Positions 1-56,835 of a stretch of DNA of 56,835 bases are shown here, in pieces (the stretch's first letter is position 1; each line of letters starts with the position of its first letter). The position numbers were made by a program, and so were the translations under genes. The notes beneath the pieces are model-generated. The model had not been told where the DNA came from, did not search any database, and saw nothing but the letters and a program-made list of their open reading frames with translations. The stretch is from Solilutibacter pythonis (GTDB lineage: Bacteria; Pseudomonadota; Gammaproteobacteria; Xanthomonadales; Xanthomonadaceae): assembly GCF_003697345.1 (NCBI RefSeq), contig NZ_RFLY01000018.1:1-56835 (forward strand), read 5' to 3'.

Positions 1-138
1 ACGTCCAGCGAGTACGACGCCTGGGGCCGGCGCACGGTGCTGCGCGAGCAGACACCGAAGTTCGACAAGCGCGACCAGCTCGACGACCGTGTGCGCTACT
101 TCGCCTACGACGGCGAAGGCAATTTGCCGCTTCGGTGA
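1..138 (+). pseudogene. 3' remnant of an RHS/YD-repeat protein gene (partial, probably decayed)
   Basis: Frame 1 is open from the window edge to a TGA at 136-138 and translates to 45 residues. The peptide contains YDAWGRR near its start and RYFAYDGEGN near its end, which are typical YD-repeat sequences of RHS proteins. In that family YDGEGN is normally followed by more YD repeats and a core domain, but here the frame ends four codons later. This suggests the fragment is the 3' edge of a truncated or frameshifted RHS gene. The upstream part lies outside the window, so a functional short RHS protein cannot be excluded. Its repeat type differs from that of the large RHS gene at the other end of the window. 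Confidence 0.6.
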
Positions 139-218
139 AATCATGTCGCTGCGCGGCTGGACTTGGTGTGGCAGGGCGGGGTAGCTTGTCGGGATTCATT
201 TCGTACAGGGGATGCCCG

Positions 219-2189
219 ATGAGCCAGCCAAAGCCGCCACGCGGCGTGCCGCAGTTGACTTTCCGTGCCGTGGTGCTGGCCATCGTGCTGGCGGTGGTGT
301 TGTCCGCGGCCAATGCCTACCTGGGTCTGTTTGCCGGCATGACCATCGCCACCGCGATTCCGGCGGCGGTGGTGTCGATGGGGGTGCTGCGCCTTCTTGG
401 TGGCGGCAGCATCCTTGAAAACAACATCGTGCAGACCGGGGCCTCGGCCGGTTCGTCGATCGCGGCCGGCGTGATCTTCACCATCCCGGCGCTGATCATC
501 ATGGGCTACTGGCCCGATTTCAAATACTGGTGGGTGGTGGGCATCGCGGGTCTGGGCGGCTTGCTGGGCGTGTTGTTCTCCGTGCCGTTGCGGCGCTCGA
601 TGATCGTCGAGGAGCCGCTGCCGTTCCCCGAGGGCAAGGCCGCCGCCGAGGTGCTGAAGGCGGGCGAGAACCCCGGCCCGGGGCTGAGGATTCTGGGGCT
701 GTCCGGCGCGGTCGGCGCGCTGGTCAAGCTGGCCGCGGCCAGTGGTCTCAAACTGATCCCGGATACCGCCGGCGGGGCGGCTTTCTTCGGCAAGTACCTA
801 GGCTATCTGGGTACCAACCTGTCGCCGGCGTTGCTGGGCGTGGGTTACATCGTTGGCCTCAACATCGGCATCGTGGTGTTGTCGGGCGCGATCCTTTCCT
901 GGCACGTCGCCATCCCGATTTACCACATGCTCTACGCTGCGGCCGATCCCGAACTGGCCCGGGTGGGCGCGGAGGAAGCCGCTTTCTCCATCTGGTCGAG
1001 CAAGATTCGCTATCTCGGTGTCGGCGCGATGTTGATCGGCGGCGTGTGGACGCTGTTTTCGCTGCGCAAGTCGCTGCTGTCGGGCATCAGGAGCGGCATC
1101 GCCGCGGCGCGCGCCGGCAGTGCGGACGCGCTTGCCGATACCGAGCGTGACTTGCCGATGAAGTGGATGCTGGTGGCGTTGGTGCTGTTCGTGCTGCCGT
1201 TGCTGCTGCTGTACCAGGCGATCGTTGGCAACTGGATGGTCAGCGTCCCGATGGCGGTGATCATGATCGTCGCGGGCTTTCTGTTCGTTTCGGTTTCGGC
1301 CTACCTGGCTGGGTTGGTCGGCTCTTCCAACAATCCGGTCTCGGGCATCACCATCTCCACCATCCTGTTCGCCTCGGTGGTGCTGATGCTGCTGATGGGC
1401 GCCGCCGGGCGCGAGGTGGTGAGCGAGCTCGGCGCGCCGCTCGGGGCGGTCGCCGCGATCATGATCGGCGCGGTGGTCTGCTGCGCGGCGGCGGTGGGCG
1501 GCGACAACTTGCAGGACCTCAAGGCCGGCTATCTGGTGGGCGCCACGCCGTGGAAGCAACAACTGATGCTGGGCATCGGCGCTTTCTCCTGCGCCCTCAT
1601 CATGGCGCCGGTGTTGAATCTGCTGGCGCAGGCTTACGGCATCGGCGCACCGAGCGCCGAACACCCCAGCCCGCTGTCGGCGCCGCAGGCCACGCTGATG
1701 GCGTCGGTGGCGAAGGGCATGTTCGGCGGCCAGTTGCCGTGGACCATCATCGGCATGGGCGCGGTGATCGGCGCGGCCATCATCGCCATCGATGAATGGT
1801 TGAAGAAAACCGGCAAATCGTTCCGTGTGCCGGTGCTGGCCGCGGCGATCGGCATCTACCTGCCGCTGGAGCTCATGGTGCCGATCTTCCTCGGCGGCCT
1901 GCTGGCCTATGTCGTGGAGAAGCGCCACGGCGTGCTTGGCGCCGGCGAGGAGGTTCGCGACCGCGTTCATCGCCCCGGCACATTATTCGCCGCGGGTTTG
2001 ATCACCGGCGAGGCGCTGATGGGCATCTTCATCGCCATCCCGATCGTCGTCGCCAGCAATGCCGACGTGCTTTCGCTCGGCATCGATCTGCCGATGGCGA
2101 AACTGGCCGGGCTGGCCGTGCTGGCCTTCGTCGCCTGGCTGCTCTACCGCACCGCGATGAAGCCGCGGCCGCAAGGCGGCCCGCGCTGA
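219..2189 (+). CDS. OPT family oligopeptide/metal-chelate transporter
   Basis: This 656-residue polytopic inner-membrane protein has about 15 hydrophobic segments, beginning with one near residues 20-60. It contains the OPT-family hallmark NNPVSGITIST near the middle and a second GDNLQDLKAGYLVGATP stretch. OPT proteins import oligopeptides or metal chelates with protons; the substrate here cannot be read from sequence. The ATG at 219 is preferred over an in-frame GTG at 135 because CAGGGG lies at a good distance upstream (205-210) and the protein then begins with MSQPKPP. The extra 28 residues from 135 are cysteine-rich and look non-native. The gene is followed after 52 bp by a secreted S9 peptidase, so peptide breakdown and uptake may be linked (inference). 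Confidence 0.88.
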   Translation: MSQPKPPRGVPQLTFRAVVLAIVLAVVLSAANAYLGLFAGMTIATAIPAAVVSMGVLRLLGGGSILENNIVQTGASAGSSIAAGVIFTIPALIIMGYWPDFKYWWVVGIAGLGGLLGVLFSVPLRRSMIVEEPLPFPEGKAAAEVLKAGENPGPGLRILGLSGAVGALVKLAAASGLKLIPDTAGGAAFFGKYLGYLGTNLSPALLGVGYIVGLNIGIVVLSGAILSWHVAIPIYHMLYAAADPELARVGAEEAAFSIWSSKIRYLGVGAMLIGGVWTLFSLRKSLLSGIRSGIAAARAGSADALADTERDLPMKWMLVALVLFVLPLLLLYQAIVGNWMVSVPMAVIMIVAGFLFVSVSAYLAGLVGSSNNPVSGITISTILFASVVLMLLMGAAGREVVSELGAPLGAVAAIMIGAVVCCAAAVGGDNLQDLKAGYLVGATPWKQQLMLGIGAFSCALIMAPVLNLLAQAYGIGAPSAEHPSPLSAPQATLMASVAKGMFGGQLPWTIIGMGAVIGAAIIAIDEWLKKTGKSFRVPVLAAAIGIYLPLELMVPIFLGGLLAYVVEKRHGVLGAGEEVRDRVHRPGTLFAAGLITGEALMGIFIAIPIVVASNADVLSLGIDLPMAKLAGLAVLAFVAWLLYRTAMKPRPQGGPR

Positions 2190-2241
2190 CCGGTGCGGGT
2201 TTCCCCACACGCAAACGTACCCAGAGAATCGAGGTCAACCG

Positions 2242-4302
2242 ATGAAGCTTCGCCACGCCCTGTTGCCATTCGCGCTTGCCTGCGCGCTTCCCGCCATCGC
2301 CCAGGCCCAGCGCGGTTTTACCGCGCAGGACATGGTGAAGCTCGACCGCTACGCCTCACCGGTCCTTTCGCCGGACGGCAGGACGGTGGTCTATGCCAAG
2401 CGTACGGTGGATGCCAATCTCAAGGCCAGCACCGCGCTGTATTCGGTACCGGCTGCCGGTGGCGCCGCCAGACGGCTGACGCCTGAAGGCTGGAGCGTCA
2501 ATTCGCCAAACTTCTCCGCCGATGGCAAGGCGGTGTATTTCCTCTCGGCCAAGCATGGCGGCTCGCAGTTGTATTCGATCCCGTTGACCGGGGGCGCACC
2601 GAGGGCGCTGACCGCGTTGGCGTTGGACGTGGAGGGCTACAAGATTTCGCCGAAGGGCGACGCGGTGGCGCTGGCGCTATCGGTGTTTCCGGGATGCAAG
2701 GCCGATTTCGCCTGCACCCGCGATCGCCTCGATGCCGAAAGCGAAAAGAAGACCAGCGGGGTGATGTACGACCGGCTGTTCATCCGCCACTGGGACACCT
2801 GGGCCGATGGCCGCGACAACCGCGTGTTCGTCGCGCCGTTGGGCGCGAAGGCGGTGGCCAAGGCCACCCCGGTGGGGGGCGACGTTCGCGGCGACATTCC
2901 CGCCAAACCGTTCGGCGATCTTTCCGATCTGGCCTGGTCGCCGGATGGCCGGCAACTGGCGATGAGCGTGCGTGCGGGCGAGCGCGGGCAGCCGTGGAGC
3001 ACCAACTTCGACATCTGGCTGGTCAATGCCGACGGCAGCGGCGCGGCCAGGAACCTAACCGCCGCCAACCCCGCCTGGGATGCGGGCCCGGTGTTCAGCC
3101 GTGACGGTAAAACGCTGTATTACCGGGCGATGAAGCGGCCGGGCTTCGAGGCCGACCGCTTCGGCCTGATGGCGATGGATCTGGCCAGCGGCGAGACCCG
3201 AGAGATCGCGCCGAAATGGGATCGCAGCGCCGATGCCATCGTGCTCTCGCCCGACGGTAAGACGATCTACACCCCGGCCACCGACCTGGGCCAGCACCCG
3301 TTGTTCGCCATCGACATCGCCAGCGGCAAGGTCGCCGAACTGGTCGGCGACGGCAGCATCGGCAATGTCGATGCCGCCGCCGGCACGCTGCTGTTCACCC
3401 GCAACAGCCTGACCAGCGGTGATCAGGTCGTGACGTTGACCGCCGCCGGCGAGCCGCGCGCGCTGACGCCCTCGGCCGGCGACCAGCTCAAGGGCGTGCG
3501 CTTCGGCGGTTTCGAGCAGTTCAAGTTCAAGGGCTGGAACGGCGAGACCGTGCACGGCTATGTGGTCAAGCCGTGGAACTATGTGGAAGGCCGGAAGTAT
3601 CCGGTCGCTTTCCTCATCCACGGCGGCCCGCAGGGCAGCTTCGGCAACGGCTGGAGTTACCGCTGGAACCCGCAGACCTATGCCGGCCAGGGCTGGGCGG
3701 TGGTGATGATCGATTTCCACGGCTCCACCGGCTACGGCCAGGCTTTCACCGATGCCATCAGCGGCCACTGGGGCGACCGTCCGCTGGAGGATTTGCAGAA
3801 GGGCTGGGCGGCGGCGCAGAAGCAGTACGACTTTCTCGATGGCGAGCGCGCCTGCGCGCTTGGCGCCAGCTACGGCGGTTACATGACCAATTGGATCGCC
3901 GGCAACTGGTTCAATCGTGATGGCGGCGCGCCGTTCAAGTGCCTGGTGACGCACAACGGGGTGTTCGATACCCGCTCGATGGGTCTTGTCACCGAGGAGC
4001 TTTGGTTCACCGAATGGGAGTTCGGCGGCACCGTCTGGGACAAGCCCGAAGCCTACGAGCGTTTCAATCCCTCGCGTCATCTGGCGAAGTGGAAGACGCC
4101 GACCTTGATCGTCGGTGGCCAGAACGATTTCCGTGTGCCGATCGACCAGAGCATTTCGGCCTTTACCGCGTTGCAGCGCCGTGGCATCGAATCGCGGTTC
4201 CTCTACTTTCCCGACGAGAACCATTGGGTACTGAAGCCGCACAACAGCGTGCAGTGGCACGAAGCGGTCAACGACTGGCTCAGGACGCACATCGGCGGTT
4301 GA
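2242..4302 (+). CDS. S9 family prolyl oligopeptidase-type peptidase (dipeptidyl aminopeptidase/acylaminoacyl peptidase-like)
   Basis: The 686-residue product starts with a Sec signal peptide ending AIAQA (about residue 22), so it acts in the periplasm or outside. Residues about 30-410 form a WD40-like beta-propeller with repeated S-x-DG motifs. Residues about 440-686 form an alpha/beta-hydrolase domain. The nucleophile motif GASYGG places Ser543; Asp629 (in GGQNDFR) and His661 (in DENHW) complete the expected triad, all intact. The family removes dipeptides or acyl-amino acids from short peptides. It lies 52 bp downstream of an OPT transporter in the same direction. The start has an upstream AGAGAATCGAGG-type ribosome site. 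The exact substrate (DPP4-, DPP5- or acylpeptide-type) is not determinable here. Confidence 0.92.
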   Translation: MKLRHALLPFALACALPAIAQAQRGFTAQDMVKLDRYASPVLSPDGRTVVYAKRTVDANLKASTALYSVPAAGGAARRLTPEGWSVNSPNFSADGKAVYFLSAKHGGSQLYSIPLTGGAPRALTALALDVEGYKISPKGDAVALALSVFPGCKADFACTRDRLDAESEKKTSGVMYDRLFIRHWDTWADGRDNRVFVAPLGAKAVAKATPVGGDVRGDIPAKPFGDLSDLAWSPDGRQLAMSVRAGERGQPWSTNFDIWLVNADGSGAARNLTAANPAWDAGPVFSRDGKTLYYRAMKRPGFEADRFGLMAMDLASGETREIAPKWDRSADAIVLSPDGKTIYTPATDLGQHPLFAIDIASGKVAELVGDGSIGNVDAAAGTLLFTRNSLTSGDQVVTLTAAGEPRALTPSAGDQLKGVRFGGFEQFKFKGWNGETVHGYVVKPWNYVEGRKYPVAFLIHGGPQGSFGNGWSYRWNPQTYAGQGWAVVMIDFHGSTGYGQAFTDAISGHWGDRPLEDLQKGWAAAQKQYDFLDGERACALGASYGGYMTNWIAGNWFNRDGGAPFKCLVTHNGVFDTRSMGLVTEELWFTEWEFGGTVWDKPEAYERFNPSRHLAKWKTPTLIVGGQNDFRVPIDQSISAFTALQRRGIESRFLYFPDENHWVLKPHNSVQWHEAVNDWLRTHIGG

Positions 4303-4362
4303 GCCGCATGGCGGCTGGCCCGCTCCCGCGCGCGTGGGGTCAGCTGCCGTTTTGACGCATCG

Positions 4363-4385
4363 GCCGGAAGCCTTCCGCTTCCGGC
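4363..4385 (+). terminator. Hairpin downstream of the S9 peptidase gene
   Basis: GCCGGAAG (4363-4370) pairs with CTTCCGGC (4378-4385) across a 7-base loop, 60 bp after the peptidase stop. No T-run follows, so this is a weak terminator or an mRNA 3'-end stabiliser at best. Confidence 0.35.
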
Positions 4386-4451
4386 TGCATTGGGAATGCC
4401 CCGTCACTATTCCGGCCTGTCCGCCGCCGGCGATGCGAGGAAAAGACAGCG

Positions 4452-5717
4452 ATGGCCGTCACCGCCGATCCCGCCACCGGCGTGGCTCTCATCACCCATG
4501 ACGCGGCCGTGCTCGGGCTGCTCGCGGTTTCGCTTGGGTTGGTGTTCTGGACGGCCTCGATGCGGCGCGGTTTCTTCAAGCGCTTCTATGCCTATGTCCC
4601 GGCGTTGCTGCTGTGCTACCTGATACCGGCGATTCTCAACAGTATCGGCCTGATCGACGGCCAGGCTTCCGGCCTGTATCCGATGGCTCGCGACTATCTG
4701 CTGCCGAGCGCGTTGGTGCTCCTGTGCATCGCCATCGACATGGGGGCGGTGGCGCGTCTCGGCCCGAAGGCGATCGTCATGTTCCTCACCGGCACCGTCG
4801 GGGTGATGCTCGGCGCGCTGGCGGCTTATGCGGCGATGGGCGTCATCCACCCGGAAACGGTGGCGGGCGACACCTGGCGCGGGATGACCACGGTGGCCGG
4901 GAGCTGGATCGGCGGCGGCGCCAATCAGGCGGCGATGAAGGAAGTGTTTGGGGTCGAGGCGACGCTGTTCGGCCAGTTTGCCGCGGTCGACGTGCTGGTC
5001 GCCAACCTGTGGATGGCGGTGCTGTTGTTCCTGGCCGCGCGCGCGCCGGCGTTCGACCGCTGGACCGGCGCCGACACCTCGGCCATCGAGGACATGAAGC
5101 GGCGCATCGAGGCTTATCAGGCCGGGCATTCGCGTAATCCCAGCCTGGCCGACCTGATGATGATCCTGGCGGTGGGGCTTGGCGTAACCGGCCTGTCGCA
5201 TTTCCTGAGCGCGCCATTGGTGGCGTGGATCAAGACATTGCCGGCGGAATGGAAATTGCAGGATTACAGCCTGACCTCCGGCTTTTTCTGGCTGGTGGTG
5301 CTCGCCACCTCCATCGGTTTGCTGCTCTCCTTCACCCGCGCGCGCCGGCTGGAAGGCGCCGGCGCGTCGAAGGTCGGTTCGGCGATGCTGTATTTCCTGA
5401 TCGCCACTATCGGTATGCAGATGGATTTGCGCGCATTGCTCGACCGCCCGTGGCTGTTCCTGCTCGGATTGATCTGGATCGCCGTGCACGGTGGCCTGTT
5501 GTTGCTGGTGGCGAAACTGATCCGCGCGCCGTTGTTCTTCATGGCGGTGGGCTCGCAGGCCAACGTCGGCGGCGCGGCCTCGGCGCCGGTGGTGGCGAGC
5601 GCCTTCCATCCCTCGTTGGCGCCGGTCGGGGTGCTGCTGGCGGTGCTGGGTTATGCGCTCGGCACCTATGGCGCCTACGTCACCGGCCTGCTGCTGGGCG
5701 CGATGGCCGGCGGCTGA
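4452..5717 (+). CDS. DUF819 family membrane protein (YjcL-like)
   Basis: The 421-residue product is an integral membrane protein with about ten hydrophobic segments and a glycine-rich GSWIGGGANQAAMKE segment near residue 160, characteristic of the DUF819/YjcL family. A second GSQANVGGAASAPVV motif near residue 370 gives the two-fold repeat seen in transporter-like folds. The family is uncharacterised; a transporter role is suspected from topology only. The start is supported by GAGGAAAAG about 8 bp upstream. It lies 149 bp after the peptidase gene and faces yjiX/cstA convergently, with only 7 bp between the stop codons. Confidence 0.85.
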   Translation: MAVTADPATGVALITHDAAVLGLLAVSLGLVFWTASMRRGFFKRFYAYVPALLLCYLIPAILNSIGLIDGQASGLYPMARDYLLPSALVLLCIAIDMGAVARLGPKAIVMFLTGTVGVMLGALAAYAAMGVIHPETVAGDTWRGMTTVAGSWIGGGANQAAMKEVFGVEATLFGQFAAVDVLVANLWMAVLLFLAARAPAFDRWTGADTSAIEDMKRRIEAYQAGHSRNPSLADLMMILAVGLGVTGLSHFLSAPLVAWIKTLPAEWKLQDYSLTSGFFWLVVLATSIGLLLSFTRARRLEGAGASKVGSAMLYFLIATIGMQMDLRALLDRPWLFLLGLIWIAVHGGLLLLVAKLIRAPLFFMAVGSQANVGGAASAPVVASAFHPSLAPVGVLLAVLGYALGTYGAYVTGLLLGAMAGG

Positions 5718-5724
5718 GCGCGCT

Positions 5725-5919
5725 TCAGCAGCAGCGCGAACGCCCTTTGCCGTAGCGCGCGTTCATCCGTTCGACGAAGAAATTCTCGCGGCTCATCGGC
5801 GTGCGCGCCGGATGGCGCCGGCGCATGTGGGCGAGGTAGGTCTCGTAGTCCGGCACGCCGACGGCCAGCCGCGCGGTACGCACCAGCCAGTCCCAGCCTT
5901 TACGCATCGAAGGCGACAT
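5725..5919 (-). CDS. YbdD/YjiX family small protein
   Basis: A 64-residue protein with the family pattern W..L...A....GVPDYE.Y..HM...HP...PMSRE.FF..R...RYG, ending in a cysteine pair. YbdD/YjiX proteins are almost always encoded directly downstream of cstA/btsT-type carriers, as here, where the two genes overlap by 20 bp (5900-5919). The role is unknown; an accessory function for the carrier is an inference from conserved neighbourhood. Length (64-67 residues) is normal for the family. Confidence 0.88.
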   Translation of the reverse strand: MSPSMRKGWDWLVRTARLAVGVPDYETYLAHMRRRHPARTPMSRENFFVERMNARYGKGRSRCC

Positions 5920-7972
5920 GGGGCGTTTCCTTGGCGGTCGGCGCGCTTTCGCGGCGGGCGGCGAGCGCGGCGCGCAGGCCGAACACCAGCATCAGCGTCA
6001 CCACCGCCATGAACAGCATGCACAGGGCGGCATCCAACTGGTTGTTGAAGACCACGCGTTGCATCTCCTCGATCGATTTCGCCGGTGCCAGTACTTCGCC
6101 GCGCGCGGCGGCCTCGGCGAACTTGCGCGCGTTGGCGAGGAAACCGATCTTCGGATCGGGGTGGAACAGCTTCTGCCAACCGGCGGCGAACGTGCAGATC
6201 AACAGCCAGGCGGTCGGCAGCGCGGGAATCCACAGGTACTTCTCCCGCTTCATCTTCACCATCACCACACAGCAGAAGATCAGCGCGATGGCCGCCAGCA
6301 TCTGGTTGGCGATGCCAAACAGCGGCCACAGCGTGTTGATGCCGCCCAGCGGATCGATCACGCCCTGGTAAAGGAAGTAGCCCCACATCCCCACCGCCAG
6401 CGCGGTGCAGATCAGGTTGGCGGCCCAGTTCTCGGTATTGCCGAATGGCTTGTAGGCCAGCCCGGCGAGGTCCTGGATCATGAAACGGGCGACGCGGGTG
6501 CCGGCATCCACCGTGGTCAGGATGAACAGCGCCTCGAACAGGATGGCGTAGTGGTACCAGAACGCCATCAGTCCTTCGCCGCCGAACAGCCCGTGCAGGA
6601 TCTGCGCCATGCCCACCGCCAGCGTGGGCGCGCCGCCGGTGCGCGAGAGTACGCTGGATTCGCCGATTTCCTTGGCGGTTGCCGTCAGCATGTCGGGGGT
6701 GATCGAGAAGCCCCAGCTGGAGATCGCCGCGGCGGCCGTTTCCGGCGTGGTGCCGATCAGCGCGGCGGGCGCGTTCATGGCGAAGTAGAGACCGGGGTCG
6801 AGCACGCTGGCGGCGATGAGCGCCATCATCGCCACGAAGGCCTCCATCAGCATGCCGCCATAGCCGATGAAGCGCGCCTCGGTTTCGTTCGAAAGCATTT
6901 TCGGCGTGGTGCCGGAGGAAATCAGCGCGTGGAAGCCGGAAACCGCGCCGCAGGCGATGGTGATGAACAGGAACGGGAACAGGCTACCGGCGAACACCGG
7001 GCCGGTGCCGTCGATGAACTTCGTGACCGCCGGCATCTTGAGTTCCGGCATCGCCACCAGGATCGCCACGGCCAGCAACAGCACGGTGCCGATCTTGAGG
7101 AAGGTGGAGAGGTAGTCGCGCGGGGCCAGCAGCAGCCAGACCGGCAACACCGCGGCGACGAAGCCGTAGCCGATCAGCATCCAGGCCAGGGCGCGGCCAT
7201 CGAAGGTGAAGGCGGCGGCCCATTGCGGGTGCTCGGCGACGTAGCCGCCGAACCAGATCGAGGCCATCAGCAGCACGAAGCCGAGGATCGATACTTCCAT
7301 GATCCGGCCCGGTCGCAGCCAGCGCAGGTACACGCCCATGAACAGCGCTATCGGGATGGTGGCGGCCACCGTGAAGGTGCCCCACGGGCTGTGCGCCAGG
7401 GCTTTCACCACCACCAGCGCCAGTACCGCCAGCAGGATCACCATGATCATCAAGATGCCGATCATCGCGGTGACGCCGGCGGCGTTGCCCAGCTCGCCGC
7501 GGATCATCGCGCCCAGGCCGCGGCCGTCGCGGCGCACCGAGAACAGCAGGACCATGAAATCCTGCACCGCGCCGGCGAACACCACGCCGAACAGAATCCA
7601 CAGCATGCCCGGTAGGTAGCCCATCTGCGCGGCCAGCACCGGGCCGACCAGCGGGCCGGCGCCGGCGATCGCGGCGAAGTGGTGGCCGAACAGCACGGTC
7701 TTGTCGGTGGGCTCGTAGTCCAGGCCATCCTTGCGCCGCCAGGCCGGCGTCTGCCGGGTGGCGTCGAGGCGTAGCGCCTTGTCGGCGATGTAGCGGCCGT
7801 AGAAGCGGTAGCCGATGAAGAACACCGATACCGAGGCGGCCACCAGCCACATCGCGTTGATCGATTCGCCACGGTGCAGCGCCACCACGCCCAAGCAGAA
7901 TGCGGCGAACACCGAGAGCGCCGCCCAGCCCAACATCCCCATCCCCGATCTGACCCCGCTTGCCATATACAT
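5900..7972 (-). CDS. cstA: Carbon starvation protein CstA / BtsT-type carrier
   Basis: The 690-residue polytopic protein has the CstA N-terminal region, including FGHHFAAIAGAGPLVGP near residue 95 and the AAQMGYLPGMLWIL segment, followed by the C-terminal CstA domain. Characterised members are a pyruvate:H+ symporter (BtsT/YjiY) and a pyruvate/peptide uptake protein (CstA); which substrate applies here is not resolvable. A TAGGAA motif lies just before the first ATG (7972), and a second in-frame ATG lies two codons later; either could be used. It forms a two-gene unit with the overlapping yjiX gene. A 116-bp gap separates it from the corA operon. Confidence 0.93.
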   Translation of the reverse strand: MYMASGVRSGMGMLGWAALSVFAAFCLGVVALHRGESINAMWLVAASVSVFFIGYRFYGRYIADKALRLDATRQTPAWRRKDGLDYEPTDKTVLFGHHFAAIAGAGPLVGPVLAAQMGYLPGMLWILFGVVFAGAVQDFMVLLFSVRRDGRGLGAMIRGELGNAAGVTAMIGILMIMVILLAVLALVVVKALAHSPWGTFTVAATIPIALFMGVYLRWLRPGRIMEVSILGFVLLMASIWFGGYVAEHPQWAAAFTFDGRALAWMLIGYGFVAAVLPVWLLLAPRDYLSTFLKIGTVLLLAVAILVAMPELKMPAVTKFIDGTGPVFAGSLFPFLFITIACGAVSGFHALISSGTTPKMLSNETEARFIGYGGMLMEAFVAMMALIAASVLDPGLYFAMNAPAALIGTTPETAAAAISSWGFSITPDMLTATAKEIGESSVLSRTGGAPTLAVGMAQILHGLFGGEGLMAFWYHYAILFEALFILTTVDAGTRVARFMIQDLAGLAYKPFGNTENWAANLICTALAVGMWGYFLYQGVIDPLGGINTLWPLFGIANQMLAAIALIFCCVVMVKMKREKYLWIPALPTAWLLICTFAAGWQKLFHPDPKIGFLANARKFAEAAARGEVLAPAKSIEEMQRVVFNNQLDAALCMLFMAVVTLMLVFGLRAALAARRESAPTAKETPHVAFDA

Positions 7973-8088
7973 AATTCCTACCGGTCGATCGGGCGAGGGT
8001 GGGCGCTTATCGTTTCGCGGTCAAGCCGACTTCGGTCGAATGCCTGATTCGGGCGGCATTCGCGCGCATTCGCCGGGTAGATTCCGGG

Positions 8089-9081
8089 CTACAGCCAGCG
8101 CACTTTCCTGAGATAGCGATACAGCGCCACGCAGCCGATCGCCACCAGGCCGATCAGCACCGCGTAGGCGTGCGGCTGGCGCAGTTCCGGCATGCCCTCG
8201 AAGTTCATGCCGTACCAGCTGGCGACCAATGTCGGCAGCGCCAGCAGGCCGGCCCAACCGGCCAATTTCTTCACCACCTCGCCCTGGGCGTAGTTCACCA
8301 GGGAAAGGTTGACGCTCATCGCAGCGCCGGCGGTCTCGCGCAGCACGTCGATGATGTCGATGGTGCGGCCGGCGTGGTCGCGCACGTCGCGGAAGTAGGG
8401 CCGGGCCTCGTCGGGAATGCCCAGCGTCTCCGAGCGCATGATCTGCGAGAGGATGTCCTGCATCGGCGCCACCGCGGTGCGCATCTGGGTCAGTTCCTTG
8501 CGCAGGGTGTAGAGCCGGTGCACGGTCTCGCGGCGGAAATCCTCGGCGAATATCGCGAGTTCGAGGTCGTCCAGCTCATCTTCGAAGTCGTCGACGATCG
8601 GCTCGTAGTTGTCCACGATGAAATCCAGCACGCCGTGCAGCGCCACCGCCGGGCCGAGCCTGAGCAGCGCCTGTTCGCGTTCCAGCTTCTTCCGTACCAC
8701 CGCGAAGGTCAGTGAGGCGCCGTGGCGCACGGTGATCAGGAAACGTTTGCCGAAGAAGACGTGGGTCTCGCCGAAGCGCACGTGCTCGTCGATCAACTGC
8801 GCGGTATGCACGGCGATGAACAGGGTGTTGCCGAAGGCTTCCAGCTTGGGCCGCTGGTGGGCGCCGTGGGCATCCTCGATGGCGAGGTCGTGCAGGCCGA
8901 ACTCTTCTTGCAGCTTGTCGAGCAATGCCTCGCCCGGCTCGTACAGGCCGACCCAGACGAAGCCGCCATCCTCGCGCGCGAGCACGTCGCTGATCTCGTC
9001 CAGGCCGATGTCATGGCGCAGGCCGTCGCGGTAGGCCGCGCAATTGACCACGCAGGCCGGGGTCTTCGGGGGGGGCTTCAT
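8089..9081 (-). CDS. corA: CorA family magnesium/cobalt transporter
   Basis: The 330-residue protein has a charged cytoplasmic funnel domain and two C-terminal transmembrane helices. The selectivity signature GMN is present in YGMNFEGMPEL at the end of helix 1, and the C-terminus is basic (YLRKVRWL). Long acidic helices (DDFEDELDDLELAIFAEDF) match the CorA stalk. The start at 9081 overlaps the stop of the DUF4105 gene by four bases (ATGA), indicating translational coupling. An upstream extension to 9159 would run 78 bp into that gene and is rejected. It is the last gene of a phoH-ybeY-corC-DUF4105-corA run and pairs functionally with CorC, which is also tied to Mg/Co homeostasis. Confidence 0.93.
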   Translation of the reverse strand: MKPPPKTPACVVNCAAYRDGLRHDIGLDEISDVLAREDGGFVWVGLYEPGEALLDKLQEEFGLHDLAIEDAHGAHQRPKLEAFGNTLFIAVHTAQLIDEHVRFGETHVFFGKRFLITVRHGASLTFAVVRKKLEREQALLRLGPAVALHGVLDFIVDNYEPIVDDFEDELDDLELAIFAEDFRRETVHRLYTLRKELTQMRTAVAPMQDILSQIMRSETLGIPDEARPYFRDVRDHAGRTIDIIDVLRETAGAAMSVNLSLVNYAQGEVVKKLAGWAGLLALPTLVASWYGMNFEGMPELRQPHAYAVLIGLVAIGCVALYRYLRKVRWL

Positions 9082-10271
9082 GGCGTGATCCCGGTATCGC
9101 CGCGCCGTGCCCAGAGCAATGCCAGCGCCAGGTGGATCGGCAGCAACAGCGCGATCCACAGGCCGTTGTGCTGGCGGTCGATGCCCAGCGCGGCTGGCGC
9201 CAGCGCCAGCGCGGCGACGCCGGTTACGAGCATCAGCAGGCAGCGGAACCGGCGCGAAGGCCGGTGTCCGCGCGCCAGCGCCAGCGCGCCGGGCAGCAGC
9301 AGCCAGGCCAGCGGGTTCATCAGCAGCAGGTTGTGGTTGCGCCAGGCCGCCCAGTGCGCGCTACCGAGCCAGAGGTAGAGCATCAACGCGCCGGCCACGC
9401 CGCACAGCGGCCAGAACGCCAGCGCGAAGGCGGCCGCGAGCCGGGGCCGCGCGCGGCCGGTGAAAAACAGCGCCAGCGCGATGACGATGCCGGCCATGCC
9501 GAAGCCGAAGACCGGCAGGCCGTGTTCGGTGGGCTCGGCATCCAGCCGGTGCGGCAGCCATTGTTCCTCGGCGATCACCAGCGGTGTGCCGGCGGCGGTT
9601 TTCGCGTGGCGCAGGCTGTCGGCCAGACGCATCGGCACGAAGGCTTCCTCCCAGCGCGAGAGCGGCGGGTCCGCATTCGGGCCAAGGCCGAGCTGGAACC
9701 CCAGCCACATCCAGGGTGCCGGCCGCGCCAGCCGTCCGGCCTCGCCGCGGTAGCTGTTGCCCTGCGAGCTGGCGGCGAGTTGCGGTTCCAGCGCGCCGCC
9801 AAGCGCGCGGTCGAGCGCGTCGCGCACGCGGGTGGCGCAGTTGTCGCGGAAATAGTCGTAGCGGTAATGCGCGTTTTCGGGCCGGGCGTTTTCCGCCAGG
9901 GCGGCGGCCAGGCTTTCCGCCTGCGCCGGGGTGAGGTCGAGCCATTGCACGGCGACGCCGCGTCCGGCCTCGCGGTACTGCTGTAGATCGACCTCCAGCG
10001 GCAGCGCCACCAGTCGGTAGCGCATGTCGCCGCGGATGAAGCGTGAAACGAAGTCCGTCTCGCTCGGGTCGAAATAGCCGAAGTTGTAGGAGATGGCGGG
10101 GCCATCGGGTGGCGCGATCACGATGGCGTCGTGGCCGAAGCGTTCCCAGAAGACCTCGCCCGGCTGCATCGTCACCACGCCGACCTTCGGCGCGGCGAAG
10201 GCGGGCAGGGCGGCGAGGAAGGCAAGGAGTGCGGCCAGCAGGCCGAGGCCCGCGCGCCGCGCCTCACGCAT
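9078..10271 (-). CDS. DUF4105 / Lnb-N-terminal-domain-like membrane protein
   Basis: The 397-residue protein has a signal peptide (about residues 1-26, ending AFA), a periplasmic domain to about residue 235, then about five transmembrane helices. The periplasmic part carries FGHDA (His47) and DNCATR (Cys145, Asp143), the conserved His and Asn-Cys pair of DUF4105. The His-before-Cys order recalls permuted NlpC/P60 or LRAT-like enzymes, some of which are acyltransferases (family knowledge). The Pfam family has been linked to Lnb-type lipoprotein N-acylation in Bacteroidetes; this is from memory, and whether it applies here is inference. It overlaps corC by 8 bp (10264-10271) and corA by 4 bp. 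In many gammaproteobacteria the gene after corC is lnt. Confidence 0.85.
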   Translation of the reverse strand: MREARRAGLGLLAALLAFLAALPAFAAPKVGVVTMQPGEVFWERFGHDAIVIAPPDGPAISYNFGYFDPSETDFVSRFIRGDMRYRLVALPLEVDLQQYREAGRGVAVQWLDLTPAQAESLAAALAENARPENAHYRYDYFRDNCATRVRDALDRALGGALEPQLAASSQGNSYRGEAGRLARPAPWMWLGFQLGLGPNADPPLSRWEEAFVPMRLADSLRHAKTAAGTPLVIAEEQWLPHRLDAEPTEHGLPVFGFGMAGIVIALALFFTGRARPRLAAAFALAFWPLCGVAGALMLYLWLGSAHWAAWRNHNLLLMNPLAWLLLPGALALARGHRPSRRFRCLLMLVTGVAALALAPAALGIDRQHNGLWIALLLPIHLALALLWARRGDTGITP

Positions 10272-11115
10272 CGCCCAGCACCCCGACGTGGAAGGCATGC
10301 ACGCGGCGGGCATCGGCGTTGGCGACGCGGAACACGAAGCGGCCCATCGTGAGTTCCTCGCCGGCCTCCGGCAGGTGGCCGATGGCGGCGATGACCAGCC
10401 CGCCGATGGTGTCGTATTCGTCGTCGTTGAAATCGGCGCCGAAGCGTTCGTTGAAGTCTTCGATGGGCGTCAGCGCATCGACCACGTACTGGCCGTCGGG
10501 CTGGGCGGAAATCTGTGAATCGTCCTCGGCCTCGTCGTGCTCGTCGTCGATGTCGCCGACGATCTGCTCCAGCACGTCCTCGATCGTCACCACGCCGGCG
10601 ACGCCGCCGTATTCGTCGATCACGATCGCCATGTGGTTGCGGGACAGGCGGAACTCGCGCAGCAGCAGGTCGAGGCGCTTGGATTCGGGGATCAGGAAGG
10701 CCGGGCGCAGCAGGTCGTGCAGGCCGAGCGCGGGATCGACCACGCATTTCAACAGGTCCTTCGCCAGCAGGATGCCGAGGATCTGATCCTTGTCCTCGCC
10801 ATGCACCGGGAAACGTGAATGGCCGGATTCCACCGCGGCGGCGATCACCGCGGGCATGTCGGCATCCACCGGCACCATGACCATCTGCGCGCGCGGGATC
10901 ATCACGTCGCCGACGGTCAGCTCGGACACCGCGATCGCGCCTTCCATCATCCGCACGGTGTCGGCGTCCAGCAGGCCGTCGGACTGGGCGTCGCGGAGGA
11001 ATTCCAGCACGTCGCCACGGGTGGTCGGCTCGCCGGAGAATGCCGCGCCGAGGCGGCGCAGCCAGCTTTTGGGTTCGGTCTGGGGAAGGCTACTGTCGGG
11101 GTCTTCGCTGCTCAT
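10264..11115 (-). CDS. corC: CorC/HlyC family transporter-associated protein (CBS pair plus CorC_HlyC domain)
   Basis: The 283-residue soluble protein lacks the DUF21 membrane domain, as E. coli CorC (YbeX) does. Residues about 65-190 are a tandem CBS pair containing VGDVMIPRAQMV, SRFPVHG, LLAKDLL and the conserved DEYGGVAGVVTIEDVLE-type segment. After an acidic linker, residues about 205-283 form the CorC_HlyC domain (YVVDALTPIEDFNERFG, DTIGG). The family supports Mg2+ and Co2+ efflux and is found in the ybeZ-ybeY-corC cluster, as here. The stop overlaps the DUF4105 start by 8 bp. Confidence 0.92.
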   Translation of the reverse strand: MSSEDPDSSLPQTEPKSWLRRLGAAFSGEPTTRGDVLEFLRDAQSDGLLDADTVRMMEGAIAVSELTVGDVMIPRAQMVMVPVDADMPAVIAAAVESGHSRFPVHGEDKDQILGILLAKDLLKCVVDPALGLHDLLRPAFLIPESKRLDLLLREFRLSRNHMAIVIDEYGGVAGVVTIEDVLEQIVGDIDDEHDEAEDDSQISAQPDGQYVVDALTPIEDFNERFGADFNDDEYDTIGGLVIAAIGHLPEAGEELTMGRFVFRVANADARRVHAFHVGVLGDA

Positions 11116-11148
11116 GCGGCGCTTGCGGGCTCGCGGTGGGAGGCGTGC

Positions 11149-11154
11149 AGTCTA
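11149..11154 (-). promoter_or_regulatory. Possible -10 element for the corC operon
   Basis: The minus strand reads TAGACT at 11154-11149, 33 bp before the corC ATG, inside the 74-bp gap after ybeY. No convincing -35 hexamer was found, so corC may also be read through from ybeY. Confidence 0.3.
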
Positions 11155-11189
11155 GCGTGTCGGTCGCGCTCTGCCGATGACAGGCCGCC

Positions 11190-11666
11190 TCAGCGGTAGG
11201 GATCGGCGATGCCCAGCCCGGCCAGGATCTCGCGCTCCAGTTGTTCCATCGCCAGCGCGTCGGCCTCGTCCTCGTGATCCCAGCCCAGGAGGTGCAGGCT
11301 GCCGTGCACGGTGAGGTGGGCGTAGTGCGCGGCCAGCGGTTTGCCTTGCTGGGCGGCCTCGCGCGCCACCACCGGCGCGCAGATCACCAGGTCGCCCAGC
11401 AGCGGGAAGCGCGCCTCTTCCGGCAGGCCGGGGGGGCGCTCGGCGGGGAAGCTCAGCACGTTGGTGGCGTAGTCCTTGCCGCGGTAATGGCGGTTGAGCG
11501 CCCGGCCTTCCTCGTCATCGACGATGCGCAGCGCCAGATCGGCTTCGCGGATGCGTCCTTCCAGCGCGGCGGCCACCCAGCGGCGGAAACTGCCTGAGGC
11601 CGGCACGCCCTTGCGCGTGGCGGCGTAGCTGACGCTGACTTCGAGCTGGATGGGGCCGTGGGTCAT
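11190..11666 (-). CDS. ybeY: Endoribonuclease / rRNA maturation factor YbeY
   Basis: The 158-residue protein carries the zinc-binding signature [12 protein letters not shown] near its C-terminus (three histidines as in HGxLHLxGYDH) and the upstream [19 protein letters not shown] segment typical of YbeY. It matures 16S rRNA 3' ends and takes part in ribosome quality control. It starts 9 bp after the phoH stop, in the conserved ybeZ-ybeY-corC order. The start at 11666 gives [14 protein letters not shown]; the length matches the family. Confidence 0.94.
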
Positions 11667-11675
11667 GCCGGCAGT

Positions 11676-12674
11676 CTAAGTCGAAGCCGGGCCGCTTTGC
11701 GCATCGCGGGCGTCGCGCGATTCGTAGGCGTTGACGATCCTGGCCACCAGCGGATGCCGCACCACGTCGCGCGATTCGAAGAAGGCGAAGCTGACGCCAT
11801 CGACCTCGCGCAGCACCTCGATGGCGTCCTTCAGGCCGGATTTGACGTGCTTGGGCAGATCGATCTGGGTCATGTCGCCAGTGATGACGGCGGTGGAGCC
11901 GAAGCCGAGCCGGGTCAGGAACATCTTCATTTGTTCGATGGTGGTGTTCTGCGCCTCGTCGAGGATGACGAAGGCATCGTTGAGCGTGCGGCCGCGCATG
12001 TAGGCCAGGGGGGCGATTTCGATGACGTTTTTCTCCAGCAGCTTGGCCACCTTTTCCACCCCCAGCATCTCGTAGAGCGCGTCGTAGAGCGGGCGTAGGT
12101 AGGGGTCGACCTTCTGGGTGAGATCGCCGGGCAGGAAGCCGAGCTTCTCGCCGGCCTCCACCGCCGGGCGCACCAGGATCAGGCGCTGTACCCGGGACTC
12201 GTTGAGTGCCTCCACCGCCATCGCCACGGCCAGGAAGGTCTTGCCGGTGCCGGCCGGGCCGATGCCGAAGTTGATGTCGTGGGTGGCGATGGCGTGCAGG
12301 TATTTCTTCTGGTTGCCGCCGCGGCCCTTGATGGTGCCGCGCTTGACCCGTACCGCCACCTCCTGCGGCGCGTAGTCGCCGCCGCGCGCGGGCGCGGGTT
12401 CGTCGCCATCGCCGATCATGCCGGCCAGCCGCAGGTTCAAGGCATGGCCGTCGAACACGGTCTCGCCGGCTTCGGCATGGAGCTCGCGCAGCACCTTCTC
12501 GGCCAACGCGAGCGCCTGCGCGTCCTCGCCCTTGACGCGGAAAATGTTGCCGCGGTTGCTGATCTCCACGCCCAATCGCAATTCGAGCTGGCGCAGATGG
12601 GCATCGAACGGGCCGGCCAGGTTGGCCAGCCGCTCGGTATCGGCGGGTTCGAGGGTGAAATCGTGGTGCGGCAT
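11676..12674 (-). CDS. ybeZ: PhoH family ATPase (YbeZ-type)
   Basis: The 332-residue protein has an N-terminal domain (about 1-115) and a P-loop ATPase domain with Walker A GPAGTGKT near residue 145 and a Walker B-like FVILDEAQN near residue 240. The RGRTLNDAFVILDEAQNTT and TRLGFGSTAVITGD motifs are diagnostic for PhoH/YbeZ. It is a predicted RNA-associated ATPase that works with YbeY, encoded next door. It heads the operon and is divergent from the amidohydrolase gene across 126 bp, which must hold both promoters. Confidence 0.93.
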   Translation of the reverse strand: MPHHDFTLEPADTERLANLAGPFDAHLRQLELRLGVEISNRGNIFRVKGEDAQALALAEKVLRELHAEAGETVFDGHALNLRLAGMIGDGDEPAPARGGDYAPQEVAVRVKRGTIKGRGGNQKKYLHAIATHDINFGIGPAGTGKTFLAVAMAVEALNESRVQRLILVRPAVEAGEKLGFLPGDLTQKVDPYLRPLYDALYEMLGVEKVAKLLEKNVIEIAPLAYMRGRTLNDAFVILDEAQNTTIEQMKMFLTRLGFGSTAVITGDMTQIDLPKHVKSGLKDAIEVLREVDGVSFAFFESRDVVRHPLVARIVNAYESRDARDAQSGPAST

Positions 12675-12800
12675 GGGCTTCGCTCGTGATACAGGCGCGC
12701 ACTATGCCGCAAGCGGCGGCAACCAGGTGTGACCGGCGGACTTGCGCTCCCGCTTCCACGCGCGCAGATTCGCCTTTCCACGACCGGGAATCCGCCTTCG

Positions 12801-14459
12801 ATGCGCACATCCACCCTCGCCATGGCGCTGTGCCTCGCGCTTGCCAGCCCCCTTGCCGATGCCGGAGAAACCCTGGTGTCCGCCGCCCGCATCCACACCA
12901 TGGACGCCGCCCGGCCAACGGTCGGCGCGCTGGTGCATGACGATGACGGGCGCATCCTCGCCCTGGGCGACAGCGCCGCGCTGGCGGCCGAGTACCCCCG
13001 GGCGAAACACCTGGATCTGGGCGATGCCACGGTGATTCCCGGCCTGATCGACGCCCACGGCCACATGATGGGGCTTGGCCTCACCCGGTTGCGCGTGCAT
13101 TTGTCCGGCCTGCGCGGCAAGGCCGAGGTGCTGGAGAAGCTGCGCGCCTTCGCCGCCGATCTCCCGCCCGGCGCCTGGCTGACCGGCCGTGGCTGGGACC
13201 AGAACCTTTGGCCGGACAAGCGGTTCCCGGACGCGGCCGATCTCGATGCCGCCTTCCCCGACCGTCCGGTCTGGCTGCGTCGCGTCGATGGCCATGCCGG
13301 CTGGGCGAACACCGCGGCGATGAAGCTCGCCAAGCGCCCGCTCGATGGCGATTGGCAGCCGGCGGGCGGCCGCATACTGCGCGAGCATGGCAAGGCCACC
13401 GGCGTGCTGGTCGATGGCGCGATGGCATTGATCGAAGACGCGATGCCGGCACTCGACGAGGCCACCGCCGATCGCGCGCTGGCGCTCGGCCTGCGCGATG
13501 CCGTCGCCCACGGCCTGACCGGCGTCCACGATGCCGGCGTCCCGCTTGCCCAACTGCGCCGCTACCAGCGCTTCGCCGATGCCGGCCGACTACCGCTGCG
13601 CGTCACCGCCTGGGCCGAGGGCGATGGCGACGCGCTGGATTTTCTCTGTGACGAAGGCCCGTACCAACATCCCTCCCGGCGCTTGAAGATGCGTTCGGTC
13701 AAGGTGTATGCCGATGGCGCGCTGGGCAGCCGTGGCGCCGCCCTGCTGGCCGATTACAGCGACGACCGCGGCAACCACGGCCTGATGACCACCGCGCCGG
13801 CGGAATTGTTGCGGATCGCTCGGAAGGCCCGGCGTTGCGGCGTGCAGATGGCGACCCACGCCATCGGCGATGCCGGCAACCGCCACGTGCTCGACGCCTA
13901 CGAAAGAGCCCTCGGCGCCGATGCCGCCAAGGCCGGCCACCGCTGGCGCATCGAGCACGCGCAGATCGTCGCGCTGGAGGACATCCCGCGTTTCGCCCGC
14001 CTTGGCCTGATCGCCTCGATGCAGCCCACGCACGCCACCAGCGACATGCCCTGGGCCGTGGATCGGGTCGGACCGGCGCGCATCCAGGGCGCCTACGCCT
14101 GGCGCAAATTCCGCGATGCCGGCGTTCGGCTGGCGCTCGGCTCCGATTTCCCGATCGAATCGGTCGATCCGCGCCTCGGCCTGTACGCCGCCGCCACCCG
14201 CATGGACGACGAAGGCCGCCCGGCCGGCGGCTGGTGGCCGCAGGAAAAGCTCACCGCCTGGGAAGCCCTGCGCGGGTTCACCCTGGATGCCGCCTACGCC
14301 GGCTTCGCCGAGCGCGAGGTCGGCAGCCTCGCGCCCGGCAAACGCGCCGATTTCGTGGTGCTGGCCGAAGACCCGCTGGCGGTGCCGGCCGCCGCGCTGC
14401 GCACGCTGACCATCAAGGCGACCTATGTGGATGGCAAGGCGGTGTACGACGCGCGCTGA
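12801..14459 (+). CDS. Secreted amidohydrolase, YtcJ/amidohydrolase-3 family
   Basis: The 552-residue mature ORF starts with a clear signal peptide (MRTSTLAMALCLALAS...ADA), which is why 12801 is chosen over an upstream in-frame start at 12729. Metal-site motifs are present: DAHGHMMG (HxH) near residue 80, VKVYADGALGSRGA (the lysine region) near residue 300, MATHAIGDAGN near 350, IEHAQ near 385 and LGSDFPIES near 450. The C-terminal LAPGKRADFVVL is typical of amidohydrolases. The family includes N-substituted formamide deformylases and many predicted metal-dependent hydrolases; the substrate is unknown. It lies between miaB and ybeZ on the opposite strand, interrupting an order that is contiguous in many relatives. 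Confidence 0.88.
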   Translation: MRTSTLAMALCLALASPLADAGETLVSAARIHTMDAARPTVGALVHDDDGRILALGDSAALAAEYPRAKHLDLGDATVIPGLIDAHGHMMGLGLTRLRVHLSGLRGKAEVLEKLRAFAADLPPGAWLTGRGWDQNLWPDKRFPDAADLDAAFPDRPVWLRRVDGHAGWANTAAMKLAKRPLDGDWQPAGGRILREHGKATGVLVDGAMALIEDAMPALDEATADRALALGLRDAVAHGLTGVHDAGVPLAQLRRYQRFADAGRLPLRVTAWAEGDGDALDFLCDEGPYQHPSRRLKMRSVKVYADGALGSRGAALLADYSDDRGNHGLMTTAPAELLRIARKARRCGVQMATHAIGDAGNRHVLDAYERALGADAAKAGHRWRIEHAQIVALEDIPRFARLGLIASMQPTHATSDMPWAVDRVGPARIQGAYAWRKFRDAGVRLALGSDFPIESVDPRLGLYAAATRMDDEGRPAGGWWPQEKLTAWEALRGFTLDAAYAGFAEREVGSLAPGKRADFVVLAEDPLAVPAAALRTLTIKATYVDGKAVYDAR

Positions 14460-14486
14460 GCGGATGCGCCGGCGGCAATGTCGTGC

Positions 14487-15905
14487 TCAGGCGGCGTGGG
14501 AATCGGCCGCCGCCACCCGCCCGCGCAGCGAATTCGGCATCGCCTCGGTGATGACGACATCGACGAATTGCCCGATCAACCGCGCCGGGCCTGGGAAATT
14601 CACCTGCCGCATGTTCTCGGTCTTGCCGGTCAGCTCGTTGGCGTCCTTGCGCGAGGCGCCAGTGACCAGCACCCGCTGGGTGCCGCCGACCATCGCGCGC
14701 GAAATGCCGAAGGCGTATTCGTTGATGTGCCGTTGCAGGCGCATCAGGCGGGCGTGCTTCTCGGCATCGGATACGTCGTCGGGCAGGTCGGCGGCGGGCG
14801 TGCCGGGGCGGCGCGAGTAGATGAAGCTGAAAGACTGGTCGAAGCCGATATCCATGATGAGCTTCATCGTCTTCTCGAAATCCGCCTCGGTCTCGCCGGG
14901 AAAGCCGACGATGAAATCCGACGAAATCGAGATGTCCGGCCGCGCCGCGCGCAGCTTGCGCACCTTCTGCTTGAATTCCAGCGCGGTGTAGCCGCGCTTC
15001 ATCGCGGCCAGGACGCGATCGCTGCCGGATTGCACCGGCAGGTGCAGGTAGTTGGCGAGCTTGGGCACGTCGCGGTAGGCCTCGACCAGCGAATCGGAGA
15101 ATTCCAGCGGGTGCGAGGTGGTGAAGCGGATGCGCTCCACGCCGTCGATCTCGGCGATGGCGCGGATCAAGAGCGCCAGATCGGCCGTTTCCTCGCCCTC
15201 GCCGATCAGTCCCTGGTAGGCGTTCACGTTCTGGCCCAGCAGATTGATCTCGCGCACGCCCTTGCCGGCCAGTTGCGCCACTTCCACCAGCACGTCCTCG
15301 AACGGGCGGCTGATCTCGGTGCCGCGGGTATAGGGCACCACGCAGAACGAGCAGTATTTCGAGCACCCTTCCATGATCGAGACGAACGCGGTCGGGCCTT
15401 CGGCGCGCGGCTCGGGCAGGGCGTCGAACTTCTCGATTTCGGGGAAGCTGATGTCCACCTGCGCCTTGCCCGATGCGCGGCGGGCGCGGATCAGTTCCGG
15501 CAGCCGGTGCAGGGTCTGCGGGCCGAACACCAAGTCGACGAACGGCGCGCGCTTGACGATCCCCTCGCCCTCCTGCGAGGCCACGCAGCCGCCGACGCCG
15601 ATCAGCACCGGCTTGCCGCCTTCCTTCAGTTGCCGCCAGCGGCCCAGCTGGCTGAAGACCTTCTCTTGCGCCTTCTCGCGGATCGAACAGGTGTTGACCA
15701 GGATCACATCGGCTTCGTCGGCGTTCGTGGTCAGCTCCAGCCCTTCGTGCTCGGCGAGAACGTCGGCCATCTTCGCCGAATCGTATTCGTTCATCTGGCA
15801 ACCGTGGGTCTGGATGAAGAGCTTGCCCCGGGGCTTGGCCAGGGCGGGGCGGGCGGGTGTGGCCGGGTCGAGCACGGCGAGGGGGATGCGGTCGTTCATG
15901 GTCAC
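14487..15905 (-). CDS. miaB: tRNA-2-methylthio-N6-dimethylallyladenosine synthase MiaB
   Basis: The 472-residue radical-SAM methylthiotransferase has three auxiliary-cluster cysteines, Cys36 (HGCQMNE), Cys73 (NTCSIR) and Cys107 (GGCVA). The radical-SAM motif CSKYCSFC gives Cys181, Cys185 and Cys188. A TRAM domain forms the C-terminus (about residues 395-460). It converts i6A37 to ms2i6A37 in tRNAs reading UNN codons. The first ATG is two codons before a second (MTMNDR), and either start is possible. It is convergent with the amidohydrolase gene (27 bp between) and divergent from a lytic transglycosylase gene. Confidence 0.96.
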
Positions 15906-16006
15906 TCCGGGGCGCGGTGCGGATTCCGGGCCGGACAGGATCGGGATGTTGCGATGAAAAGCCTGGCCTGCATGGCCCGGGCGCGGTATGTTAAGGGAAA
16001 ATCAAG

Positions 16007-16038
16007 GCGGGCAACGGTGTGGATGGCCGGTTGCCCGC
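16007..16038 (+). other. Perfect 9-bp-stem hairpin in the 5' leader of the lytic transglycosylase gene
   Basis: GCGGGCAAC (16007-16015) and GTTGCCCGC (16030-16038) are exact inverted repeats separated by a 14-base loop. They end 31 bp before the ATG at 16070. The position fits an mRNA leader structure or an operator for the divergent miaB/transglycosylase promoters. No function can be assigned. Confidence 0.45.
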
Positions 16039-16069
16039 TGTTTGCGAAGACGGGCGAGGGATATCGTTA

Positions 16070-16933
16070 ATGCGCCGGATGGTCTGGCTCATGGGGTTGG
16101 GAATGGTGGCGCTGGGCATGGGCGATGCGCTGGCCGGCACCCTGTATCGCTGCGACGGCCCGGATGGCAGCCGCAGCTATTCCAGCAAGCGGATACCCGG
16201 CGCCAGTTGTGGCGCGGTTGCCCGCTATCAGCCCTCGCGCGCCTCGCGCTGGCAGCCGGTGCCGGCCGCCGCCGCGGCAAACATCCAGCCACTCGCCAAC
16301 GGCGGAGGGGCGCCCGTCGTCACCGGAGCAAACGCGCCGGCGGCGGCCGTTACCCGGCGGGTCAGCGGCCGGGTCTACACCTACAAGCGCAACGGCGTCA
16401 CCTACGCCACCACGGTACGCCCGGCGGGCGTGGCGGCCTCGTCGCTGCGCAGCATCCCATTCAGCTACATCGAGACTTGTTTCGCCTGTGGCTCGCGGCC
16501 GGGCGTGAATTTCGGCACCCTGCGCCTCAACACCACGGCCTATCAGGCCGAGATCGCCGAGGCCGCGCGCATCCACGGGGTGGAGGAGGCGGTGATCCGG
16601 GCGATCATGCACGCCGAGTCGGCCTACAATCCCAACGCGCTGTCGCGTGTGGGCGCCCAGGGCCTGATGCAGCTCATGCCGGCCACCGCGCGCCGCTTCG
16701 GCGTGACCAATGCGTTCGATCCGCGGCAGAACATCCAGGGCGGGGTGCAATACCTGGCGTGGCTCCTGAAGCGCTTCGGCGGCAACCTGACCCTGGCCGC
16801 GGCCGGCTACAACGCCGGCGAGGGCGCGGTCGATCGCCACAAGGGCGTGCCGCCCTACAACGAGACGCAGCGCTACGTCGAGCGCGTGCGCGTGCTGGCC
16901 GAGCGCTATCGCGGCCAGGTCGCGCGCAACTGA
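16070..16933 (+). CDS. Lytic transglycosylase (SLT domain) with N-terminal DUF4124-like region
   Basis: The 287-residue exported protein has a signal peptide (residues about 1-21, ending ALAG), then a DUF4124-like stretch (LYRCDGPDGSRSYSS). A low-complexity alanine-rich linker leads to a C-terminal SLT domain from about residue 160. Glu183 in HAESAYNP is the predicted catalytic acid. GAQGLMQLMPATARRFGV and AAGYNAGEGAVDRH are the other conserved SLT motifs. It cleaves peptidoglycan glycan strands in the periplasm. The start at 16070 is supported by GAGGG upstream and the signal peptide; an extension to 16019 is rejected. Confidence 0.92.
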   Translation: MRRMVWLMGLGMVALGMGDALAGTLYRCDGPDGSRSYSSKRIPGASCGAVARYQPSRASRWQPVPAAAAANIQPLANGGGAPVVTGANAPAAAVTRRVSGRVYTYKRNGVTYATTVRPAGVAASSLRSIPFSYIETCFACGSRPGVNFGTLRLNTTAYQAEIAEAARIHGVEEAVIRAIMHAESAYNPNALSRVGAQGLMQLMPATARRFGVTNAFDPRQNIQGGVQYLAWLLKRFGGNLTLAAAGYNAGEGAVDRHKGVPPYNETQRYVERVRVLAERYRGQVARN

Positions 16934-17015
16934 GGTCATTGCCGTGGCGGCGGCTTGCGGCCCGGTTTCCAGGCGCGCCCCGGGGATGAATGGCGCTTCC
17001 GGCACGGGTTCGATT

Positions 17016-17055
17016 GACAGGAATATTGTCCTGTCGTTTCAGCTTCCGTTACACT
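17016..17055 (+). promoter_or_regulatory. Candidate petABC promoter overlapped by an inverted-repeat operator
   Basis: TTGTCC (17026-17031) and TACACT (17050-17055) sit 18 bp apart and read as a sigma-70-like -35/-10 pair, about 78 bp before petA. The exact inverted repeat GACAGGA (17016-17022) / TCCTGTC (17029-17035), with a 6-bp spacer, covers the -35 and would suit a dimeric repressor. A separate 7-bp stem, CCATCCC/GGGATGG (17072-17091), lies in the leader. Confidence 0.5.
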
Positions 17056-17132
17056 TTGTCGTCTTTAGTGACCATCCCGGGAAGGGGATGGATCGCCAGC
17101 TTTCAGCCAGCATCTACTAATCGGAGCGCCGA

Positions 17133-17744
17133 ATGGCCCACGATGAGGTTCATAGCCCGGACAACCCGGGTCGTCGCCGGTTCCTGACCGCCACCACGGC
17201 CGTGGTCGGCGCGGTCGGCGCCGGTTTCGCCGCCGTCCCCTTCATCAAGAGCTGGAACCCCAGCGCCCGGGCCAAGCTGGCCGGCGCGCCGGTGATCCGC
17301 TCGATCGCCGACATCGAGGAAGGCAAGCAGGTCGAAGTCATGTGGCGCGGCCAGCCGATCTTCGTGGCTCGCCGCAGCAAGGCCATGCTCGACACCTTGC
17401 CGTCGATGGACACGCTGGTGGTCGATCCCAAGTCCGACAACGCCGACCAGACGCCCGCCTTCGCCAAGAACGAGCATCGCTCGATCAAGCCGGAAATCCT
17501 GGTGTTGGTGGGGGTTTGCACCCATCTGGGCTGCGCGCCGCAGTTCATTCCCGAGGTCAAGCCGCAGGCATTCGACGCGGACTGGAAGGGCGGCTACTTC
17601 TGCCCTTGCCACAAGTCGAAGTACGACATCGCCGGTCGTGTCTATCACGCCCAGCCGGCGCCGCTGGCGTTGCCGGTGCCGCCCTATCACTTCCAGGATG
17701 ACAACACCCTGGTCATCGGTGTCGAACCGCAGGGGGCCGCGTAA
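17133..17744 (+). CDS. petA: Ubiquinol-cytochrome c reductase iron-sulfur (Rieske) subunit
   Basis: The 203-residue protein has a twin-arginine-like N-terminus (GRRRFLTATTAVV) that is both the Tat signal and the membrane anchor. The Rieske [2Fe-2S] ligands are Cys129 and His131 (CTHLGC, with Cys134) and Cys157 and His160 (CPCHKS, with Cys159). The second box reads CPCHKS rather than the commoner CPCHGS. The start is preceded by CGGAGCG. It is the first gene of petABC, 3 bp before cytochrome b. Promoter elements are visible in the 199-bp gap upstream. Confidence 0.96.
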   Translation: MAHDEVHSPDNPGRRRFLTATTAVVGAVGAGFAAVPFIKSWNPSARAKLAGAPVIRSIADIEEGKQVEVMWRGQPIFVARRSKAMLDTLPSMDTLVVDPKSDNADQTPAFAKNEHRSIKPEILVLVGVCTHLGCAPQFIPEVKPQAFDADWKGGYFCPCHKSKYDIAGRVYHAQPAPLALPVPPYHFQDDNTLVIGVEPQGAA

Positions 17745-17747
17745 GCC

Positions 17748-19019
17748 ATGTCGAACCTCATCACCCGTACCGCCAATCACCTGATGGACTGGTTCAACGA
17801 GCGCGCGCCCGGCTTCATGCCGTTCTACCGCAAGCACATGACGGCGTACTACGCGCCTAAGAACTTCAACATCTGGTACATCTTCGGCATTCTCGCCACG
17901 GTCGTCCTGGTCAACCAGATTCTGACCGGCATCTTCCTCACCATGCACTTCAAGCCGAGCGCGAAGGAAGCCTTCGATTCGGTCGAATACATCATGCGCG
18001 ACGTGGAGTGGGGCTGGCTGATCCGCTACATGCACTCGACCGGCGCTTCGCTGTTCTTCGTCGTGGTCTACCTGCACATGTTCCGTGGCCTGATGTACGG
18101 CAGCTACCGCAAGCCGCGCGAATTGGTCTGGATCCTCGGCATGCTGATCTATCTGGTGCTGATGGCCGAAGCCTTCATGGGCTACGTGCTGCCCTGGGGC
18201 CAGATGTCGTTCTGGGGCGCGAAGGTGATCATTTCGCTCTTCGGCGCGATTCCGGTGATCGGCGGCGGCCTGACCGAGTGGATCATGGGCGATTACAACC
18301 CCGGCGACGCCACCCTCAACCGCTTCTTCGCCCTGCACGTGATCGCGCTGCCGCTGGTGCTGTTGCTGCTGGTCGTGCTGCACCTGGGGGCGTTGCACGA
18401 GGTCGGCTCCAACAACCCGGACGGCATCGAGATCAAGAAAGGCCCGAAGGGCAACCGCTGGAGTGCCACCGCCCCCGCCGATGGCGTGCCCTTCCACCCG
18501 TATTACACGGTGAAGGACACCTTCTTCGTGGGGTGCTTCCTGATGGTGGCGGCGTTCATCGTCTTCTTCGCCCCGGCTTTTGGCGGCCTGTTCCTTGAGC
18601 ACGACAACTTCACCGTCGCCAACGAACTGGTGACGCCGCCCCACATCAAGCCGGTGTGGTACTTCACCCCGTACTACGCGATGTTGCGCGTGGTGCCTTC
18701 GTTCTTCGGCATCAAGCTGTGGGGCGTGCTGGTGATGTTCGGCGCCATCGCGCTGCTGTTCCTGCTGCCGTGGCTGGATCGTTCGCCGGTCAAGTCCTAC
18801 CGCTACCGGGGCTTGCTGTCGTGGGTGCTGCTGCTGTTGTTCGCGCTGTCCTTCGTGTGGCTGGCCAAGATCGGCGGCGGCCCGGGCACCGACCCGTCCG
18901 AGGCCGTCATCGGCCGCATCCTCACCGTCTATTACTTCCTGTTCTTCCTGACCATGCCGATCTGGACCAAGCTCGACAAGACCAAGCCGGTGCCTGAGCG
19001 CGTGACGGGGGGCCATTGA
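17748..19019 (+). CDS. petB: Cytochrome b subunit of the bc1 complex
   Basis: The 423-residue membrane protein has the eight-helix cytochrome b fold. Haem-ligand histidines are visible in RYMHSTGAS and VVYLHMFRG (helix B region) and in FFALHVIALP and LLVVLHLGAL (helix D region). The quinol-oxidation loop reads PVWY at residues 302-305 instead of PEWY, so the glutamate implicated in proton exit in the mitochondrial/alphaproteobacterial enzyme is valine here. I recall this variant in other beta- and gammaproteobacteria. Three bases separate it from petA, and one base separates it from cytochrome c1. Confidence 0.96.
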   Translation: MSNLITRTANHLMDWFNERAPGFMPFYRKHMTAYYAPKNFNIWYIFGILATVVLVNQILTGIFLTMHFKPSAKEAFDSVEYIMRDVEWGWLIRYMHSTGASLFFVVVYLHMFRGLMYGSYRKPRELVWILGMLIYLVLMAEAFMGYVLPWGQMSFWGAKVIISLFGAIPVIGGGLTEWIMGDYNPGDATLNRFFALHVIALPLVLLLLVVLHLGALHEVGSNNPDGIEIKKGPKGNRWSATAPADGVPFHPYYTVKDTFFVGCFLMVAAFIVFFAPAFGGLFLEHDNFTVANELVTPPHIKPVWYFTPYYAMLRVVPSFFGIKLWGVLVMFGAIALLFLLPWLDRSPVKSYRYRGLLSWVLLLLFALSFVWLAKIGGGPGTDPSEAVIGRILTVYYFLFFLTMPIWTKLDKTKPVPERVTGGH

Positions 19020-19020
19020 G

Positions 19021-19770
19021 ATGAAGAAGACTATTCAAACGGCGTTGATCGCGCTGCTCGCCGGCATCGGCTTCGCCGGTGGCGCGCGCGCGGCCGACGA
19101 GGGCGTGCAATTGCAGCCCTCCGGCATCGATCTGACCGACAGGGCCTCGCTGCAACGCGGCGCCAAGTACTACATGAGTTACTGCTCGGGCTGCCATTCG
19201 CTGAAGTACCAGCGTTACTCGCGCATCGGCGAGGACCTGGGCCTCAGCGAGGACGAAGTCAAAAACAACCTGATGTTCAACCAGGACACTCAAATCGGTG
19301 ACACCATCCGCACCGGCATGGACCCGAAGCTCGGCGAGCAATTCTTCGGCAAGGCGCCACCGGACCTCTCGGTGATCTCGCGGGTGCGCCAGCCCGACTG
19401 GGTCTATAGCTATCTGAAGTCGTTCTATCTGGACGACAGCCGCCCGCTGGGCTGGAACAACACGGTGTTTCCCAACGCCTCGATGCCCAACCCGCTGTGG
19501 GAGCTGCAAGGGCTGCAACACCCGGAGTACGGGATGGCCGAAGACAGTGGCGAGCGTCCGGTGACTGGTATGGTGGTCACTCAACCGGGTAAGCTGAAGC
19601 CGGCCGAATTCGACCAAGTGGCGCGCGATATCACCGCCTTCCTCGCCTACACTGGCGAACCGGCGGGGTTGAAGCGGCAGAGCCTGGGCGTCTGGGTGCT
19701 GATATTCCTGGCCCTGTTCACTTTCATGGCCTGGCTGCTCAAACGCGAATACTGGAAGGACGTACATTGA
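19021..19770 (+). CDS. petC: Cytochrome c1 subunit of the bc1 complex
   Basis: The 249-residue protein has a Sec signal peptide (ending ARAAD), a single c-type haem motif CSGCH at Cys55-Cys58-His59, and a C-terminal membrane anchor (about residues 222-243, LGVWVLIFLALFTFMAWLL) followed by a charged tail. It passes electrons from the Rieske protein to soluble cytochrome c. It is the last gene of petABC and is followed by a strong hairpin at 19779-19802. Confidence 0.95.
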   Translation: MKKTIQTALIALLAGIGFAGGARAADEGVQLQPSGIDLTDRASLQRGAKYYMSYCSGCHSLKYQRYSRIGEDLGLSEDEVKNNLMFNQDTQIGDTIRTGMDPKLGEQFFGKAPPDLSVISRVRQPDWVYSYLKSFYLDDSRPLGWNNTVFPNASMPNPLWELQGLQHPEYGMAEDSGERPVTGMVVTQPGKLKPAEFDQVARDITAFLAYTGEPAGLKRQSLGVWVLIFLALFTFMAWLLKREYWKDVH

Positions 19771-19778
19771 TGGATGCC

Positions 19779-19802
19779 GACGCGGGCCAGGTGGCCCGCG
19801 TC
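19779..19802 (+). terminator. Hairpin after petABC
   Basis: GACGCGGGCC (19779-19788) and GGCCCGCGTC (19793-19802) form a perfect 10-bp stem with an AGGT loop, 8 bp after the cytochrome c1 stop. There is no downstream T-run, so it may be a partial terminator or an RNA-stabilising end that lets some transcripts continue into sspA. Confidence 0.5.
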
Positions 19803-19880
19803 GCACATGGGGCGATGCCCCGCTGAAGATGGGCCGAGCGGCCTTGGTTAGATCGTTGGAGGGATATGGAGGATGCGAGG

Positions 19881-20522
19881 ATGATGGCGACCAACTCACG
19901 TGTGAGAAACAATCTGACCTTGTTCTCCGGTGTCGACGATGTGCTCTCGCACCGAGTGCGCTTGGTGCTGGCGGCGAAAGGCGTCAGCTACGATTTCATC
20001 GCCGTCGATCCGACCCGGCCACCCGAGGATCTGATCGACCTCAATCCCTACCATTCCGTCCCCACCCTGGTCGAGCGCGACTTGGTGCTGTACGCCGCCA
20101 GCGTGGTCAGCGAATACATCGACGAACGCTACCCGCACCCGCCGCTGATGCCGATCGAACCGCTGGCCCGCGCCCGCCTGCGCCTGGCCATGCTGCGCAT
20201 CGAGCACGATTGGGTGCCGCAGGTGCAGGCCATGCAACTGGGCACCAAGGCCCAGTCCGAGGCGGCCAAGAAGCGCCTGACCGAACTGCTGGTGCAGACG
20301 GCGCCGGCCTTCAAGGCCAGCAAGTTCTTCTTCAATACCGAGATGAGCCTGGCCGATTGCGCGATGGCGCCGATCGTCTGGCGTCTGGACTCGCTTGGCG
20401 TTCCGCTGCCGAAGGATGGTGGCAAGGCGATCGAGGAATACGGCAACCGCATCTTCCGCAATCCGGGCTTCATCCGTAGCCTGACCGAGGAAGAGAAGAA
20501 GCTGCGCGCCGTTCCAGAGTGA
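19881..20522 (+). CDS. sspA: Stringent starvation protein A (glutathione-S-transferase fold)
   Basis: The 213-residue protein has a thioredoxin-like N-domain (LFSGVDDVLSHRVRLVLAAKG, then NPYHSVPTLVERD with the cis-proline) and an all-helical C-domain, as in SspA. SspA binds RNA polymerase and alters transcription under starvation and acid stress. It typically lies upstream of sspB and downstream of petABC in beta/gammaproteobacteria, as here. The ATG at 19881 has GGAGG 8 bp upstream; the first in-frame ATG at 19866 has a poorly spaced site. Confidence 0.93.
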   Translation: MMATNSRVRNNLTLFSGVDDVLSHRVRLVLAAKGVSYDFIAVDPTRPPEDLIDLNPYHSVPTLVERDLVLYAASVVSEYIDERYPHPPLMPIEPLARARLRLAMLRIEHDWVPQVQAMQLGTKAQSEAAKKRLTELLVQTAPAFKASKFFFNTEMSLADCAMAPIVWRLDSLGVPLPKDGGKAIEEYGNRIFRNPGFIRSLTEEEKKLRAVPE

Positions 20523-20568
20523 TGGCCGTATCCCAGGCATTGTCGTTTCCGTCGTGGAAGCCGGTAGG

Positions 20569-21096
20569 ATGAGTGACGTGGACGAAACGATCGCGATGAC
20601 CAGCCAGCGGCCTTATCTGCTGCGGGCGCTGCACGAGTGGATCGGCGACAACGGCCTGACGCCGCATTTGCTGGTCAATGCCCGCCACGCCGGCGTCCAC
20701 GTGCCGCCGCATACCGTCAAGGACGGCAAGGTGGTGCTGAACATCGCCGAGCGCGCTGTGCACATGTTGAGCCTTGGCAACGAATACATCACTTTCAGCG
20801 CCCGTTTCGGCGGGGTCAGCCACGAGGTGTTCGTCCCGATCGGCGCGGTGCTGGCGATCTATGCCCGTGAGAACGGCCACGGCATGGCCCTGCCGGAGGA
20901 GGAAGCGGAAACGGCTCCCGGCGGCGACGAGGAAGGCGTTGATGCGGCCGCGCCGGAAGACGAAGGCCGGCCGGTACTGACGTCGGTCGCCGACGCCGGC
21001 CAGCCCTCGGGCGATGCCGGGGATGGCGAGGACGAACCACCGCCGGACCGGCCGCCGGCATCGCCCAGGCGCGGTCATCTGCGCGTCGTCAAGTAA
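20569..21096 (+). CDS. sspB: ClpXP protease specificity-enhancing factor SspB
   Basis: The 175-residue protein has the SspB substrate-binding domain (QRPYLLRALHEWIGDNGLTPHLLVNA, then FSARFGGVSHEVFVPIGAVLAIYARENG). A long acidic, proline-rich flexible linker leads to the C-terminal tail HLRVVK, the ClpX-docking motif. SspB tethers ssrA-tagged proteins to ClpXP. Two in-frame ATGs are possible (20569 and 20596); 20596 gives an N-terminus closer to E. coli SspB, and 20569 has the GGTAGG site. Confidence 0.93.
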   Translation: MSDVDETIAMTSQRPYLLRALHEWIGDNGLTPHLLVNARHAGVHVPPHTVKDGKVVLNIAERAVHMLSLGNEYITFSARFGGVSHEVFVPIGAVLAIYARENGHGMALPEEEAETAPGGDEEGVDAAAPEDEGRPVLTSVADAGQPSGDAGDGEDEPPPDRPPASPRRGHLRVVK

Positions 21097-21107
21097 CAAG
21101 TAAGAGG

Positions 21108-21127
21108 ACGCCGGGCTTGCCCGGCGT
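21108..21127. terminator. Hairpin between convergent sspB and the DUF3301 gene
   Basis: ACGCCGGGC (21108-21116) and GCCCGGCGT (21119-21127) are exact inverted repeats with a two-base centre, 12 bp after the sspB stop. The position between convergent genes suggests a bidirectional terminator, although no T-run follows. Confidence 0.5.
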
Positions 21128-21145
21128 TCGCGCGTTCCGGCGTCT

Positions 21146-21490
21146 TCAGTCCTCGCCGGGAATGTCGAGACTCGATACCTGGCCTTCCTCGCGTACCGGG
21201 CCGACGAAACGGGTCAGTTCGCCGCGCAGCATCGACATCGTCCCGGCGTGGCGGTCGCTGCCGTCACGCGAGTATTCGAAGCGATAGCGGCGCTCCAGCC
21301 CGAGCCGTCCATCCGGGGCGCGGCGGATGCGCATGCCGGTGGCGTGCACGCTTTCGTCCAGCCATTGCACGCCGGCGCGGCGGCAGGCGCGCCGGCCGAT
21401 TTCCCGCGCGCGATCGGCCGCGCGGTGGCTGGCATCCACCCACAGCATCAGGATGCCGACCGCCAGTATTGCCCATAGCAGGTTTTCCAT
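21146..21490 (-). CDS. DUF3301 domain protein with one N-terminal membrane helix
   Basis: The 114-residue protein begins with a hydrophobic helix (MENLLWAILAVGILMLWV), then a basic helix and the DUF3301 pattern: AC...GVQ.LDE.V....MR..R...GRL...R.Y.FE.S.DGSDR..G...M..GE. The function of the family is unknown; topology suggests a small inner-membrane-anchored protein with a soluble domain of about 90 residues. It lies 7 bp after the DUF2272 lipoprotein gene and is probably co-transcribed with it. Confidence 0.78.
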   Translation of the reverse strand: MENLLWAILAVGILMLWVDASHRAADRAREIGRRACRRAGVQWLDESVHATGMRIRRAPDGRLGLERRYRFEYSRDGSDRHAGTMSMLRGELTRFVGPVREEGQVSSLDIPGED

Positions 21491-21497
21491 TGTCGTT

Positions 21498-22490
21498 TCA
21501 GGGTGCGGTGAGTTTGAGCAGGGCGGCCCAGTTCTGCCGGTTCATGCTGCAAGCCGCCTCGTTGGCGGGCGAGCAGGCCGGCGACTGGCCGTCCTCGTCG
21601 GCCATCACCCAATCGTCGCTGATCGGGCGCGGAAGCAGCGCGCGGCCCTGGCCATCGAGCCGCAGCTTGCGCATCGTCACCATGTTGGCGACATTGCCGC
21701 CGACCAGCCAGACTTCGTTGGGGGTGAGGCTCACCGCGATGTCGCAATGCGATTGCAAACCACCGTTGCCGGCGGCGAGGAAGGTTGTGAGGCCGCCGTG
21801 GCCGATCACGCTCTGGCTGTTGCGGACATAGCAGAGCATGTCGCCGGGCGCGATCTTTGTCTGGTTCGGGTCGGCGAAGGCATAGGGGCCTTGGCCGCGG
21901 TAGGCGGCGCGGATGTAATCGATATGGCTGGGCGAGGGGGTGAAGCCGGCCACGCCGGCCTGTGTCATCACGTAGGAGATGAAGGCGGCCGACCAGGGCA
22001 CGTCCACCAGAAAAGCGCGGCATTCGTTGCGCGCGAAGCCGGACGAGAACGGGTTCTGGCACTGGTAGGCGGCGGTGGAGCTGCCGAGCATGCGGTATAG
22101 CGTGCCGCTGTCGCGCCAGTAGGCGACCACCCGTTCCCATGCTTCGCTGCCGTCATTGAGTTTGGCGCGCTCGGCTTCGGCGACGCGGCGGCTGGCCAGC
22201 CGGCCGTTGACGTCGATGAACGGCTGGTACCAGGCGAGGTGTTCGCGCAGGGTGATCTGGACGATGCGCGAGGCGGCTGGCGTGCCGGGTGGGAAGGCCA
22301 TTGGCGGGGCGCGCCAGATCGGGCGGTTGGGAATGGCCGGATCGACCGCCGGCTGCGCTGTCGTATTCGCCATCGACGGCGCCGGGGGGCTGGCCGGCGG
22401 TGTCGGCGGGGCTTTCGGGGAACTGGCGCAGCCGGCCAGCAGGGCGCCGGCCACGATCAGGGCGGGGAGCCGGGTGATGGGCTTCTCCAT
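21498..22490 (-). CDS. DUF2272 domain lipoprotein
   Basis: The 330-residue protein has a lipoprotein signal with lipobox LLAGC (Cys21), a Pro/Ala-rich linker, then the DUF2272 domain (about residues 75-300). A conserved cysteine lies in FARNECRAFLVDVPWSAAFIS and a histidine in SQSVIGHGGLTTFL, in the Cys-then-His order of NlpC/P60- or CHAP-like peptidases. A cell-wall or peptide hydrolase role is inference; the family is uncharacterised. The first ATG (22490) gives a correct lipoprotein signal. Confidence 0.8.
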   Translation of the reverse strand: MEKPITRLPALIVAGALLAGCASSPKAPPTPPASPPAPSMANTTAQPAVDPAIPNRPIWRAPPMAFPPGTPAASRIVQITLREHLAWYQPFIDVNGRLASRRVAEAERAKLNDGSEAWERVVAYWRDSGTLYRMLGSSTAAYQCQNPFSSGFARNECRAFLVDVPWSAAFISYVMTQAGVAGFTPSPSHIDYIRAAYRGQGPYAFADPNQTKIAPGDMLCYVRNSQSVIGHGGLTTFLAAGNGGLQSHCDIAVSLTPNEVWLVGGNVANMVTMRKLRLDGQGRALLPRPISDDWVMADEDGQSPACSPANEAACSMNRQNWAALLKLTAP

Positions 22491-22535
22491 GGCGGGTGTC
22501 CGGATGATGGGGCGCTCAGCCTGCCACGAACGAAG

Positions 22536-23411
22536 TCAATTTGTCGTGGGAGGCGGGCCGAGCTTCATCGACAAGTCAACCGCGCGGACATGCTTGGTCA
22601 GCGCGCCGACCGAGATGAAATCCACACCGTCACCGGCGATTGCGCGGATCGTGCCGAGATCGACGCCGCCGGAGACTTCCAGCGGAATCCGTCCGTTCAA
22701 CGCTTCGCGGGCGATACGCACCGCCTCGCGCCGGGCGGCGGGGTCGAAATCGTCGATGAGGATGCGCGCGCATGCCGTCGTCAGGGCTTCGCGCAGCTCG
22801 TCGAGCGTTTCCACTTCGATGATGAGCGGCAGCGCCGGAAACCTTTCTTTCGCCGCCCTGGCGGCGCCGGCCAGCGAACCGAAGGCGCGGATGTGGTTCT
22901 CCTTCAGCATCACCGCATCGAACAGGCCGATTCTGTGGTTGTGGCCGCCGCCTACCCGTACCGCGTACTTCTGCGCCAGTCTCAGGCCGGGGAGGGTCTT
23001 GCGGGTGTCGAGGATTTTCGCCCCGGTGCCGGCGACCGCTTCCACGTACTGCGCGGTGAGGGTGGCGGTGCCCGAGAGCGTTTGCAGGAAGTTGAGCGCG
23101 GTGCGCTCGCCGGTGACCAGGGCGCGGCCATGGCCTTCGAGGGTGGCGATGACCGTGCCGGCCTCGACGCGCGCGCCTTCCTCGATACGCCAGTCGATGC
23201 GCACGTCGGGGTCGAGCAGGCGGTGGGTGGCGTCGAACCACGGCCGCCCGGCGATCACGGCCGGCTCCTTGCATAGCAGATGGGCGATGGCGGGCGCGTC
23301 CGCCAGCAGGGCGGCGGTGACATCGCCTTCGCCCACGTCCTCCACCAGCGCGCGATGCGCGTCTTCCAGCACCGTGGCCGGGTTCGGCGGCGCGACCCGC
23401 GGTGTCATCAT
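22536..23411 (-). CDS. nadC: Nicotinate-nucleotide diphosphorylase (quinolinate phosphoribosyltransferase)
   Basis: The 291-residue protein makes nicotinate mononucleotide from quinolinate and PRPP in NAD synthesis. Family motifs are present: an N-terminal EDVGEGDVTAALL segment, the LNFLQTLSGTATLT helix, DTRKTLPGLRLAQKYAVRVGGGHNHRIGLFDAVMLKENH (read here in parts), and the C-terminal LEVSGGVDLGTI and ISVGALTKHV. Catalytic and phosphate-binding residues in these segments look intact. The start overlaps the Trm112-like gene by 4 bp (ATGA), so the two are translationally coupled. Confidence 0.95.
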   Translation of the reverse strand: MMTPRVAPPNPATVLEDAHRALVEDVGEGDVTAALLADAPAIAHLLCKEPAVIAGRPWFDATHRLLDPDVRIDWRIEEGARVEAGTVIATLEGHGRALVTGERTALNFLQTLSGTATLTAQYVEAVAGTGAKILDTRKTLPGLRLAQKYAVRVGGGHNHRIGLFDAVMLKENHIRAFGSLAGAARAAKERFPALPLIIEVETLDELREALTTACARILIDDFDPAARREAVRIAREALNGRIPLEVSGGVDLGTIRAIAGDGVDFISVGALTKHVRAVDLSMKLGPPPTTN

Positions 23412-23671
23412 GCGGCCAGGCCGGCGATGCCGGCGGTCTCCAGCCCTTCTTCCGGCAGCAGTACCGGGATGCCGTCATCCACGCGATACACACGCTTGCC
23501 GTCACGGGTGATCAAGGCCTCGGCCAGCGGCGTGTCCTGCGCATGCTCGCCAAAGCGCAGGCCGCCAGCCGCGATCGCCGCGTTCAGCGCCTTCAGCCGT
23601 TCGCCGTCGAGCAGCGCCAGCGGCTGGCGGGTGAGCGGGCAGGCGAGGATATCGAGCAGCTTCTTGTCCAT
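23408..23671 (-). CDS. Trm112 family protein (YcaR-like)
   Basis: The 87-residue protein opens with MDKKLLDILACPLTRQPLALLD, matching the YcaR/Trm112 pattern LLDILACPxCKGxL, but only the first cysteine of the usual CPxC pair is kept (CPLT). It ends with DGIPVLLPEEG, the typical YcaR end. Bacterial members are small and often next to lpxK/kdsB; here the partner is nadC, overlapped by 4 bp. The molecular role is not established. Confidence 0.85.
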   Translation of the reverse strand: MDKKLLDILACPLTRQPLALLDGERLKALNAAIAAGGLRFGEHAQDTPLAEALITRDGKRVYRVDDGIPVLLPEEGLETAGIAGLAA

Positions 23672-23697
23672 GGGATGTCGTGTGATTCCGGGGCCGT

Positions 23698-23703
23698 TAG
23701 AAT
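23698..23703 (+). promoter_or_regulatory. Possible -10 element for purE
   Basis: TAGAAT lies 24 bp before the purE ATG and would give a short leader that still contains the AAAGGGA ribosome site. No clear -35 was found at the expected distance. Confidence 0.35.
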
Positions 23704-23727
23704 ACGTCTTTAGGCAAAGGGACAGCC

Positions 23728-24231
23728 ATGACTGGCGACCAGACGCCCAAGGTGGGCATCGTGATGGGCTCGCGTTCGGATTGGGAAACCATGCGGAACG
23801 CGGCGATGAAACTCGAAGCGCTGGGCGTGCCGCACGAAGTGCGCGTGGTGTCCGCGCATCGCACCCCGGACGTGCTGTTCGAGTACGCCGGAAGCGCGGA
23901 AAAGCGCGGCTTGCGCGCGATCATCGCCGGGGCCGGCGGCGCGGCGCACCTGCCGGGCATGCTGGCGGCCAAGACCGCGGTGCCGGTGCTCGGCGTGCCG
24001 GTGCAGTCGAAGGCGCTCAACGGCATGGATTCGCTGCTTTCCATCGTGCAGATGCCGGCCGGTATCCCGGTCGCCACCTTCGCCATCGGCAATGCCGGGG
24101 CCGCCAACGCGGCGCTGTTCGCGGCCGCGATGTTGGGGCCGGATCACCCGGAGATCGCCGCGCGCCTCGCCGCCTTCCGCGACCGTCAGACCGCCGATGT
24201 GATGGCGGCCGACGATCCGCGCATCGCATGA
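23728..24231 (+). CDS. purE: N5-carboxyaminoimidazole ribonucleotide mutase
   Basis: The 167-residue class I PurE converts N5-CAIR to CAIR in purine synthesis. Diagnostic motifs: GSRSDWETM (residues about 14-22), VVSAHRTPD near 45, [14 protein letters not shown] near 75, and [29 protein letters not shown] near 110. AAAGGGA precedes the start. Its stop overlaps the purK start by 4 bp (ATGA). Confidence 0.96.
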
Positions 24232-25394
24232 GCGGCGCGCGCGCGGCCACCACGGTCGGCATCCTCGGCGGCGGGCAACTGGCCCGGATGATGGCGCTGT
24301 CCGGGGCGCCGCTGGGTCTGCGCTTCCTCGTCCTCGACAATGTGGACGATGCCTGCGCCGGGCAGTTCGCGCCGATGGTGGTGGGCGATTACACCGATGA
24401 ATCCGCGCTGGCCGAGTTCGCCGGCCGGGTCGATGTCGCCACTTTCGATTTCGAGAACGTGCCGGCGGTTTCAGCCGAGTGGCTGACCGCGCGCATTCCG
24501 GTGTTTCCCAAGCCGCGCGCGCTGGCGGTGAGCCAGGACCGGCTGGCCGAGAAGCGCCTGTTCCGCGAATTGGGCATCCCGGTGCCGGATTTCGCCGACG
24601 TGCCCGACCGTGCCGCGCTCGACGCGGCCGTGGCGCGGCTCGGCACGCCCTGCATCCTCAAGACCCGTCGTCTCGGCTACGACGGCAAGGGCCAGTTCCG
24701 CATCAAGTCGGTGGGCGACATCGACGCCGCCTGGGCCGCGCTCGGCGCGCAGGCGGCCAAGACCGGGCTGATCCTCGAAGCCTTCGTGCCGTTCGAACGC
24801 GAGTTGAGTGTGCTGGCGGTGCGCGGCCGCGATGGCGAGTTCCGTACCTGGCCGCTGACCGAGAACTGGCACGTCGAGGGCGTGCTCTCCGCCAGCCTGG
24901 CGCCGGCAACGGTCGAGCCGGCGCTGGCCGGGCGCGCCGTCGCCCACGCCCGGGCGATTGCCGAGGCGCTGGATTACGTGGGCGTGTTCGCGCTGGAACT
25001 GTTCTGCCGCGATGGCGAATGGCTGGCCAACGAGATCGCCCCGCGCGTACACAATTCCGGCCACTGGACGATCGAGGGCAGCGAGACTTCGCAGTTCCAG
25101 AACCACCTGCGCGCCGTGCTCGGCCTGCCGCTGGGCGATACGCGGATGCTGGGCCTGGCCTGCATGCTGAACTGGATTGGCGAAATGCCCGAGGCCGCGC
25201 CGGTGCTGGCGGCGCCCGGCGGCCATTGGCACGATTACGGCAAATCGCCGCGCGTCGGTCGCAAGGTGGGGCATGCCACCTTGCGCGAGGATTCGCCCCG
25301 GGCGCTGGCGGACAGCCTGCAACGGGTCGGCGAGGCGTTGGGGCGCGAGGCGCAGGTCGCGCCGGTCGTCGCCGCGCTGGCGGCTGGCCGATGA
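24228..25394 (+). CDS. purK: N5-carboxyaminoimidazole ribonucleotide synthase
   Basis: The 388-residue ATP-grasp enzyme makes N5-CAIR from AIR, ATP and bicarbonate. It has an N-terminal nucleotide-binding fold ([11 protein letters not shown]), [13 protein letters not shown] in the ATP-grasp subdomain, and the metal/catalytic stretch [25 protein letters not shown]. The open frame extends upstream through purE to 23280, but the ATG at 24228, overlapping the purE stop, gives a normal-length PurK and is chosen. Confidence 0.96.
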
Positions 25395-25843
25395 CGGCAT
25401 ACGCCAGGCTCGATGCCATCGCCGATAGCGTGAATTGGCTGTTGCTGGCGGCTTTCCTCGCCGGTCTGGCGGTCGATCTGGGGCGTCGGCGCTGGCGGAA
25501 TGCGGGTTCGGGGCTGGTCGCGCTCGCCGGGGTCGTCGTCATCGTCTATGGCCTGGCCTTCCTCGACCAGCGTCTCGGGCTGTGGCCGCGCATCGGCGCC
25601 GATTACAGCACCCATAGCGCCGCCGCCGCCGCTCTCGTCATCTTGCTGATGGCGCGCTTCCCGCGCCCGCGATGGTTCTGGCCCGGCATTGGCCTGGCCT
25701 ATGCGCTGCTGATGCTCTGGCAGCGTTACCACACCGTGCTCGATATCGTTTCCACCGCGCTCGTGGCCGGTCTGCTCGCCTGGGGCTGGCGGCGCGTGTC
25801 CGGATTCATCCCGCCTGTGCGGCGTGGGGCGGCGGGGTCATGA
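25391..25843 (+). CDS. Small PAP2-like integral membrane protein
   Basis: The 150-residue protein has about four or five transmembrane helices. Late in the sequence it carries YSTHSAAAAAL and QRYHTVLDIVS, resembling motifs C2 (xxGH) and C3 (HxxxD) of PAP2 phosphatases, with the His-x3-Asp pair kept. No C1 motif (KxxxxxxRP) is visible, so it is a minimal or inactive relative of PAP2_3-type lipid phosphatases/transferases (inference). It overlaps purK by 4 bp, an unexpected partner for purine enzymes that may simply reflect operon packing. Confidence 0.7.
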   Translation: MTAYARLDAIADSVNWLLLAAFLAGLAVDLGRRRWRNAGSGLVALAGVVVIVYGLAFLDQRLGLWPRIGADYSTHSAAAAALVILLMARFPRPRWFWPGIGLAYALLMLWQRYHTVLDIVSTALVAGLLAWGWRRVSGFIPPVRRGAAGS

Positions 25844-25869
25844 AAAAGGCCGGGGAATCCCGGCCTTTT
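25844..25869. terminator. Bidirectional intrinsic terminator between the purEK operon and sodB
   Basis: AAAAGGCCGGG (25844-25854) and CCCGGCCTTTT (25859-25869) form a perfect 11-bp stem with a GAAT loop. The A-run and T-run on either side make it a terminator in both directions, exactly between two convergent genes. Confidence 0.9.
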
Positions 25870-25892
25870 CGGCATTGCCAAGCGTGTCGCGC

Positions 25893-26471
25893 TCACTTCA
25901 TGTTCTTGGCGACGAAGTCCCAGTTCACCAGGTTCCAGAAGTGCTCCAGGTACTTCGGGCGGGCATTGCGGTAATCGATGTAGTAGGCGTGCTCCCAGAC
26001 GTCGCAGGTCAGGAGCGCCTTGTCCTCGCCGGTCAGCGGAGTGGCGGCGTTGGCGGTGCTGACTAGCGCGAGCGTGCCATCCGGGCGCTCGACCAGCCAC
26101 GCCCAACCGGAGCCGAAGGTGCCGATGGCGGTCTTGGTGAATTCTTCCTTGAACTTGGCGAAATCGCCGAACGCGGCGTTGATCGCGTCGGCCAGCTTGC
26201 CGGTGGGTTCGCCGCCGCCCTCGGGCGAGAGGCAGTTCCAGTAGAAAGTGTGGTTCCAGACCTGCGCGGCGTTGTTGAACATGCCGCCCTGCGCCTGCTT
26301 GACGATCTCTTCGAGCGCCATCTTGGCGAACTCGGTGCCCTCGATCATCTTGTTGAGGTTGTCGACATAGGTCTTGTGGTGCTTGCCGTAGTGGTAGTCG
26401 ATGGTCTCGCCGGAGATGTGCGGTTCCAGCGCGGTGCGGTCATAGGGAAGGGCTGGCAGCTCGATGGCCAT
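25893..26471 (-). CDS. sodB: Superoxide dismutase [Fe]
   Basis: The 192-residue cytoplasmic enzyme has metal ligands His27 (DYHYGKHH), His74 (WNHTFYW), Asp157 and His161 ([14 protein letters not shown]). The [11 protein letters not shown] and GSGWAWL contexts are those of the iron-type enzyme. It dismutates superoxide to hydrogen peroxide and oxygen. An AAGGAG site precedes the start. It is divergent from grxD, giving a small redox-defence neighbourhood. Confidence 0.96.
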
Positions 26472-26526
26472 GTCTGGCTCCTTGTGTGGGGAGAAGGGCC
26501 GCGGCGGACGCGTCGCGGCGAGCGAT

Positions 26527-26532
26527 TACAAT
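26527..26532 (+). promoter_or_regulatory. Possible -10 element for grxD
   Basis: TACAAT lies 62 bp before the grxD ATG, in the 123-bp sodB-grxD divergent gap. A convincing -35 was not found. Confidence 0.35.
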
Positions 26533-26594
26533 GCGCATCTTAAGCCCCCCCATCGTCGTCTGCCCGTCAAGGGCGAACACAGGAGCCCCCCCCG

Positions 26595-26915
26595 ATGCCC
26601 GTGATGGATCGCATCAAGCACGAAGTCGAATCGCATCCCATCGTCCTTTTCATGAAGGGCACCCCGCAGTTCCCCATGTGCGGCTTTTCCAGCCGTACCG
26701 TGCAGGCGCTCAAGGCCGCCGGCGCCACCGGGCTGCACACCATCAACGTGCTGGAAGACCCGGAAGTGCGTGCCAACCTGCCGCGTTATTCCAACTGGCC
26801 GACGTTCCCGCAATTGTTCATCAACGGTGAACTGATCGGCGGCTGCGATATCACCATCGAGCTGTACGAATCGGGCGAGCTGGCCCGGATCGTCGCCGAA
26901 GCCGGGCAGGCGTGA
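26595..26915 (+). CDS. grxD: Monothiol glutaredoxin Grx4
   Basis: The 106-residue protein has the monothiol active site CGFS (Cys29) and the glutathione-binding TVPQ/WPTFPQLFINGELIGGCD region typical of Grx4/GrxD, which carries and transfers [2Fe-2S] clusters. AGGAG lies 9 bp before the ATG. Its stop overlaps the GTG start of the next gene (GTGA). Confidence 0.95.
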   Translation: MPVMDRIKHEVESHPIVLFMKGTPQFPMCGFSSRTVQALKAAGATGLHTINVLEDPEVRANLPRYSNWPTFPQLFINGELIGGCDITIELYESGELARIVAEAGQA

Positions 26916-27703
26916 GCGCCGGCAAGTCGCTGGAGGGCCGCGTTGTCTTCGTCGCCGGCGCGACCGGCGGCCTGGGCGAAGCGGCCTCGCTCGCCTGCGC
27001 GCGCGCGGGCGCGACGCTGGTGCTGTCCGGCCGCCAGCCGCGCAAGCTCGACAAACTCTACGATGCGGTCAAGTCCGCCGGCCCGGAGCCGTTGCTCTAT
27101 CCGATGGATCTCGAAGGCGCCTCGCCCGACGACCACCTCGAACTGGCCCAGCGGCTGAAGGATGCCTTCGGCCGTCTCGACGGCCTGCTGCATTGCGCCG
27201 CCGAGTTTCGCGCGCTGACCCCGCTGGAATACACCGACCCCGCCCACGTCGCCCGCGCCATGCACATCAACGTCACCGCGCCGATGTGGCTGACGATGGC
27301 GCTGATGCCGGTGCTGAAAGCCTCCGACGACGCCTCGGTGGTGTTCGTGGTGGACGACGCCGAGCATGCCGGCAAGCCGTTCTGGGGCCCATACGCGATC
27401 AGTCAGCAATCGCGCGCCGCGCTGGTGGCGCAGTGGGCGGCGGAAATGGAAGGCGCCGGCGTGCGCATTTGCGGTCTGCAACCGGGGCCGATGCGCACGC
27501 CCCTGCGTGGCCGCGCGACGGTCGAGGACGTCGATCCGAATCTGCGCAATCCCGAAGCCTATGCCGGCGACTGCGTGCGCCTGCTCTCGCCCACCGGCCG
27601 GCAATGGAACGGCCGCATCGACCGGGTGATGGCCGGGCATGACGTCGCCCGTCCGGAAGCGCGGAGCGCGCGCTCGACGAAGCTGGAACTGCCGCTCCTG
27701 TGA
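26912..27703 (+). CDS. YciK-type short-chain dehydrogenase/reductase with a degenerate active site
   Basis: The 263-residue protein keeps the Rossmann cofactor motif GATGGLGEA and overall resembles YciK (LLHCAAEF...HINVTAPM...LQPGPMRTPLRG). The catalytic Tyr is present (Tyr161), but the YxxxK lysine is Gln165 and the serine position 13 residues before the Tyr is Asp148. The usual NAG of the fold is CAA. It may therefore bind a dinucleotide without normal SDR catalysis, or use an altered mechanism (inference). It starts with GTG overlapping the grxD stop by 4 bp, so the pair is coupled. Confidence 0.85.
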   Translation: MSAGKSLEGRVVFVAGATGGLGEAASLACARAGATLVLSGRQPRKLDKLYDAVKSAGPEPLLYPMDLEGASPDDHLELAQRLKDAFGRLDGLLHCAAEFRALTPLEYTDPAHVARAMHINVTAPMWLTMALMPVLKASDDASVVFVVDDAEHAGKPFWGPYAISQQSRAALVAQWAAEMEGAGVRICGLQPGPMRTPLRGRATVEDVDPNLRNPEAYAGDCVRLLSPTGRQWNGRIDRVMAGHDVARPEARSARSTKLELPLL

Positions 27704-27735
27704 GCGATGTCCGGCAACGGCCCGGCATCATCGCG

Positions 27736-27741
27736 CATAAT
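27736..27741 (+). promoter_or_regulatory. -10-like element 8 bp upstream of marC (possible leaderless start)
   Basis: CATAAT ends 8 bp before the marC ATG and no Shine-Dalgarno sequence lies between them. A start about 7 bp downstream would put the mRNA 5' end at or next to the start codon. Confidence 0.35.
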
Positions 27742-27749
27742 TCCCGCCC

Positions 27750-28349
27750 ATGACGATCGCCTCGGCCGCACTGCTGCTGTTCATCATCCTCGATCCGCTT
27801 GGCAACGTGCCGGTGGTGCTGAGTCTGCTGCGTTCGCTGCCGCCGCGCCGCCAGCTGACCATCATCGCCCGTGAACTGCTGATCGCACTGGTGGTGCTGA
27901 TGCTGTTCCTCTGGTTCGGCAAGTACGCGCTGGAGGCGATGCACCTGCGCCAGGAGTCGGTGGCGATCGCCGGCGGCATCGTGCTGTTCGTGATCGGTAT
28001 CCGCATGATCTTCCCACCGGCCGAAGGCATCATGGGCGAACTGCCGGGGGGCGAGCCTTTCATCGTGCCCCTGGCGATCCCGATGATCGCCGGGCCATCC
28101 GGCATGGCGGCGGTGATGCTGATGGGTACCCAGTACCCCGACCGGATGTGGGAATGGAGCCTGGCGCTACTGGTCGCATGGGTCGGCACCGCTGTCATCC
28201 TGATGTCATCAACCTTGCTCTACAAGTGGCTGGGCCGGCGCGTGCTGACCGCGGTCGAGCGCCTGATGGGCATGCTGCTGGTAGCGATCTCGGTACAGAT
28301 GTTTCTGGATGGATTGAGTGGGCATTTCGGTCTTGCCGGGGCCGGCTGA
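27750..28349 (+). CDS. MarC/YhgN family membrane protein (NAAT family)
   Basis: The 199-residue protein has six hydrophobic segments and the family features FIILDPLGNVPVVLSLL at the N-terminus and PLAIPMIAGPSGMAAVMLM in the centre, with repeat symmetry around the proline/glycine motifs. The family (MarC/YchE/YhgN) is of unknown function despite the old multiple-antibiotic-resistance name. It is separated by 46 bp from the SDR gene and has its own putative -10 immediately upstream. Confidence 0.88.
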   Translation: MTIASAALLLFIILDPLGNVPVVLSLLRSLPPRRQLTIIARELLIALVVLMLFLWFGKYALEAMHLRQESVAIAGGIVLFVIGIRMIFPPAEGIMGELPGGEPFIVPLAIPMIAGPSGMAAVMLMGTQYPDRMWEWSLALLVAWVGTAVILMSSTLLYKWLGRRVLTAVERLMGMLLVAISVQMFLDGLSGHFGLAGAG

Positions 28350-28406
28350 GGTCATTTTCCGGTAGCCGCCAAGGCGGCGCGACCCGGCGCGCGCGGCGAG
28401 ACAAAA

Positions 28407-28440
28407 GCGTCACTCAACTGTCATGGAAGCCCCCTATGAT
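28407..28440 (+). promoter_or_regulatory. Candidate PhoB (Pho box) promoter of the Oar-like receptor
   Basis: Two 7-bp direct repeats, GCGTCAC (28407-28413) and CTGTCAT (28418-28424), are spaced 11 bp start to start. TATGAT (28435-28440) follows after exactly 10 bp. This matches the E. coli Pho box layout (CTGTCAT-N4-CTGTCAT, then 10 bp, then -10) in which PhoB replaces the -35 contact. The second half-site is a perfect consensus; the first differs at two positions. Confidence 0.6.
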
Positions 28441-28529
28441 GTTAATCTGATGTTAACCTCTCGGCTCGGTATCGGCGTTTGCGCCCCGGGCCGTTGTTTC
28501 GTCCCGACCCTCCGTTTGAGACAACCGCC

Positions 28530-31500
28530 ATGACTTCCATCCGCACGCTCCGCCGGTCCAAGCTCGCGCTTGGTCTGATCGCCGCCATGGCCGCGGCCCC
28601 CGTTTTCGCGCAGAGTACCTCCGCCGGTATCGGTGGACAGGTGACGAACGCCAGCGGCCAGCCGGTCGCCGGGGCCGAAGTGACCATCACCCACGTCGAA
28701 TCGGGCACGGTCAACCGCGCCACCACCGATGCCAGCGGCCGTTACAGCGCCCGCGGTCTGCGCGTGGGTGGGCCCTACACCATCACCGTGAACAAGGCGG
28801 GCGAGGGCAGCGACAGCGAAAACAACGTCTATCTCGGCCTCGACCAACTTGCCCAAGTCAATGCGCGGCTGGCTTCCGCCGGCAGCACGCTTGACACCGT
28901 GGTGGTGACGGGGGTTGCCAGCAACGTGGATTTCAGCGCCGACAACAAGGGCATGAACACCTACGTAGGCGCCGATCGCATCGACGCCACGCCGCAAGGC
29001 AACCGTTCGATCGACGATATCGCCCGTCTCGATCCGCGCATCAACGTCACCAACCAGGGCGATGGCTCGATCTCGCTGGCCGGTCTGCCCAACCGCTACA
29101 ACAACATCAGTGTCGATGGGATGTCGCAGGGCGACCCCTTCGGCCTCAACGCCAACGGCATGCCCTACCAAGGCTCGCCGATCTCGATGGACGCCATCGA
29201 CGCCTACAACATCGGCACCTCCGACTACGACGTCACCAAGACCGCCGTCGGCGCCAGCATCAATGCCGTGACGAAATCCGGCACCAACAGCTTTCATGGC
29301 TCGGCCTACTACGCCTTCCGCAATGCCGGCGGCATGGTCGGCAAGGCCGGCTGGCTCGATAACGGCAAGCCGGGCTACAAGTACGGCGCTTTCGAACGCA
29401 ATTGGAGCGGCGGCGTCACCTTTGGCGGCCCGCTGGTGCGCGATCGCTTGTTCTTCTTCGTATCCGCCGAGGAGGAAACCACCACCGGCGTCGGCGCCGA
29501 TGCTTCCAACGCGTTGGACCCGAGTCTTGGCAATGGCCCTTCCACCTCTAACAAGGTATCGCCGGGCGACCTCCAGAAGATCATCGACACCGCCACTCGG
29601 CTTGGCCTTCAGCCAGGCGGCATGAGCGGCGCGCCCGACTTCAAGAACCGTCGCTACCTGACCAAGTTCGACTGGAACATCAACGACGCGCACCGCGCCA
29701 GCCTGACCTTGCAGCGCACCACCGAAGTCAACCCGCGTATCCAGGGCAACGGTAGTAGCAGCATCGGTTTGAACAGCTACTGGTTCACCACCGACAGCAA
29801 GACCGAGAACGCCTCGCTGCAACTGTTCAGCGATTGGAACAGCAATTTCAGCAGCGAGGTCAAATTCAGCCACCAGCGCTTCAGCCAGGTGGCCGGCAAC
29901 GCCATCAACCAGCCGAACGTCACGGTATTCCTGGGCGATAGTTCCGCCAACCGCGGCCCATCGGTGAATATCGGCGAAGACCAGTTCCGCCACGAGAACG
30001 AAATCCGTGCCAAGAAAAGCGCGTTTTACGCGGCGGGCACGTGGTTTGCCGGCGATCATGAAGTGAAGGGCGGCCTTGCCTACGAGACCAACGACATCTA
30101 CAACATGTTCGGTCGCGCGCTGCACGGCGTTTACACGTTCTACGGCCTGGACAACTTCGCCGCCGGCCAGTATGACCGTTATGAAGTCCGCAAGCCGGCC
30201 GCGGGCTACAAGCTGGGGGATGTGGCGGGTGCCTGGACCTACAAACAGGCCAGCGTTTTCCTGCAAGACACCTGGCAGGCCACGGACAACCTCTCGCTGC
30301 TGTTCGGCCTGCGCTATGACATGCCTAATGCCGACAAGGGCCCGCTTTACAACCAGGCTTTCGAGCAGGCATTCGGTTATCCAAACAACACCAAGCTCGG
30401 CTCCAAGGCCAATCTGCTTCAGCCGCGCTTCGCCTTCAACTACCAGTTGCAGTCCGATCGCATGGCGCAGTTGCGTGGTGGCGTCGGCCTGTTCATGACC
30501 ACGCCGCCCACGGTGTGGATGACCAACCCCTATCAGAACAATGGTTTGACGGTTGCCGGCGTGCAGATCTACGACCCGGCCACCGCGCCGTTCAGCCCCG
30601 ATCCGTTCAATCAGCCCGGTGGCGCCGGCCGGCCGTTCAGCCAGGTCGACACCATCGCTCCGGGTTTCAAGCTGCCGGCGGCATGGAAGACCAGTATCGG
30701 TTTCGACTACGAGCTGCCTTGGCAGAGCACCGTGCTGACCATGGAGGCCATGCACGTCAAGACCAAGAATGGCATCTACTATCAGGCCATCAACATCGGC
30801 GCGCCGACCAGTGATGCCAGCGGTACGCCGATCCTGATGCCCGATGGCCGTCTCCAGTATTGGCGGACCCCGGGCGCCACCAGCAGCCGCGACGCGGCCG
30901 GCAATCGCAATCCCGCTTTCGACAGCTATTCCACGCTGCTGACCAATACCGACAAGGGGCGGGTCAACACCTTCACCATCTCGCTGGACAAGCCGATGGC
31001 CGACAGTTGGTCGGGCCGCCTGGCCGCGACGTTCACCGACGCGACCGAAGTCAACCCCGGTAACAGCTCGCAAGCCTCTTCCGGCTACCGTTACGTGGCC
31101 CGCAAGAACGCCAACGAGGAAGTCGCTTCCACCAGCGATCGTAGCGTCCCGTTGACCTTGAAGGCCAACTTGACGTGGAAGCACGCCTTCTTCGGCGATT
31201 ACGCCACCATGGTGTCGGCGTTCTATACCGGCCGTAATGGCTTGCCGTACAGCTGGGTGTATGGCAACAACATGAATGGCGATGGCCTCGGCTCGTGGCA
31301 GACGGTCTACATCCCGACGGTCAACGATCCGCTGGTGAGCTACACGGGCGCCACGCCCCAGCAGATTCAGCAGTTCCACGATTTCATCGACAGCCAGAAG
31401 GAACTGCGTGACCACCGTGGGCAGATCGCCGAGCGCAATAGCGCCCGCTACCCGTGGGTCAACCAGCTCGACCTGGCCATTCAGCAGGAAGTGCCGGGCT

Positions 31501-31790
31501 TCATGAAGGGCCATAAGGGCATTCTGCGCCTGGACGTGTTCAACTTCCTCAATCTGCTCAACAAGGACTGGGGCAGGACCGAGTGCACCGTGTCCGGCGC
31601 TTTTTGCAGTAGTACCCGTACCCTGGCCAACTACGCTGGTGTCAAAGACGGCAAGCTGGTCTACCGCTTGCCGACCGACGGCAATGGCAACTACCAGCCT
31701 GAGACGATGAACTATCAGGACTCCGGCACCATCCCCACCCGGGTGATCTCGCGCTGGTCGCTGTTGATGACGCTCAAGTACCAGTTCTGA
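28530..31790 (+). CDS. Oar-like TonB-dependent receptor with N-terminal carboxypeptidase-regulatory-like domain
   Basis: The 1086-residue outer-membrane protein starts with a signal peptide (RRSKLALGLIAAMAAAPVFAQ). Residues about 25-115 form a carboxypeptidase-regulatory-like domain (GGQVTNASGQPVAGAEVTI, ATTDASGRYSARGL). A plug follows (LDTVVVTG, RSIDDIARLDPRINV, SVDGMSQGDPFG) and then a long beta-barrel ending in the aromatic strand LLMTLKYQF. Oar-type receptors import large substrates with TonB energy; the ligand is unknown. ATG 28530 is chosen for the signal peptide over an extension to 28479. A Pho box-like promoter upstream suggests phosphate-starvation control. A strong terminator follows. 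Confidence 0.92.
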   Translation: MTSIRTLRRSKLALGLIAAMAAAPVFAQSTSAGIGGQVTNASGQPVAGAEVTITHVESGTVNRATTDASGRYSARGLRVGGPYTITVNKAGEGSDSENNVYLGLDQLAQVNARLASAGSTLDTVVVTGVASNVDFSADNKGMNTYVGADRIDATPQGNRSIDDIARLDPRINVTNQGDGSISLAGLPNRYNNISVDGMSQGDPFGLNANGMPYQGSPISMDAIDAYNIGTSDYDVTKTAVGASINAVTKSGTNSFHGSAYYAFRNAGGMVGKAGWLDNGKPGYKYGAFERNWSGGVTFGGPLVRDRLFFFVSAEEETTTGVGADASNALDPSLGNGPSTSNKVSPGDLQKIIDTATRLGLQPGGMSGAPDFKNRRYLTKFDWNINDAHRASLTLQRTTEVNPRIQGNGSSSIGLNSYWFTTDSKTENASLQLFSDWNSNFSSEVKFSHQRFSQVAGNAINQPNVTVFLGDSSANRGPSVNIGEDQFRHENEIRAKKSAFYAAGTWFAGDHEVKGGLAYETNDIYNMFGRALHGVYTFYGLDNFAAGQYDRYEVRKPAAGYKLGDVAGAWTYKQASVFLQDTWQATDNLSLLFGLRYDMPNADKGPLYNQAFEQAFGYPNNTKLGSKANLLQPRFAFNYQLQSDRMAQLRGGVGLFMTTPPTVWMTNPYQNNGLTVAGVQIYDPATAPFSPDPFNQPGGAGRPFSQVDTIAPGFKLPAAWKTSIGFDYELPWQSTVLTMEAMHVKTKNGIYYQAINIGAPTSDASGTPILMPDGRLQYWRTPGATSSRDAAGNRNPAFDSYSTLLTNTDKGRVNTFTISLDKPMADSWSGRLAATFTDATEVNPGNSSQASSGYRYVARKNANEEVASTSDRSVPLTLKANLTWKHAFFGDYATMVSAFYTGRNGLPYSWVYGNNMNGDGLGSWQTVYIPTVNDPLVSYTGATPQQIQQFHDFIDSQKELRDHRGQIAERNSARYPWVNQLDLAIQQEVPGFMKGHKGILRLDVFNFLNLLNKDWGRTECTVSGAFCSSTRTLANYAGVKDGKLVYRLPTDGNGNYQPETMNYQDSGTIPTRVISRWSLLMTLKYQF

Positions 31791-31812
31791 TCGCCCTCCG
31801 CGATGCGACACC

Positions 31813-31845
31813 GAAACGGCCGGCGGAATCCGGCCGTTTCCTTTT
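31813..31845 (+). terminator. Intrinsic terminator of the TonB-dependent receptor gene
   Basis: GAAACGGCCGG (31813-31823) and CCGGCCGTTTC (31830-31840) form an 11-bp perfect stem with a CGGAAT loop, followed by CTTTT. It ends 23 bp after the receptor stop. Confidence 0.88.
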
Positions 31846-31890
31846 GCGGTGTGTTCGCTTCCGGTAACGCCGGGGTCTTGCGCGATGCGC

Positions 31891-31896
31891 TAAAGT
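31891..31896 (+). promoter_or_regulatory. -10-like element 6 bp upstream of ppnN (possible leaderless start)
   Basis: TAAAGT ends 6 bp before the ppnN ATG, with no Shine-Dalgarno sequence visible. Initiation 7 bp downstream would fall on the ATG itself. Confidence 0.45.
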
Positions 31897-31902
31897 CACC
31901 GC

Positions 31903-33306
31903 ATGCACACCGAACTCCAAGAACAAGAACATGCCTCCCGTTCCACACTCCCCACCGTCAGCGCCAGCATTTATCCGAAGGGCGGGCTTGACGTGCTCTC
32001 GCGCGAGGAAGTCGCGCGGCTGAAGGACGCATCCACCGGCGGCATGCACGAGTTGCTGCGTCGCTGCGCGTTGGCGGTACTTACCACCGGCAGCACCTCC
32101 GACGACCCCGCCGCCGCGCGCGAGCTGTATCCGGATTTCGACATCCAGGTGTTGCAACAGGATCGCGGGGTGCGCATCGACCTGCACCACGCGCCGGCGA
32201 TGGCTTTTGTCGATGGCCGGATCATCCGTGGCGTGGCCGAGCTGCTGTTCGCCACCGTGCGCGACCTGGCCTACGCGGCGATCGAGCTGGGGCCGGAATA
32301 CGCCGGGGAGCTTTCCACCGGGCCGGGCATCACCGATGCGGTGTTCCGCGTGCTGCGCAATGCGCGCGTGCTCTACCCGACCGACCCCAACCTGGTGGTC
32401 TGCTGGGGCGGGCACTCGATCTCGCGCGACGAATATCTCTACACCAAGGAAGTGGGCTATGCGCTTGGCCTGCGCGGCGTGGACATCTGCACCGGCTGCG
32501 GCCCGGGGGCGATGAAGGGGCCGATGAAGGGCGCGACCATCGCGCACGCCAAGCAGCGCCAGCGCCGTTCGCGCTATATCGGCATCACCGAGCCGGGGAT
32601 CATCGCCGCCGAGTCGCCGAATCCAATCGTCAATCATCTGGTGATCATGCCGGACATCGAGAAGCGTCTCGAAGCCTTCGTGCGCATGGCCCACGGCATC
32701 ATCGTGTTTCCCGGCGGCGTCGGCACCGCCGAGGAGATTCTCTACCTGCTCGGCATCCTGCTGCGCGAGGAAAACCGCGACATCGAATTCCCGCTGGTGT
32801 TGACCGGGCCGGTGTCGGCGGCGCCGTACTTCGAGCAGATCGACAAGTTCATCCGCCTCACCTTGGGCGAGACGGCGACGCAGCGTTACCGCATCATCAC
32901 CGGCGATCCGGAGGAAGTGGCCAAGCACATGGCCGCCGGCATCGCTCGGGTGCGCGAGCAGCGCATCGCGCAGAAGGACTCGTTCTTCTTCAATTGGGGC
33001 TTGCACATACCGCTGGCGTTCCAGCAGCCGTTCGAGCCCACCCACGCGGCGATGGCCGCGCTCGATCTCGACCACGGGCGCAAGCCGCACGAGCTGGCCG
33101 CCGACTTGCGGCGGGCGTTCTCGGGCATCGTGGCCGGCAACGTCAAGGAGCCGGGCATCCGCCTCATCGAGACGCATGGCGTGTTCGAGATCCGTGGTGC
33201 GCCGGACATGATGGAATCGCTGGACGCCTTGCTGCGCGCTTTCGTCGAGCAGCGGCGGATGAAGATTTCCGGCGAATACAAGCCGGTCTATCGCGTGGTG
33301 ACTTGA
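31903..33306 (+). CDS. ppnN: Pyrimidine/purine nucleotide 5'-monophosphate nucleosidase (LOG family, YgdH)
   Basis: The 467-residue protein is of PpnN length with an N-terminal PpnN domain, a central LOG/Rossmann domain and a C-terminal regulatory domain. The nucleotide-binding/catalytic motif FPGGVGTAEEILYLLG lies near residue 275; GGHSISRDEYLYTKEVGYALGLRG and TGCGPGAMKGPMKGA are further hallmarks. It cleaves nucleoside monophosphates to base and ribose-5-phosphate and is stimulated by (p)ppGpp in E. coli. The gene stands alone between the receptor terminator and apaH. A -10-like TAAAGT sits 6 bp before the ATG. Confidence 0.94.
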   Translation: MHTELQEQEHASRSTLPTVSASIYPKGGLDVLSREEVARLKDASTGGMHELLRRCALAVLTTGSTSDDPAAARELYPDFDIQVLQQDRGVRIDLHHAPAMAFVDGRIIRGVAELLFATVRDLAYAAIELGPEYAGELSTGPGITDAVFRVLRNARVLYPTDPNLVVCWGGHSISRDEYLYTKEVGYALGLRGVDICTGCGPGAMKGPMKGATIAHAKQRQRRSRYIGITEPGIIAAESPNPIVNHLVIMPDIEKRLEAFVRMAHGIIVFPGGVGTAEEILYLLGILLREENRDIEFPLVLTGPVSAAPYFEQIDKFIRLTLGETATQRYRIITGDPEEVAKHMAAGIARVREQRIAQKDSFFFNWGLHIPLAFQQPFEPTHAAMAALDLDHGRKPHELAADLRRAFSGIVAGNVKEPGIRLIETHGVFEIRGAPDMMESLDALLRAFVEQRRMKISGEYKPVYRVVT

Positions 33307-33328
33307 GCGCGGCGGCGGGGGCGCGGTT

Positions 33329-34150
33329 TCAGACCATGCGCCCGTCCACCTGCACCAGGCGTAGCGTTTCGCCATCGAGCTGGAGCGCGGTGAGTTTGCC
33401 GCCCCAGACCGCGCCGGTGTCGATGGCGTGGACGCCATGGCCGATCATCAGGCCGAGCGTGCTCCAGTGGCCGCAGACGATCTTCAGATCGCGTTCGGCG
33501 TGGCCGGGCACCGAATACCAGGGGTACAGGCCCGCCGGCTGGCTGCCGGGCGCGCCCTTGTGCTCGAAGGCGATGCGCCCGCGTGGCGTGCAGTAACGCA
33601 TGCGGGTGAACACGTTGATGATCGCGCGTAGCCGATCGATGCCGCCGAGTCGCGGGTTCCAGTCCGGGCGGTCGCCGTACATCCCGCGCAGAAGTTTGCG
33701 GAAACTGCGGCCGCGCAGGCGTTCCTCGACCTCGTGGGCATAACCCTCGGCGATGGCGACGGTCCATTGCGGGGAAAGCCCGGCATGCAGCATCGCCCAG
33801 CCGTGAAGGCGGTCGACGTGCATCAGCGGACGGTTGCGCAGCCATTCCAGCAGTTCGTGCGCGTCCGGCGCGGCCAGTACCCGGCGCAGGTCGGGGTTGA
33901 CCTTTTGCTGCTCCTCCGCCCGGCGCTCGCCGATGGCGATCAGCGAAAGGTCGTGATTGCCCAGCACCACTTGCGCATGCTGACGCAGGCTGTGCACCAG
34001 GCGCAGGGTTTCCAGCGATTCGCCGCCGCGGTTGACCAGATCGCCGCAGAACCATAGCTGGTCCTCGGCGGGGTCGAAGCGAATACGTTCCAGCAGGCGC
34101 TGGGTCGGCCCGTAACAGCCTTGCAGGTCGCCGATCGCCCAGATCGCCAT
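33329..34150 (-). CDS. apaH: Bis(5'-nucleosyl)-tetraphosphatase (symmetrical)
   Basis: The 273-residue metallophosphatase hydrolyses Ap4A to two ADP. Motifs: GDLQGCYGPTQRLL at the N-terminus (shifted from GDxHG), GDLVNRGG near residue 35, GNHDLS near 65, and a C-terminal CGHWSTLGL with AIDTGAVWGGKLTAL. The start at 34150 shares one base with the apaG stop (TGATG), and the extension to 34312 is rejected. It is the last gene of the lptD-surA-pdxA-rsmA-apaG-apaH chain, an order widely conserved in gammaproteobacteria. Confidence 0.95.
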   Translation of the reverse strand: MAIWAIGDLQGCYGPTQRLLERIRFDPAEDQLWFCGDLVNRGGESLETLRLVHSLRQHAQVVLGNHDLSLIAIGERRAEEQQKVNPDLRRVLAAPDAHELLEWLRNRPLMHVDRLHGWAMLHAGLSPQWTVAIAEGYAHEVEERLRGRSFRKLLRGMYGDRPDWNPRLGGIDRLRAIINVFTRMRYCTPRGRIAFEHKGAPGSQPAGLYPWYSVPGHAERDLKIVCGHWSTLGLMIGHGVHAIDTGAVWGGKLTALQLDGETLRLVQVDGRMV

Positions 34151-34533
34151 CAGTGCAGTGTCCGTGGCGTGGAGAGGGTGAAGGCGGGAATCTCGGCTCT
34201 GAAGCGGGTGCCGTCGTCGGACAAAAGATCGTAACTGCCGTGCATGGTGCCGAGGCTGGTCGGCAGCACCACGCCGGAGGAATATTCGAAGCCGTCGCCC
34301 GGCCGCAGCCATGGTCGTTCACCAACCACGCCCTCGCCGTGTACTTCTTCGACGCGGCCATCGGCATCGGTGACGATCCAGTGGCGGTGGGTCAGGCGGG
34401 CGGCGCGGTTGCCGTGGTTCTCGATGCGGATGGTGTAGGCGAACACGTAGCGGCTCGATTCCGGTGCGGATTCCTCGTCGAGGTAATGCGCGGCGACTTG
34501 GATGCCGATGGCGTAGGGCGAATCGTTGGACAT
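34150..34533 (-). CDS. apaG: ApaG (Co2+/Mg2+ efflux-associated protein)
   Basis: The 127-residue single-domain protein has the fibronectin-III-like ApaG fold with YVFAYTIRIENHG near residue 30, LTHRHWIVTDADGRVEEVHGEGVVGE in the centre and GTMHGSYDLLSDDG near the end. Its precise function is unsettled; deletion affects cobalt sensitivity in some species. It is coupled to apaH by a one-base overlap. A -10-like element ends 6 bp before the ATG and there is no Shine-Dalgarno sequence. Confidence 0.94.
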   Translation of the reverse strand: MSNDSPYAIGIQVAAHYLDEESAPESSRYVFAYTIRIENHGNRAARLTHRHWIVTDADGRVEEVHGEGVVGERPWLRPGDGFEYSSGVVLPTSLGTMHGSYDLLSDDGTRFRAEIPAFTLSTPRTLH

Positions 34534-34539
34534 GCGCCG

Positions 34540-34545
34540 ATTTTA
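34540..34545 (-). promoter_or_regulatory. -10-like element 6 bp upstream of apaG (possible leaderless start)
   Basis: The minus strand reads TAAAAT at 34545-34540, followed by CGGCGC and the apaG ATG. No ribosome-binding sequence fits in the gap. This could be an internal promoter giving a leaderless apaG-apaH mRNA. Confidence 0.45.
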
Positions 34546-34578
34546 CGTGGCGGGAGTGAATTCGCGGCGAAATCCAGC

Positions 34579-35394
34579 TCAGCCGGCGTTGGCCAGGCGG
34601 ACGAAGCCGGCCACGGGCACTTGTTCGGCGCGCAGTTGCGGCGCCAGGCCGGCGGCGCGGATGATGTCGTCGTCGCAGACGTCCTTCAATGCGTTGTGCA
34701 GGGTCTTGCGGCGCTGGCCGAAGGCGGCGCGCACGATCCGCGCGAAACGGTCGTGGTCGCGCACCTCGACCTCCCCGGCCGGTTTCGGCACCAGCCGCAC
34801 CACCGCCGAATCCACCTTGGGCGCTGGCCGGAAGGCGCCCGGTGGCACCTTGAGCAGCGGCGTGACCCGGCAATAGGCTTGCAACATCACCGACAATCGC
34901 CCGTAGACTTTGCCACCCTCCGCCGCGGCCATGCGTTCGACCACTTCCTTTTGCAGCATGAAATGCATGTCGATGACCGATGCGGCGTGCGCCAGCGCGT
35001 GGAACAGGATCGGGCTGGACAGGTTGTAGGGCAGGTTGCCGATCAGGCGGATCGGCCCGCCGAGCTCGCGCGCGAGTTCGGTGAGGTCGACTTGCAGCAC
35101 GTCGCGGTGGATGAGGCGCAAGGTTCCGCCGTGGCGTTGCGCCGAGGTCGTGAGCGGGGCCAGCAGGTCGCGGTCGAACTCGATGGCGGTGATTTCGCCG
35201 TGCTTCGCCAGGAGCGGCAGGGTCAGCGCGCCCTGGCCGGGACCGATCTCGACGATGCGATCCCCGGGCCGCACATCCAGCGCCAGCACGATTCTGTCGA
35301 TGATGCCGCGCTCGTGCAGGAAGTTCTGCCCGAACTGTTTCTTGGCCTGTTTGAGGAAGCCAGCGCCGTCGCGGCGGTCGTCGTATCGGCTCAT
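34579..35394 (-). CDS. rsmA: 16S rRNA (adenine(1518)-N6/adenine(1519)-N6)-dimethyltransferase
   Basis: The 271-residue methyltransferase (KsgA) has FLKQAKKQFGQNFL at the N-terminus, the SAM-binding IEIGPGQGALTLPLL and the catalytic NLPYNLSSPIL motif near residue 110. It dimethylates two adjacent adenines near the 3' end of 16S rRNA. The start at 35394 overlaps the pdxA stop by 4 bp (ATGA); the further upstream start at 35430 is rejected. A 45-bp gap separates it from apaG. Confidence 0.95.
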   Translation of the reverse strand: MSRYDDRRDGAGFLKQAKKQFGQNFLHERGIIDRIVLALDVRPGDRIVEIGPGQGALTLPLLAKHGEITAIEFDRDLLAPLTTSAQRHGGTLRLIHRDVLQVDLTELARELGGPIRLIGNLPYNLSSPILFHALAHAASVIDMHFMLQKEVVERMAAAEGGKVYGRLSVMLQAYCRVTPLLKVPPGAFRPAPKVDSAVVRLVPKPAGEVEVRDHDRFARIVRAAFGQRRKTLHNALKDVCDDDIIRAAGLAPQLRAEQVPVAGFVRLANAG

Positions 35395-36380
35395 GCGGGG
35401 CGATGCGGATGCGGGATGAGTTGCGCGCATTGTCGCGCGGCGGCGACAAGGCTCGATGCGTCGGCGACGCCTTGCCCGGCGATGTCGAGCGCGGCGCCGT
35501 GATCCACCGCCACGCGCGGGAACGGCAGGCCGAGCGTGATGTTGACCGCCTGATCGAGGCCGGCGGATTTCAGCACCGGCAGGCCCTGGTCGTGGTACAT
35601 CGCCAGCACGGCGTCGAAATCCGCCAGTTTTCCTGGGAGGAAGGCGGTGTCGGCCGGCAGCGGGCCGGCCAATCGCATGCGCTCGCCGCGCAGCTTGTCC
35701 ATCACCGGCATGATGACGTCGATTTCCTCGCGGCCCAGATGCCCGGCCTCGCCCGCGTGCGGGTTGAGGCCGAGCACGGCGATCAGCGGCGATTCGATGC
35801 CGAAATCGCCGCGCAGGGCGGCATGGGTGATGCGCAGCGTCCGCTCCAGCGCGGTGGGCGTGATCGCGTCGGCGACCGCGCGCAGCGGCAAATGGGTGGT
35901 GGCGAGCGCGACCCGTAAGCCGGGCCGGGCCAGCATCATGACCACCTCGCGGCCGGTCAGCCCGGCCAGCAATTCGGTGGTGCCGGTATAAGCGATGCCG
36001 CCCTCGTTGAGGCTGGCCTTGTGGGTGGGGCCGGTGACGAGACCGCCGCAGCGGCCGTCGAGGCAGGCGCGCGCGGCTTCGCTGAGCGATGCGATCACCG
36101 CGCGGGCGTTGCGCGGATCGGGCTGGCCGAAGGCGGGGGGCTGGTCGGGCAGGGGGATGGCGTGCAGTGGCAGATCGCCCGGTCGTTCGGCCTCGGCCTC
36201 GGCCGGCAGCAGCCGCAGTGGCAGGCCGAGGGCGGCCGCTGCGCGTTGCAGCGTGGCCGGGTCGCCGAAGGCGAGCAGGCGATGGCCCGCCCCGTTCATC
36301 TGCGCCAAGCGAACGCAGAGTTCAGGCCCGACGCCGGCCGGTTCGCCGGGAACAAGGGCGAGGCGGGCGCCGCCGTTCAT
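35391..36380 (-). CDS. pdxA: 4-hydroxythreonine-4-phosphate dehydrogenase
   Basis: The 329-residue enzyme acts in pyridoxal 5'-phosphate synthesis. Signatures: GEPAGVGPEL at the N-terminus (usually GDPxGIGPE), TGPTHKASL near residue 115, LGLNPHAGEAGHLGREE near 215 and LAMYHDQGLPVLK near 260. The metal-binding histidines in the last three are kept. The ATG at 36380 is chosen because the longer frame to 36461 would run into surA. The 77-bp gap after surA holds a hairpin. Confidence 0.94.
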   Translation of the reverse strand: MNGGARLALVPGEPAGVGPELCVRLAQMNGAGHRLLAFGDPATLQRAAAALGLPLRLLPAEAEAERPGDLPLHAIPLPDQPPAFGQPDPRNARAVIASLSEAARACLDGRCGGLVTGPTHKASLNEGGIAYTGTTELLAGLTGREVVMMLARPGLRVALATTHLPLRAVADAITPTALERTLRITHAALRGDFGIESPLIAVLGLNPHAGEAGHLGREEIDVIMPVMDKLRGERMRLAGPLPADTAFLPGKLADFDAVLAMYHDQGLPVLKSAGLDQAVNITLGLPFPRVAVDHGAALDIAGQGVADASSLVAAARQCAQLIPHPHRPA

Positions 36381-36402
36381 TGTGCCGGTGCGCAAACGAC
36401 AA

Positions 36403-36420
36403 CGCCGGGGAGGCCCGGCG
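36403..36420. terminator. Hairpin between surA and pdxA
   Basis: CGCCGGG (36403-36409) and CCCGGCG (36414-36420) form a 7-bp stem with a 4-base loop in the 77-bp surA-pdxA gap. The minus-strand downstream sequence has only scattered Ts, so it is more likely an attenuator or processing site than a full stop. Confidence 0.35.
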
Positions 36421-36457
36421 CTGTCTTTTGCCTGAAGGGGAGGGGCGGGCAACGCCA

Positions 36458-37792
36458 TCAACCGCCGCTCTGATCTTCCGCCGGCTTGACCCCGATGACC
36501 GACTCCGAGCGCACGTCGACGAAGGCATCGCCGCGCATTTCCTGCAAGAAGCGGCCGTATTCGTCCTCCAGTTTGCGGCGGCCGATGTTTTCCCGCACCG
36601 TGGCGCGCTGTTGATCGCCGCCCACTTCGGCCTGGCGCTGGCCGACACGCTGGATGATGTGCCAGCCGCCCGGGATTTGCATCGGTGCCGTGACCTCGCC
36701 GTCCTTCATGGTGGTCAGCTGCTCGGCCAGCGGCCCAAGGTCGCCGCTGTTGACCCAGCCAAGCTCGCCGCCTTGTTCGCGGCTACCCGGGTCCTGTGAT
36801 TCCTCGCGTGCCAGCTTGGCGAAATCGGCACCGCCGGAGACGCGGGCGCGCAGCGATTCGAGCTTGGCGCGGGCGGCGGCGTCATGGGTCTTGTCGTCGG
36901 TCGCCACCACGATGTGGCGCAAGTGGTATTGGCTGGACATGGCCGGGCCGGCCTCGGCGCCGTGACGGGTCTCGACCAGACGGATCAACTGGAAACCGCT
37001 GGCGCCCCGGATCGGGCCAAGCACCTGGCCGGTCTGCATCCCTTTGATGTTCTGCGCGAAGGCGGGCGGAATTTCCGACTCGGGACGCCAGCCGAGATCG
37101 CCGCCTTCCAGCGCGTTGGGGCTGTCGGAATAGCGCACCGCGGCGGCGGCGAAATCGATTTCGTTGCGGTCGATCAGCCCCTTGATGCCATCGATCTTCT
37201 TCTGGCCGGTGGCGATCTGCTCGGGCGTGGCGCCTTCGGGCAGGGCGACCAGGATGTGCGCCAGCCGGTATTGGGTGCCGCCGGCTGCGCCCTGGGCCTG
37301 CGCCAGTGCGGCGTTGACTTCGGCCTCGCTCACGTTGACGCGGCTTTGGGCGAAACTTTGCTTGAGGCGCTGGATGGTGATTTCGTCGCGGATGTTGCGG
37401 CGGAAATCGTCCATCGACATGTCGTCGCGGGCCAGTTGCGCGGCCAGTTGCTCGCGACTCAGGTTGTTCTGCCGGGCGATGCCGGCGATGGCCTGGTCGA
37501 CCTCCTGGTCGTTGATGCGGATGCCGCTTTCCTGCGCGCGATTGACTTGCAGGCGGGTCAGCACCAGACGCTCGAGCACCTGCCGGGCCAGCACTTCGCG
37601 CGGGGGCAACTGGGTGGGGTTGCCGGCGTACTGGGCGGTGATGTTGGCGATGGCGCGGTCCAGTTCGCTTTGCAGGATCACGTCCTCGTTGACCACCGCG
37701 GCGATGCGGTCGATCGGCGTGGTCTGGGCGAGGGCGGGCGAGGTGGCGGCCGCCAGCGCGGCGGCGAGCAGGCAGGCTCGGAGTTTCATCAT
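36458..37792 (-). CDS. surA: Periplasmic chaperone/peptidyl-prolyl isomerase SurA
   Basis: The 444-residue protein has a signal peptide (MMKLRACLLAAALAAATSPALAQ), a SurA N-terminal chaperone domain (IDRIAAVVNEDVILQSELD...) and two parvulin domains. Each parvulin domain has the expected start and end: YRLAHILVALPEG to GGDLGW and GFQLIRL, and YHLRHIVVATDD to GGELGW and GWHIIQRVG. It escorts outer-membrane proteins, LptD being a prime client in E. coli. The ATG overlaps the lptD stop by 4 bp (ATGA). Confidence 0.95.
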   Translation of the reverse strand: MMKLRACLLAAALAAATSPALAQTTPIDRIAAVVNEDVILQSELDRAIANITAQYAGNPTQLPPREVLARQVLERLVLTRLQVNRAQESGIRINDQEVDQAIAGIARQNNLSREQLAAQLARDDMSMDDFRRNIRDEITIQRLKQSFAQSRVNVSEAEVNAALAQAQGAAGGTQYRLAHILVALPEGATPEQIATGQKKIDGIKGLIDRNEIDFAAAAVRYSDSPNALEGGDLGWRPESEIPPAFAQNIKGMQTGQVLGPIRGASGFQLIRLVETRHGAEAGPAMSSQYHLRHIVVATDDKTHDAAARAKLESLRARVSGGADFAKLAREESQDPGSREQGGELGWVNSGDLGPLAEQLTTMKDGEVTAPMQIPGGWHIIQRVGQRQAEVGGDQQRATVRENIGRRKLEDEYGRFLQEMRGDAFVDVRSESVIGVKPAEDQSGG

Positions 37793-40167
37793 CGGGAGGT
37801 GTCCGTGGAGTCCGGAGTGAGGGCCGGCGCGCCGTTGCTGATCGAGGGCGGGGGCACCAGGTAAAGATCATCGCGATAGTAGCCGAGAATAGCACGGCGC
37901 AGGGTATTTCTCGTGTCCTGACCGGCCGAACCCAGGCCCTTGAATTCGATTTCCAGCATGATGGCGTTGTTGAGGTCGCCTTCGCGGTTGCGGATGTATT
38001 GGCGGCCCACCACGCGCATCGCCACGCAGCAGCTGTCCCACTGCACGCCGGCCACGGTTTCCAGCGGCTTGCGGTCCTTGATCGAGTAGTAATAGCGGCC
38101 CACCAGGCTCCAGGCCGGGCTGATCGGGTAGACGAAGGAGAGGTCGGCCTGTTCCAGCAGGTTGCGGCGGTAGCGGTAGGCGAGATTGACGATACCATCG
38201 CCGCGGAACAGGTAGCGGCCGCGTACCGAGACCAGATCCCTGCGGCTGAAGCGCGGGTCCCACTGGTAGGAGGCGCCGATGTTCCAGCGATCGCTGGGCG
38301 CCCAGTTGGCGTCGGCGACCCAGGCCGAGCGGCCGCGTTCGATTGCCGGCTGGCCCTCCCTGCCGCCGACCATGACGTCGTTGAAGTAGCGGATCTGGCC
38401 GAGGCTGGCGTTGAATTTCTCGAAGCCATCGCTATCGCGCAGGATGCGCGTGGTGATCGCCGTGGTCAGTTGGTTGGCGTCGCTCTGGCGGTCGGCGCCG
38501 CTGTAGCGGTTGTCGCGGAACAGTTGGCCCCAACTGAAGGTGGTCGCCGAGGTGTCGAAAATGGGCAGGCCGTCCTGGTTGCGGTAGGGCGCGCGCAGGT
38601 AGAACAGACGTGGTTCCAGCGTCTGGACGTGGCTCTGGCCCTTGCGCTCGAATTCGCGGTCGAAATACATGCCGGCATCGACCGAGTAGATCGGCAGGCT
38701 GCGGCTCGGGCCGCGATCGGGGACCTGGGGGTTGATCTGGCGCGCCAGACCTTCGTCCAGTTGATAAGCGGTGTAGCGCCAGGCCAGCTTGGGCTCGACG
38801 AACCAACTGGCGCCGGTGATCGGCAGGCTGATCCAGGGTTTCAGGTCGAAGCGGCTGCCGCCGGGGATGTCCTGGCGCGGCCCGTAGGCGTTGCCCTTGC
38901 TGTCGCGCTCGCGCCAGCCTTGCTTCTGGAAGCGCACCGCCTCAACGTCGAGACCGGTGCGCAGCAGGCTGCCGAAGCCGCGTTCGGTGCTGAACCAGGC
39001 GCGCGGCAGGCGGTCGTAGGGCAGGTGGCGTTCGTTGAGGGTGTAGTCGGCCAGTTGCCAGTGATCGACGGTGAATCCGGCATTCCACTGGTTGCCGCGG
39101 CCGTACAGGCCGAGTTCGCTGAAGGCGGAATAGCTGGAGACGCCCAACGAGGTGTTGTTGAAGTCCTCGAAATAGCGTGGATCGCTGATCAGGGTGATGT
39201 TGGCGCCGGCGCGCCAGTTGCGGGTGAGGTTGTGAAAACCACTGGCGCCCAGGAAGCCACGATCGCGGTTGCGCAGCTTGTCGTTGGGCATCCACGTCGT
39301 CCGCAGGTTGCCCGCGCCGTTTTCGTAGAGATAGCGGAACTCGGTGGTCAGCGAGACGCCGCGCTTGGACATGATGCGCGGGGACAAGGTCAGGTCGTAG
39401 TTCGGCGCCAGATTGAAGTAGATCGGCTGCCTGTAGTCGAAGCCGTTGCGGTTGGAGTTGGATATCGATGGAAACAGCAGGCCCGAGGTGCGGCGCTCGT
39501 CGATCGGGAACTTGAACCAGGGTACGTACAGTACCGGCACCTTGCCGATCCGCATGGTGGCGTTGTGCGCCACCGCGAAGCCTTCCTCGGAATCCACGTT
39601 GATGCGGTTGGCGACCAACTGCCAGTGCGTCTGCGTCGGTGGGCAGGTGGTGTAGGTGGCGTTGCTCAGGGTGCCCTGGGCGCCGACCAGTTCGATCTGC
39701 CTGGCGCCGCCATGGCCGCGGCGGTCGGTGAGCTGGTAGCGGATGTTCTCGATGCGGTGGGCGTCCTCGGCCTGGTTGCCGCTGGCGCGATCGGCCACGA
39801 TCCGCATCCCGCCGTTCTGGAAACGCACGCTGCCCTCGGCGAGATAGGTTTCCTTCTCGCTGTCGAAAGTCAGTTTGTCGGTGCCCAGGAACTGGTCGCC
39901 GCGTGAGAGGGCGACGTTGCCTTCCAGCACCGGCATTTCCACCGTGCCGCTTTGTTCGTCGCCTTCCAATTCGGTTGGCTGCTGGCGGCGCTCGGCCGGC
40001 TTCATGTTGATGCCGTTGGGGGCGTCGGGAAATACCGGCACTGCGTCGCCGGCCGGGCACAGGCCGTAATCGGGCGGCATGTCCCGCAGGCTGGTTTGTT
40101 GCGCCTGCGCCGGCAGGGCCAGAGCGATGGCGAGAGGCAGCGGCAGCACTTTCAGGGATGAACGCAC
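37789..40167 (-). CDS. lptD: LPS-assembly protein LptD
   Basis: The 792-residue outer-membrane barrel inserts lipopolysaccharide with LptE. A signal peptide (RSSLKVLPLPLAIALALPAQAQ) leads to the OstA-like domain (VEMPVLEGNVALSRGDQFLGTDKLTFD) and then the LptD barrel. Four cysteines are visible outside the signal: GLCPAG, TTCPPT and an adjacent pair in DSCCVAMR, the pattern needed for the rearranging disulfides. No ATG lies near the signal; GTG at 40167 puts the basic n-region at residue 2. The nearest ATG (40257) would add 30 residues before the signal. The stop overlaps surA by 4 bp. Confidence 0.93.
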   Translation of the reverse strand: MRSSLKVLPLPLAIALALPAQAQQTSLRDMPPDYGLCPAGDAVPVFPDAPNGINMKPAERRQQPTELEGDEQSGTVEMPVLEGNVALSRGDQFLGTDKLTFDSEKETYLAEGSVRFQNGGMRIVADRASGNQAEDAHRIENIRYQLTDRRGHGGARQIELVGAQGTLSNATYTTCPPTQTHWQLVANRINVDSEEGFAVAHNATMRIGKVPVLYVPWFKFPIDERRTSGLLFPSISNSNRNGFDYRQPIYFNLAPNYDLTLSPRIMSKRGVSLTTEFRYLYENGAGNLRTTWMPNDKLRNRDRGFLGASGFHNLTRNWRAGANITLISDPRYFEDFNNTSLGVSSYSAFSELGLYGRGNQWNAGFTVDHWQLADYTLNERHLPYDRLPRAWFSTERGFGSLLRTGLDVEAVRFQKQGWRERDSKGNAYGPRQDIPGGSRFDLKPWISLPITGASWFVEPKLAWRYTAYQLDEGLARQINPQVPDRGPSRSLPIYSVDAGMYFDREFERKGQSHVQTLEPRLFYLRAPYRNQDGLPIFDTSATTFSWGQLFRDNRYSGADRQSDANQLTTAITTRILRDSDGFEKFNASLGQIRYFNDVMVGGREGQPAIERGRSAWVADANWAPSDRWNIGASYQWDPRFSRRDLVSVRGRYLFRGDGIVNLAYRYRRNLLEQADLSFVYPISPAWSLVGRYYYSIKDRKPLETVAGVQWDSCCVAMRVVGRQYIRNREGDLNNAIMLEIEFKGLGSAGQDTRNTLRRAILGYYRDDLYLVPPPSISNGAPALTPDSTDTSR

Positions 40168-40270
40168 GCGGGCGGTCCGAAGGTTCGAAAAACGGAGGCT
40201 AGCTTGCCGTATCGCCCGGGCGGCGGCAACGACGCGGGCTTCATCGTTCAGTCGCAATCGGGCTGGTGCG

Positions 40271-41194
40271 TCAGGCCGCGAGGGCGCGCACGTGGGCGAG
40301 CGCCGATTCCGTCAGCGCATCCAGGTCGTAGCCGCCCTCCAGCATCGAGACCACCCGGCCGCACGCGGAAGTATCGGCGATGCGAAGCAGGCTTTCGGTC
40401 AGCCAGGCGAAATCCTCGGCTTCCAGCATCAGCCCGGCGAGCGGGTCGGCGCGGTGGGCATCGAAGCCGGCCGAGATCAGCAGCAGGTCGGGGGCGAAGC
40501 CAGCCACGTGCGGCAGAAGTTCGCCTTGCCATATGCGGCGGAAGTGCGCGGCGTTGCAGCCAGCGGGTAATGGGTGGTTGAGGATGTGGCCGCCGCCGGA
40601 GGTGTGATCCATCCCGGTGCGCGGATAGATGTCGGCCTGGTGGCTGCTGACGTAAAGCACGCGCGGGTCGTGGCGAAAGATCGCCTGGGTGCCGTTGCCG
40701 TGGTGGGCGTCGAAATCGACGATGGCGATGTTGCGCACCAGTTTGCTGGACAGCGCATGCGCCGCCGCCACCGCGACGTTGTTGAACAGGCAGAAGCCCA
40801 TGGCGTTTTCCGGCTCGGCGTGGTGGCCGGGGGGGCGCACCGCGCAGAAGGCGCGGGCGCGATGGCCTTCCAGCACCCAGTCGACCGCGCCGATGCCGGC
40901 GCCGGCGGCGCGCAGGGCGGCTTCCAGGCTGCCCGGGGAGAGCAGGGTATCCGTGTCCAGGTGTTCGCGTGGAGCCTGGGGATGGCGATCGAGCACGCGC
41001 GCGATCGATTCGCCGCTGTGGACGCGCATCAGGTCCTCGCGCAGGGCGCGCGGGGCGTCGCACCATTCGGCGTCGGGAAAGGCCCGCTTCAGCGCATCCA
41101 CCACCCGGCGCAGGCGGTCGGGGCATTCGACGTGGCCGGGGCCGGTGTCGTGATCCAGGCAGGCGGGGTGGGTATAGAGGCGCAGTTCGCTCAT
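40271..41194 (-). CDS. Histone deacetylase-like amidohydrolase (acetylpolyamine/acetoin-utilisation type)
   Basis: The 307-residue zinc hydrolase has the HDAC-family motifs RPPGHHAEPENAMGFCLFNNVAVAA near residue 130, VDFDAHHGNGTQ near 165 (metal-binding Asp and His), and ISAGFDAHRADPL near 245 with GGYDLDAL near the end. Bacterial members deacetylate small amines or proteins; the substrate is not readable. ATG 41194 gives MSELRLYTHPACLDHD, the usual family start; the extension to 41311 overlaps the next gene and is rejected. Confidence 0.92.
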   Translation of the reverse strand: MSELRLYTHPACLDHDTGPGHVECPDRLRRVVDALKRAFPDAEWCDAPRALREDLMRVHSGESIARVLDRHPQAPREHLDTDTLLSPGSLEAALRAAGAGIGAVDWVLEGHRARAFCAVRPPGHHAEPENAMGFCLFNNVAVAAAHALSSKLVRNIAIVDFDAHHGNGTQAIFRHDPRVLYVSSHQADIYPRTGMDHTSGGGHILNHPLPAGCNAAHFRRIWQGELLPHVAGFAPDLLLISAGFDAHRADPLAGLMLEAEDFAWLTESLLRIADTSACGRVVSMLEGGYDLDALTESALAHVRALAA

Positions 41195-41246
41195 CGCCCG
41201 CCTGCCGTGCCGGCCCGTTCTCTGTTGCGCGGCGGTTCGGCCGTCT

Positions 41247-41816
41247 TCAAACGCGGCGTCTCTCGTGGCGCCACAGCACTTCGCCATGGCCGCTGGCGCG
41301 CGCCAGTACACGGGCGAGGACGAATAGCAGGTCTGACAGTCGGTTCAGATAGCGCACCGCCTGTGGACGCACTTGTTCGACGCGCGAAAGCGCCACCGTC
41401 ATGCGTTCGGCGCGGCGCACCACGGTGCGGGCGAGGTGGCAGCGCGCCGCCGCCTCGCCGCCGCCGGGCAGGATGAAGTCCTTGAGCGGCGGCAGGGATG
41501 CGTTGTAGTGATCGAGGTGGGTTTCGAGGCGGGCCACGTCTTCGTCGTCCACCGCGGCATGGCCGGGGATGCAGAGTTCGCCGCCGAGATCGAACAACTG
41601 GTGCTGGATCGAGATCAGCAGGTCGCGGATGCCGGCACAGTCGTCGCCATCGGGAAACTCGCCGGCCAACGCCAGACCGATGCAGGAATTGGCCTCGTCG
41701 ATGGTGCCGTAGGCCTCGACCCGCAGCGAATCCTTGGCCACCCGGCTGCCGTCGCCAAGGCCGGTGCTGCCGTCGTCGCCGGTGCGGGTGTAGATTTTCG
41801 AGAGCCGGTTGCCCAT
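41247..41816 (-). CDS. Cob(I)yrinic acid a,c-diamide/cobalamin adenosyltransferase, PduO type
   Basis: The 189-residue protein has the PduO/MMAB signature KIYTRTGDDGSTGLGDGSRVAKDSLRVEAYGTIDEANSC (seen in two parts) with the ATP-binding TRTGDDGxT loop. Further on are LPGGGEAAARCHLARTVVRRAER and LNRLSDLLFVLAR. It adenosylates cob(I)alamin. No B12 enzymes or riboswitch lie nearby. Starts at MGNRLSKIYTR, 3 bp after the stop of the frameshifted membrane-protein gene; co-transcription with the HDAC-like gene (52-bp gap) is likely. Confidence 0.93.
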   Translation of the reverse strand: MGNRLSKIYTRTGDDGSTGLGDGSRVAKDSLRVEAYGTIDEANSCIGLALAGEFPDGDDCAGIRDLLISIQHQLFDLGGELCIPGHAAVDDEDVARLETHLDHYNASLPPLKDFILPGGGEAAARCHLARTVVRRAERMTVALSRVEQVRPQAVRYLNRLSDLLFVLARVLARASGHGEVLWRHERRRV

Positions 41817-41819
41817 TGC

Positions 41820-42409
41820 CTAGGCGCGGGCGGAAAGCCGGCGCGCATCTGCCAAGTTAAGCAGCGTGGCGTGCAACATGGCGATCACCGCCACGTACAT
41901 GGCCGCCGTGACCAGGTATGGGCCAACCCAGTCGAAGTAATTCTTCGCCCAGCCGGCGATGCTCTTTTGCGCCACCACGTCGCTCAGCCAGTAGAAGCCG
42001 CCTTGGGCGAACAACTGGCAGGTCGCGACCGAGAGCACCAGTGCCAGCGCCAGCTTGCCGAACAGGACAAGGCCATGCGCCGCCTGCCGGAACAACCACC
42101 AGCCACCGGCCCACAGGCTGAAATAGGCCGGGATCAGCATCCAGTAGCCGGGCGAGATGCAATAGTGCCGCCAGAAATCCATGCCCTGCGAGGTGACGAC
42201 GAAGTAATCGACCAGTACCGCCAGCATCATCAGTACCGGGAAGGCCCCCAGGCGCTCCAGCGGCGCAGGTAATAGCCGCCGGCAAGAAACACCGCCCAGG
42301 AAGCGTCCGGCAGTATCGCGAAGTAGTGCTGCCGGGTGGCCGCCATCAGCGCGGCAAGCATGATGAGAATGGCCAGATCGGTGCGGGAACTGCGCGGTTC
42401 GGTGGGCAT
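41820..42409 (-). pseudogene. Conserved membrane protein gene broken by a single -1 frameshift
   Basis: From the ATG at 42409 the frame runs 59 codons (MPTEPRSSRTDL...ASWAVFLAGGYYLRRW) and stops at 42232-42230. A second frame, starting with an ATG overlapping that stop (42230), continues with 136 residues of strongly hydrophobic, tryptophan-rich sequence to 41820. Reading the second frame backwards gives in-frame sense sequence ERLGAFPVL just before MMLAVLV. Adding one G in the GG at 42257-42258 joins both into one ~196-residue protein with about five helices. The parts together look like one conserved integral membrane protein. It may be a real mutation, a programmed shift or a sequencing error. 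Confidence 0.75.
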
Positions 42410-42462
42410 GGCGGCGGGTGAATAGAGATGTGCGTCTCGATTCTAACCTTTCCGGCAGGCAC

Positions 42463-42468
42463 TAGAAT
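42463..42468 (+). promoter_or_regulatory. -10-like element 6 bp upstream of ubiH (possible leaderless start)
   Basis: TAGAAT ends 6 bp before the ubiH ATG and there is no purine-rich ribosome site. Transcription starting 7 bp downstream would begin at the A of the ATG. Confidence 0.5.
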
Positions 42469-42474
42469 TCGCCC

Positions 42475-43683
42475 ATGAAAACGGAAACCCAACACGACAT
42501 CGTCATCGTGGGCGGCGGGCTGGTCGGCGCCAGCCTGGCTATCGCACTGGAGTCCGCGGGATTGGATGTGGCGATGGTGGAAGCCGCCTCGCCGGGCGCG
42601 TTGCCGCCGGTGTTCGACCAGCGCAACCTCAGTTTTGCCGAGACCACCTGCCAGGCGCTGGCCGCGCTCGGCGTCTGGCCGCTGTTGCGCGGCGCCTCGC
42701 CGATCCGGCGCATCCACGCCTCGCGCAACGGCGATTTCGGCCGGGTGCTGCTGGAGGCGCGGGAGATGGGCCGCGAGGCTTTCGGCTACGTCGTCATCGC
42801 CCGCGATTTCGGCGAGGCGCTGGACACACGGCTGGCCGAAGTGACCCACCTGAATCGCCGCCGCCCGGCGCGTTTTCTGGGCAGTACGATCCGCGCCGAC
42901 GGGCTGCGCGAGGTGCGCATCGCCGATGGCGAGTCGGAACGCGTGCTGGTCACGAAACTGCTGGTCGGCGCCGATGGCATGGACAGCAGCGTGCGTGCCG
43001 CGCTCGGCATCGGTGCCCAGCGCCACGATTACGGCCAGACACTGTTCGTCTGCCGCGTGCGCGCGTCGCGCGCGCCCGACGGTACCGCCTGGGAGCGGCT
43101 TGGCCCGCACGGCCCGACCGCGTTGCTGCCGCGGGCCGATCGCCATTACGGTGTGGTCCACGGCGTCGCCAGCGCGGATGCCGATGCCGTCGCCGCGCTC
43201 GACGAGCGTGCCTGGCTTGCGCGTTTGCAGGATGCCTTCGGCTGGCGCGCCGGCCGTTTCCTGGCCAGCGGCGAGCGCAGCCGCTATCCGGCGCTGCGGG
43301 TGGTGGCGGACAAACTCGTCGCGCCGCGCGCGGTACTGCTGGGCAATGCCGCGCAGAGCATCCACCCGGTCGGCGCGCAGGGCTTCAACCTGGGCCTGCG
43401 CGATGCACTGACCCTGGTCGAGGCCATCGACCGCCACGGGCTGGACGACCGAACCATGTTGGAACACTACGTCGCGCGCCGCCGCGAGGACCGCGAACGC
43501 ACCCTGGCCTTCTCCGATGGCATGGCGCGCGCCAGCGCCAACACGGGGGGAATGATGCGCCTGCTCCGCAGCGCCGGCATGGCCGTGTTGGCCAATGCGC
43601 CGGGCTTGCGCGCGCGACTGGCGGCGGGCGGGATGGGCTATCGCGGCGACGTGCCGGCGATCTGCCGGGAGGGTGCGCGATGA
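42475..43683 (+). CDS. ubiH: 2-octaprenyl-6-methoxyphenyl hydroxylase (UbiH)
   Basis: The 402-residue FAD monooxygenase has the N-terminal dinucleotide motif IVGGGLVGASLA, the second FAD motif VGADGMDSSVR near residue 165, and GNAAQSIHPVGAQGFNLGLRD near 285. The GNAAQ form (instead of GDAAH) is typical of UbiH rather than UbiI/UbiF. It hydroxylates the ubiquinone ring. The stop overlaps the next hydroxylase by 4 bp (ATGA). Confidence 0.9.
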   Translation: MKTETQHDIVIVGGGLVGASLAIALESAGLDVAMVEAASPGALPPVFDQRNLSFAETTCQALAALGVWPLLRGASPIRRIHASRNGDFGRVLLEAREMGREAFGYVVIARDFGEALDTRLAEVTHLNRRRPARFLGSTIRADGLREVRIADGESERVLVTKLLVGADGMDSSVRAALGIGAQRHDYGQTLFVCRVRASRAPDGTAWERLGPHGPTALLPRADRHYGVVHGVASADADAVAALDERAWLARLQDAFGWRAGRFLASGERSRYPALRVVADKLVAPRAVLLGNAAQSIHPVGAQGFNLGLRDALTLVEAIDRHGLDDRTMLEHYVARRREDRERTLAFSDGMARASANTGGMMRLLRSAGMAVLANAPGLRARLAAGGMGYRGDVPAICREGAR

Positions 43684-44861
43684 ACCGGCGCCTGCGGCGG
43701 GACGTGGTGGTGGCCGGCGGCGGCGTGGTTGGCGCGACTGCCGCGCTGGCGCTGGCAAAGGCCGGGCTGACGGTGGCGTTGGTCGAATCCGGCGCGCGGG
43801 CACGCTGGTCGCGCCAGGATCCCGACCCACGCGTGTTCGCCTTCGCCCCGGACAATGCCGCGCTGCTCGACGGGCTGGGCGTGTGGAACGAGATCGCGAC
43901 GGCGCGCGCGCAGCCGTATCGCCACATGCGGGTGTGGGATGCGGCCGGCGGCGGCGAGCTGCATTTCGATGCCGACGGGCTGGCACGGCGCGCGCTTGGC
44001 TGGATCGTCGAGAACGCCTTGTTGGTCGAATGCCTGTGGCGGGCGGCCGAACGCGCCGGCGTGGAGATCGTGCAACCGGCGCGGGTTGATGGCTTGACGC
44101 AGCGCGAAGACGGCGTGCGCCTGCGCCTGGAAGGCGGCGAGACGCTGGAGGCGCGCATCGCCATCGCCGCCGATGGCGCGCGCTCCAGGCTGCGCGAGTT
44201 GGCGGGCGTGGAAGTTTCCGCGCGCGACTACGCCCAGCGCGGCGTGGTCGCCTACGTCGAAACGGCCGAACCGCACCGGCTGACCGCCTGGCAGCGTTTC
44301 CTGCCCGGTGGCCCGCTGGCTTTCCTGCCGGCCGATGGCGACCGGCGCAGTTCGATCGTCTGGAGCCTGCCCGAGATGGAGGCCGAGCGCGTGCTGGTGC
44401 TGGACGATGCTGCTTTCGGCATCGAGCTCACCCAGGCGTTCGCCGCGCGCCTGGGCGTCGCGCGGCCATTGTCCAGGCGCGTGGCTTTCCCGCTGCGCCG
44501 GCAATTGGCGAAGACGCAACTGGCTGGGCGCGTGCTGTTAGTCGGCGATGCCGCGCATGTCGTGCACCCGTTGGCCGGGCAGGGCGTCAACCTCGGTCTG
44601 CGCGACGTCGCGGCCCTGGCGGCCTCGGTCGGGGAAGCGCGGGCCAGGGGCCGTGCCTTCGATGCCCCGCACCGCCTGCAAGCCTGGGCGCGGCGGCGGC
44701 GCAGCGACAACGTGGTTTCCGCTCACGCCTTCGAGACGATCAACCGGGTCTATTCCAACGATGCCTTGTTACCGACTTTCCTGCGCGGCCACGCGCTCGG
44801 CATCGCCAATGCCGTGGCGCCGCTGCGCCATGCGCTGTGGCGGCACGCCGCGGGAATATGA
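43680..44861 (+). CDS. UbiH/UbiI/VisC-family FAD-dependent hydroxylase
   Basis: The 393-residue flavoprotein has VAGGGVVGATAALALAK at the N-terminus, AADGARSRLRE near residue 160 and VGDAAHVVHPLAGQGVNLGLRDVAAL near 290, the last in the GDAAH form of UbiI/VisC. RVYSNDALLPTFLRG near the C-terminus is also usual for this group. It most likely performs the C5 ring hydroxylation (UbiI role), although UbiF-like activity is possible. It is coupled to ubiH by a 4-bp overlap, as in E. coli ubiH-visC. A 319-bp gap follows. Confidence 0.9.
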   Translation: MNRRLRRDVVVAGGGVVGATAALALAKAGLTVALVESGARARWSRQDPDPRVFAFAPDNAALLDGLGVWNEIATARAQPYRHMRVWDAAGGGELHFDADGLARRALGWIVENALLVECLWRAAERAGVEIVQPARVDGLTQREDGVRLRLEGGETLEARIAIAADGARSRLRELAGVEVSARDYAQRGVVAYVETAEPHRLTAWQRFLPGGPLAFLPADGDRRSSIVWSLPEMEAERVLVLDDAAFGIELTQAFAARLGVARPLSRRVAFPLRRQLAKTQLAGRVLLVGDAAHVVHPLAGQGVNLGLRDVAALAASVGEARARGRAFDAPHRLQAWARRRRSDNVVSAHAFETINRVYSNDALLPTFLRGHALGIANAVAPLRHALWRHAAGI

Positions 44862-45180
44862 GCGCGAGAACGCGGGCTTGATGAACCCGGCGCATCGTCG
44901 TGATTGCCGGCTCCGCCTCCAAGGCGCGCCGGTGTGACGGCGGCCCCCGGTGCCGATGCCGGGGCGCGAGGGCGGACCGCTCCGGCGAATGGGCGCGCCA
45001 GGCGGGGAAGTTTCACATGGCGCATTTATTTACCGCCCGCGCCGTGGTGTCGCCCGCGCGCATGTGTTTGTCGTCCCAGCCCGATGTCGCGGCCCCCATG
45101 CCGCATGCGGCATGGGTTTTCTTGCGCGTTGCATGGCGTGCGGATACCGTGGTGCCACCAACGAAATGGGATGGCGCGAA
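44862..45180 (+). other. 319-bp non-coding interval with strong secondary structure
   Basis: No convincing gene was found; open frames here have atypical composition. Two structured parts stand out. CCGCCT (44913-44918) and GGCGCGCC (44923-44930) pair with GGCGCGCC (44992-44999) and AGGCGG (45000-45005), enclosing CCCCGG (44945-44950) / CCGGGG (44959-44964). A perfect palindrome with a T-rich tail follows at 45095-45123. Between them is a locally AT-richer stretch (about 45007-45032). The interval could hold a small RNA or a long 3'/5' untranslated region. Confidence 0.45.
45095..45123 (+). terminator. Perfect palindromic intrinsic terminator
   Basis: CCCATGCCGCA (45095-45105) and TGCGGCATGGG (45106-45116) are exact inverted repeats, giving at least a 9-bp stem with a CATG loop, followed by TTTTCTT (45117-45123). 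It would stop plus-strand transcripts 234 bp beyond the ubi genes and 58 bp before the lipoprotein gene. Confidence 0.75.
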
Positions 45181-45657
45181 ATGGCACGGTCCGGACAAGT
45201 GTGGCGAAATCTGTTCATCGCGGTGGCGCTGTCTTCCGGGTTGCTGGCGGGTTGCAAGCCCGCGGGCGACGCCCCACGGCGACAAAATGAAACCAAGCCC
45301 GAGGCTTTCTCGATTACCGAAATCCTGATTCAGCCCGCCACCTCGGCGGAAGGCGTGATGCGGCCCCAAACCGTCGATGCCCCCATCGTCGTGCTGATTC
45401 GCAACACCGGCAGCGCCGGCGAGCGCCAATTGCAAGCCAAGTTGATCGATATCGGCCAAGGCAAGCCGGTTGGGGCGCGGACGCTAACCTACACCGCGCG
45501 GACGCCTTCGGAAAATACGCTCACCTTCAAGCCGCGGCCGGCCTGGGGCGAAGGGCGGCATCTCCTTGAAGTGACGCTTGATGGAAAGCTCGTGGCGAGC
45601 CGCGATATCGATGTGTTTTCGGTAGCCGACGCGGAGTCGATGGGCGCCGCCCGCTGA
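45181..45657 (+). CDS. Small putative lipoprotein with an Ig-like/CARDB-like domain
   Basis: The 158-residue protein has a lipoprotein signal (MARSGQVWRNLFIAVALSSG then LLAGC, lipid Cys25). The mature part looks all-beta: ITEILIQPATSAEG, IVVLIRNTGSAGERQLQAKLID, NTLTFKPRPAWGEGRHLLEVTLDG. This is reminiscent of CARDB/Ig-like adhesion modules. No enzyme motif is present and no family is assigned. It is convergent with the di-haem peroxidase-like gene, with only 6 bp between stops. The start at 45181 is chosen from the signal peptide. Confidence 0.65.
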   Translation: MARSGQVWRNLFIAVALSSGLLAGCKPAGDAPRRQNETKPEAFSITEILIQPATSAEGVMRPQTVDAPIVVLIRNTGSAGERQLQAKLIDIGQGKPVGARTLTYTARTPSENTLTFKPRPAWGEGRHLLEVTLDGKLVASRDIDVFSVADAESMGAAR

Positions 45658-45663
45658 GCGCTT

Positions 45664-46701
45664 TCAAAGCGTTTGCAGGAATGCCAGGAGCTGCCGTTGC
45701 TCCTGCACGGTCAGGGCGATCGGCTTGCCGTCGGCCAGCCCGCGATAATACAGCTCGTGCTCGATCGCGGCCTGCAACGTATCCACGCTGCCATCGTGCA
45801 TGTAGGGGGCGGTCAGTCCGACGTGGCGCAAGGAGGGCGTCCTGAACGCGCCGATGTCGGCGGCCCTGCGGCTGACGATGAAATGCCCGAGCTCCGCGAC
45901 CTCGGTGTGGGTCATGACCGCGACGCCGGCGGGTTTTCCGGCGCGTTCGGTTTCGTCCAGCGTCTGGATGGCGGATTGCAGATTGCCGGCGATTTTCTGA
46001 AACCCGACCCCGGCATGGTGGAACCGGCCATCCTGTAGCGATCCACTCGCATCCAGGCGGTGGCAGTTGGCGCATTGCGCCTTGCCGGCGAACAGCTTCA
46101 TGCCCTCGGCCGCTCCATCGGGCAGGGCGGTGCCCTGGCGTCGCCATTGTTCGTAGCGGGTGGGGGCGGCGCTCAGCGAGCGCACATAGGCGGTCAATGC
46201 GGCCGTGACTTCTTTCGGGCCGGGCTCGTTCGTGCCGGAAGCGGCGGCCAGCCTGGCGTACAGATTCCTTTCCCTGATTTTCCCCAGCAGCGCCTCCTGA
46301 TCCCGCAAGCCCATCTCGACCGGGTTGGTGAAAGGTTGCAACACCACGTTTTCGAGTGCGCGCTCGCGCCCCTCCCAGAAAAACACGTCGCCCTGATCGG
46401 GCAGACCAAGCAGGCTGGGCGCGTTGCGCGCCCCCATTTTTCCCGCCACCCCAATGGATACCGGCCTGGGGTCGGAAAACGCGTGGGCGCGCTGGTGGCA
46501 GCTTGCGCAACTGACATTGCCATCGGCGCTCAAGCCCGGCTCCTCGAACAGCAGCCTGCCCACGGCGATCAGGTCGTCCGGTGAGTCGCCCTGGGCCTTT
46601 GTGCATCCGGCCACGCACGCCAGGATCGACATCATCGAAAGATAAGCCAGCAGGGTCGATATTCTGGTCGAGCCGAGACTTTTTTGTCTTGATATTGTCA
46701 T
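45664..46701 (-). CDS. Di-haem cytochrome c peroxidase/MauG-family lipoprotein
   Basis: The 345-residue protein has a signal sequence with a possible lipobox VAGC (Cys33). Two c-type haem motifs follow: CASCH (Cys65, Cys68, His69) and CANCH (Cys210, Cys213, His214). GARNAPSLLGL, FFWEGRERALENVVLQPFTNPVEMG, and the C-terminal AFRTPSLRHVGLTAPYMHDGSVDTLQAAIEHE (in parts) are family hallmarks. Relatives reduce hydrogen peroxide in the periplasm or oxidise protein side chains (MauG). It is divergent from the giant repeat protein across 99 bp, hinting at joint regulation. Oxidative cross-linking of its neighbour is pure speculation. Confidence 0.88.
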   Translation of the reverse strand: MTISRQKSLGSTRISTLLAYLSMMSILACVAGCTKAQGDSPDDLIAVGRLLFEEPGLSADGNVSCASCHQRAHAFSDPRPVSIGVAGKMGARNAPSLLGLPDQGDVFFWEGRERALENVVLQPFTNPVEMGLRDQEALLGKIRERNLYARLAAASGTNEPGPKEVTAALTAYVRSLSAAPTRYEQWRRQGTALPDGAAEGMKLFAGKAQCANCHRLDASGSLQDGRFHHAGVGFQKIAGNLQSAIQTLDETERAGKPAGVAVMTHTEVAELGHFIVSRRAADIGAFRTPSLRHVGLTAPYMHDGSVDTLQAAIEHELYYRGLADGKPIALTVQEQRQLLAFLQTL

Positions 46702-46800
46702 GAGAATTTGCTATCCAACCGGTAGGGACGGGCATGGATGCCATCATTGGGTGAGCAGACTGGGTTCGAACAGTCGCGTCGAACGGTTCGGGGAAACTAT

Positions 46801-49800
46801 ATGTCAAGCAAGATGTGGGCGTTCGTGCGCCAGTTCGGTATCTGGACATCTATCGCAACACGTGGCCTGGGTGGCCGCTGGGGCATGCTGTTTCTGCTCC
46901 TTTTGCTCTCCGCCGCGACCTTCGGCGTTGTGGCGACGAATTATTTCTACGATGCGAATGGCCGGCTGGTCGTGGTGACGGACGATGCCGGCGCCAGCGC
47001 TCGTTACCGTTACGACGAAATGGGCAACCTGAAGAAAGTCGAGCGACTCTCGGCCGATGAGCTGGCCATCTTCGCTTTTACGCCCGGCAAGGGCGCGGCG
47101 GGCGTCAGAGTCACCCTCGATGGGCAAGGGTTCGCCACGGCAGCCACGGATAACGAAGTCCGTTTCAACGGCGTGCCGGCAACCGTTCAGAGCGCGAGCG
47201 CCACCCGTCTGGTGGCGACCGTTCCGGCCGGCGCCGCGACCGGCCCGATTACCGTCAAGGTGGGCGCCAGGATGGCGACGGGCGATGCCGATTTCGTGAT
47301 CGACCCCGGCGCCAGGCCGCCGGTGATCGGCTCGCTCTCGCCGCTGATCGCTTCGGCCGGCATGGATATCGATGCCGAGGGCAGCGGCTTCACCCCCGTG
47401 CCCGGGCAGACTTCCGTGCGTCTGAATCAAGTGCCCGTCCTTCCCACCCTGTTGCGGGACGAGCGGATCACGTTCGCGCTTCCCCCAATGGCGGCCAGCG
47501 GCAAGCTGATGGTGTCCACCCCCTACGGTGTCGCCATCAGCGACCAGGATTTGCTCGTGGCGCCCACCGGGGTGGAACCGGCCGCGATCGAATCGATGAA
47601 GCGCCTGGGTATCGATGCGGCGGCACAGACCCTGAGCGTGGCGGAAGCGGGTAAATCGCTGGCCGTGCTGTTCGATGGCGATGCCGGCGACAGGCTGTCC
47701 CTGCAATTTGGCGGTCTCGGCGATGTTTCGGTGGGTTATCGCCTGTTCGATATCGGCAATGCCGAGATCCTCTCGGGCACGGTGTCGGCTTCGAGCGCCA
47801 CGGCCTTCCTGCCCAGGCTGGCAACGCCAGGCACCTATCTTCTCTTGCTCAAGCCCAATGCCTACCCCGCCACCTGGTCGCTGGGGATCGAACGGGACAA
47901 GCTGCTTCCGGTCGATGGCGCTCCCCTGCCGCTGGCGGTCATGCCCGGCCAGACCAGGCGTGCTTGGTTTGCGGCGGAGGCGGGAGGCAAGCTCGGTATA
48001 GGCATTGTCGATGTGGTAACCAAAGGAAACAACAGCGGCTTCAACGTCAATGTTTATTCGCAGGATCGTGCCTCGATTGCTTCCGCCTCGTGCTCGGTAA
48101 GCAGGCTGAATTGCGATCTGGAGGTCACCACGCCTGCGAAGGGCGAGTATGTGGTTGAAATCAGATCGGGTAATTCCGCGCAATCCGTCGCTTTGAACGT
48201 ACTGCTGTCGAGTGAGGTGAGAAACACGCTGACGCGTGACGTGGCGATGCCGCTGGAGATCGTGCGGCGCGGCCAGAATGCCCGGCTGAGCTTTGCGGGC
48301 GAGGCGGGAGAGCGCCTGACCTTGCGGGTAATGGAGCAGATCACCACCCCTGGTTGGCAGACAGTCTATTACCATGTGCTGAAGCCCGATGGCACCATAT
48401 TGACCTCGACCTCGCTGACTTCACCGGGCACGCTTGAAATCCCGATTTTGCCGGTAAGCGGTATTTACCGTGTGTTTGTGGGCCCGACCTATGCGGCCAC
48501 GCTCAAGGCACAACTCATGCTGGCAACCGGCAATGTCCAAACGTTGGTGCTGGATGGCGCGGCCAGTCCGGTATCGACGGCAGTGCCGAGCCAGCGCGCC
48601 TTCCTCAATTTCACGCTGGCGGCGCCGGGTAATGTGGGGGTCGGCATCACCGATCTGGCCTTGCTGGGGGGCTCGGGCAACTATGTCAGCATAGTCGCCT
48701 ACAACGAAGCCGGTCAGCAACAAGCAAGTTCGAACTGCTATGTCAGCGAGGTGGGTTGCAAGCTGAATTTGAGGAATTTTCCCGCTGGAAATCACCGGAT
48801 CGAGGTGTCTCCATCCGGTAGCGCGCAACGGATGAGCTTCAATGCGCTGTTGTCGAGCGAGGTTACAGGTACCTTGGTACGGGATGTGGCGATGCCGCTG
48901 GGAATCACACGGCGTGGCCAGAATGCCCGCCTGAGCTTTACTGGAACGGCGGGCGAGCGCCTGACCTTGCAAGTAATGGAGCAGACCACGTTGCCAGCCT
49001 GGCAGACGGTCTACTACACCGTGCTGAATCCCGATGGCACCACCCTGACCTCGATGTCGCCGAATACGGTCGGCACGCTCGAACTGCCGCCCTTGCCGGT
49101 GGCCGGGACTTACAGCGTGTTCGTGAGCCCGGCTTATGCCGCCACGCTCAAGGCGCAATTCATGTTGGCGAGTGGTTATGTCCAGACGTTGGCGCTGGAT
49201 GGCGCGGCCACTCGGGTATTGACGCCGTTGCCGGGCCAGCGCGCGCTCCTCAACTTCACGTTGGCGGCGCCGGGTAATGTGGGGATTGCCATTACCGATC
49301 TGGCCTTGCTGGGTGGTTTGAACAGCTATGTCAGCATAGCTGTCTACAACGAAGCCGGCTATCAACAAACAAGCCTGACTTGCTATGTCAGTGCAGTGGG
49401 CTGCAAGCTGAATATAGATGGTGTGCCTGGTAACTACCGTGTCGCGGTGTCTCCGGCCGATAGCGTGCAACGGATGAGTTTCAATGCACTGTTGTCGAGC
49501 GAGGTTACAGGTACCTTGGTACGGGATGTGGCGATGCCGCTGGAGATCGCGCGGCGCGGCCAGAATGCCCGCCTGAGTTTTGCCGGCACGGAAGGCGACC
49601 GTTTGGCCTTGCAGGTAATCGCACAGACCACCCTGCCGGCTTGGCAGACGACCTATTACAAAGTGCTGAAGCCCGACGGTACCACGCTGACTTCAATGTC
49701 GTTGAAGTCGCCAGGCACGCTGGAATTGCCGCGCTTGCCTGTGAGTGGCGCCTACAGCATATTCGTGGAATCGGATTATGCGGCCACGCTCAAGGCGCAG

Positions 49801-51759
49801 CTCATGCTGGTAACGGGTAATGTCCACACGCTGGTGTTGGATGGCGCGGCCAGCCCGGTATCAACGGTTGTGCCAAACCAACGGGTCTTCCTCAATTTCA
49901 CGCTGGCGGCGCCAGGTAGTGTGGGCGTCGGCATCACCGATCTGGCCTTGCTGGGGGGGACGGGTAGCTATGTCAACATAGTCGCCTATGACGAAGCCGG
50001 TCAGCAACGAAGAAGTTCGAGCTGCTATGTCAGCAATGTGGGCTGCAAGCTGAACTTGAGAGGCTTGCCCGCCGGTAACTACCGGGTTGAAGTATCTCCA
50101 TCCGACAGCGCGCAACGGATGAGCTTCAATGCGCTGTTGTCGAGCGAAATCACGGGTGCCTTGAAACGCGATGTGGCGATACCGCTGGAAATTATGAGGC
50201 GTGGTCAAAACATCAATCTGAGTTTTGCGGGCGTGGCGGGCGAGCGCCTGACGCTTCGGGTAATGGAGCAGGCGACCTTGCCGATTTGGCAGGAAGTCTA
50301 TTACTACGTGTTGAGGCCCGATGGCGCCACCCTGACCTCGATGTCGCCGAATTCTGTGGGCACGCTCGAACTGCCGCCCCTGCCGGTGAGCGGGAATTAC
50401 AGTGTGTTCGTGAGTCCGGCTTACGCGGCCACGCTCAAGGCGCAACTCATGCTGGCGAGCGGTAGTGTCCATACGTTGGCGCTCGATGGCGCGACCACCC
50501 GGGTATCGACGCCGTTGCCAAATCAACGTGTCTTCCTCAATTTCACCCTGGCGGCGCCGGGCAATGTGGGCGTCGGCATCACCGATCTGGCCTTGCTGGG
50601 GGGGGCAGGTAGCTATGTCAACATAGTTGCCTACAACGAAGCCGGTCAGCAACGAGGAAGTTCCAGTTGCCGTATCAGTGAGGTGGGCTGCAAGCTGAAC
50701 TTGAGAGGCTTGCCCGCCGGTAACTACCGGGTTGAAGTATCTCCATCCGACAGCGCGCAACGGATGAGCTTCAATGCGCTGTTGTCGAGCGAGATCACGG
50801 GTACCTTGACACGCGATGTGGCGATGCCGCTGGAAATCGCACGGCGTGGTCAGAACGCCAATCTGAGTTTTGCCGGTACAGAGGGTGAGCGCTTGACGCT
50901 TCGGGTAATGGAACAAATCACCCTGCCAGCCTGGCAGCAAGTCTATTACTACGTGTTGAATCCCGATGGCACCACCTTGACTTCGATCTCGTTCGATTCT
51001 TCAAGGACGCTCAATTTGCCACCCTTGCCGGCAAGCGGGACTTACAGCATATTCGTGGGTCCGCGCTATGCGGCCACGCTCAAAGCGCAACTCATGCTGG
51101 CGAGGGGTAATGTCCACACGCTGGTGCTCGATGGCGCGGCCACCCGGGTATCGACGCCGTTGCCGGGCCAGCGCGCCTTCCTCAACTTCACGCTGGCGGC
51201 GCCGGGTAACGTGGGAATCGGTATTGCCGATCTGGCCTTGCTGGGCGGGGTGGGGAGCTACGTCAACATAAACGTATATGACAAGGATGGTCGGAGTCGG
51301 GCGAGTGCGAATTGTTATGTCAATCAGGGGTGCGGGCTGAGCCTGAAGGGGCTTGCCGCGGGCAATTACCGGGTTGAGGCATATTCGCCCGATGGTGCGC
51401 AACGGATGAGTTTCGATGCGCTGCTGTCGAGTGAGGTGACAGGCGCATTGACGCGCGATGTGGCGATGCCGTTGACAATCGCGCGGCGCGGCCAGAATGC
51501 CCGCTTGAGCTTTACCGGCGCGGCGGGCGAGCGCTTCGAGTTGCGGGTAATGGCGCAAACCACGTCGCCGGCCTGGCGGACGGTCTATTACACGGTGTTT
51601 CGGCCGGATGGCACCACCTTGGCCTCGATCTCGTTGGATTCTCAAGGAAAACTCAATTTGCCAGCTCTGCCGGTGGCGGGGACTTACAGCGTATTCGTGG
51701 GCCCGGCCTATGCCGCCACGATCACGTCGCAACTCATGCTGGCGAGCACCACGCCATGA
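46801..51759 (+). CDS. Giant exported repeat protein: YD-repeat stub, two TIG-like domains, tandem PPC-like modules
   Basis: From ATG 46801 (GGGGAA upstream) the product is 1652 residues. Residues 28-45 are a hydrophobic signal/anchor after a basic N-region. Residues 47-80 hold two YD repeats (NYFYDANGRL, RYRYDEMGNL). About 90-167 and 172-257 are two IPT/TIG-like Ig domains (IFAFTPGKGAAGVRVTLDGQGF; VIGSLSPLIASAGMDIDAEGSGF). After a linker and a divergent first module come five tandem 214/215-residue modules and a half module. Each module has two beta-rich halves resembling pre-peptidase C-terminal (PPC) domains: GERLTLRVMEQ...VLNPDGTTL...LPVSGTYSVFV and FLNFTLAAPGNVGVGITDLALLGG...GNYRVEVSP. 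Each second half carries one Cys-x5/6-Cys pair. No catalytic motif was seen. A surface or secreted structural/adhesive role is inference. The next gene, encoding an RHS protein, begins within or just after its 3' end. Confidence 0.8.
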   Translation: MSSKMWAFVRQFGIWTSIATRGLGGRWGMLFLLLLLSAATFGVVATNYFYDANGRLVVVTDDAGASARYRYDEMGNLKKVERLSADELAIFAFTPGKGAAGVRVTLDGQGFATAATDNEVRFNGVPATVQSASATRLVATVPAGAATGPITVKVGARMATGDADFVIDPGARPPVIGSLSPLIASAGMDIDAEGSGFTPVPGQTSVRLNQVPVLPTLLRDERITFALPPMAASGKLMVSTPYGVAISDQDLLVAPTGVEPAAIESMKRLGIDAAAQTLSVAEAGKSLAVLFDGDAGDRLSLQFGGLGDVSVGYRLFDIGNAEILSGTVSASSATAFLPRLATPGTYLLLLKPNAYPATWSLGIERDKLLPVDGAPLPLAVMPGQTRRAWFAAEAGGKLGIGIVDVVTKGNNSGFNVNVYSQDRASIASASCSVSRLNCDLEVTTPAKGEYVVEIRSGNSAQSVALNVLLSSEVRNTLTRDVAMPLEIVRRGQNARLSFAGEAGERLTLRVMEQITTPGWQTVYYHVLKPDGTILTSTSLTSPGTLEIPILPVSGIYRVFVGPTYAATLKAQLMLATGNVQTLVLDGAASPVSTAVPSQRAFLNFTLAAPGNVGVGITDLALLGGSGNYVSIVAYNEAGQQQASSNCYVSEVGCKLNLRNFPAGNHRIEVSPSGSAQRMSFNALLSSEVTGTLVRDVAMPLGITRRGQNARLSFTGTAGERLTLQVMEQTTLPAWQTVYYTVLNPDGTTLTSMSPNTVGTLELPPLPVAGTYSVFVSPAYAATLKAQFMLASGYVQTLALDGAATRVLTPLPGQRALLNFTLAAPGNVGIAITDLALLGGLNSYVSIAVYNEAGYQQTSLTCYVSAVGCKLNIDGVPGNYRVAVSPADSVQRMSFNALLSSEVTGTLVRDVAMPLEIARRGQNARLSFAGTEGDRLALQVIAQTTLPAWQTTYYKVLKPDGTTLTSMSLKSPGTLELPRLPVSGAYSIFVESDYAATLKAQLMLVTGNVHTLVLDGAASPVSTVVPNQRVFLNFTLAAPGSVGVGITDLALLGGTGSYVNIVAYDEAGQQRRSSSCYVSNVGCKLNLRGLPAGNYRVEVSPSDSAQRMSFNALLSSEITGALKRDVAIPLEIMRRGQNINLSFAGVAGERLTLRVMEQATLPIWQEVYYYVLRPDGATLTSMSPNSVGTLELPPLPVSGNYSVFVSPAYAATLKAQLMLASGSVHTLALDGATTRVSTPLPNQRVFLNFTLAAPGNVGVGITDLALLGGAGSYVNIVAYNEAGQQRGSSSCRISEVGCKLNLRGLPAGNYRVEVSPSDSAQRMSFNALLSSEITGTLTRDVAMPLEIARRGQNANLSFAGTEGERLTLRVMEQITLPAWQQVYYYVLNPDGTTLTSISFDSSRTLNLPPLPASGTYSIFVGPRYAATLKAQLMLARGNVHTLVLDGAATRVSTPLPGQRAFLNFTLAAPGNVGIGIADLALLGGVGSYVNINVYDKDGRSRASANCYVNQGCGLSLKGLAAGNYRVEAYSPDGAQRMSFDALLSSEVTGALTRDVAMPLTIARRGQNARLSFTGAAGERFELRVMAQTTSPAWRTVYYTVFRPDGTTLASISLDSQGKLNLPALPVAGTYSVFVGPAYAATITSQLMLASTTP
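48202..51759 (+). repeat. Tandem ~643-bp coding repeats (five full units plus a half unit)
   Basis: Anchored on the codons for LLSSE, units begin at 48202, 48847, 49489, 50134, 50779 and 51421, giving periods of 645, 642, 645, 645 and 642 bp. Long stretches are near-identical at the DNA level, for example around 50041-50160 versus 50689-50805. A more divergent unit precedes 48202. The indels are whole codons, so the frame is preserved. Confidence 0.92.
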
Positions 51760-51812
51760 AGACGCTGAAGACTCGGTTTGAACGGCCGCGGCTCATGCCT
51801 ACGGGAAATGCC

Positions 51813-54800
51813 ATGAACAATCAGAATGGGGTTCAAACCATGCAAGCCCACGCCACCTGGCACCGACGCCTCGCATCCGTATTGAGCCTGGGGGGGCTGC
51901 TGTTCGTGGCGGGCATGACCGGCGCGGCGCAGATCTCGGGCTCCGGCGTGGAGCCGGGCACGGCGCAAGCGAATGCGGACAGCACGGTGGGCCATGCCGA
52001 CATACGGGTTTCATCCGGCCGCATGCTGCGGCTGTTGCCGGATGGCCGGACATTGCAGTGGCTGGATACCGCGCGCCCGGCACGGCCACTGAGGCGCTGG
52101 GAGCTGCCGGAGACCCGGCGCGAAGCAACACTGACGCGGCTGGCCAGCGGCGAAGTATTGCTATTCGGCGGGATGGACGAACGAGGCGTGGCGCAGCCGG
52201 ATGGCTATCGCTTCGTGCCGGCCACGCAATCGCTGAGGCCCTTCCGCGAACCGCGGTTGATGGCCCGCGCCGGCCATACGGCGACCGTGCTGACCGATGG
52301 CTCGGTGCTGTTCGCGGGCGGGCGTTCCGGCACCCCAGCCCAGCGCTGGCGCGGTGGCGATCATGTGGTGCCGGTGGCTGGACTCGCTCACTACCACCGC
52401 ACGGCGGAGTTGCAGGCCGATGGCCGCGTGCTTCTCCTTGGCGGCGGGCAGGGCAAGGCCCGCGACGCGCAGGTCTTCGACCCCGCGACGGATCGCCTCT
52501 CGCCGCTTGCTGCCCAGGCTCGCCCTTCCACCGGCATGGGCGACGCGCCTCGCGTGGCGGCCACCTTGCCCGCCCGGCAGGCCAGCGACGTGGCGGTGGA
52601 GACGCGCCTGGCCGTGCGTTTCAGTCAACGCATGCGCGAAGCGTCGCTCGTCGCCGGCACGGTCAGCCTGATCGGCCCGGTGGGGCAAGTGGCGGTCGAT
52701 GTCGTCCCGGCGGAGCGGGGCCGGCTGCTGTTCGTCAAACCCCGCCAGCCCCTGTTACCGGCCACCGCCTACAGCTTGTTGGTGGATGGCGCGAAAGGCG
52801 TGAACGGCAAGACGTTGCCATTGCTGGTTCTGGATTTCTGGACCGAAACGTTGCATGCGCGCGATACCGCAAAGGCGACATCGCCCCCGGCCCGTCCGGC
52901 ATCGCGCTACCCGGCGGGGTTTTTGGGCTGCGGCAAGACCCGGCCCTATCCCTGCCGTCCGCGCAGCCGCCTGCAACAGGGCTTTTGGACGCCCGGTCGG
53001 GACAATACCGCCGCGCACTGGCGGACTTCGGGGAATCTGGAAAGCGTCCCGGACATGCAGCCGCTCGCGGCGGTGGCCGCCCGCCACCGCACCACGGTGG
53101 TGACGGGCCGCATCCGCTCGGTGGATGGGCGGGCCGTGGCCGGGGTGGAGGTGAGCCTCGGCCAGCGCGTGGCAAAGACCAATGCGCACGGCGATTTCGT
53201 GCTCACCGGCGTGCCGACGGGCAGGCAGGAGCTGTATGTCGATGGCAGCGCAGCCAAGCGCGGCGATACCGAATACGGGCAGTTCGTGATGGGGGTGGAT
53301 GTGGCGGCGGCGGGGCGGCTCACACAAGTGCCGCACGTGATGTACCTGCCGAGAATCCACCCGCGCGACAAGGTGGCGATCAGCTCGCCGCTCCTGCGCG
53401 ACACGGTGCTGACGCACCCGGATATGCCGGGCCTGCAAGTGCTGATCCCGAAGGGCACGGTAATCCGCGACCGCAAGGGCCGCATCGTGCGCGAGCTGGC
53501 GCTGGTGCCGACCCCGGTGAACCGGGCGCCGTTCCCGGTATCCGACAATTACCCGATGTACTTCACCATCGAGCCGGGCGGCGCGGTGGTGCAGGGGCTG
53601 GACCCGGCATCGGCCAAGGGCATCCGCGTGCTCTATCCCAACTACGATGCCCATCCGGCGGGCACCCGGGCCAACTTCTGGATTTACGACCCGCAGGAAG
53701 GCTGGCGCATGTACGGCCAGGGCCGGGTGACGAGCGACGGCAGCCGCTTCGCGCCGGAGGCCGGCGTGGGCCTGCACCAGGTAATGGGCGGGGGCTACTC
53801 CCTCAACACCGACGACCCCGGGCCGGAAGAAGGCATGCCACCGGATTGCCAGGTATGCGGCAACGGCAACGTGGGCACGGGCGGCAATGCCACCTCGGGC
53901 GACCCGGTGGACCTGCGCACCGGCCAGTTCACCTATAGCGAGACCGATCTGGTGATCGCCGATACGCTGCCGATCCAGATCGGCCGCACCTACCGGCCGC
54001 ACGACAACGTCAAGCGGTCATTCGGCTACGGCACCGCGTTCAACTACGACTACCGCCTCAACATCGAGGGGGCCGGGAACAGCGCGATGCGGCTGGTCCT
54101 GCCCAACGGCGTACCGCTCGACTTCCAGCGCGTCTCGGGCAGCGGCGCCAGCGGGGAATGGCGGCACACCGGCAACGGGCAGTACCACCAGGCGCGCCTG
54201 TACTACCGCAATACCCGCTATCACCTGAAGTTGGTGGATGGCACGGCGATGCAGTTCAACAACTACGCGCCGAACCGCCTGGAGTCGATCAGCAACCGAT
54301 ACGGCCAGACGTTGCGCTTCACCTGGGATGCCGGGCGGCTGGCGCGCATCACCAGCCCTAATGGCCGTTACGTGAACCTGGAATACGACGACCAGGACCG
54401 CATCCAGACCGTGCGCGACCCGCTGGGCAACGCCACTCAATACCGCTATGGCAGCCACGGCCTGCTGGAGCGGGTGATCTACCCGAACGACACCTCGCGG
54501 CGCTACGAATACACCCTTCAGCCGTTCCCGGCGGGCTGGACGGGCGGCTATCGCATGGATGCGTACTCGACCCGCCACTTCCACCGCGTGAGCGCGATCT
54601 ACGACCAGCGCGGGCAACGGCTGCTGTACAACGAATACTCGCGCCGACGGTTGGCTGCCACCGGCGACCAGCCGGCCCAGGACCTGGGCCCGGATCAGGT
54701 GATCAAACAGATCCTGGCCGATGGCGCGACCTATACCTTCGATTACGCCCACCTCGACCAGGGCGTCCCCGGCGTGCTGGTGACGATGCCCGACGGCGTG

Positions 54801-56835
54801 CGCCGCCGCGTGGTGTTCGATGGGGACGGGCTGTACCCGCAAAGCGACGTATGGGGCTATGGCACGGCCGACGCGCAAACCTACCGCTTCGAACGCGACG
54901 GCCAAGGCCGGCTGACCGCGCGTATCGACAGCCTGGGCCGGCGCACGGAATACCGCTACGACGGCGCGGGCCAGCTCATCGCTATTGAAGCGCTGGCCGG
55001 TAGCCCGCAATCGCGCACGACCGGCTTCAGCTACGACAGCGCGCAGCGGCTGACCGCCCTGCGTACGCCGCTGGGCCAGACGCTGCGCTTCGCCTACGAC
55101 GCGACGGGCTGCCTGATCGCCAGCACCGACGCACTGGGCCAGACCACCCGCTTCGGCTGCGACGGGGCGGGCCAGCTCACGCATGTGACCACCCCACTGG
55201 GCCAGACCACCCGGGTGGATTACGTCGCCGGGCAAGTCGCGCGGATCACCGACCCGCTGGGCCGCGTCGCCACACTGCGCTACGACGCGCTGGGCCGGCG
55301 CATCGCCGTGCAATCGCCGGATGGCAGCGTGCAACGGGTGGAATACGACACCCTGGGCCGGGTGGTGAAGTCCTACGACGGCCGCGGCCAAGCGACGGAA
55401 TACGGCTACGACGCCAACGGCAACCTCAGCGCCGTCCTGAAACCCCACGGCCTGGGCGAGACCTACGACTACGACGCCCGCGACCGGCTGATCCAACGCA
55501 CCGACAACCTGGGCCAAAGCGAACGCTGGGTCTACGACCTGGAAGGCCGACCGACCCGTTACACCGACCGCCAGGGCCAAGTCACGACCTACGCCTACGA
55601 CGCCCTGGGCCGCCTGTCGACGGTGACCCACCCCGATGGCGGCACGTCCGTCTCGGCCTACGATGGCGGCGACCGCCTGCTGTCGCTGAGCGACAGCCAA
55701 GCGGGCACGCTCCAGTGGACCTACAGCCCCTTCGACGAACGACTGAGCGAGACCAGCGCGGGGGGCGTGGTGCAGTGGCGCTACGACGCCGGCGGTCGCC
55801 GGATAAGCATGCAGGCGGGCACGCAACCGGCGGTCAACTACGAATGGGATGCCGGCAACCGCCTGCGCCGCATCACACAAGGCAGCGAACACGTACGCTT
55901 CGGCTACGATGCCGACAACCGCCTGATCGAACAGATCCTGCCCAATGCCGTGAAGCAAGCCTACGTGTACAACGCGGCGGACCAGCTGACCGGCATCGGC
56001 TGGGCGGATAAGGACGATCAAGTGATCGGCAGCCTGGGCTACGGCTACCACCCACAAAGCGGCCGGCTCTCGGCGCAGACCGGCAGCTACGCCCCGCAAC
56101 TGCTGCCGCCGGCCAGCCAGGGCGACAACACGTTCGACGCCAACCACCGTCAGACCCGCTTCGAGGGCACCGCGCTGCACTACGACGCCAACGGCAACCT
56201 CACCGAGGCAGGCGGCCGCCGCTACGTGTGGAACGCCCGCAACCAACTCGTCGAAGTACGCGAAGGCGCACAGCTAGTAGCGAGCTACCGCTACGACGCC
56301 CTGGGCCGGCGCATTGTGAAACAAGAGAACGGCGGCACTATCGAATACCTGTACGACGGTCTGAACCCGATACAGGAGAAAGCGGGCGAGACGATCAACC
56401 CGATTCTGACCGGGTTGGGGATCGACGAATACTACGCAAGAAACGAAGCCATCGGCCGCACCTACTTCCTGAGCGACCACCAGAACAGCACGCGGGCGTT
56501 GACCAACGCCGCGGGCCAAGTGGTGAACCGCTACGACTACGACCCGTACGGCAACGCGCGTCAGAGCAAAACAGGCTTCAGCAACCCGTACCAATACACG
56601 GGCCGTGAACGCGACCAGACGGGCCTGATGTACTACCGCGCCCGCTACTACCGCCCTGACATGGGGCGATTCATTGCGGAAGACCCGATCGGGCTGGCGG
56701 GGGGATTGAATACGTATGCCTATGTCGGTGGCAACCCAATTAGTTGGATTGATCCGTATGGACTCCAAGTCATGGTGTGTCGTGACCCTGCTTTTAATGG
56801 CAAGGTTCCTGCACACCACTATTGGGTCACCACGG
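51813..56835 (+). CDS. Sec-exported RHS repeat protein (3' end beyond the window)
   Basis: The frame is open without a stop from 51756 to the window edge. ATG 51813 (GGGAAA upstream) or 51840 give a signal peptide (HRRLASVLSLGGLLFVAGMTGAAQ); ATG 51756 overlaps the previous stop and is the longest option. Order: Kelch-like repeats (VLLFGGMD, VLFAGGRS, VLLLGGGQG; about 52100-52480), an Ig-like Big_5/SbsA-type domain (about 52550-52840), a carboxypeptidase-regulatory-like domain (VTGRIRSVDGRAVAGVEV; about 53095-53300), and a DUF6531-like entry (GDPVDLRTGQFTY; about 53908). A YD-repeat shell of many units follows (54300-56300), then the RHS core (YYRARYYRPDMGRFIAEDPIGLAGG...NPISWIDPYGL) ending at 56765. 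Then 23 residues of variable tip are visible (QVMVCRDPAFNGK...HHYWVTT). The shell would encapsulate the tip toxin. The presence of a Sec signal and absence of PAAR or VgrG features argue against type VI delivery. Confidence 0.88.
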   Translation, partial: MNNQNGVQTMQAHATWHRRLASVLSLGGLLFVAGMTGAAQISGSGVEPGTAQANADSTVGHADIRVSSGRMLRLLPDGRTLQWLDTARPARPLRRWELPETRREATLTRLASGEVLLFGGMDERGVAQPDGYRFVPATQSLRPFREPRLMARAGHTATVLTDGSVLFAGGRSGTPAQRWRGGDHVVPVAGLAHYHRTAELQADGRVLLLGGGQGKARDAQVFDPATDRLSPLAAQARPSTGMGDAPRVAATLPARQASDVAVETRLAVRFSQRMREASLVAGTVSLIGPVGQVAVDVVPAERGRLLFVKPRQPLLPATAYSLLVDGAKGVNGKTLPLLVLDFWTETLHARDTAKATSPPARPASRYPAGFLGCGKTRPYPCRPRSRLQQGFWTPGRDNTAAHWRTSGNLESVPDMQPLAAVAARHRTTVVTGRIRSVDGRAVAGVEVSLGQRVAKTNAHGDFVLTGVPTGRQELYVDGSAAKRGDTEYGQFVMGVDVAAAGRLTQVPHVMYLPRIHPRDKVAISSPLLRDTVLTHPDMPGLQVLIPKGTVIRDRKGRIVRELALVPTPVNRAPFPVSDNYPMYFTIEPGGAVVQGLDPASAKGIRVLYPNYDAHPAGTRANFWIYDPQEGWRMYGQGRVTSDGSRFAPEAGVGLHQVMGGGYSLNTDDPGPEEGMPPDCQVCGNGNVGTGGNATSGDPVDLRTGQFTYSETDLVIADTLPIQIGRTYRPHDNVKRSFGYGTAFNYDYRLNIEGAGNSAMRLVLPNGVPLDFQRVSGSGASGEWRHTGNGQYHQARLYYRNTRYHLKLVDGTAMQFNNYAPNRLESISNRYGQTLRFTWDAGRLARITSPNGRYVNLEYDDQDRIQTVRDPLGNATQYRYGSHGLLERVIYPNDTSRRYEYTLQPFPAGWTGGYRMDAYSTRHFHRVSAIYDQRGQRLLYNEYSRRRLAATGDQPAQDLGPDQVIKQILADGATYTFDYAHLDQGVPGVLVTMPDGVRRRVVFDGDGLYPQSDVWGYGTADAQTYRFERDGQGRLTARIDSLGRRTEYRYDGAGQLIAIEALAGSPQSRTTGFSYDSAQRLTALRTPLGQTLRFAYDATGCLIASTDALGQTTRFGCDGAGQLTHVTTPLGQTTRVDYVAGQVARITDPLGRVATLRYDALGRRIAVQSPDGSVQRVEYDTLGRVVKSYDGRGQATEYGYDANGNLSAVLKPHGLGETYDYDARDRLIQRTDNLGQSERWVYDLEGRPTRYTDRQGQVTTYAYDALGRLSTVTHPDGGTSVSAYDGGDRLLSLSDSQAGTLQWTYSPFDERLSETSAGGVVQWRYDAGGRRISMQAGTQPAVNYEWDAGNRLRRITQGSEHVRFGYDADNRLIEQILPNAVKQAYVYNAADQLTGIGWADKDDQVIGSLGYGYHPQSGRLSAQTGSYAPQLLPPASQGDNTFDANHRQTRFEGTALHYDANGNLTEAGGRRYVWNARNQLVEVREGAQLVASYRYDALGRRIVKQENGGTIEYLYDGLNPIQEKAGETINPILTGLGIDEYYARNEAIGRTYFLSDHQNSTRALTNAAGQVVNRYDYDPYGNARQSKTGFSNPYQYTGRERDQTGLMYYRARYYRPDMGRFIAEDPIGLAGGLNTYAYVGGNPISWIDPYGLQVMVCRDPAFNGKVPAHHYWVTT

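What the first reader, a model, noticed from the sequence alone, without database searches (positions are those of the whole stretch)
46801..56835. Two consecutive giant Sec-exported genes: a YD/TIG/PPC-module protein followed by an RHS toxin-like protein
The upstream gene encodes an exported protein of about 1650 residues that itself opens with a YD-repeat stub. The next gene, directly adjacent or overlapping, encodes an RHS shell with its own signal peptide and a Kelch-Ig-carboxypeptidase-regulatory front end. Known RHS systems use type VI (PAAR/VgrG), wall association or Tc-toxin B/C splits. This pair has none of the type VI features. The upstream protein may be a surface scaffold, adhesin or release partner for the RHS shell. 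That functional link is inference from adjacency, shared YD sequence and co-directionality.
Basis: partly seen in the sequence, partly recalled or inferred. Interest (0 to 1): 0.85.

Follow-up and report, generated by a model that had tools for sequence, protein, structure and literature searches.

The report
RHS toxin, fibre, haem-enzyme gene module
Two giant exported proteins, one of them a probable toxin that bacteria use against each other, sit in a conserved gene module with a haem enzyme related to ones that chemically modify other proteins, which hints that the weapon is finished by oxidation outside the cell.

Summary
P1 (46801-51759) carries a mature N-terminal YD stub, TIG domains and ~215-aa PPC-like repeats. 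P2 (51756 to the contig end) is an RHS shell behind Kelch, Ig and TTR domains. They overlap by ATGA. The link is no longer only inference: among 247 family genomes P1 occurs in 16, and P2 follows it at 15 of 15 readable loci. Its close homologues occur in exactly the same 16 genomes; the next hits score about half as high. MAU-P1-P2 also occurs in Rhodanobacter, Dyella and Duganella; in a Streptomyces, P1-like and RHS parts are one frame. P2 tips are variable (Tae4-like, Tlde1-like, deaminase), without PAAR. Best reading: a Sec-exported two-protein RHS toxin module with its own di-haem oxidase, probably a maturation enzyme. The module is well supported; MAU's substrate and outer-membrane crossing are inferred. 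Against exclusivity: more distant MAU relatives occur without P1 outside the family, and the 12 examined lack the EIYYR motif and group apart. New variant of a known kind.

The parts
45181..45657 (+). LIP: small lipoprotein-like protein (frame open from 44950; start at 45181 chosen by comparison), ends 6 nt before the end of MAU, tail to tail
45664..46701 (-). MAU: MauG/MbnH-type di-haem enzyme, two CxxCH, FWEGR, ELYYR, lipobox-like VAGC
46801..51759 (+). P1: exported YD-TIG-PPC repeat protein (in-frame ATG also at 46738)
46933..47052 (+). YD stub, the probable N-terminus of mature P1, four predicted strands
47077..47268 (+). IPT/TIG domain 1 (a second Ig-like domain follows)
48235..51756 (+). 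five full and one half copy of a ~215-aa PPC-like repeat, C-x6-C pairs in the B half (C-x5-C in one copy)
51756..56835 (+). P2: Sec-exported RHS protein, truncated by the contig end
52101..52331 (+). P2 Kelch-like segment
52542..52811 (+). P2 Big_5 Ig-like domain
53088..53357 (+). [not shown]
53361..53807 (+). [not shown]
53877..56765 (+). P2 RHS/YD shell, from DUF6531 to the Rhs-associated core (56538-56765)
56766..56835 (+). start of the variable C-terminal tip; the rest probably lies on contig C23

Best explanation
LIP, MAU, P1 and P2 form one conserved module for contact or surface delivery of a polymorphic RHS toxin in Lysobacterales. Shown by comparison: P2 is an RHS shell with a signal-peptide-like leader and an exchangeable tip; P1 is its constant neighbour, a repeat protein whose mature end is probably a free YD hairpin pair; MAU is a c-type di-haem enzyme of the MauG/MbnH branch, often with a lipobox, with close homologues in exactly the family genomes that have P1. 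Inferred: P1 is a stalk that docks on the P2 shell, perhaps by adding its YD strands to the shell; MAU, with H2O2, oxidises residues of P2 or P1 outside the cytoplasm and so matures, cross-links or arms the complex; a tip released from the shell acts on a neighbouring bacterium while a downstream immunity gene protects kin. My probabilities: one functional module 0.93; P2 an antibacterial polymorphic toxin 0.85; P1 physically binds P2 0.55; MAU modifies P1 or P2 0.4.
For: Order P1-P2 on one strand at 15 of 15 readable loci from 247 family genomes. MAU homologues at 223.9 bits or more in exactly the 16 P1 genomes, of 7 genera, next best 121.5 bits; 1/C(247,16)=1.8e-25 if genomes were independent, which they are not. 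P2 front end in 15 of these 16 plus the chimeric G168. MAU-P1-P2 in Rhodanobacter, Dyella and Duganella, MAU-P1 in Fulvimonas at a contig end. Fusion in Streptomyces. 21 P1-linked MAUs are one side of a branch with support 100/99 against 12 relatives; 21 of 21 carry E[ILV]YYR against 0 of 12. A Tyr at that place agrees with the MauG-type Tyr-His haem (passages of PMC6405878). Tips vary: of 17 printed only L056 and L061 are plainly alike by eye. Of 10 scanned, 5 match Tlde1, Tae4, Pput_2613 deaminase, PPPDE or ART families, three of these below the family cut-off. Small open frames follow many of the tips.
Against: No experiment and no complex prediction. At class level 23 of 368 other genomes have MAU relatives at 147-214 bits, and only one of them (G576) has a P1 hit at E<=1e-15, so the wider enzyme group has other work. 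LIP was not found by BLAST in the flanks of the Rhodanobacter, Fulvimonas, Dyella and Duganella loci; in Rhodanobacter and Dyella a different lipoprotein-like gene precedes MAU. No MAU was found in the flanks of the Streptomyces fusion or upstream in a Deltaproteobacteria contig with P1-P2. In the N-terminal 416 residues of P1 no aromatic residue is kept in all MAU-linked loci and lost elsewhere, and the P1 Cys pairs are missing in Dyella and Duganella. Five of 10 scanned tips match no family.
Confidence: 0.55

Rival explanations
1. MAU is an ordinary peroxidase that removes H2O2 near the envelope; it travels with the toxin genes because the toxin is deployed under oxidative stress, and it does not touch P1 or P2.
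For: MAU belongs to Pfam CCP_MauG. Of 12 neighbourhoods of its relatives outside the module, 8 show a phosphoesterase-like gene beside it and 4 a LysR-type regulator, by eye.
Against: Co-occurrence with P1 in 16 of 16 genomes, kept even when MAU is placed downstream (G213, G183, G104). The Tyr ligand position argues for the MauG branch rather than Met-ligated peroxidases.
Confidence: 0.25
2. P1 and P2 form a bacterial teneurin-like adhesion or signalling complex rather than a killing device.
For: P2 has a TTR-like domain and a YD shell like teneurins and bacterial teneurin-like proteins; P1 is built of adhesin-like Ig and PPC modules.
Against: Tips are variable, and some match known antibacterial toxin families. 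No NHL family was listed by Pfam, and the shell aligns best with type VI Rhs shells.
Confidence: 0.15
3. The genes are neighbours by shared descent of one mobile island and have no functional link.
For: Patchy distribution, 16 of 247 genomes in 7 genera, and integrase-like and primase-like frames on the contig that overlaps the window's end.
Against: MAU identities to the window of 36-50% with the set kept; MAU kept with the pair when its place changes; P1-RHS fusion in Streptomyces and the same set in Duganella.
Confidence: 0.05

Closest known systems
Type VI Rhs effectors (RhsA, RhsP, Tse5, Tse15, S. bongori Rhs)
   Different: Signal-peptide-like leader, Kelch-Ig-TTR front end, no PAAR or VgrG match, no TssC found in the draft genome, constant P1 and MAU neighbours
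Bacterial teneurin-like proteins (TLP; PMC13018210)
   Same: Exported, Ig and TTR domains before a YD shell, variable C-terminal toxin, downstream immunity gene (paper: abstract and sections 6, 7 and 10 read; passages of section 9)
   Different: TLPs were found there by FN-plug, NHL and YD-shell models; no NHL was listed for P2 by Pfam. The paper's main text has 0 occurrences of 'peroxidase', 'Lysobacter' and 'Xanthomon'
Tc toxin BC components
   Different: No SpvB or TcdB family listed by Pfam or NCBIfam at E<=1; P1 is not a TcB by these matches
MbnH and MauG di-haem enzymes
   Same: MbnH is the nearest: 6e1c, named there only 'Di-heme enzyme' and recalled as MbnH, is the best solved relative; two haem motifs, FW[DE]GR Trp, Tyr at the ligand place
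   Different: 157 bits against a 363-bit cut-off for MbnH and 132 against 444 for MauG; the constant neighbour is an RHS module
ZU5-bearing RHS toxins of Zhang et al. 2012 (PMC3482391)
   Same: A possible ZU5-like domain N-terminal to RHS (passages read)
   Different: Those ZU5 autopeptidases carry a CxH motif (passages); the P2 domain holds no cysteine

Membership tests
RHS polymorphic toxins | YD/RHS shell with Rhs-associated core | tested here: met
   PF05593 254 bits, TIGR03696 92 bits over cut-off 32.5
RHS polymorphic toxins | Variable C-terminal tip after a conserved core | tested here: met
   Conservation falls from 0.64 (residues 1621-1680) to 0.17 (the last 13) across 19 proteins; of 17 tips printed only L056 and L061 are plainly alike by eye
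RHS polymorphic toxins | Immunity gene downstream | tested here: inconclusive
   Small open frames follow many of the tips; on C23 a lipoprotein-like frame follows the tip; neutralisation not testable
Type VI Rhs effector | PAAR/VgrG domain or partner and a T6SS | tested here: not met
   No such Pfam match in P1 or P2 at E<=1; PF05943 not found in the own draft genome, control rings in E. coli, 1 of 14 controls
Teneurin-like protein | FN-plug, NHL and YD-shell | tested here: inconclusive
   YD-shell met; NHL not listed by Pfam; shell aligns to teneurins with a chain range about 400 residues longer
Tc toxin TcB/TcC | SpvB/TcdB domains | tested here: not met
   None among Pfam or NCBIfam matches at E<=1
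CCP_MauG superfamily | PF03150 and two CxxCH | tested here: met
   133 bits over 25.6; two CxxCH in 21 of 21
MbnH | TIGR04039 cut-off | tested here: not met
   157.3 bits against 362.85
MauG | TIGR03791 equivalog cut-off | tested here: not met
   132.2 bits against 443.85
MauG-type haem ligation | Tyr-His six-coordinate haem | tested here: inconclusive
   Tyr pair invariant in 21 of 21 and the local alignment to MauG ends at about that place; residue-level match to MauG not printed; no structure or spectrum

The most novel reading that the evidence does not exclude
A dedicated group of MauG-type di-haem enzymes is the maturation enzyme of a secreted RHS toxin: it oxidises the P1/P2 complex after export, and P1 docks on the RHS shell by donating its free N-terminal YD strands. 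I know of no other toxin delivery module armed by haem-driven protein oxidation (recalled; searches).
Probability: 0.3. Interest if true: 0.87.

Novelty: new variant of a known kind. Interest (0 to 1): 0.66.

Why it matters
How RHS-shell toxins without an obvious delivery machine reach and enter target cells is open; the authors of the 2026 TLP paper say so for teneurin-like proteins (PMC13018210, section 10). This module gives a small set of constant partner genes that can be deleted one by one. It also gives a MauG-branch enzyme with two candidate substrates beside it, so its chemistry can be tested directly.

Tried and rejected
Considered and rejected: chance adjacency of P1 and P2; a type VI effector; a Tc B/C pair; membership in MbnH or MauG proper. 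LIP as the substrate of MAU, by analogy with MbnP (recalled), was dropped as the main idea because Rhodanobacter and Dyella have another lipoprotein-like gene there. W316 and the Cys pairs of P1 as MAU targets were dropped because they are not kept in Dyella and Duganella. In P2, C400, H554 and C701 are kept in 18 of 19 MAU-linked proteins and absent or gapped in 3 of 3 relatives without MAU nearby; so are H174, W198 and Y339, where the three may not be homologous. This is a weak lead only.

Limits: the LIP profile A3 was built from many of the same loci it then found, so its bit gap is partly circular; the P1, P2 and MAU family searches used only the window's proteins. The genome search scores only some candidates per genome: the P1-linked MAU of G576 (seen) is not listed, so counts are lower bounds. 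The family sample is 247 genomes drawn from a larger group. Five weak P1 hits near the YD stub (G056, G114, G139, G150, G212) and the Kelch-PPC chimera G168 were left out of the 16. The MAU tree used 12 of the 23 other genomes. The P2 model has pTM 0.51 and residues 250-280 under pLDDT 50.

Full report
The observation. The window is the whole contig C9 of a 2.93-Mb draft genome; the window's GC is about 0.66. By shared contig lengths, members of its family sample are Lysobacteraceae/Xanthomonadaceae (compare; for example 41599 bases, X. albilineans, and 23229 bases, X. bromi). The genus was not determined. P1 has a leader, a YD stub, TIG domains and five and a half copies of a 214-215-aa repeat. 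P2 has Kelch, Big_5, a CarboxypepD_reg match below cut-off, DUF6531, an RHS shell and the Rhs-associated core. P1 gives one match in this genome, and none of the 16 other genomes of the genus that were searched has it.

Relatives and order. A search of 247 family genomes with P1 gave 22 with a match at E<=0.001. In 16 of them, including this genome, the N-terminal part is well matched; five others match weakly around the YD stub, and G168 matches only repeats next to a Kelch piece. These 16 genomes hold 17 P1 loci, because G183 has two in tandem. Two loci (G104, G094) end at a contig edge inside P1. At the other 15 of 15, an RHS homologue of P2 follows on the same strand. Not all are whole: in G221 and G215 P2 lies in more than one frame, in G180 P1 lies in two frames, in G232 both are in pieces with N between, in G065 P2 runs off the contig, and in G201 the start and the tail of P1 are on two contigs, the tail followed by P2. 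The P2 front end, searched alone, is found in 15 of the 16 (not G094, a fragmentary genome) and in G168, and in no other of the 247 at E<=1e-20.

The missed members. Directly upstream and on the other strand lies MAU, a CCP_MauG protein whose best solved relative is 6e1c (recalled as MbnH, which agrees with the NCBIfam ranking). Searched with the window's MAU alone, 20 of 247 genomes have a match at E<=1e-30; 16 score 223.9 bits or more and are exactly the 16 P1 genomes, and the other four score at most 121.5. A second match in the own genome scores 120. MAU lies upstream on the opposite strand at 12 loci, and downstream of P2 on the opposite strand in G213, G183 and G104; in G094 it is on another contig. 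A small lipoprotein-like gene, LIP, lies upstream and ends tail to tail with MAU in the window. It is found at 15 loci of 14 of the 16 genomes at 144-181 bits, while 204 of the 247 genomes have some match, the others at up to 94.5 bits, a related widespread protein. G183 reads LIP-P1-P2-LIP-P1-P2-MAU.

Beyond the family. A scan of named genome contigs with the P1 N-terminal alignment gave 43 loci, some of them the same genomes as above. MAU at 200 bits or more lies in the fetched flanks of 16 of the 43, including Rhodanobacter (L087), Fulvimonas (L088, contig end), Dyella (L089) and Duganella (L096). L090, L091 and L093 end inside P1 and show no MAU. In a Streptomyces (L094) the P1-like part and the RHS part are one 2702-aa frame, without MAU in the flanks. 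A Deltaproteobacteria contig (L092) has P1-P2 without MAU in the 2.7 kb available upstream. The other loci have shorter or weaker P1 matches, many of them around the YD stub, some beside or inside RHS frames.

Results against exclusivity. In 369 genomes of the class, P1 at E<=1e-15 was found in 8, and only G000 and G576 at full strength. MAU relatives at 147-214 bits occur in 23 of the 368 other genomes. Twelve of these neighbourhoods were read: 8 show a phosphoesterase-like gene beside the enzyme, 4 a LysR-type regulator and several a small CxxCH protein, all by eye; two sit among glycolysis-like genes; none has a P1 or P2 match. In a tree of 21 P1-linked and these 12 enzymes the two sets are the two sides of one branch with support 100/99; 21 of 21 against 0 of 12 have E[ILV]YYR. 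So the P1-linked enzymes are a group of their own within a wider family with other work. The root is not known, and L088 has a long branch.

Anatomy of P1. In 17 of 18 frames printed, the leader runs within a few residues into Y-x-Y-D-x-x-G-[RK]-L or a close variant. The model of residues 65-480 has mean pLDDT 88.5, with four strands for the stub. A mature protein that begins with two YD hairpins invites strand addition to the RHS shell; this is inference. The repeats carry Cys pairs in 19 of 21 proteins counted, none in Dyella and Duganella. By eye the C-terminus shows no anchor.

Tips. Of 17 tips printed only L056 and L061 are plainly alike by eye. Ten were scanned: five match a toxin or peptidase family at E<=0.01 (Tlde1, PPPDE, Pput_2613 deaminase, Tox-ART-HYD1, Tae4) and five match none; only the deaminase and Tae4 pass Pfam's cut-off. 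The own genome has other pieces of nearly the same core in other frames: C26 (92%), C13 (91%) and C14 (93%), as expected for tip exchange. The last 127 bases of C9 equal the end of C23. C23 continues as a frame of 147 aa, 42 of them shared, and then a lipoprotein-like frame, an HTH-like frame on the other strand, a large primase-like frame and a tyrosine-recombinase-like frame (these names are mine, by eye). The tip holds N-D-C-x-x-F-A, which by eye resembles N-C-x-x-F-A in the PPPDE-like tip of L058. A lipoprotein next to the tip would fit an envelope target; this is inference.

Mechanism. MauG and BthA have a Tyr-His haem where canonical bacterial peroxidases have Met-His, and MauG modifies tryptophans of preMADH (PMC6405878, passages). 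The invariant Tyr pair of the P1-linked enzymes falls where the local alignments to MauG and MbnH end, so I place MAU with the modifying branch; this is not proof. With P1 and P2 as its constant neighbours, modification of one of them is the simplest use. P2 is the slightly better candidate: C400, H554 and C701 are kept with MAU and missing without it, in a sample of only three.

Comparison with print. Bacterial teneurin-like proteins (PMC13018210; abstract, sections 6, 7 and 10 read, passages of section 9) are shells with toxins and immunity genes; the authors state that no delivery machinery is obvious, and the main text has 0 occurrences of 'peroxidase'. Searches of the open library for MauG with YD repeat (0 papers), MauG with RHS (5, unrelated by title and abstract start) and RHS with cytochrome c peroxidase, toxin and Xanthomonas (0) found no description. 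Most subscription papers, and preprints, are not covered.

Verdict. The finding is real and larger than reported: a conserved RHS toxin module with a dedicated di-haem enzyme. The module is well supported; its chemistry is a testable proposal.

Noticed in passing
G000 contigs C26 (3225-4115), C13 (52526-52864), C14 (46757-47089): Further pieces of nearly the same RHS core (91-93% identical) in other open frames: probably a store of exchangeable tips in the own genome.
   Followed up: partly
L017 (contig C23) 812-5485: Beyond the tip and the lipoprotein-like frame lie an HTH-like frame, a 1025-aa primase-like frame and a tyrosine-recombinase-like frame, which suggests an integrative element at this spot (by eye).
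   Followed up: no
L096 6538-7143: In Duganella a gene that by eye looks like a PAAR protein lies upstream of MAU-P1-P2, so there the module may sit near type VI genes.
   Followed up: no
L094 9512-17617: Streptomyces: P1-like YD-TIG-PPC part and RHS shell in one 2702-aa frame.
   Followed up: partly
L150-L153, L155, L157, L158, L161: A second MauG-like family in the class beside a phosphoesterase-like gene and, at several loci, a small CxxCH protein.
   Followed up: partly
L087 9030-9551, L089 9203-9727: In Rhodanobacter and Dyella a different lipoprotein-like gene precedes MAU in place of LIP.
   Followed up: partly
[not shown]
   Followed up: no
window 42475-44861: Two adjacent FAD_binding_3 genes (monooxygenase-like) upstream of the module.
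   Followed up: no
G000 contig C33, about 4280-12427: A separate 4311-aa open frame with many RHS matches.
   Followed up: no
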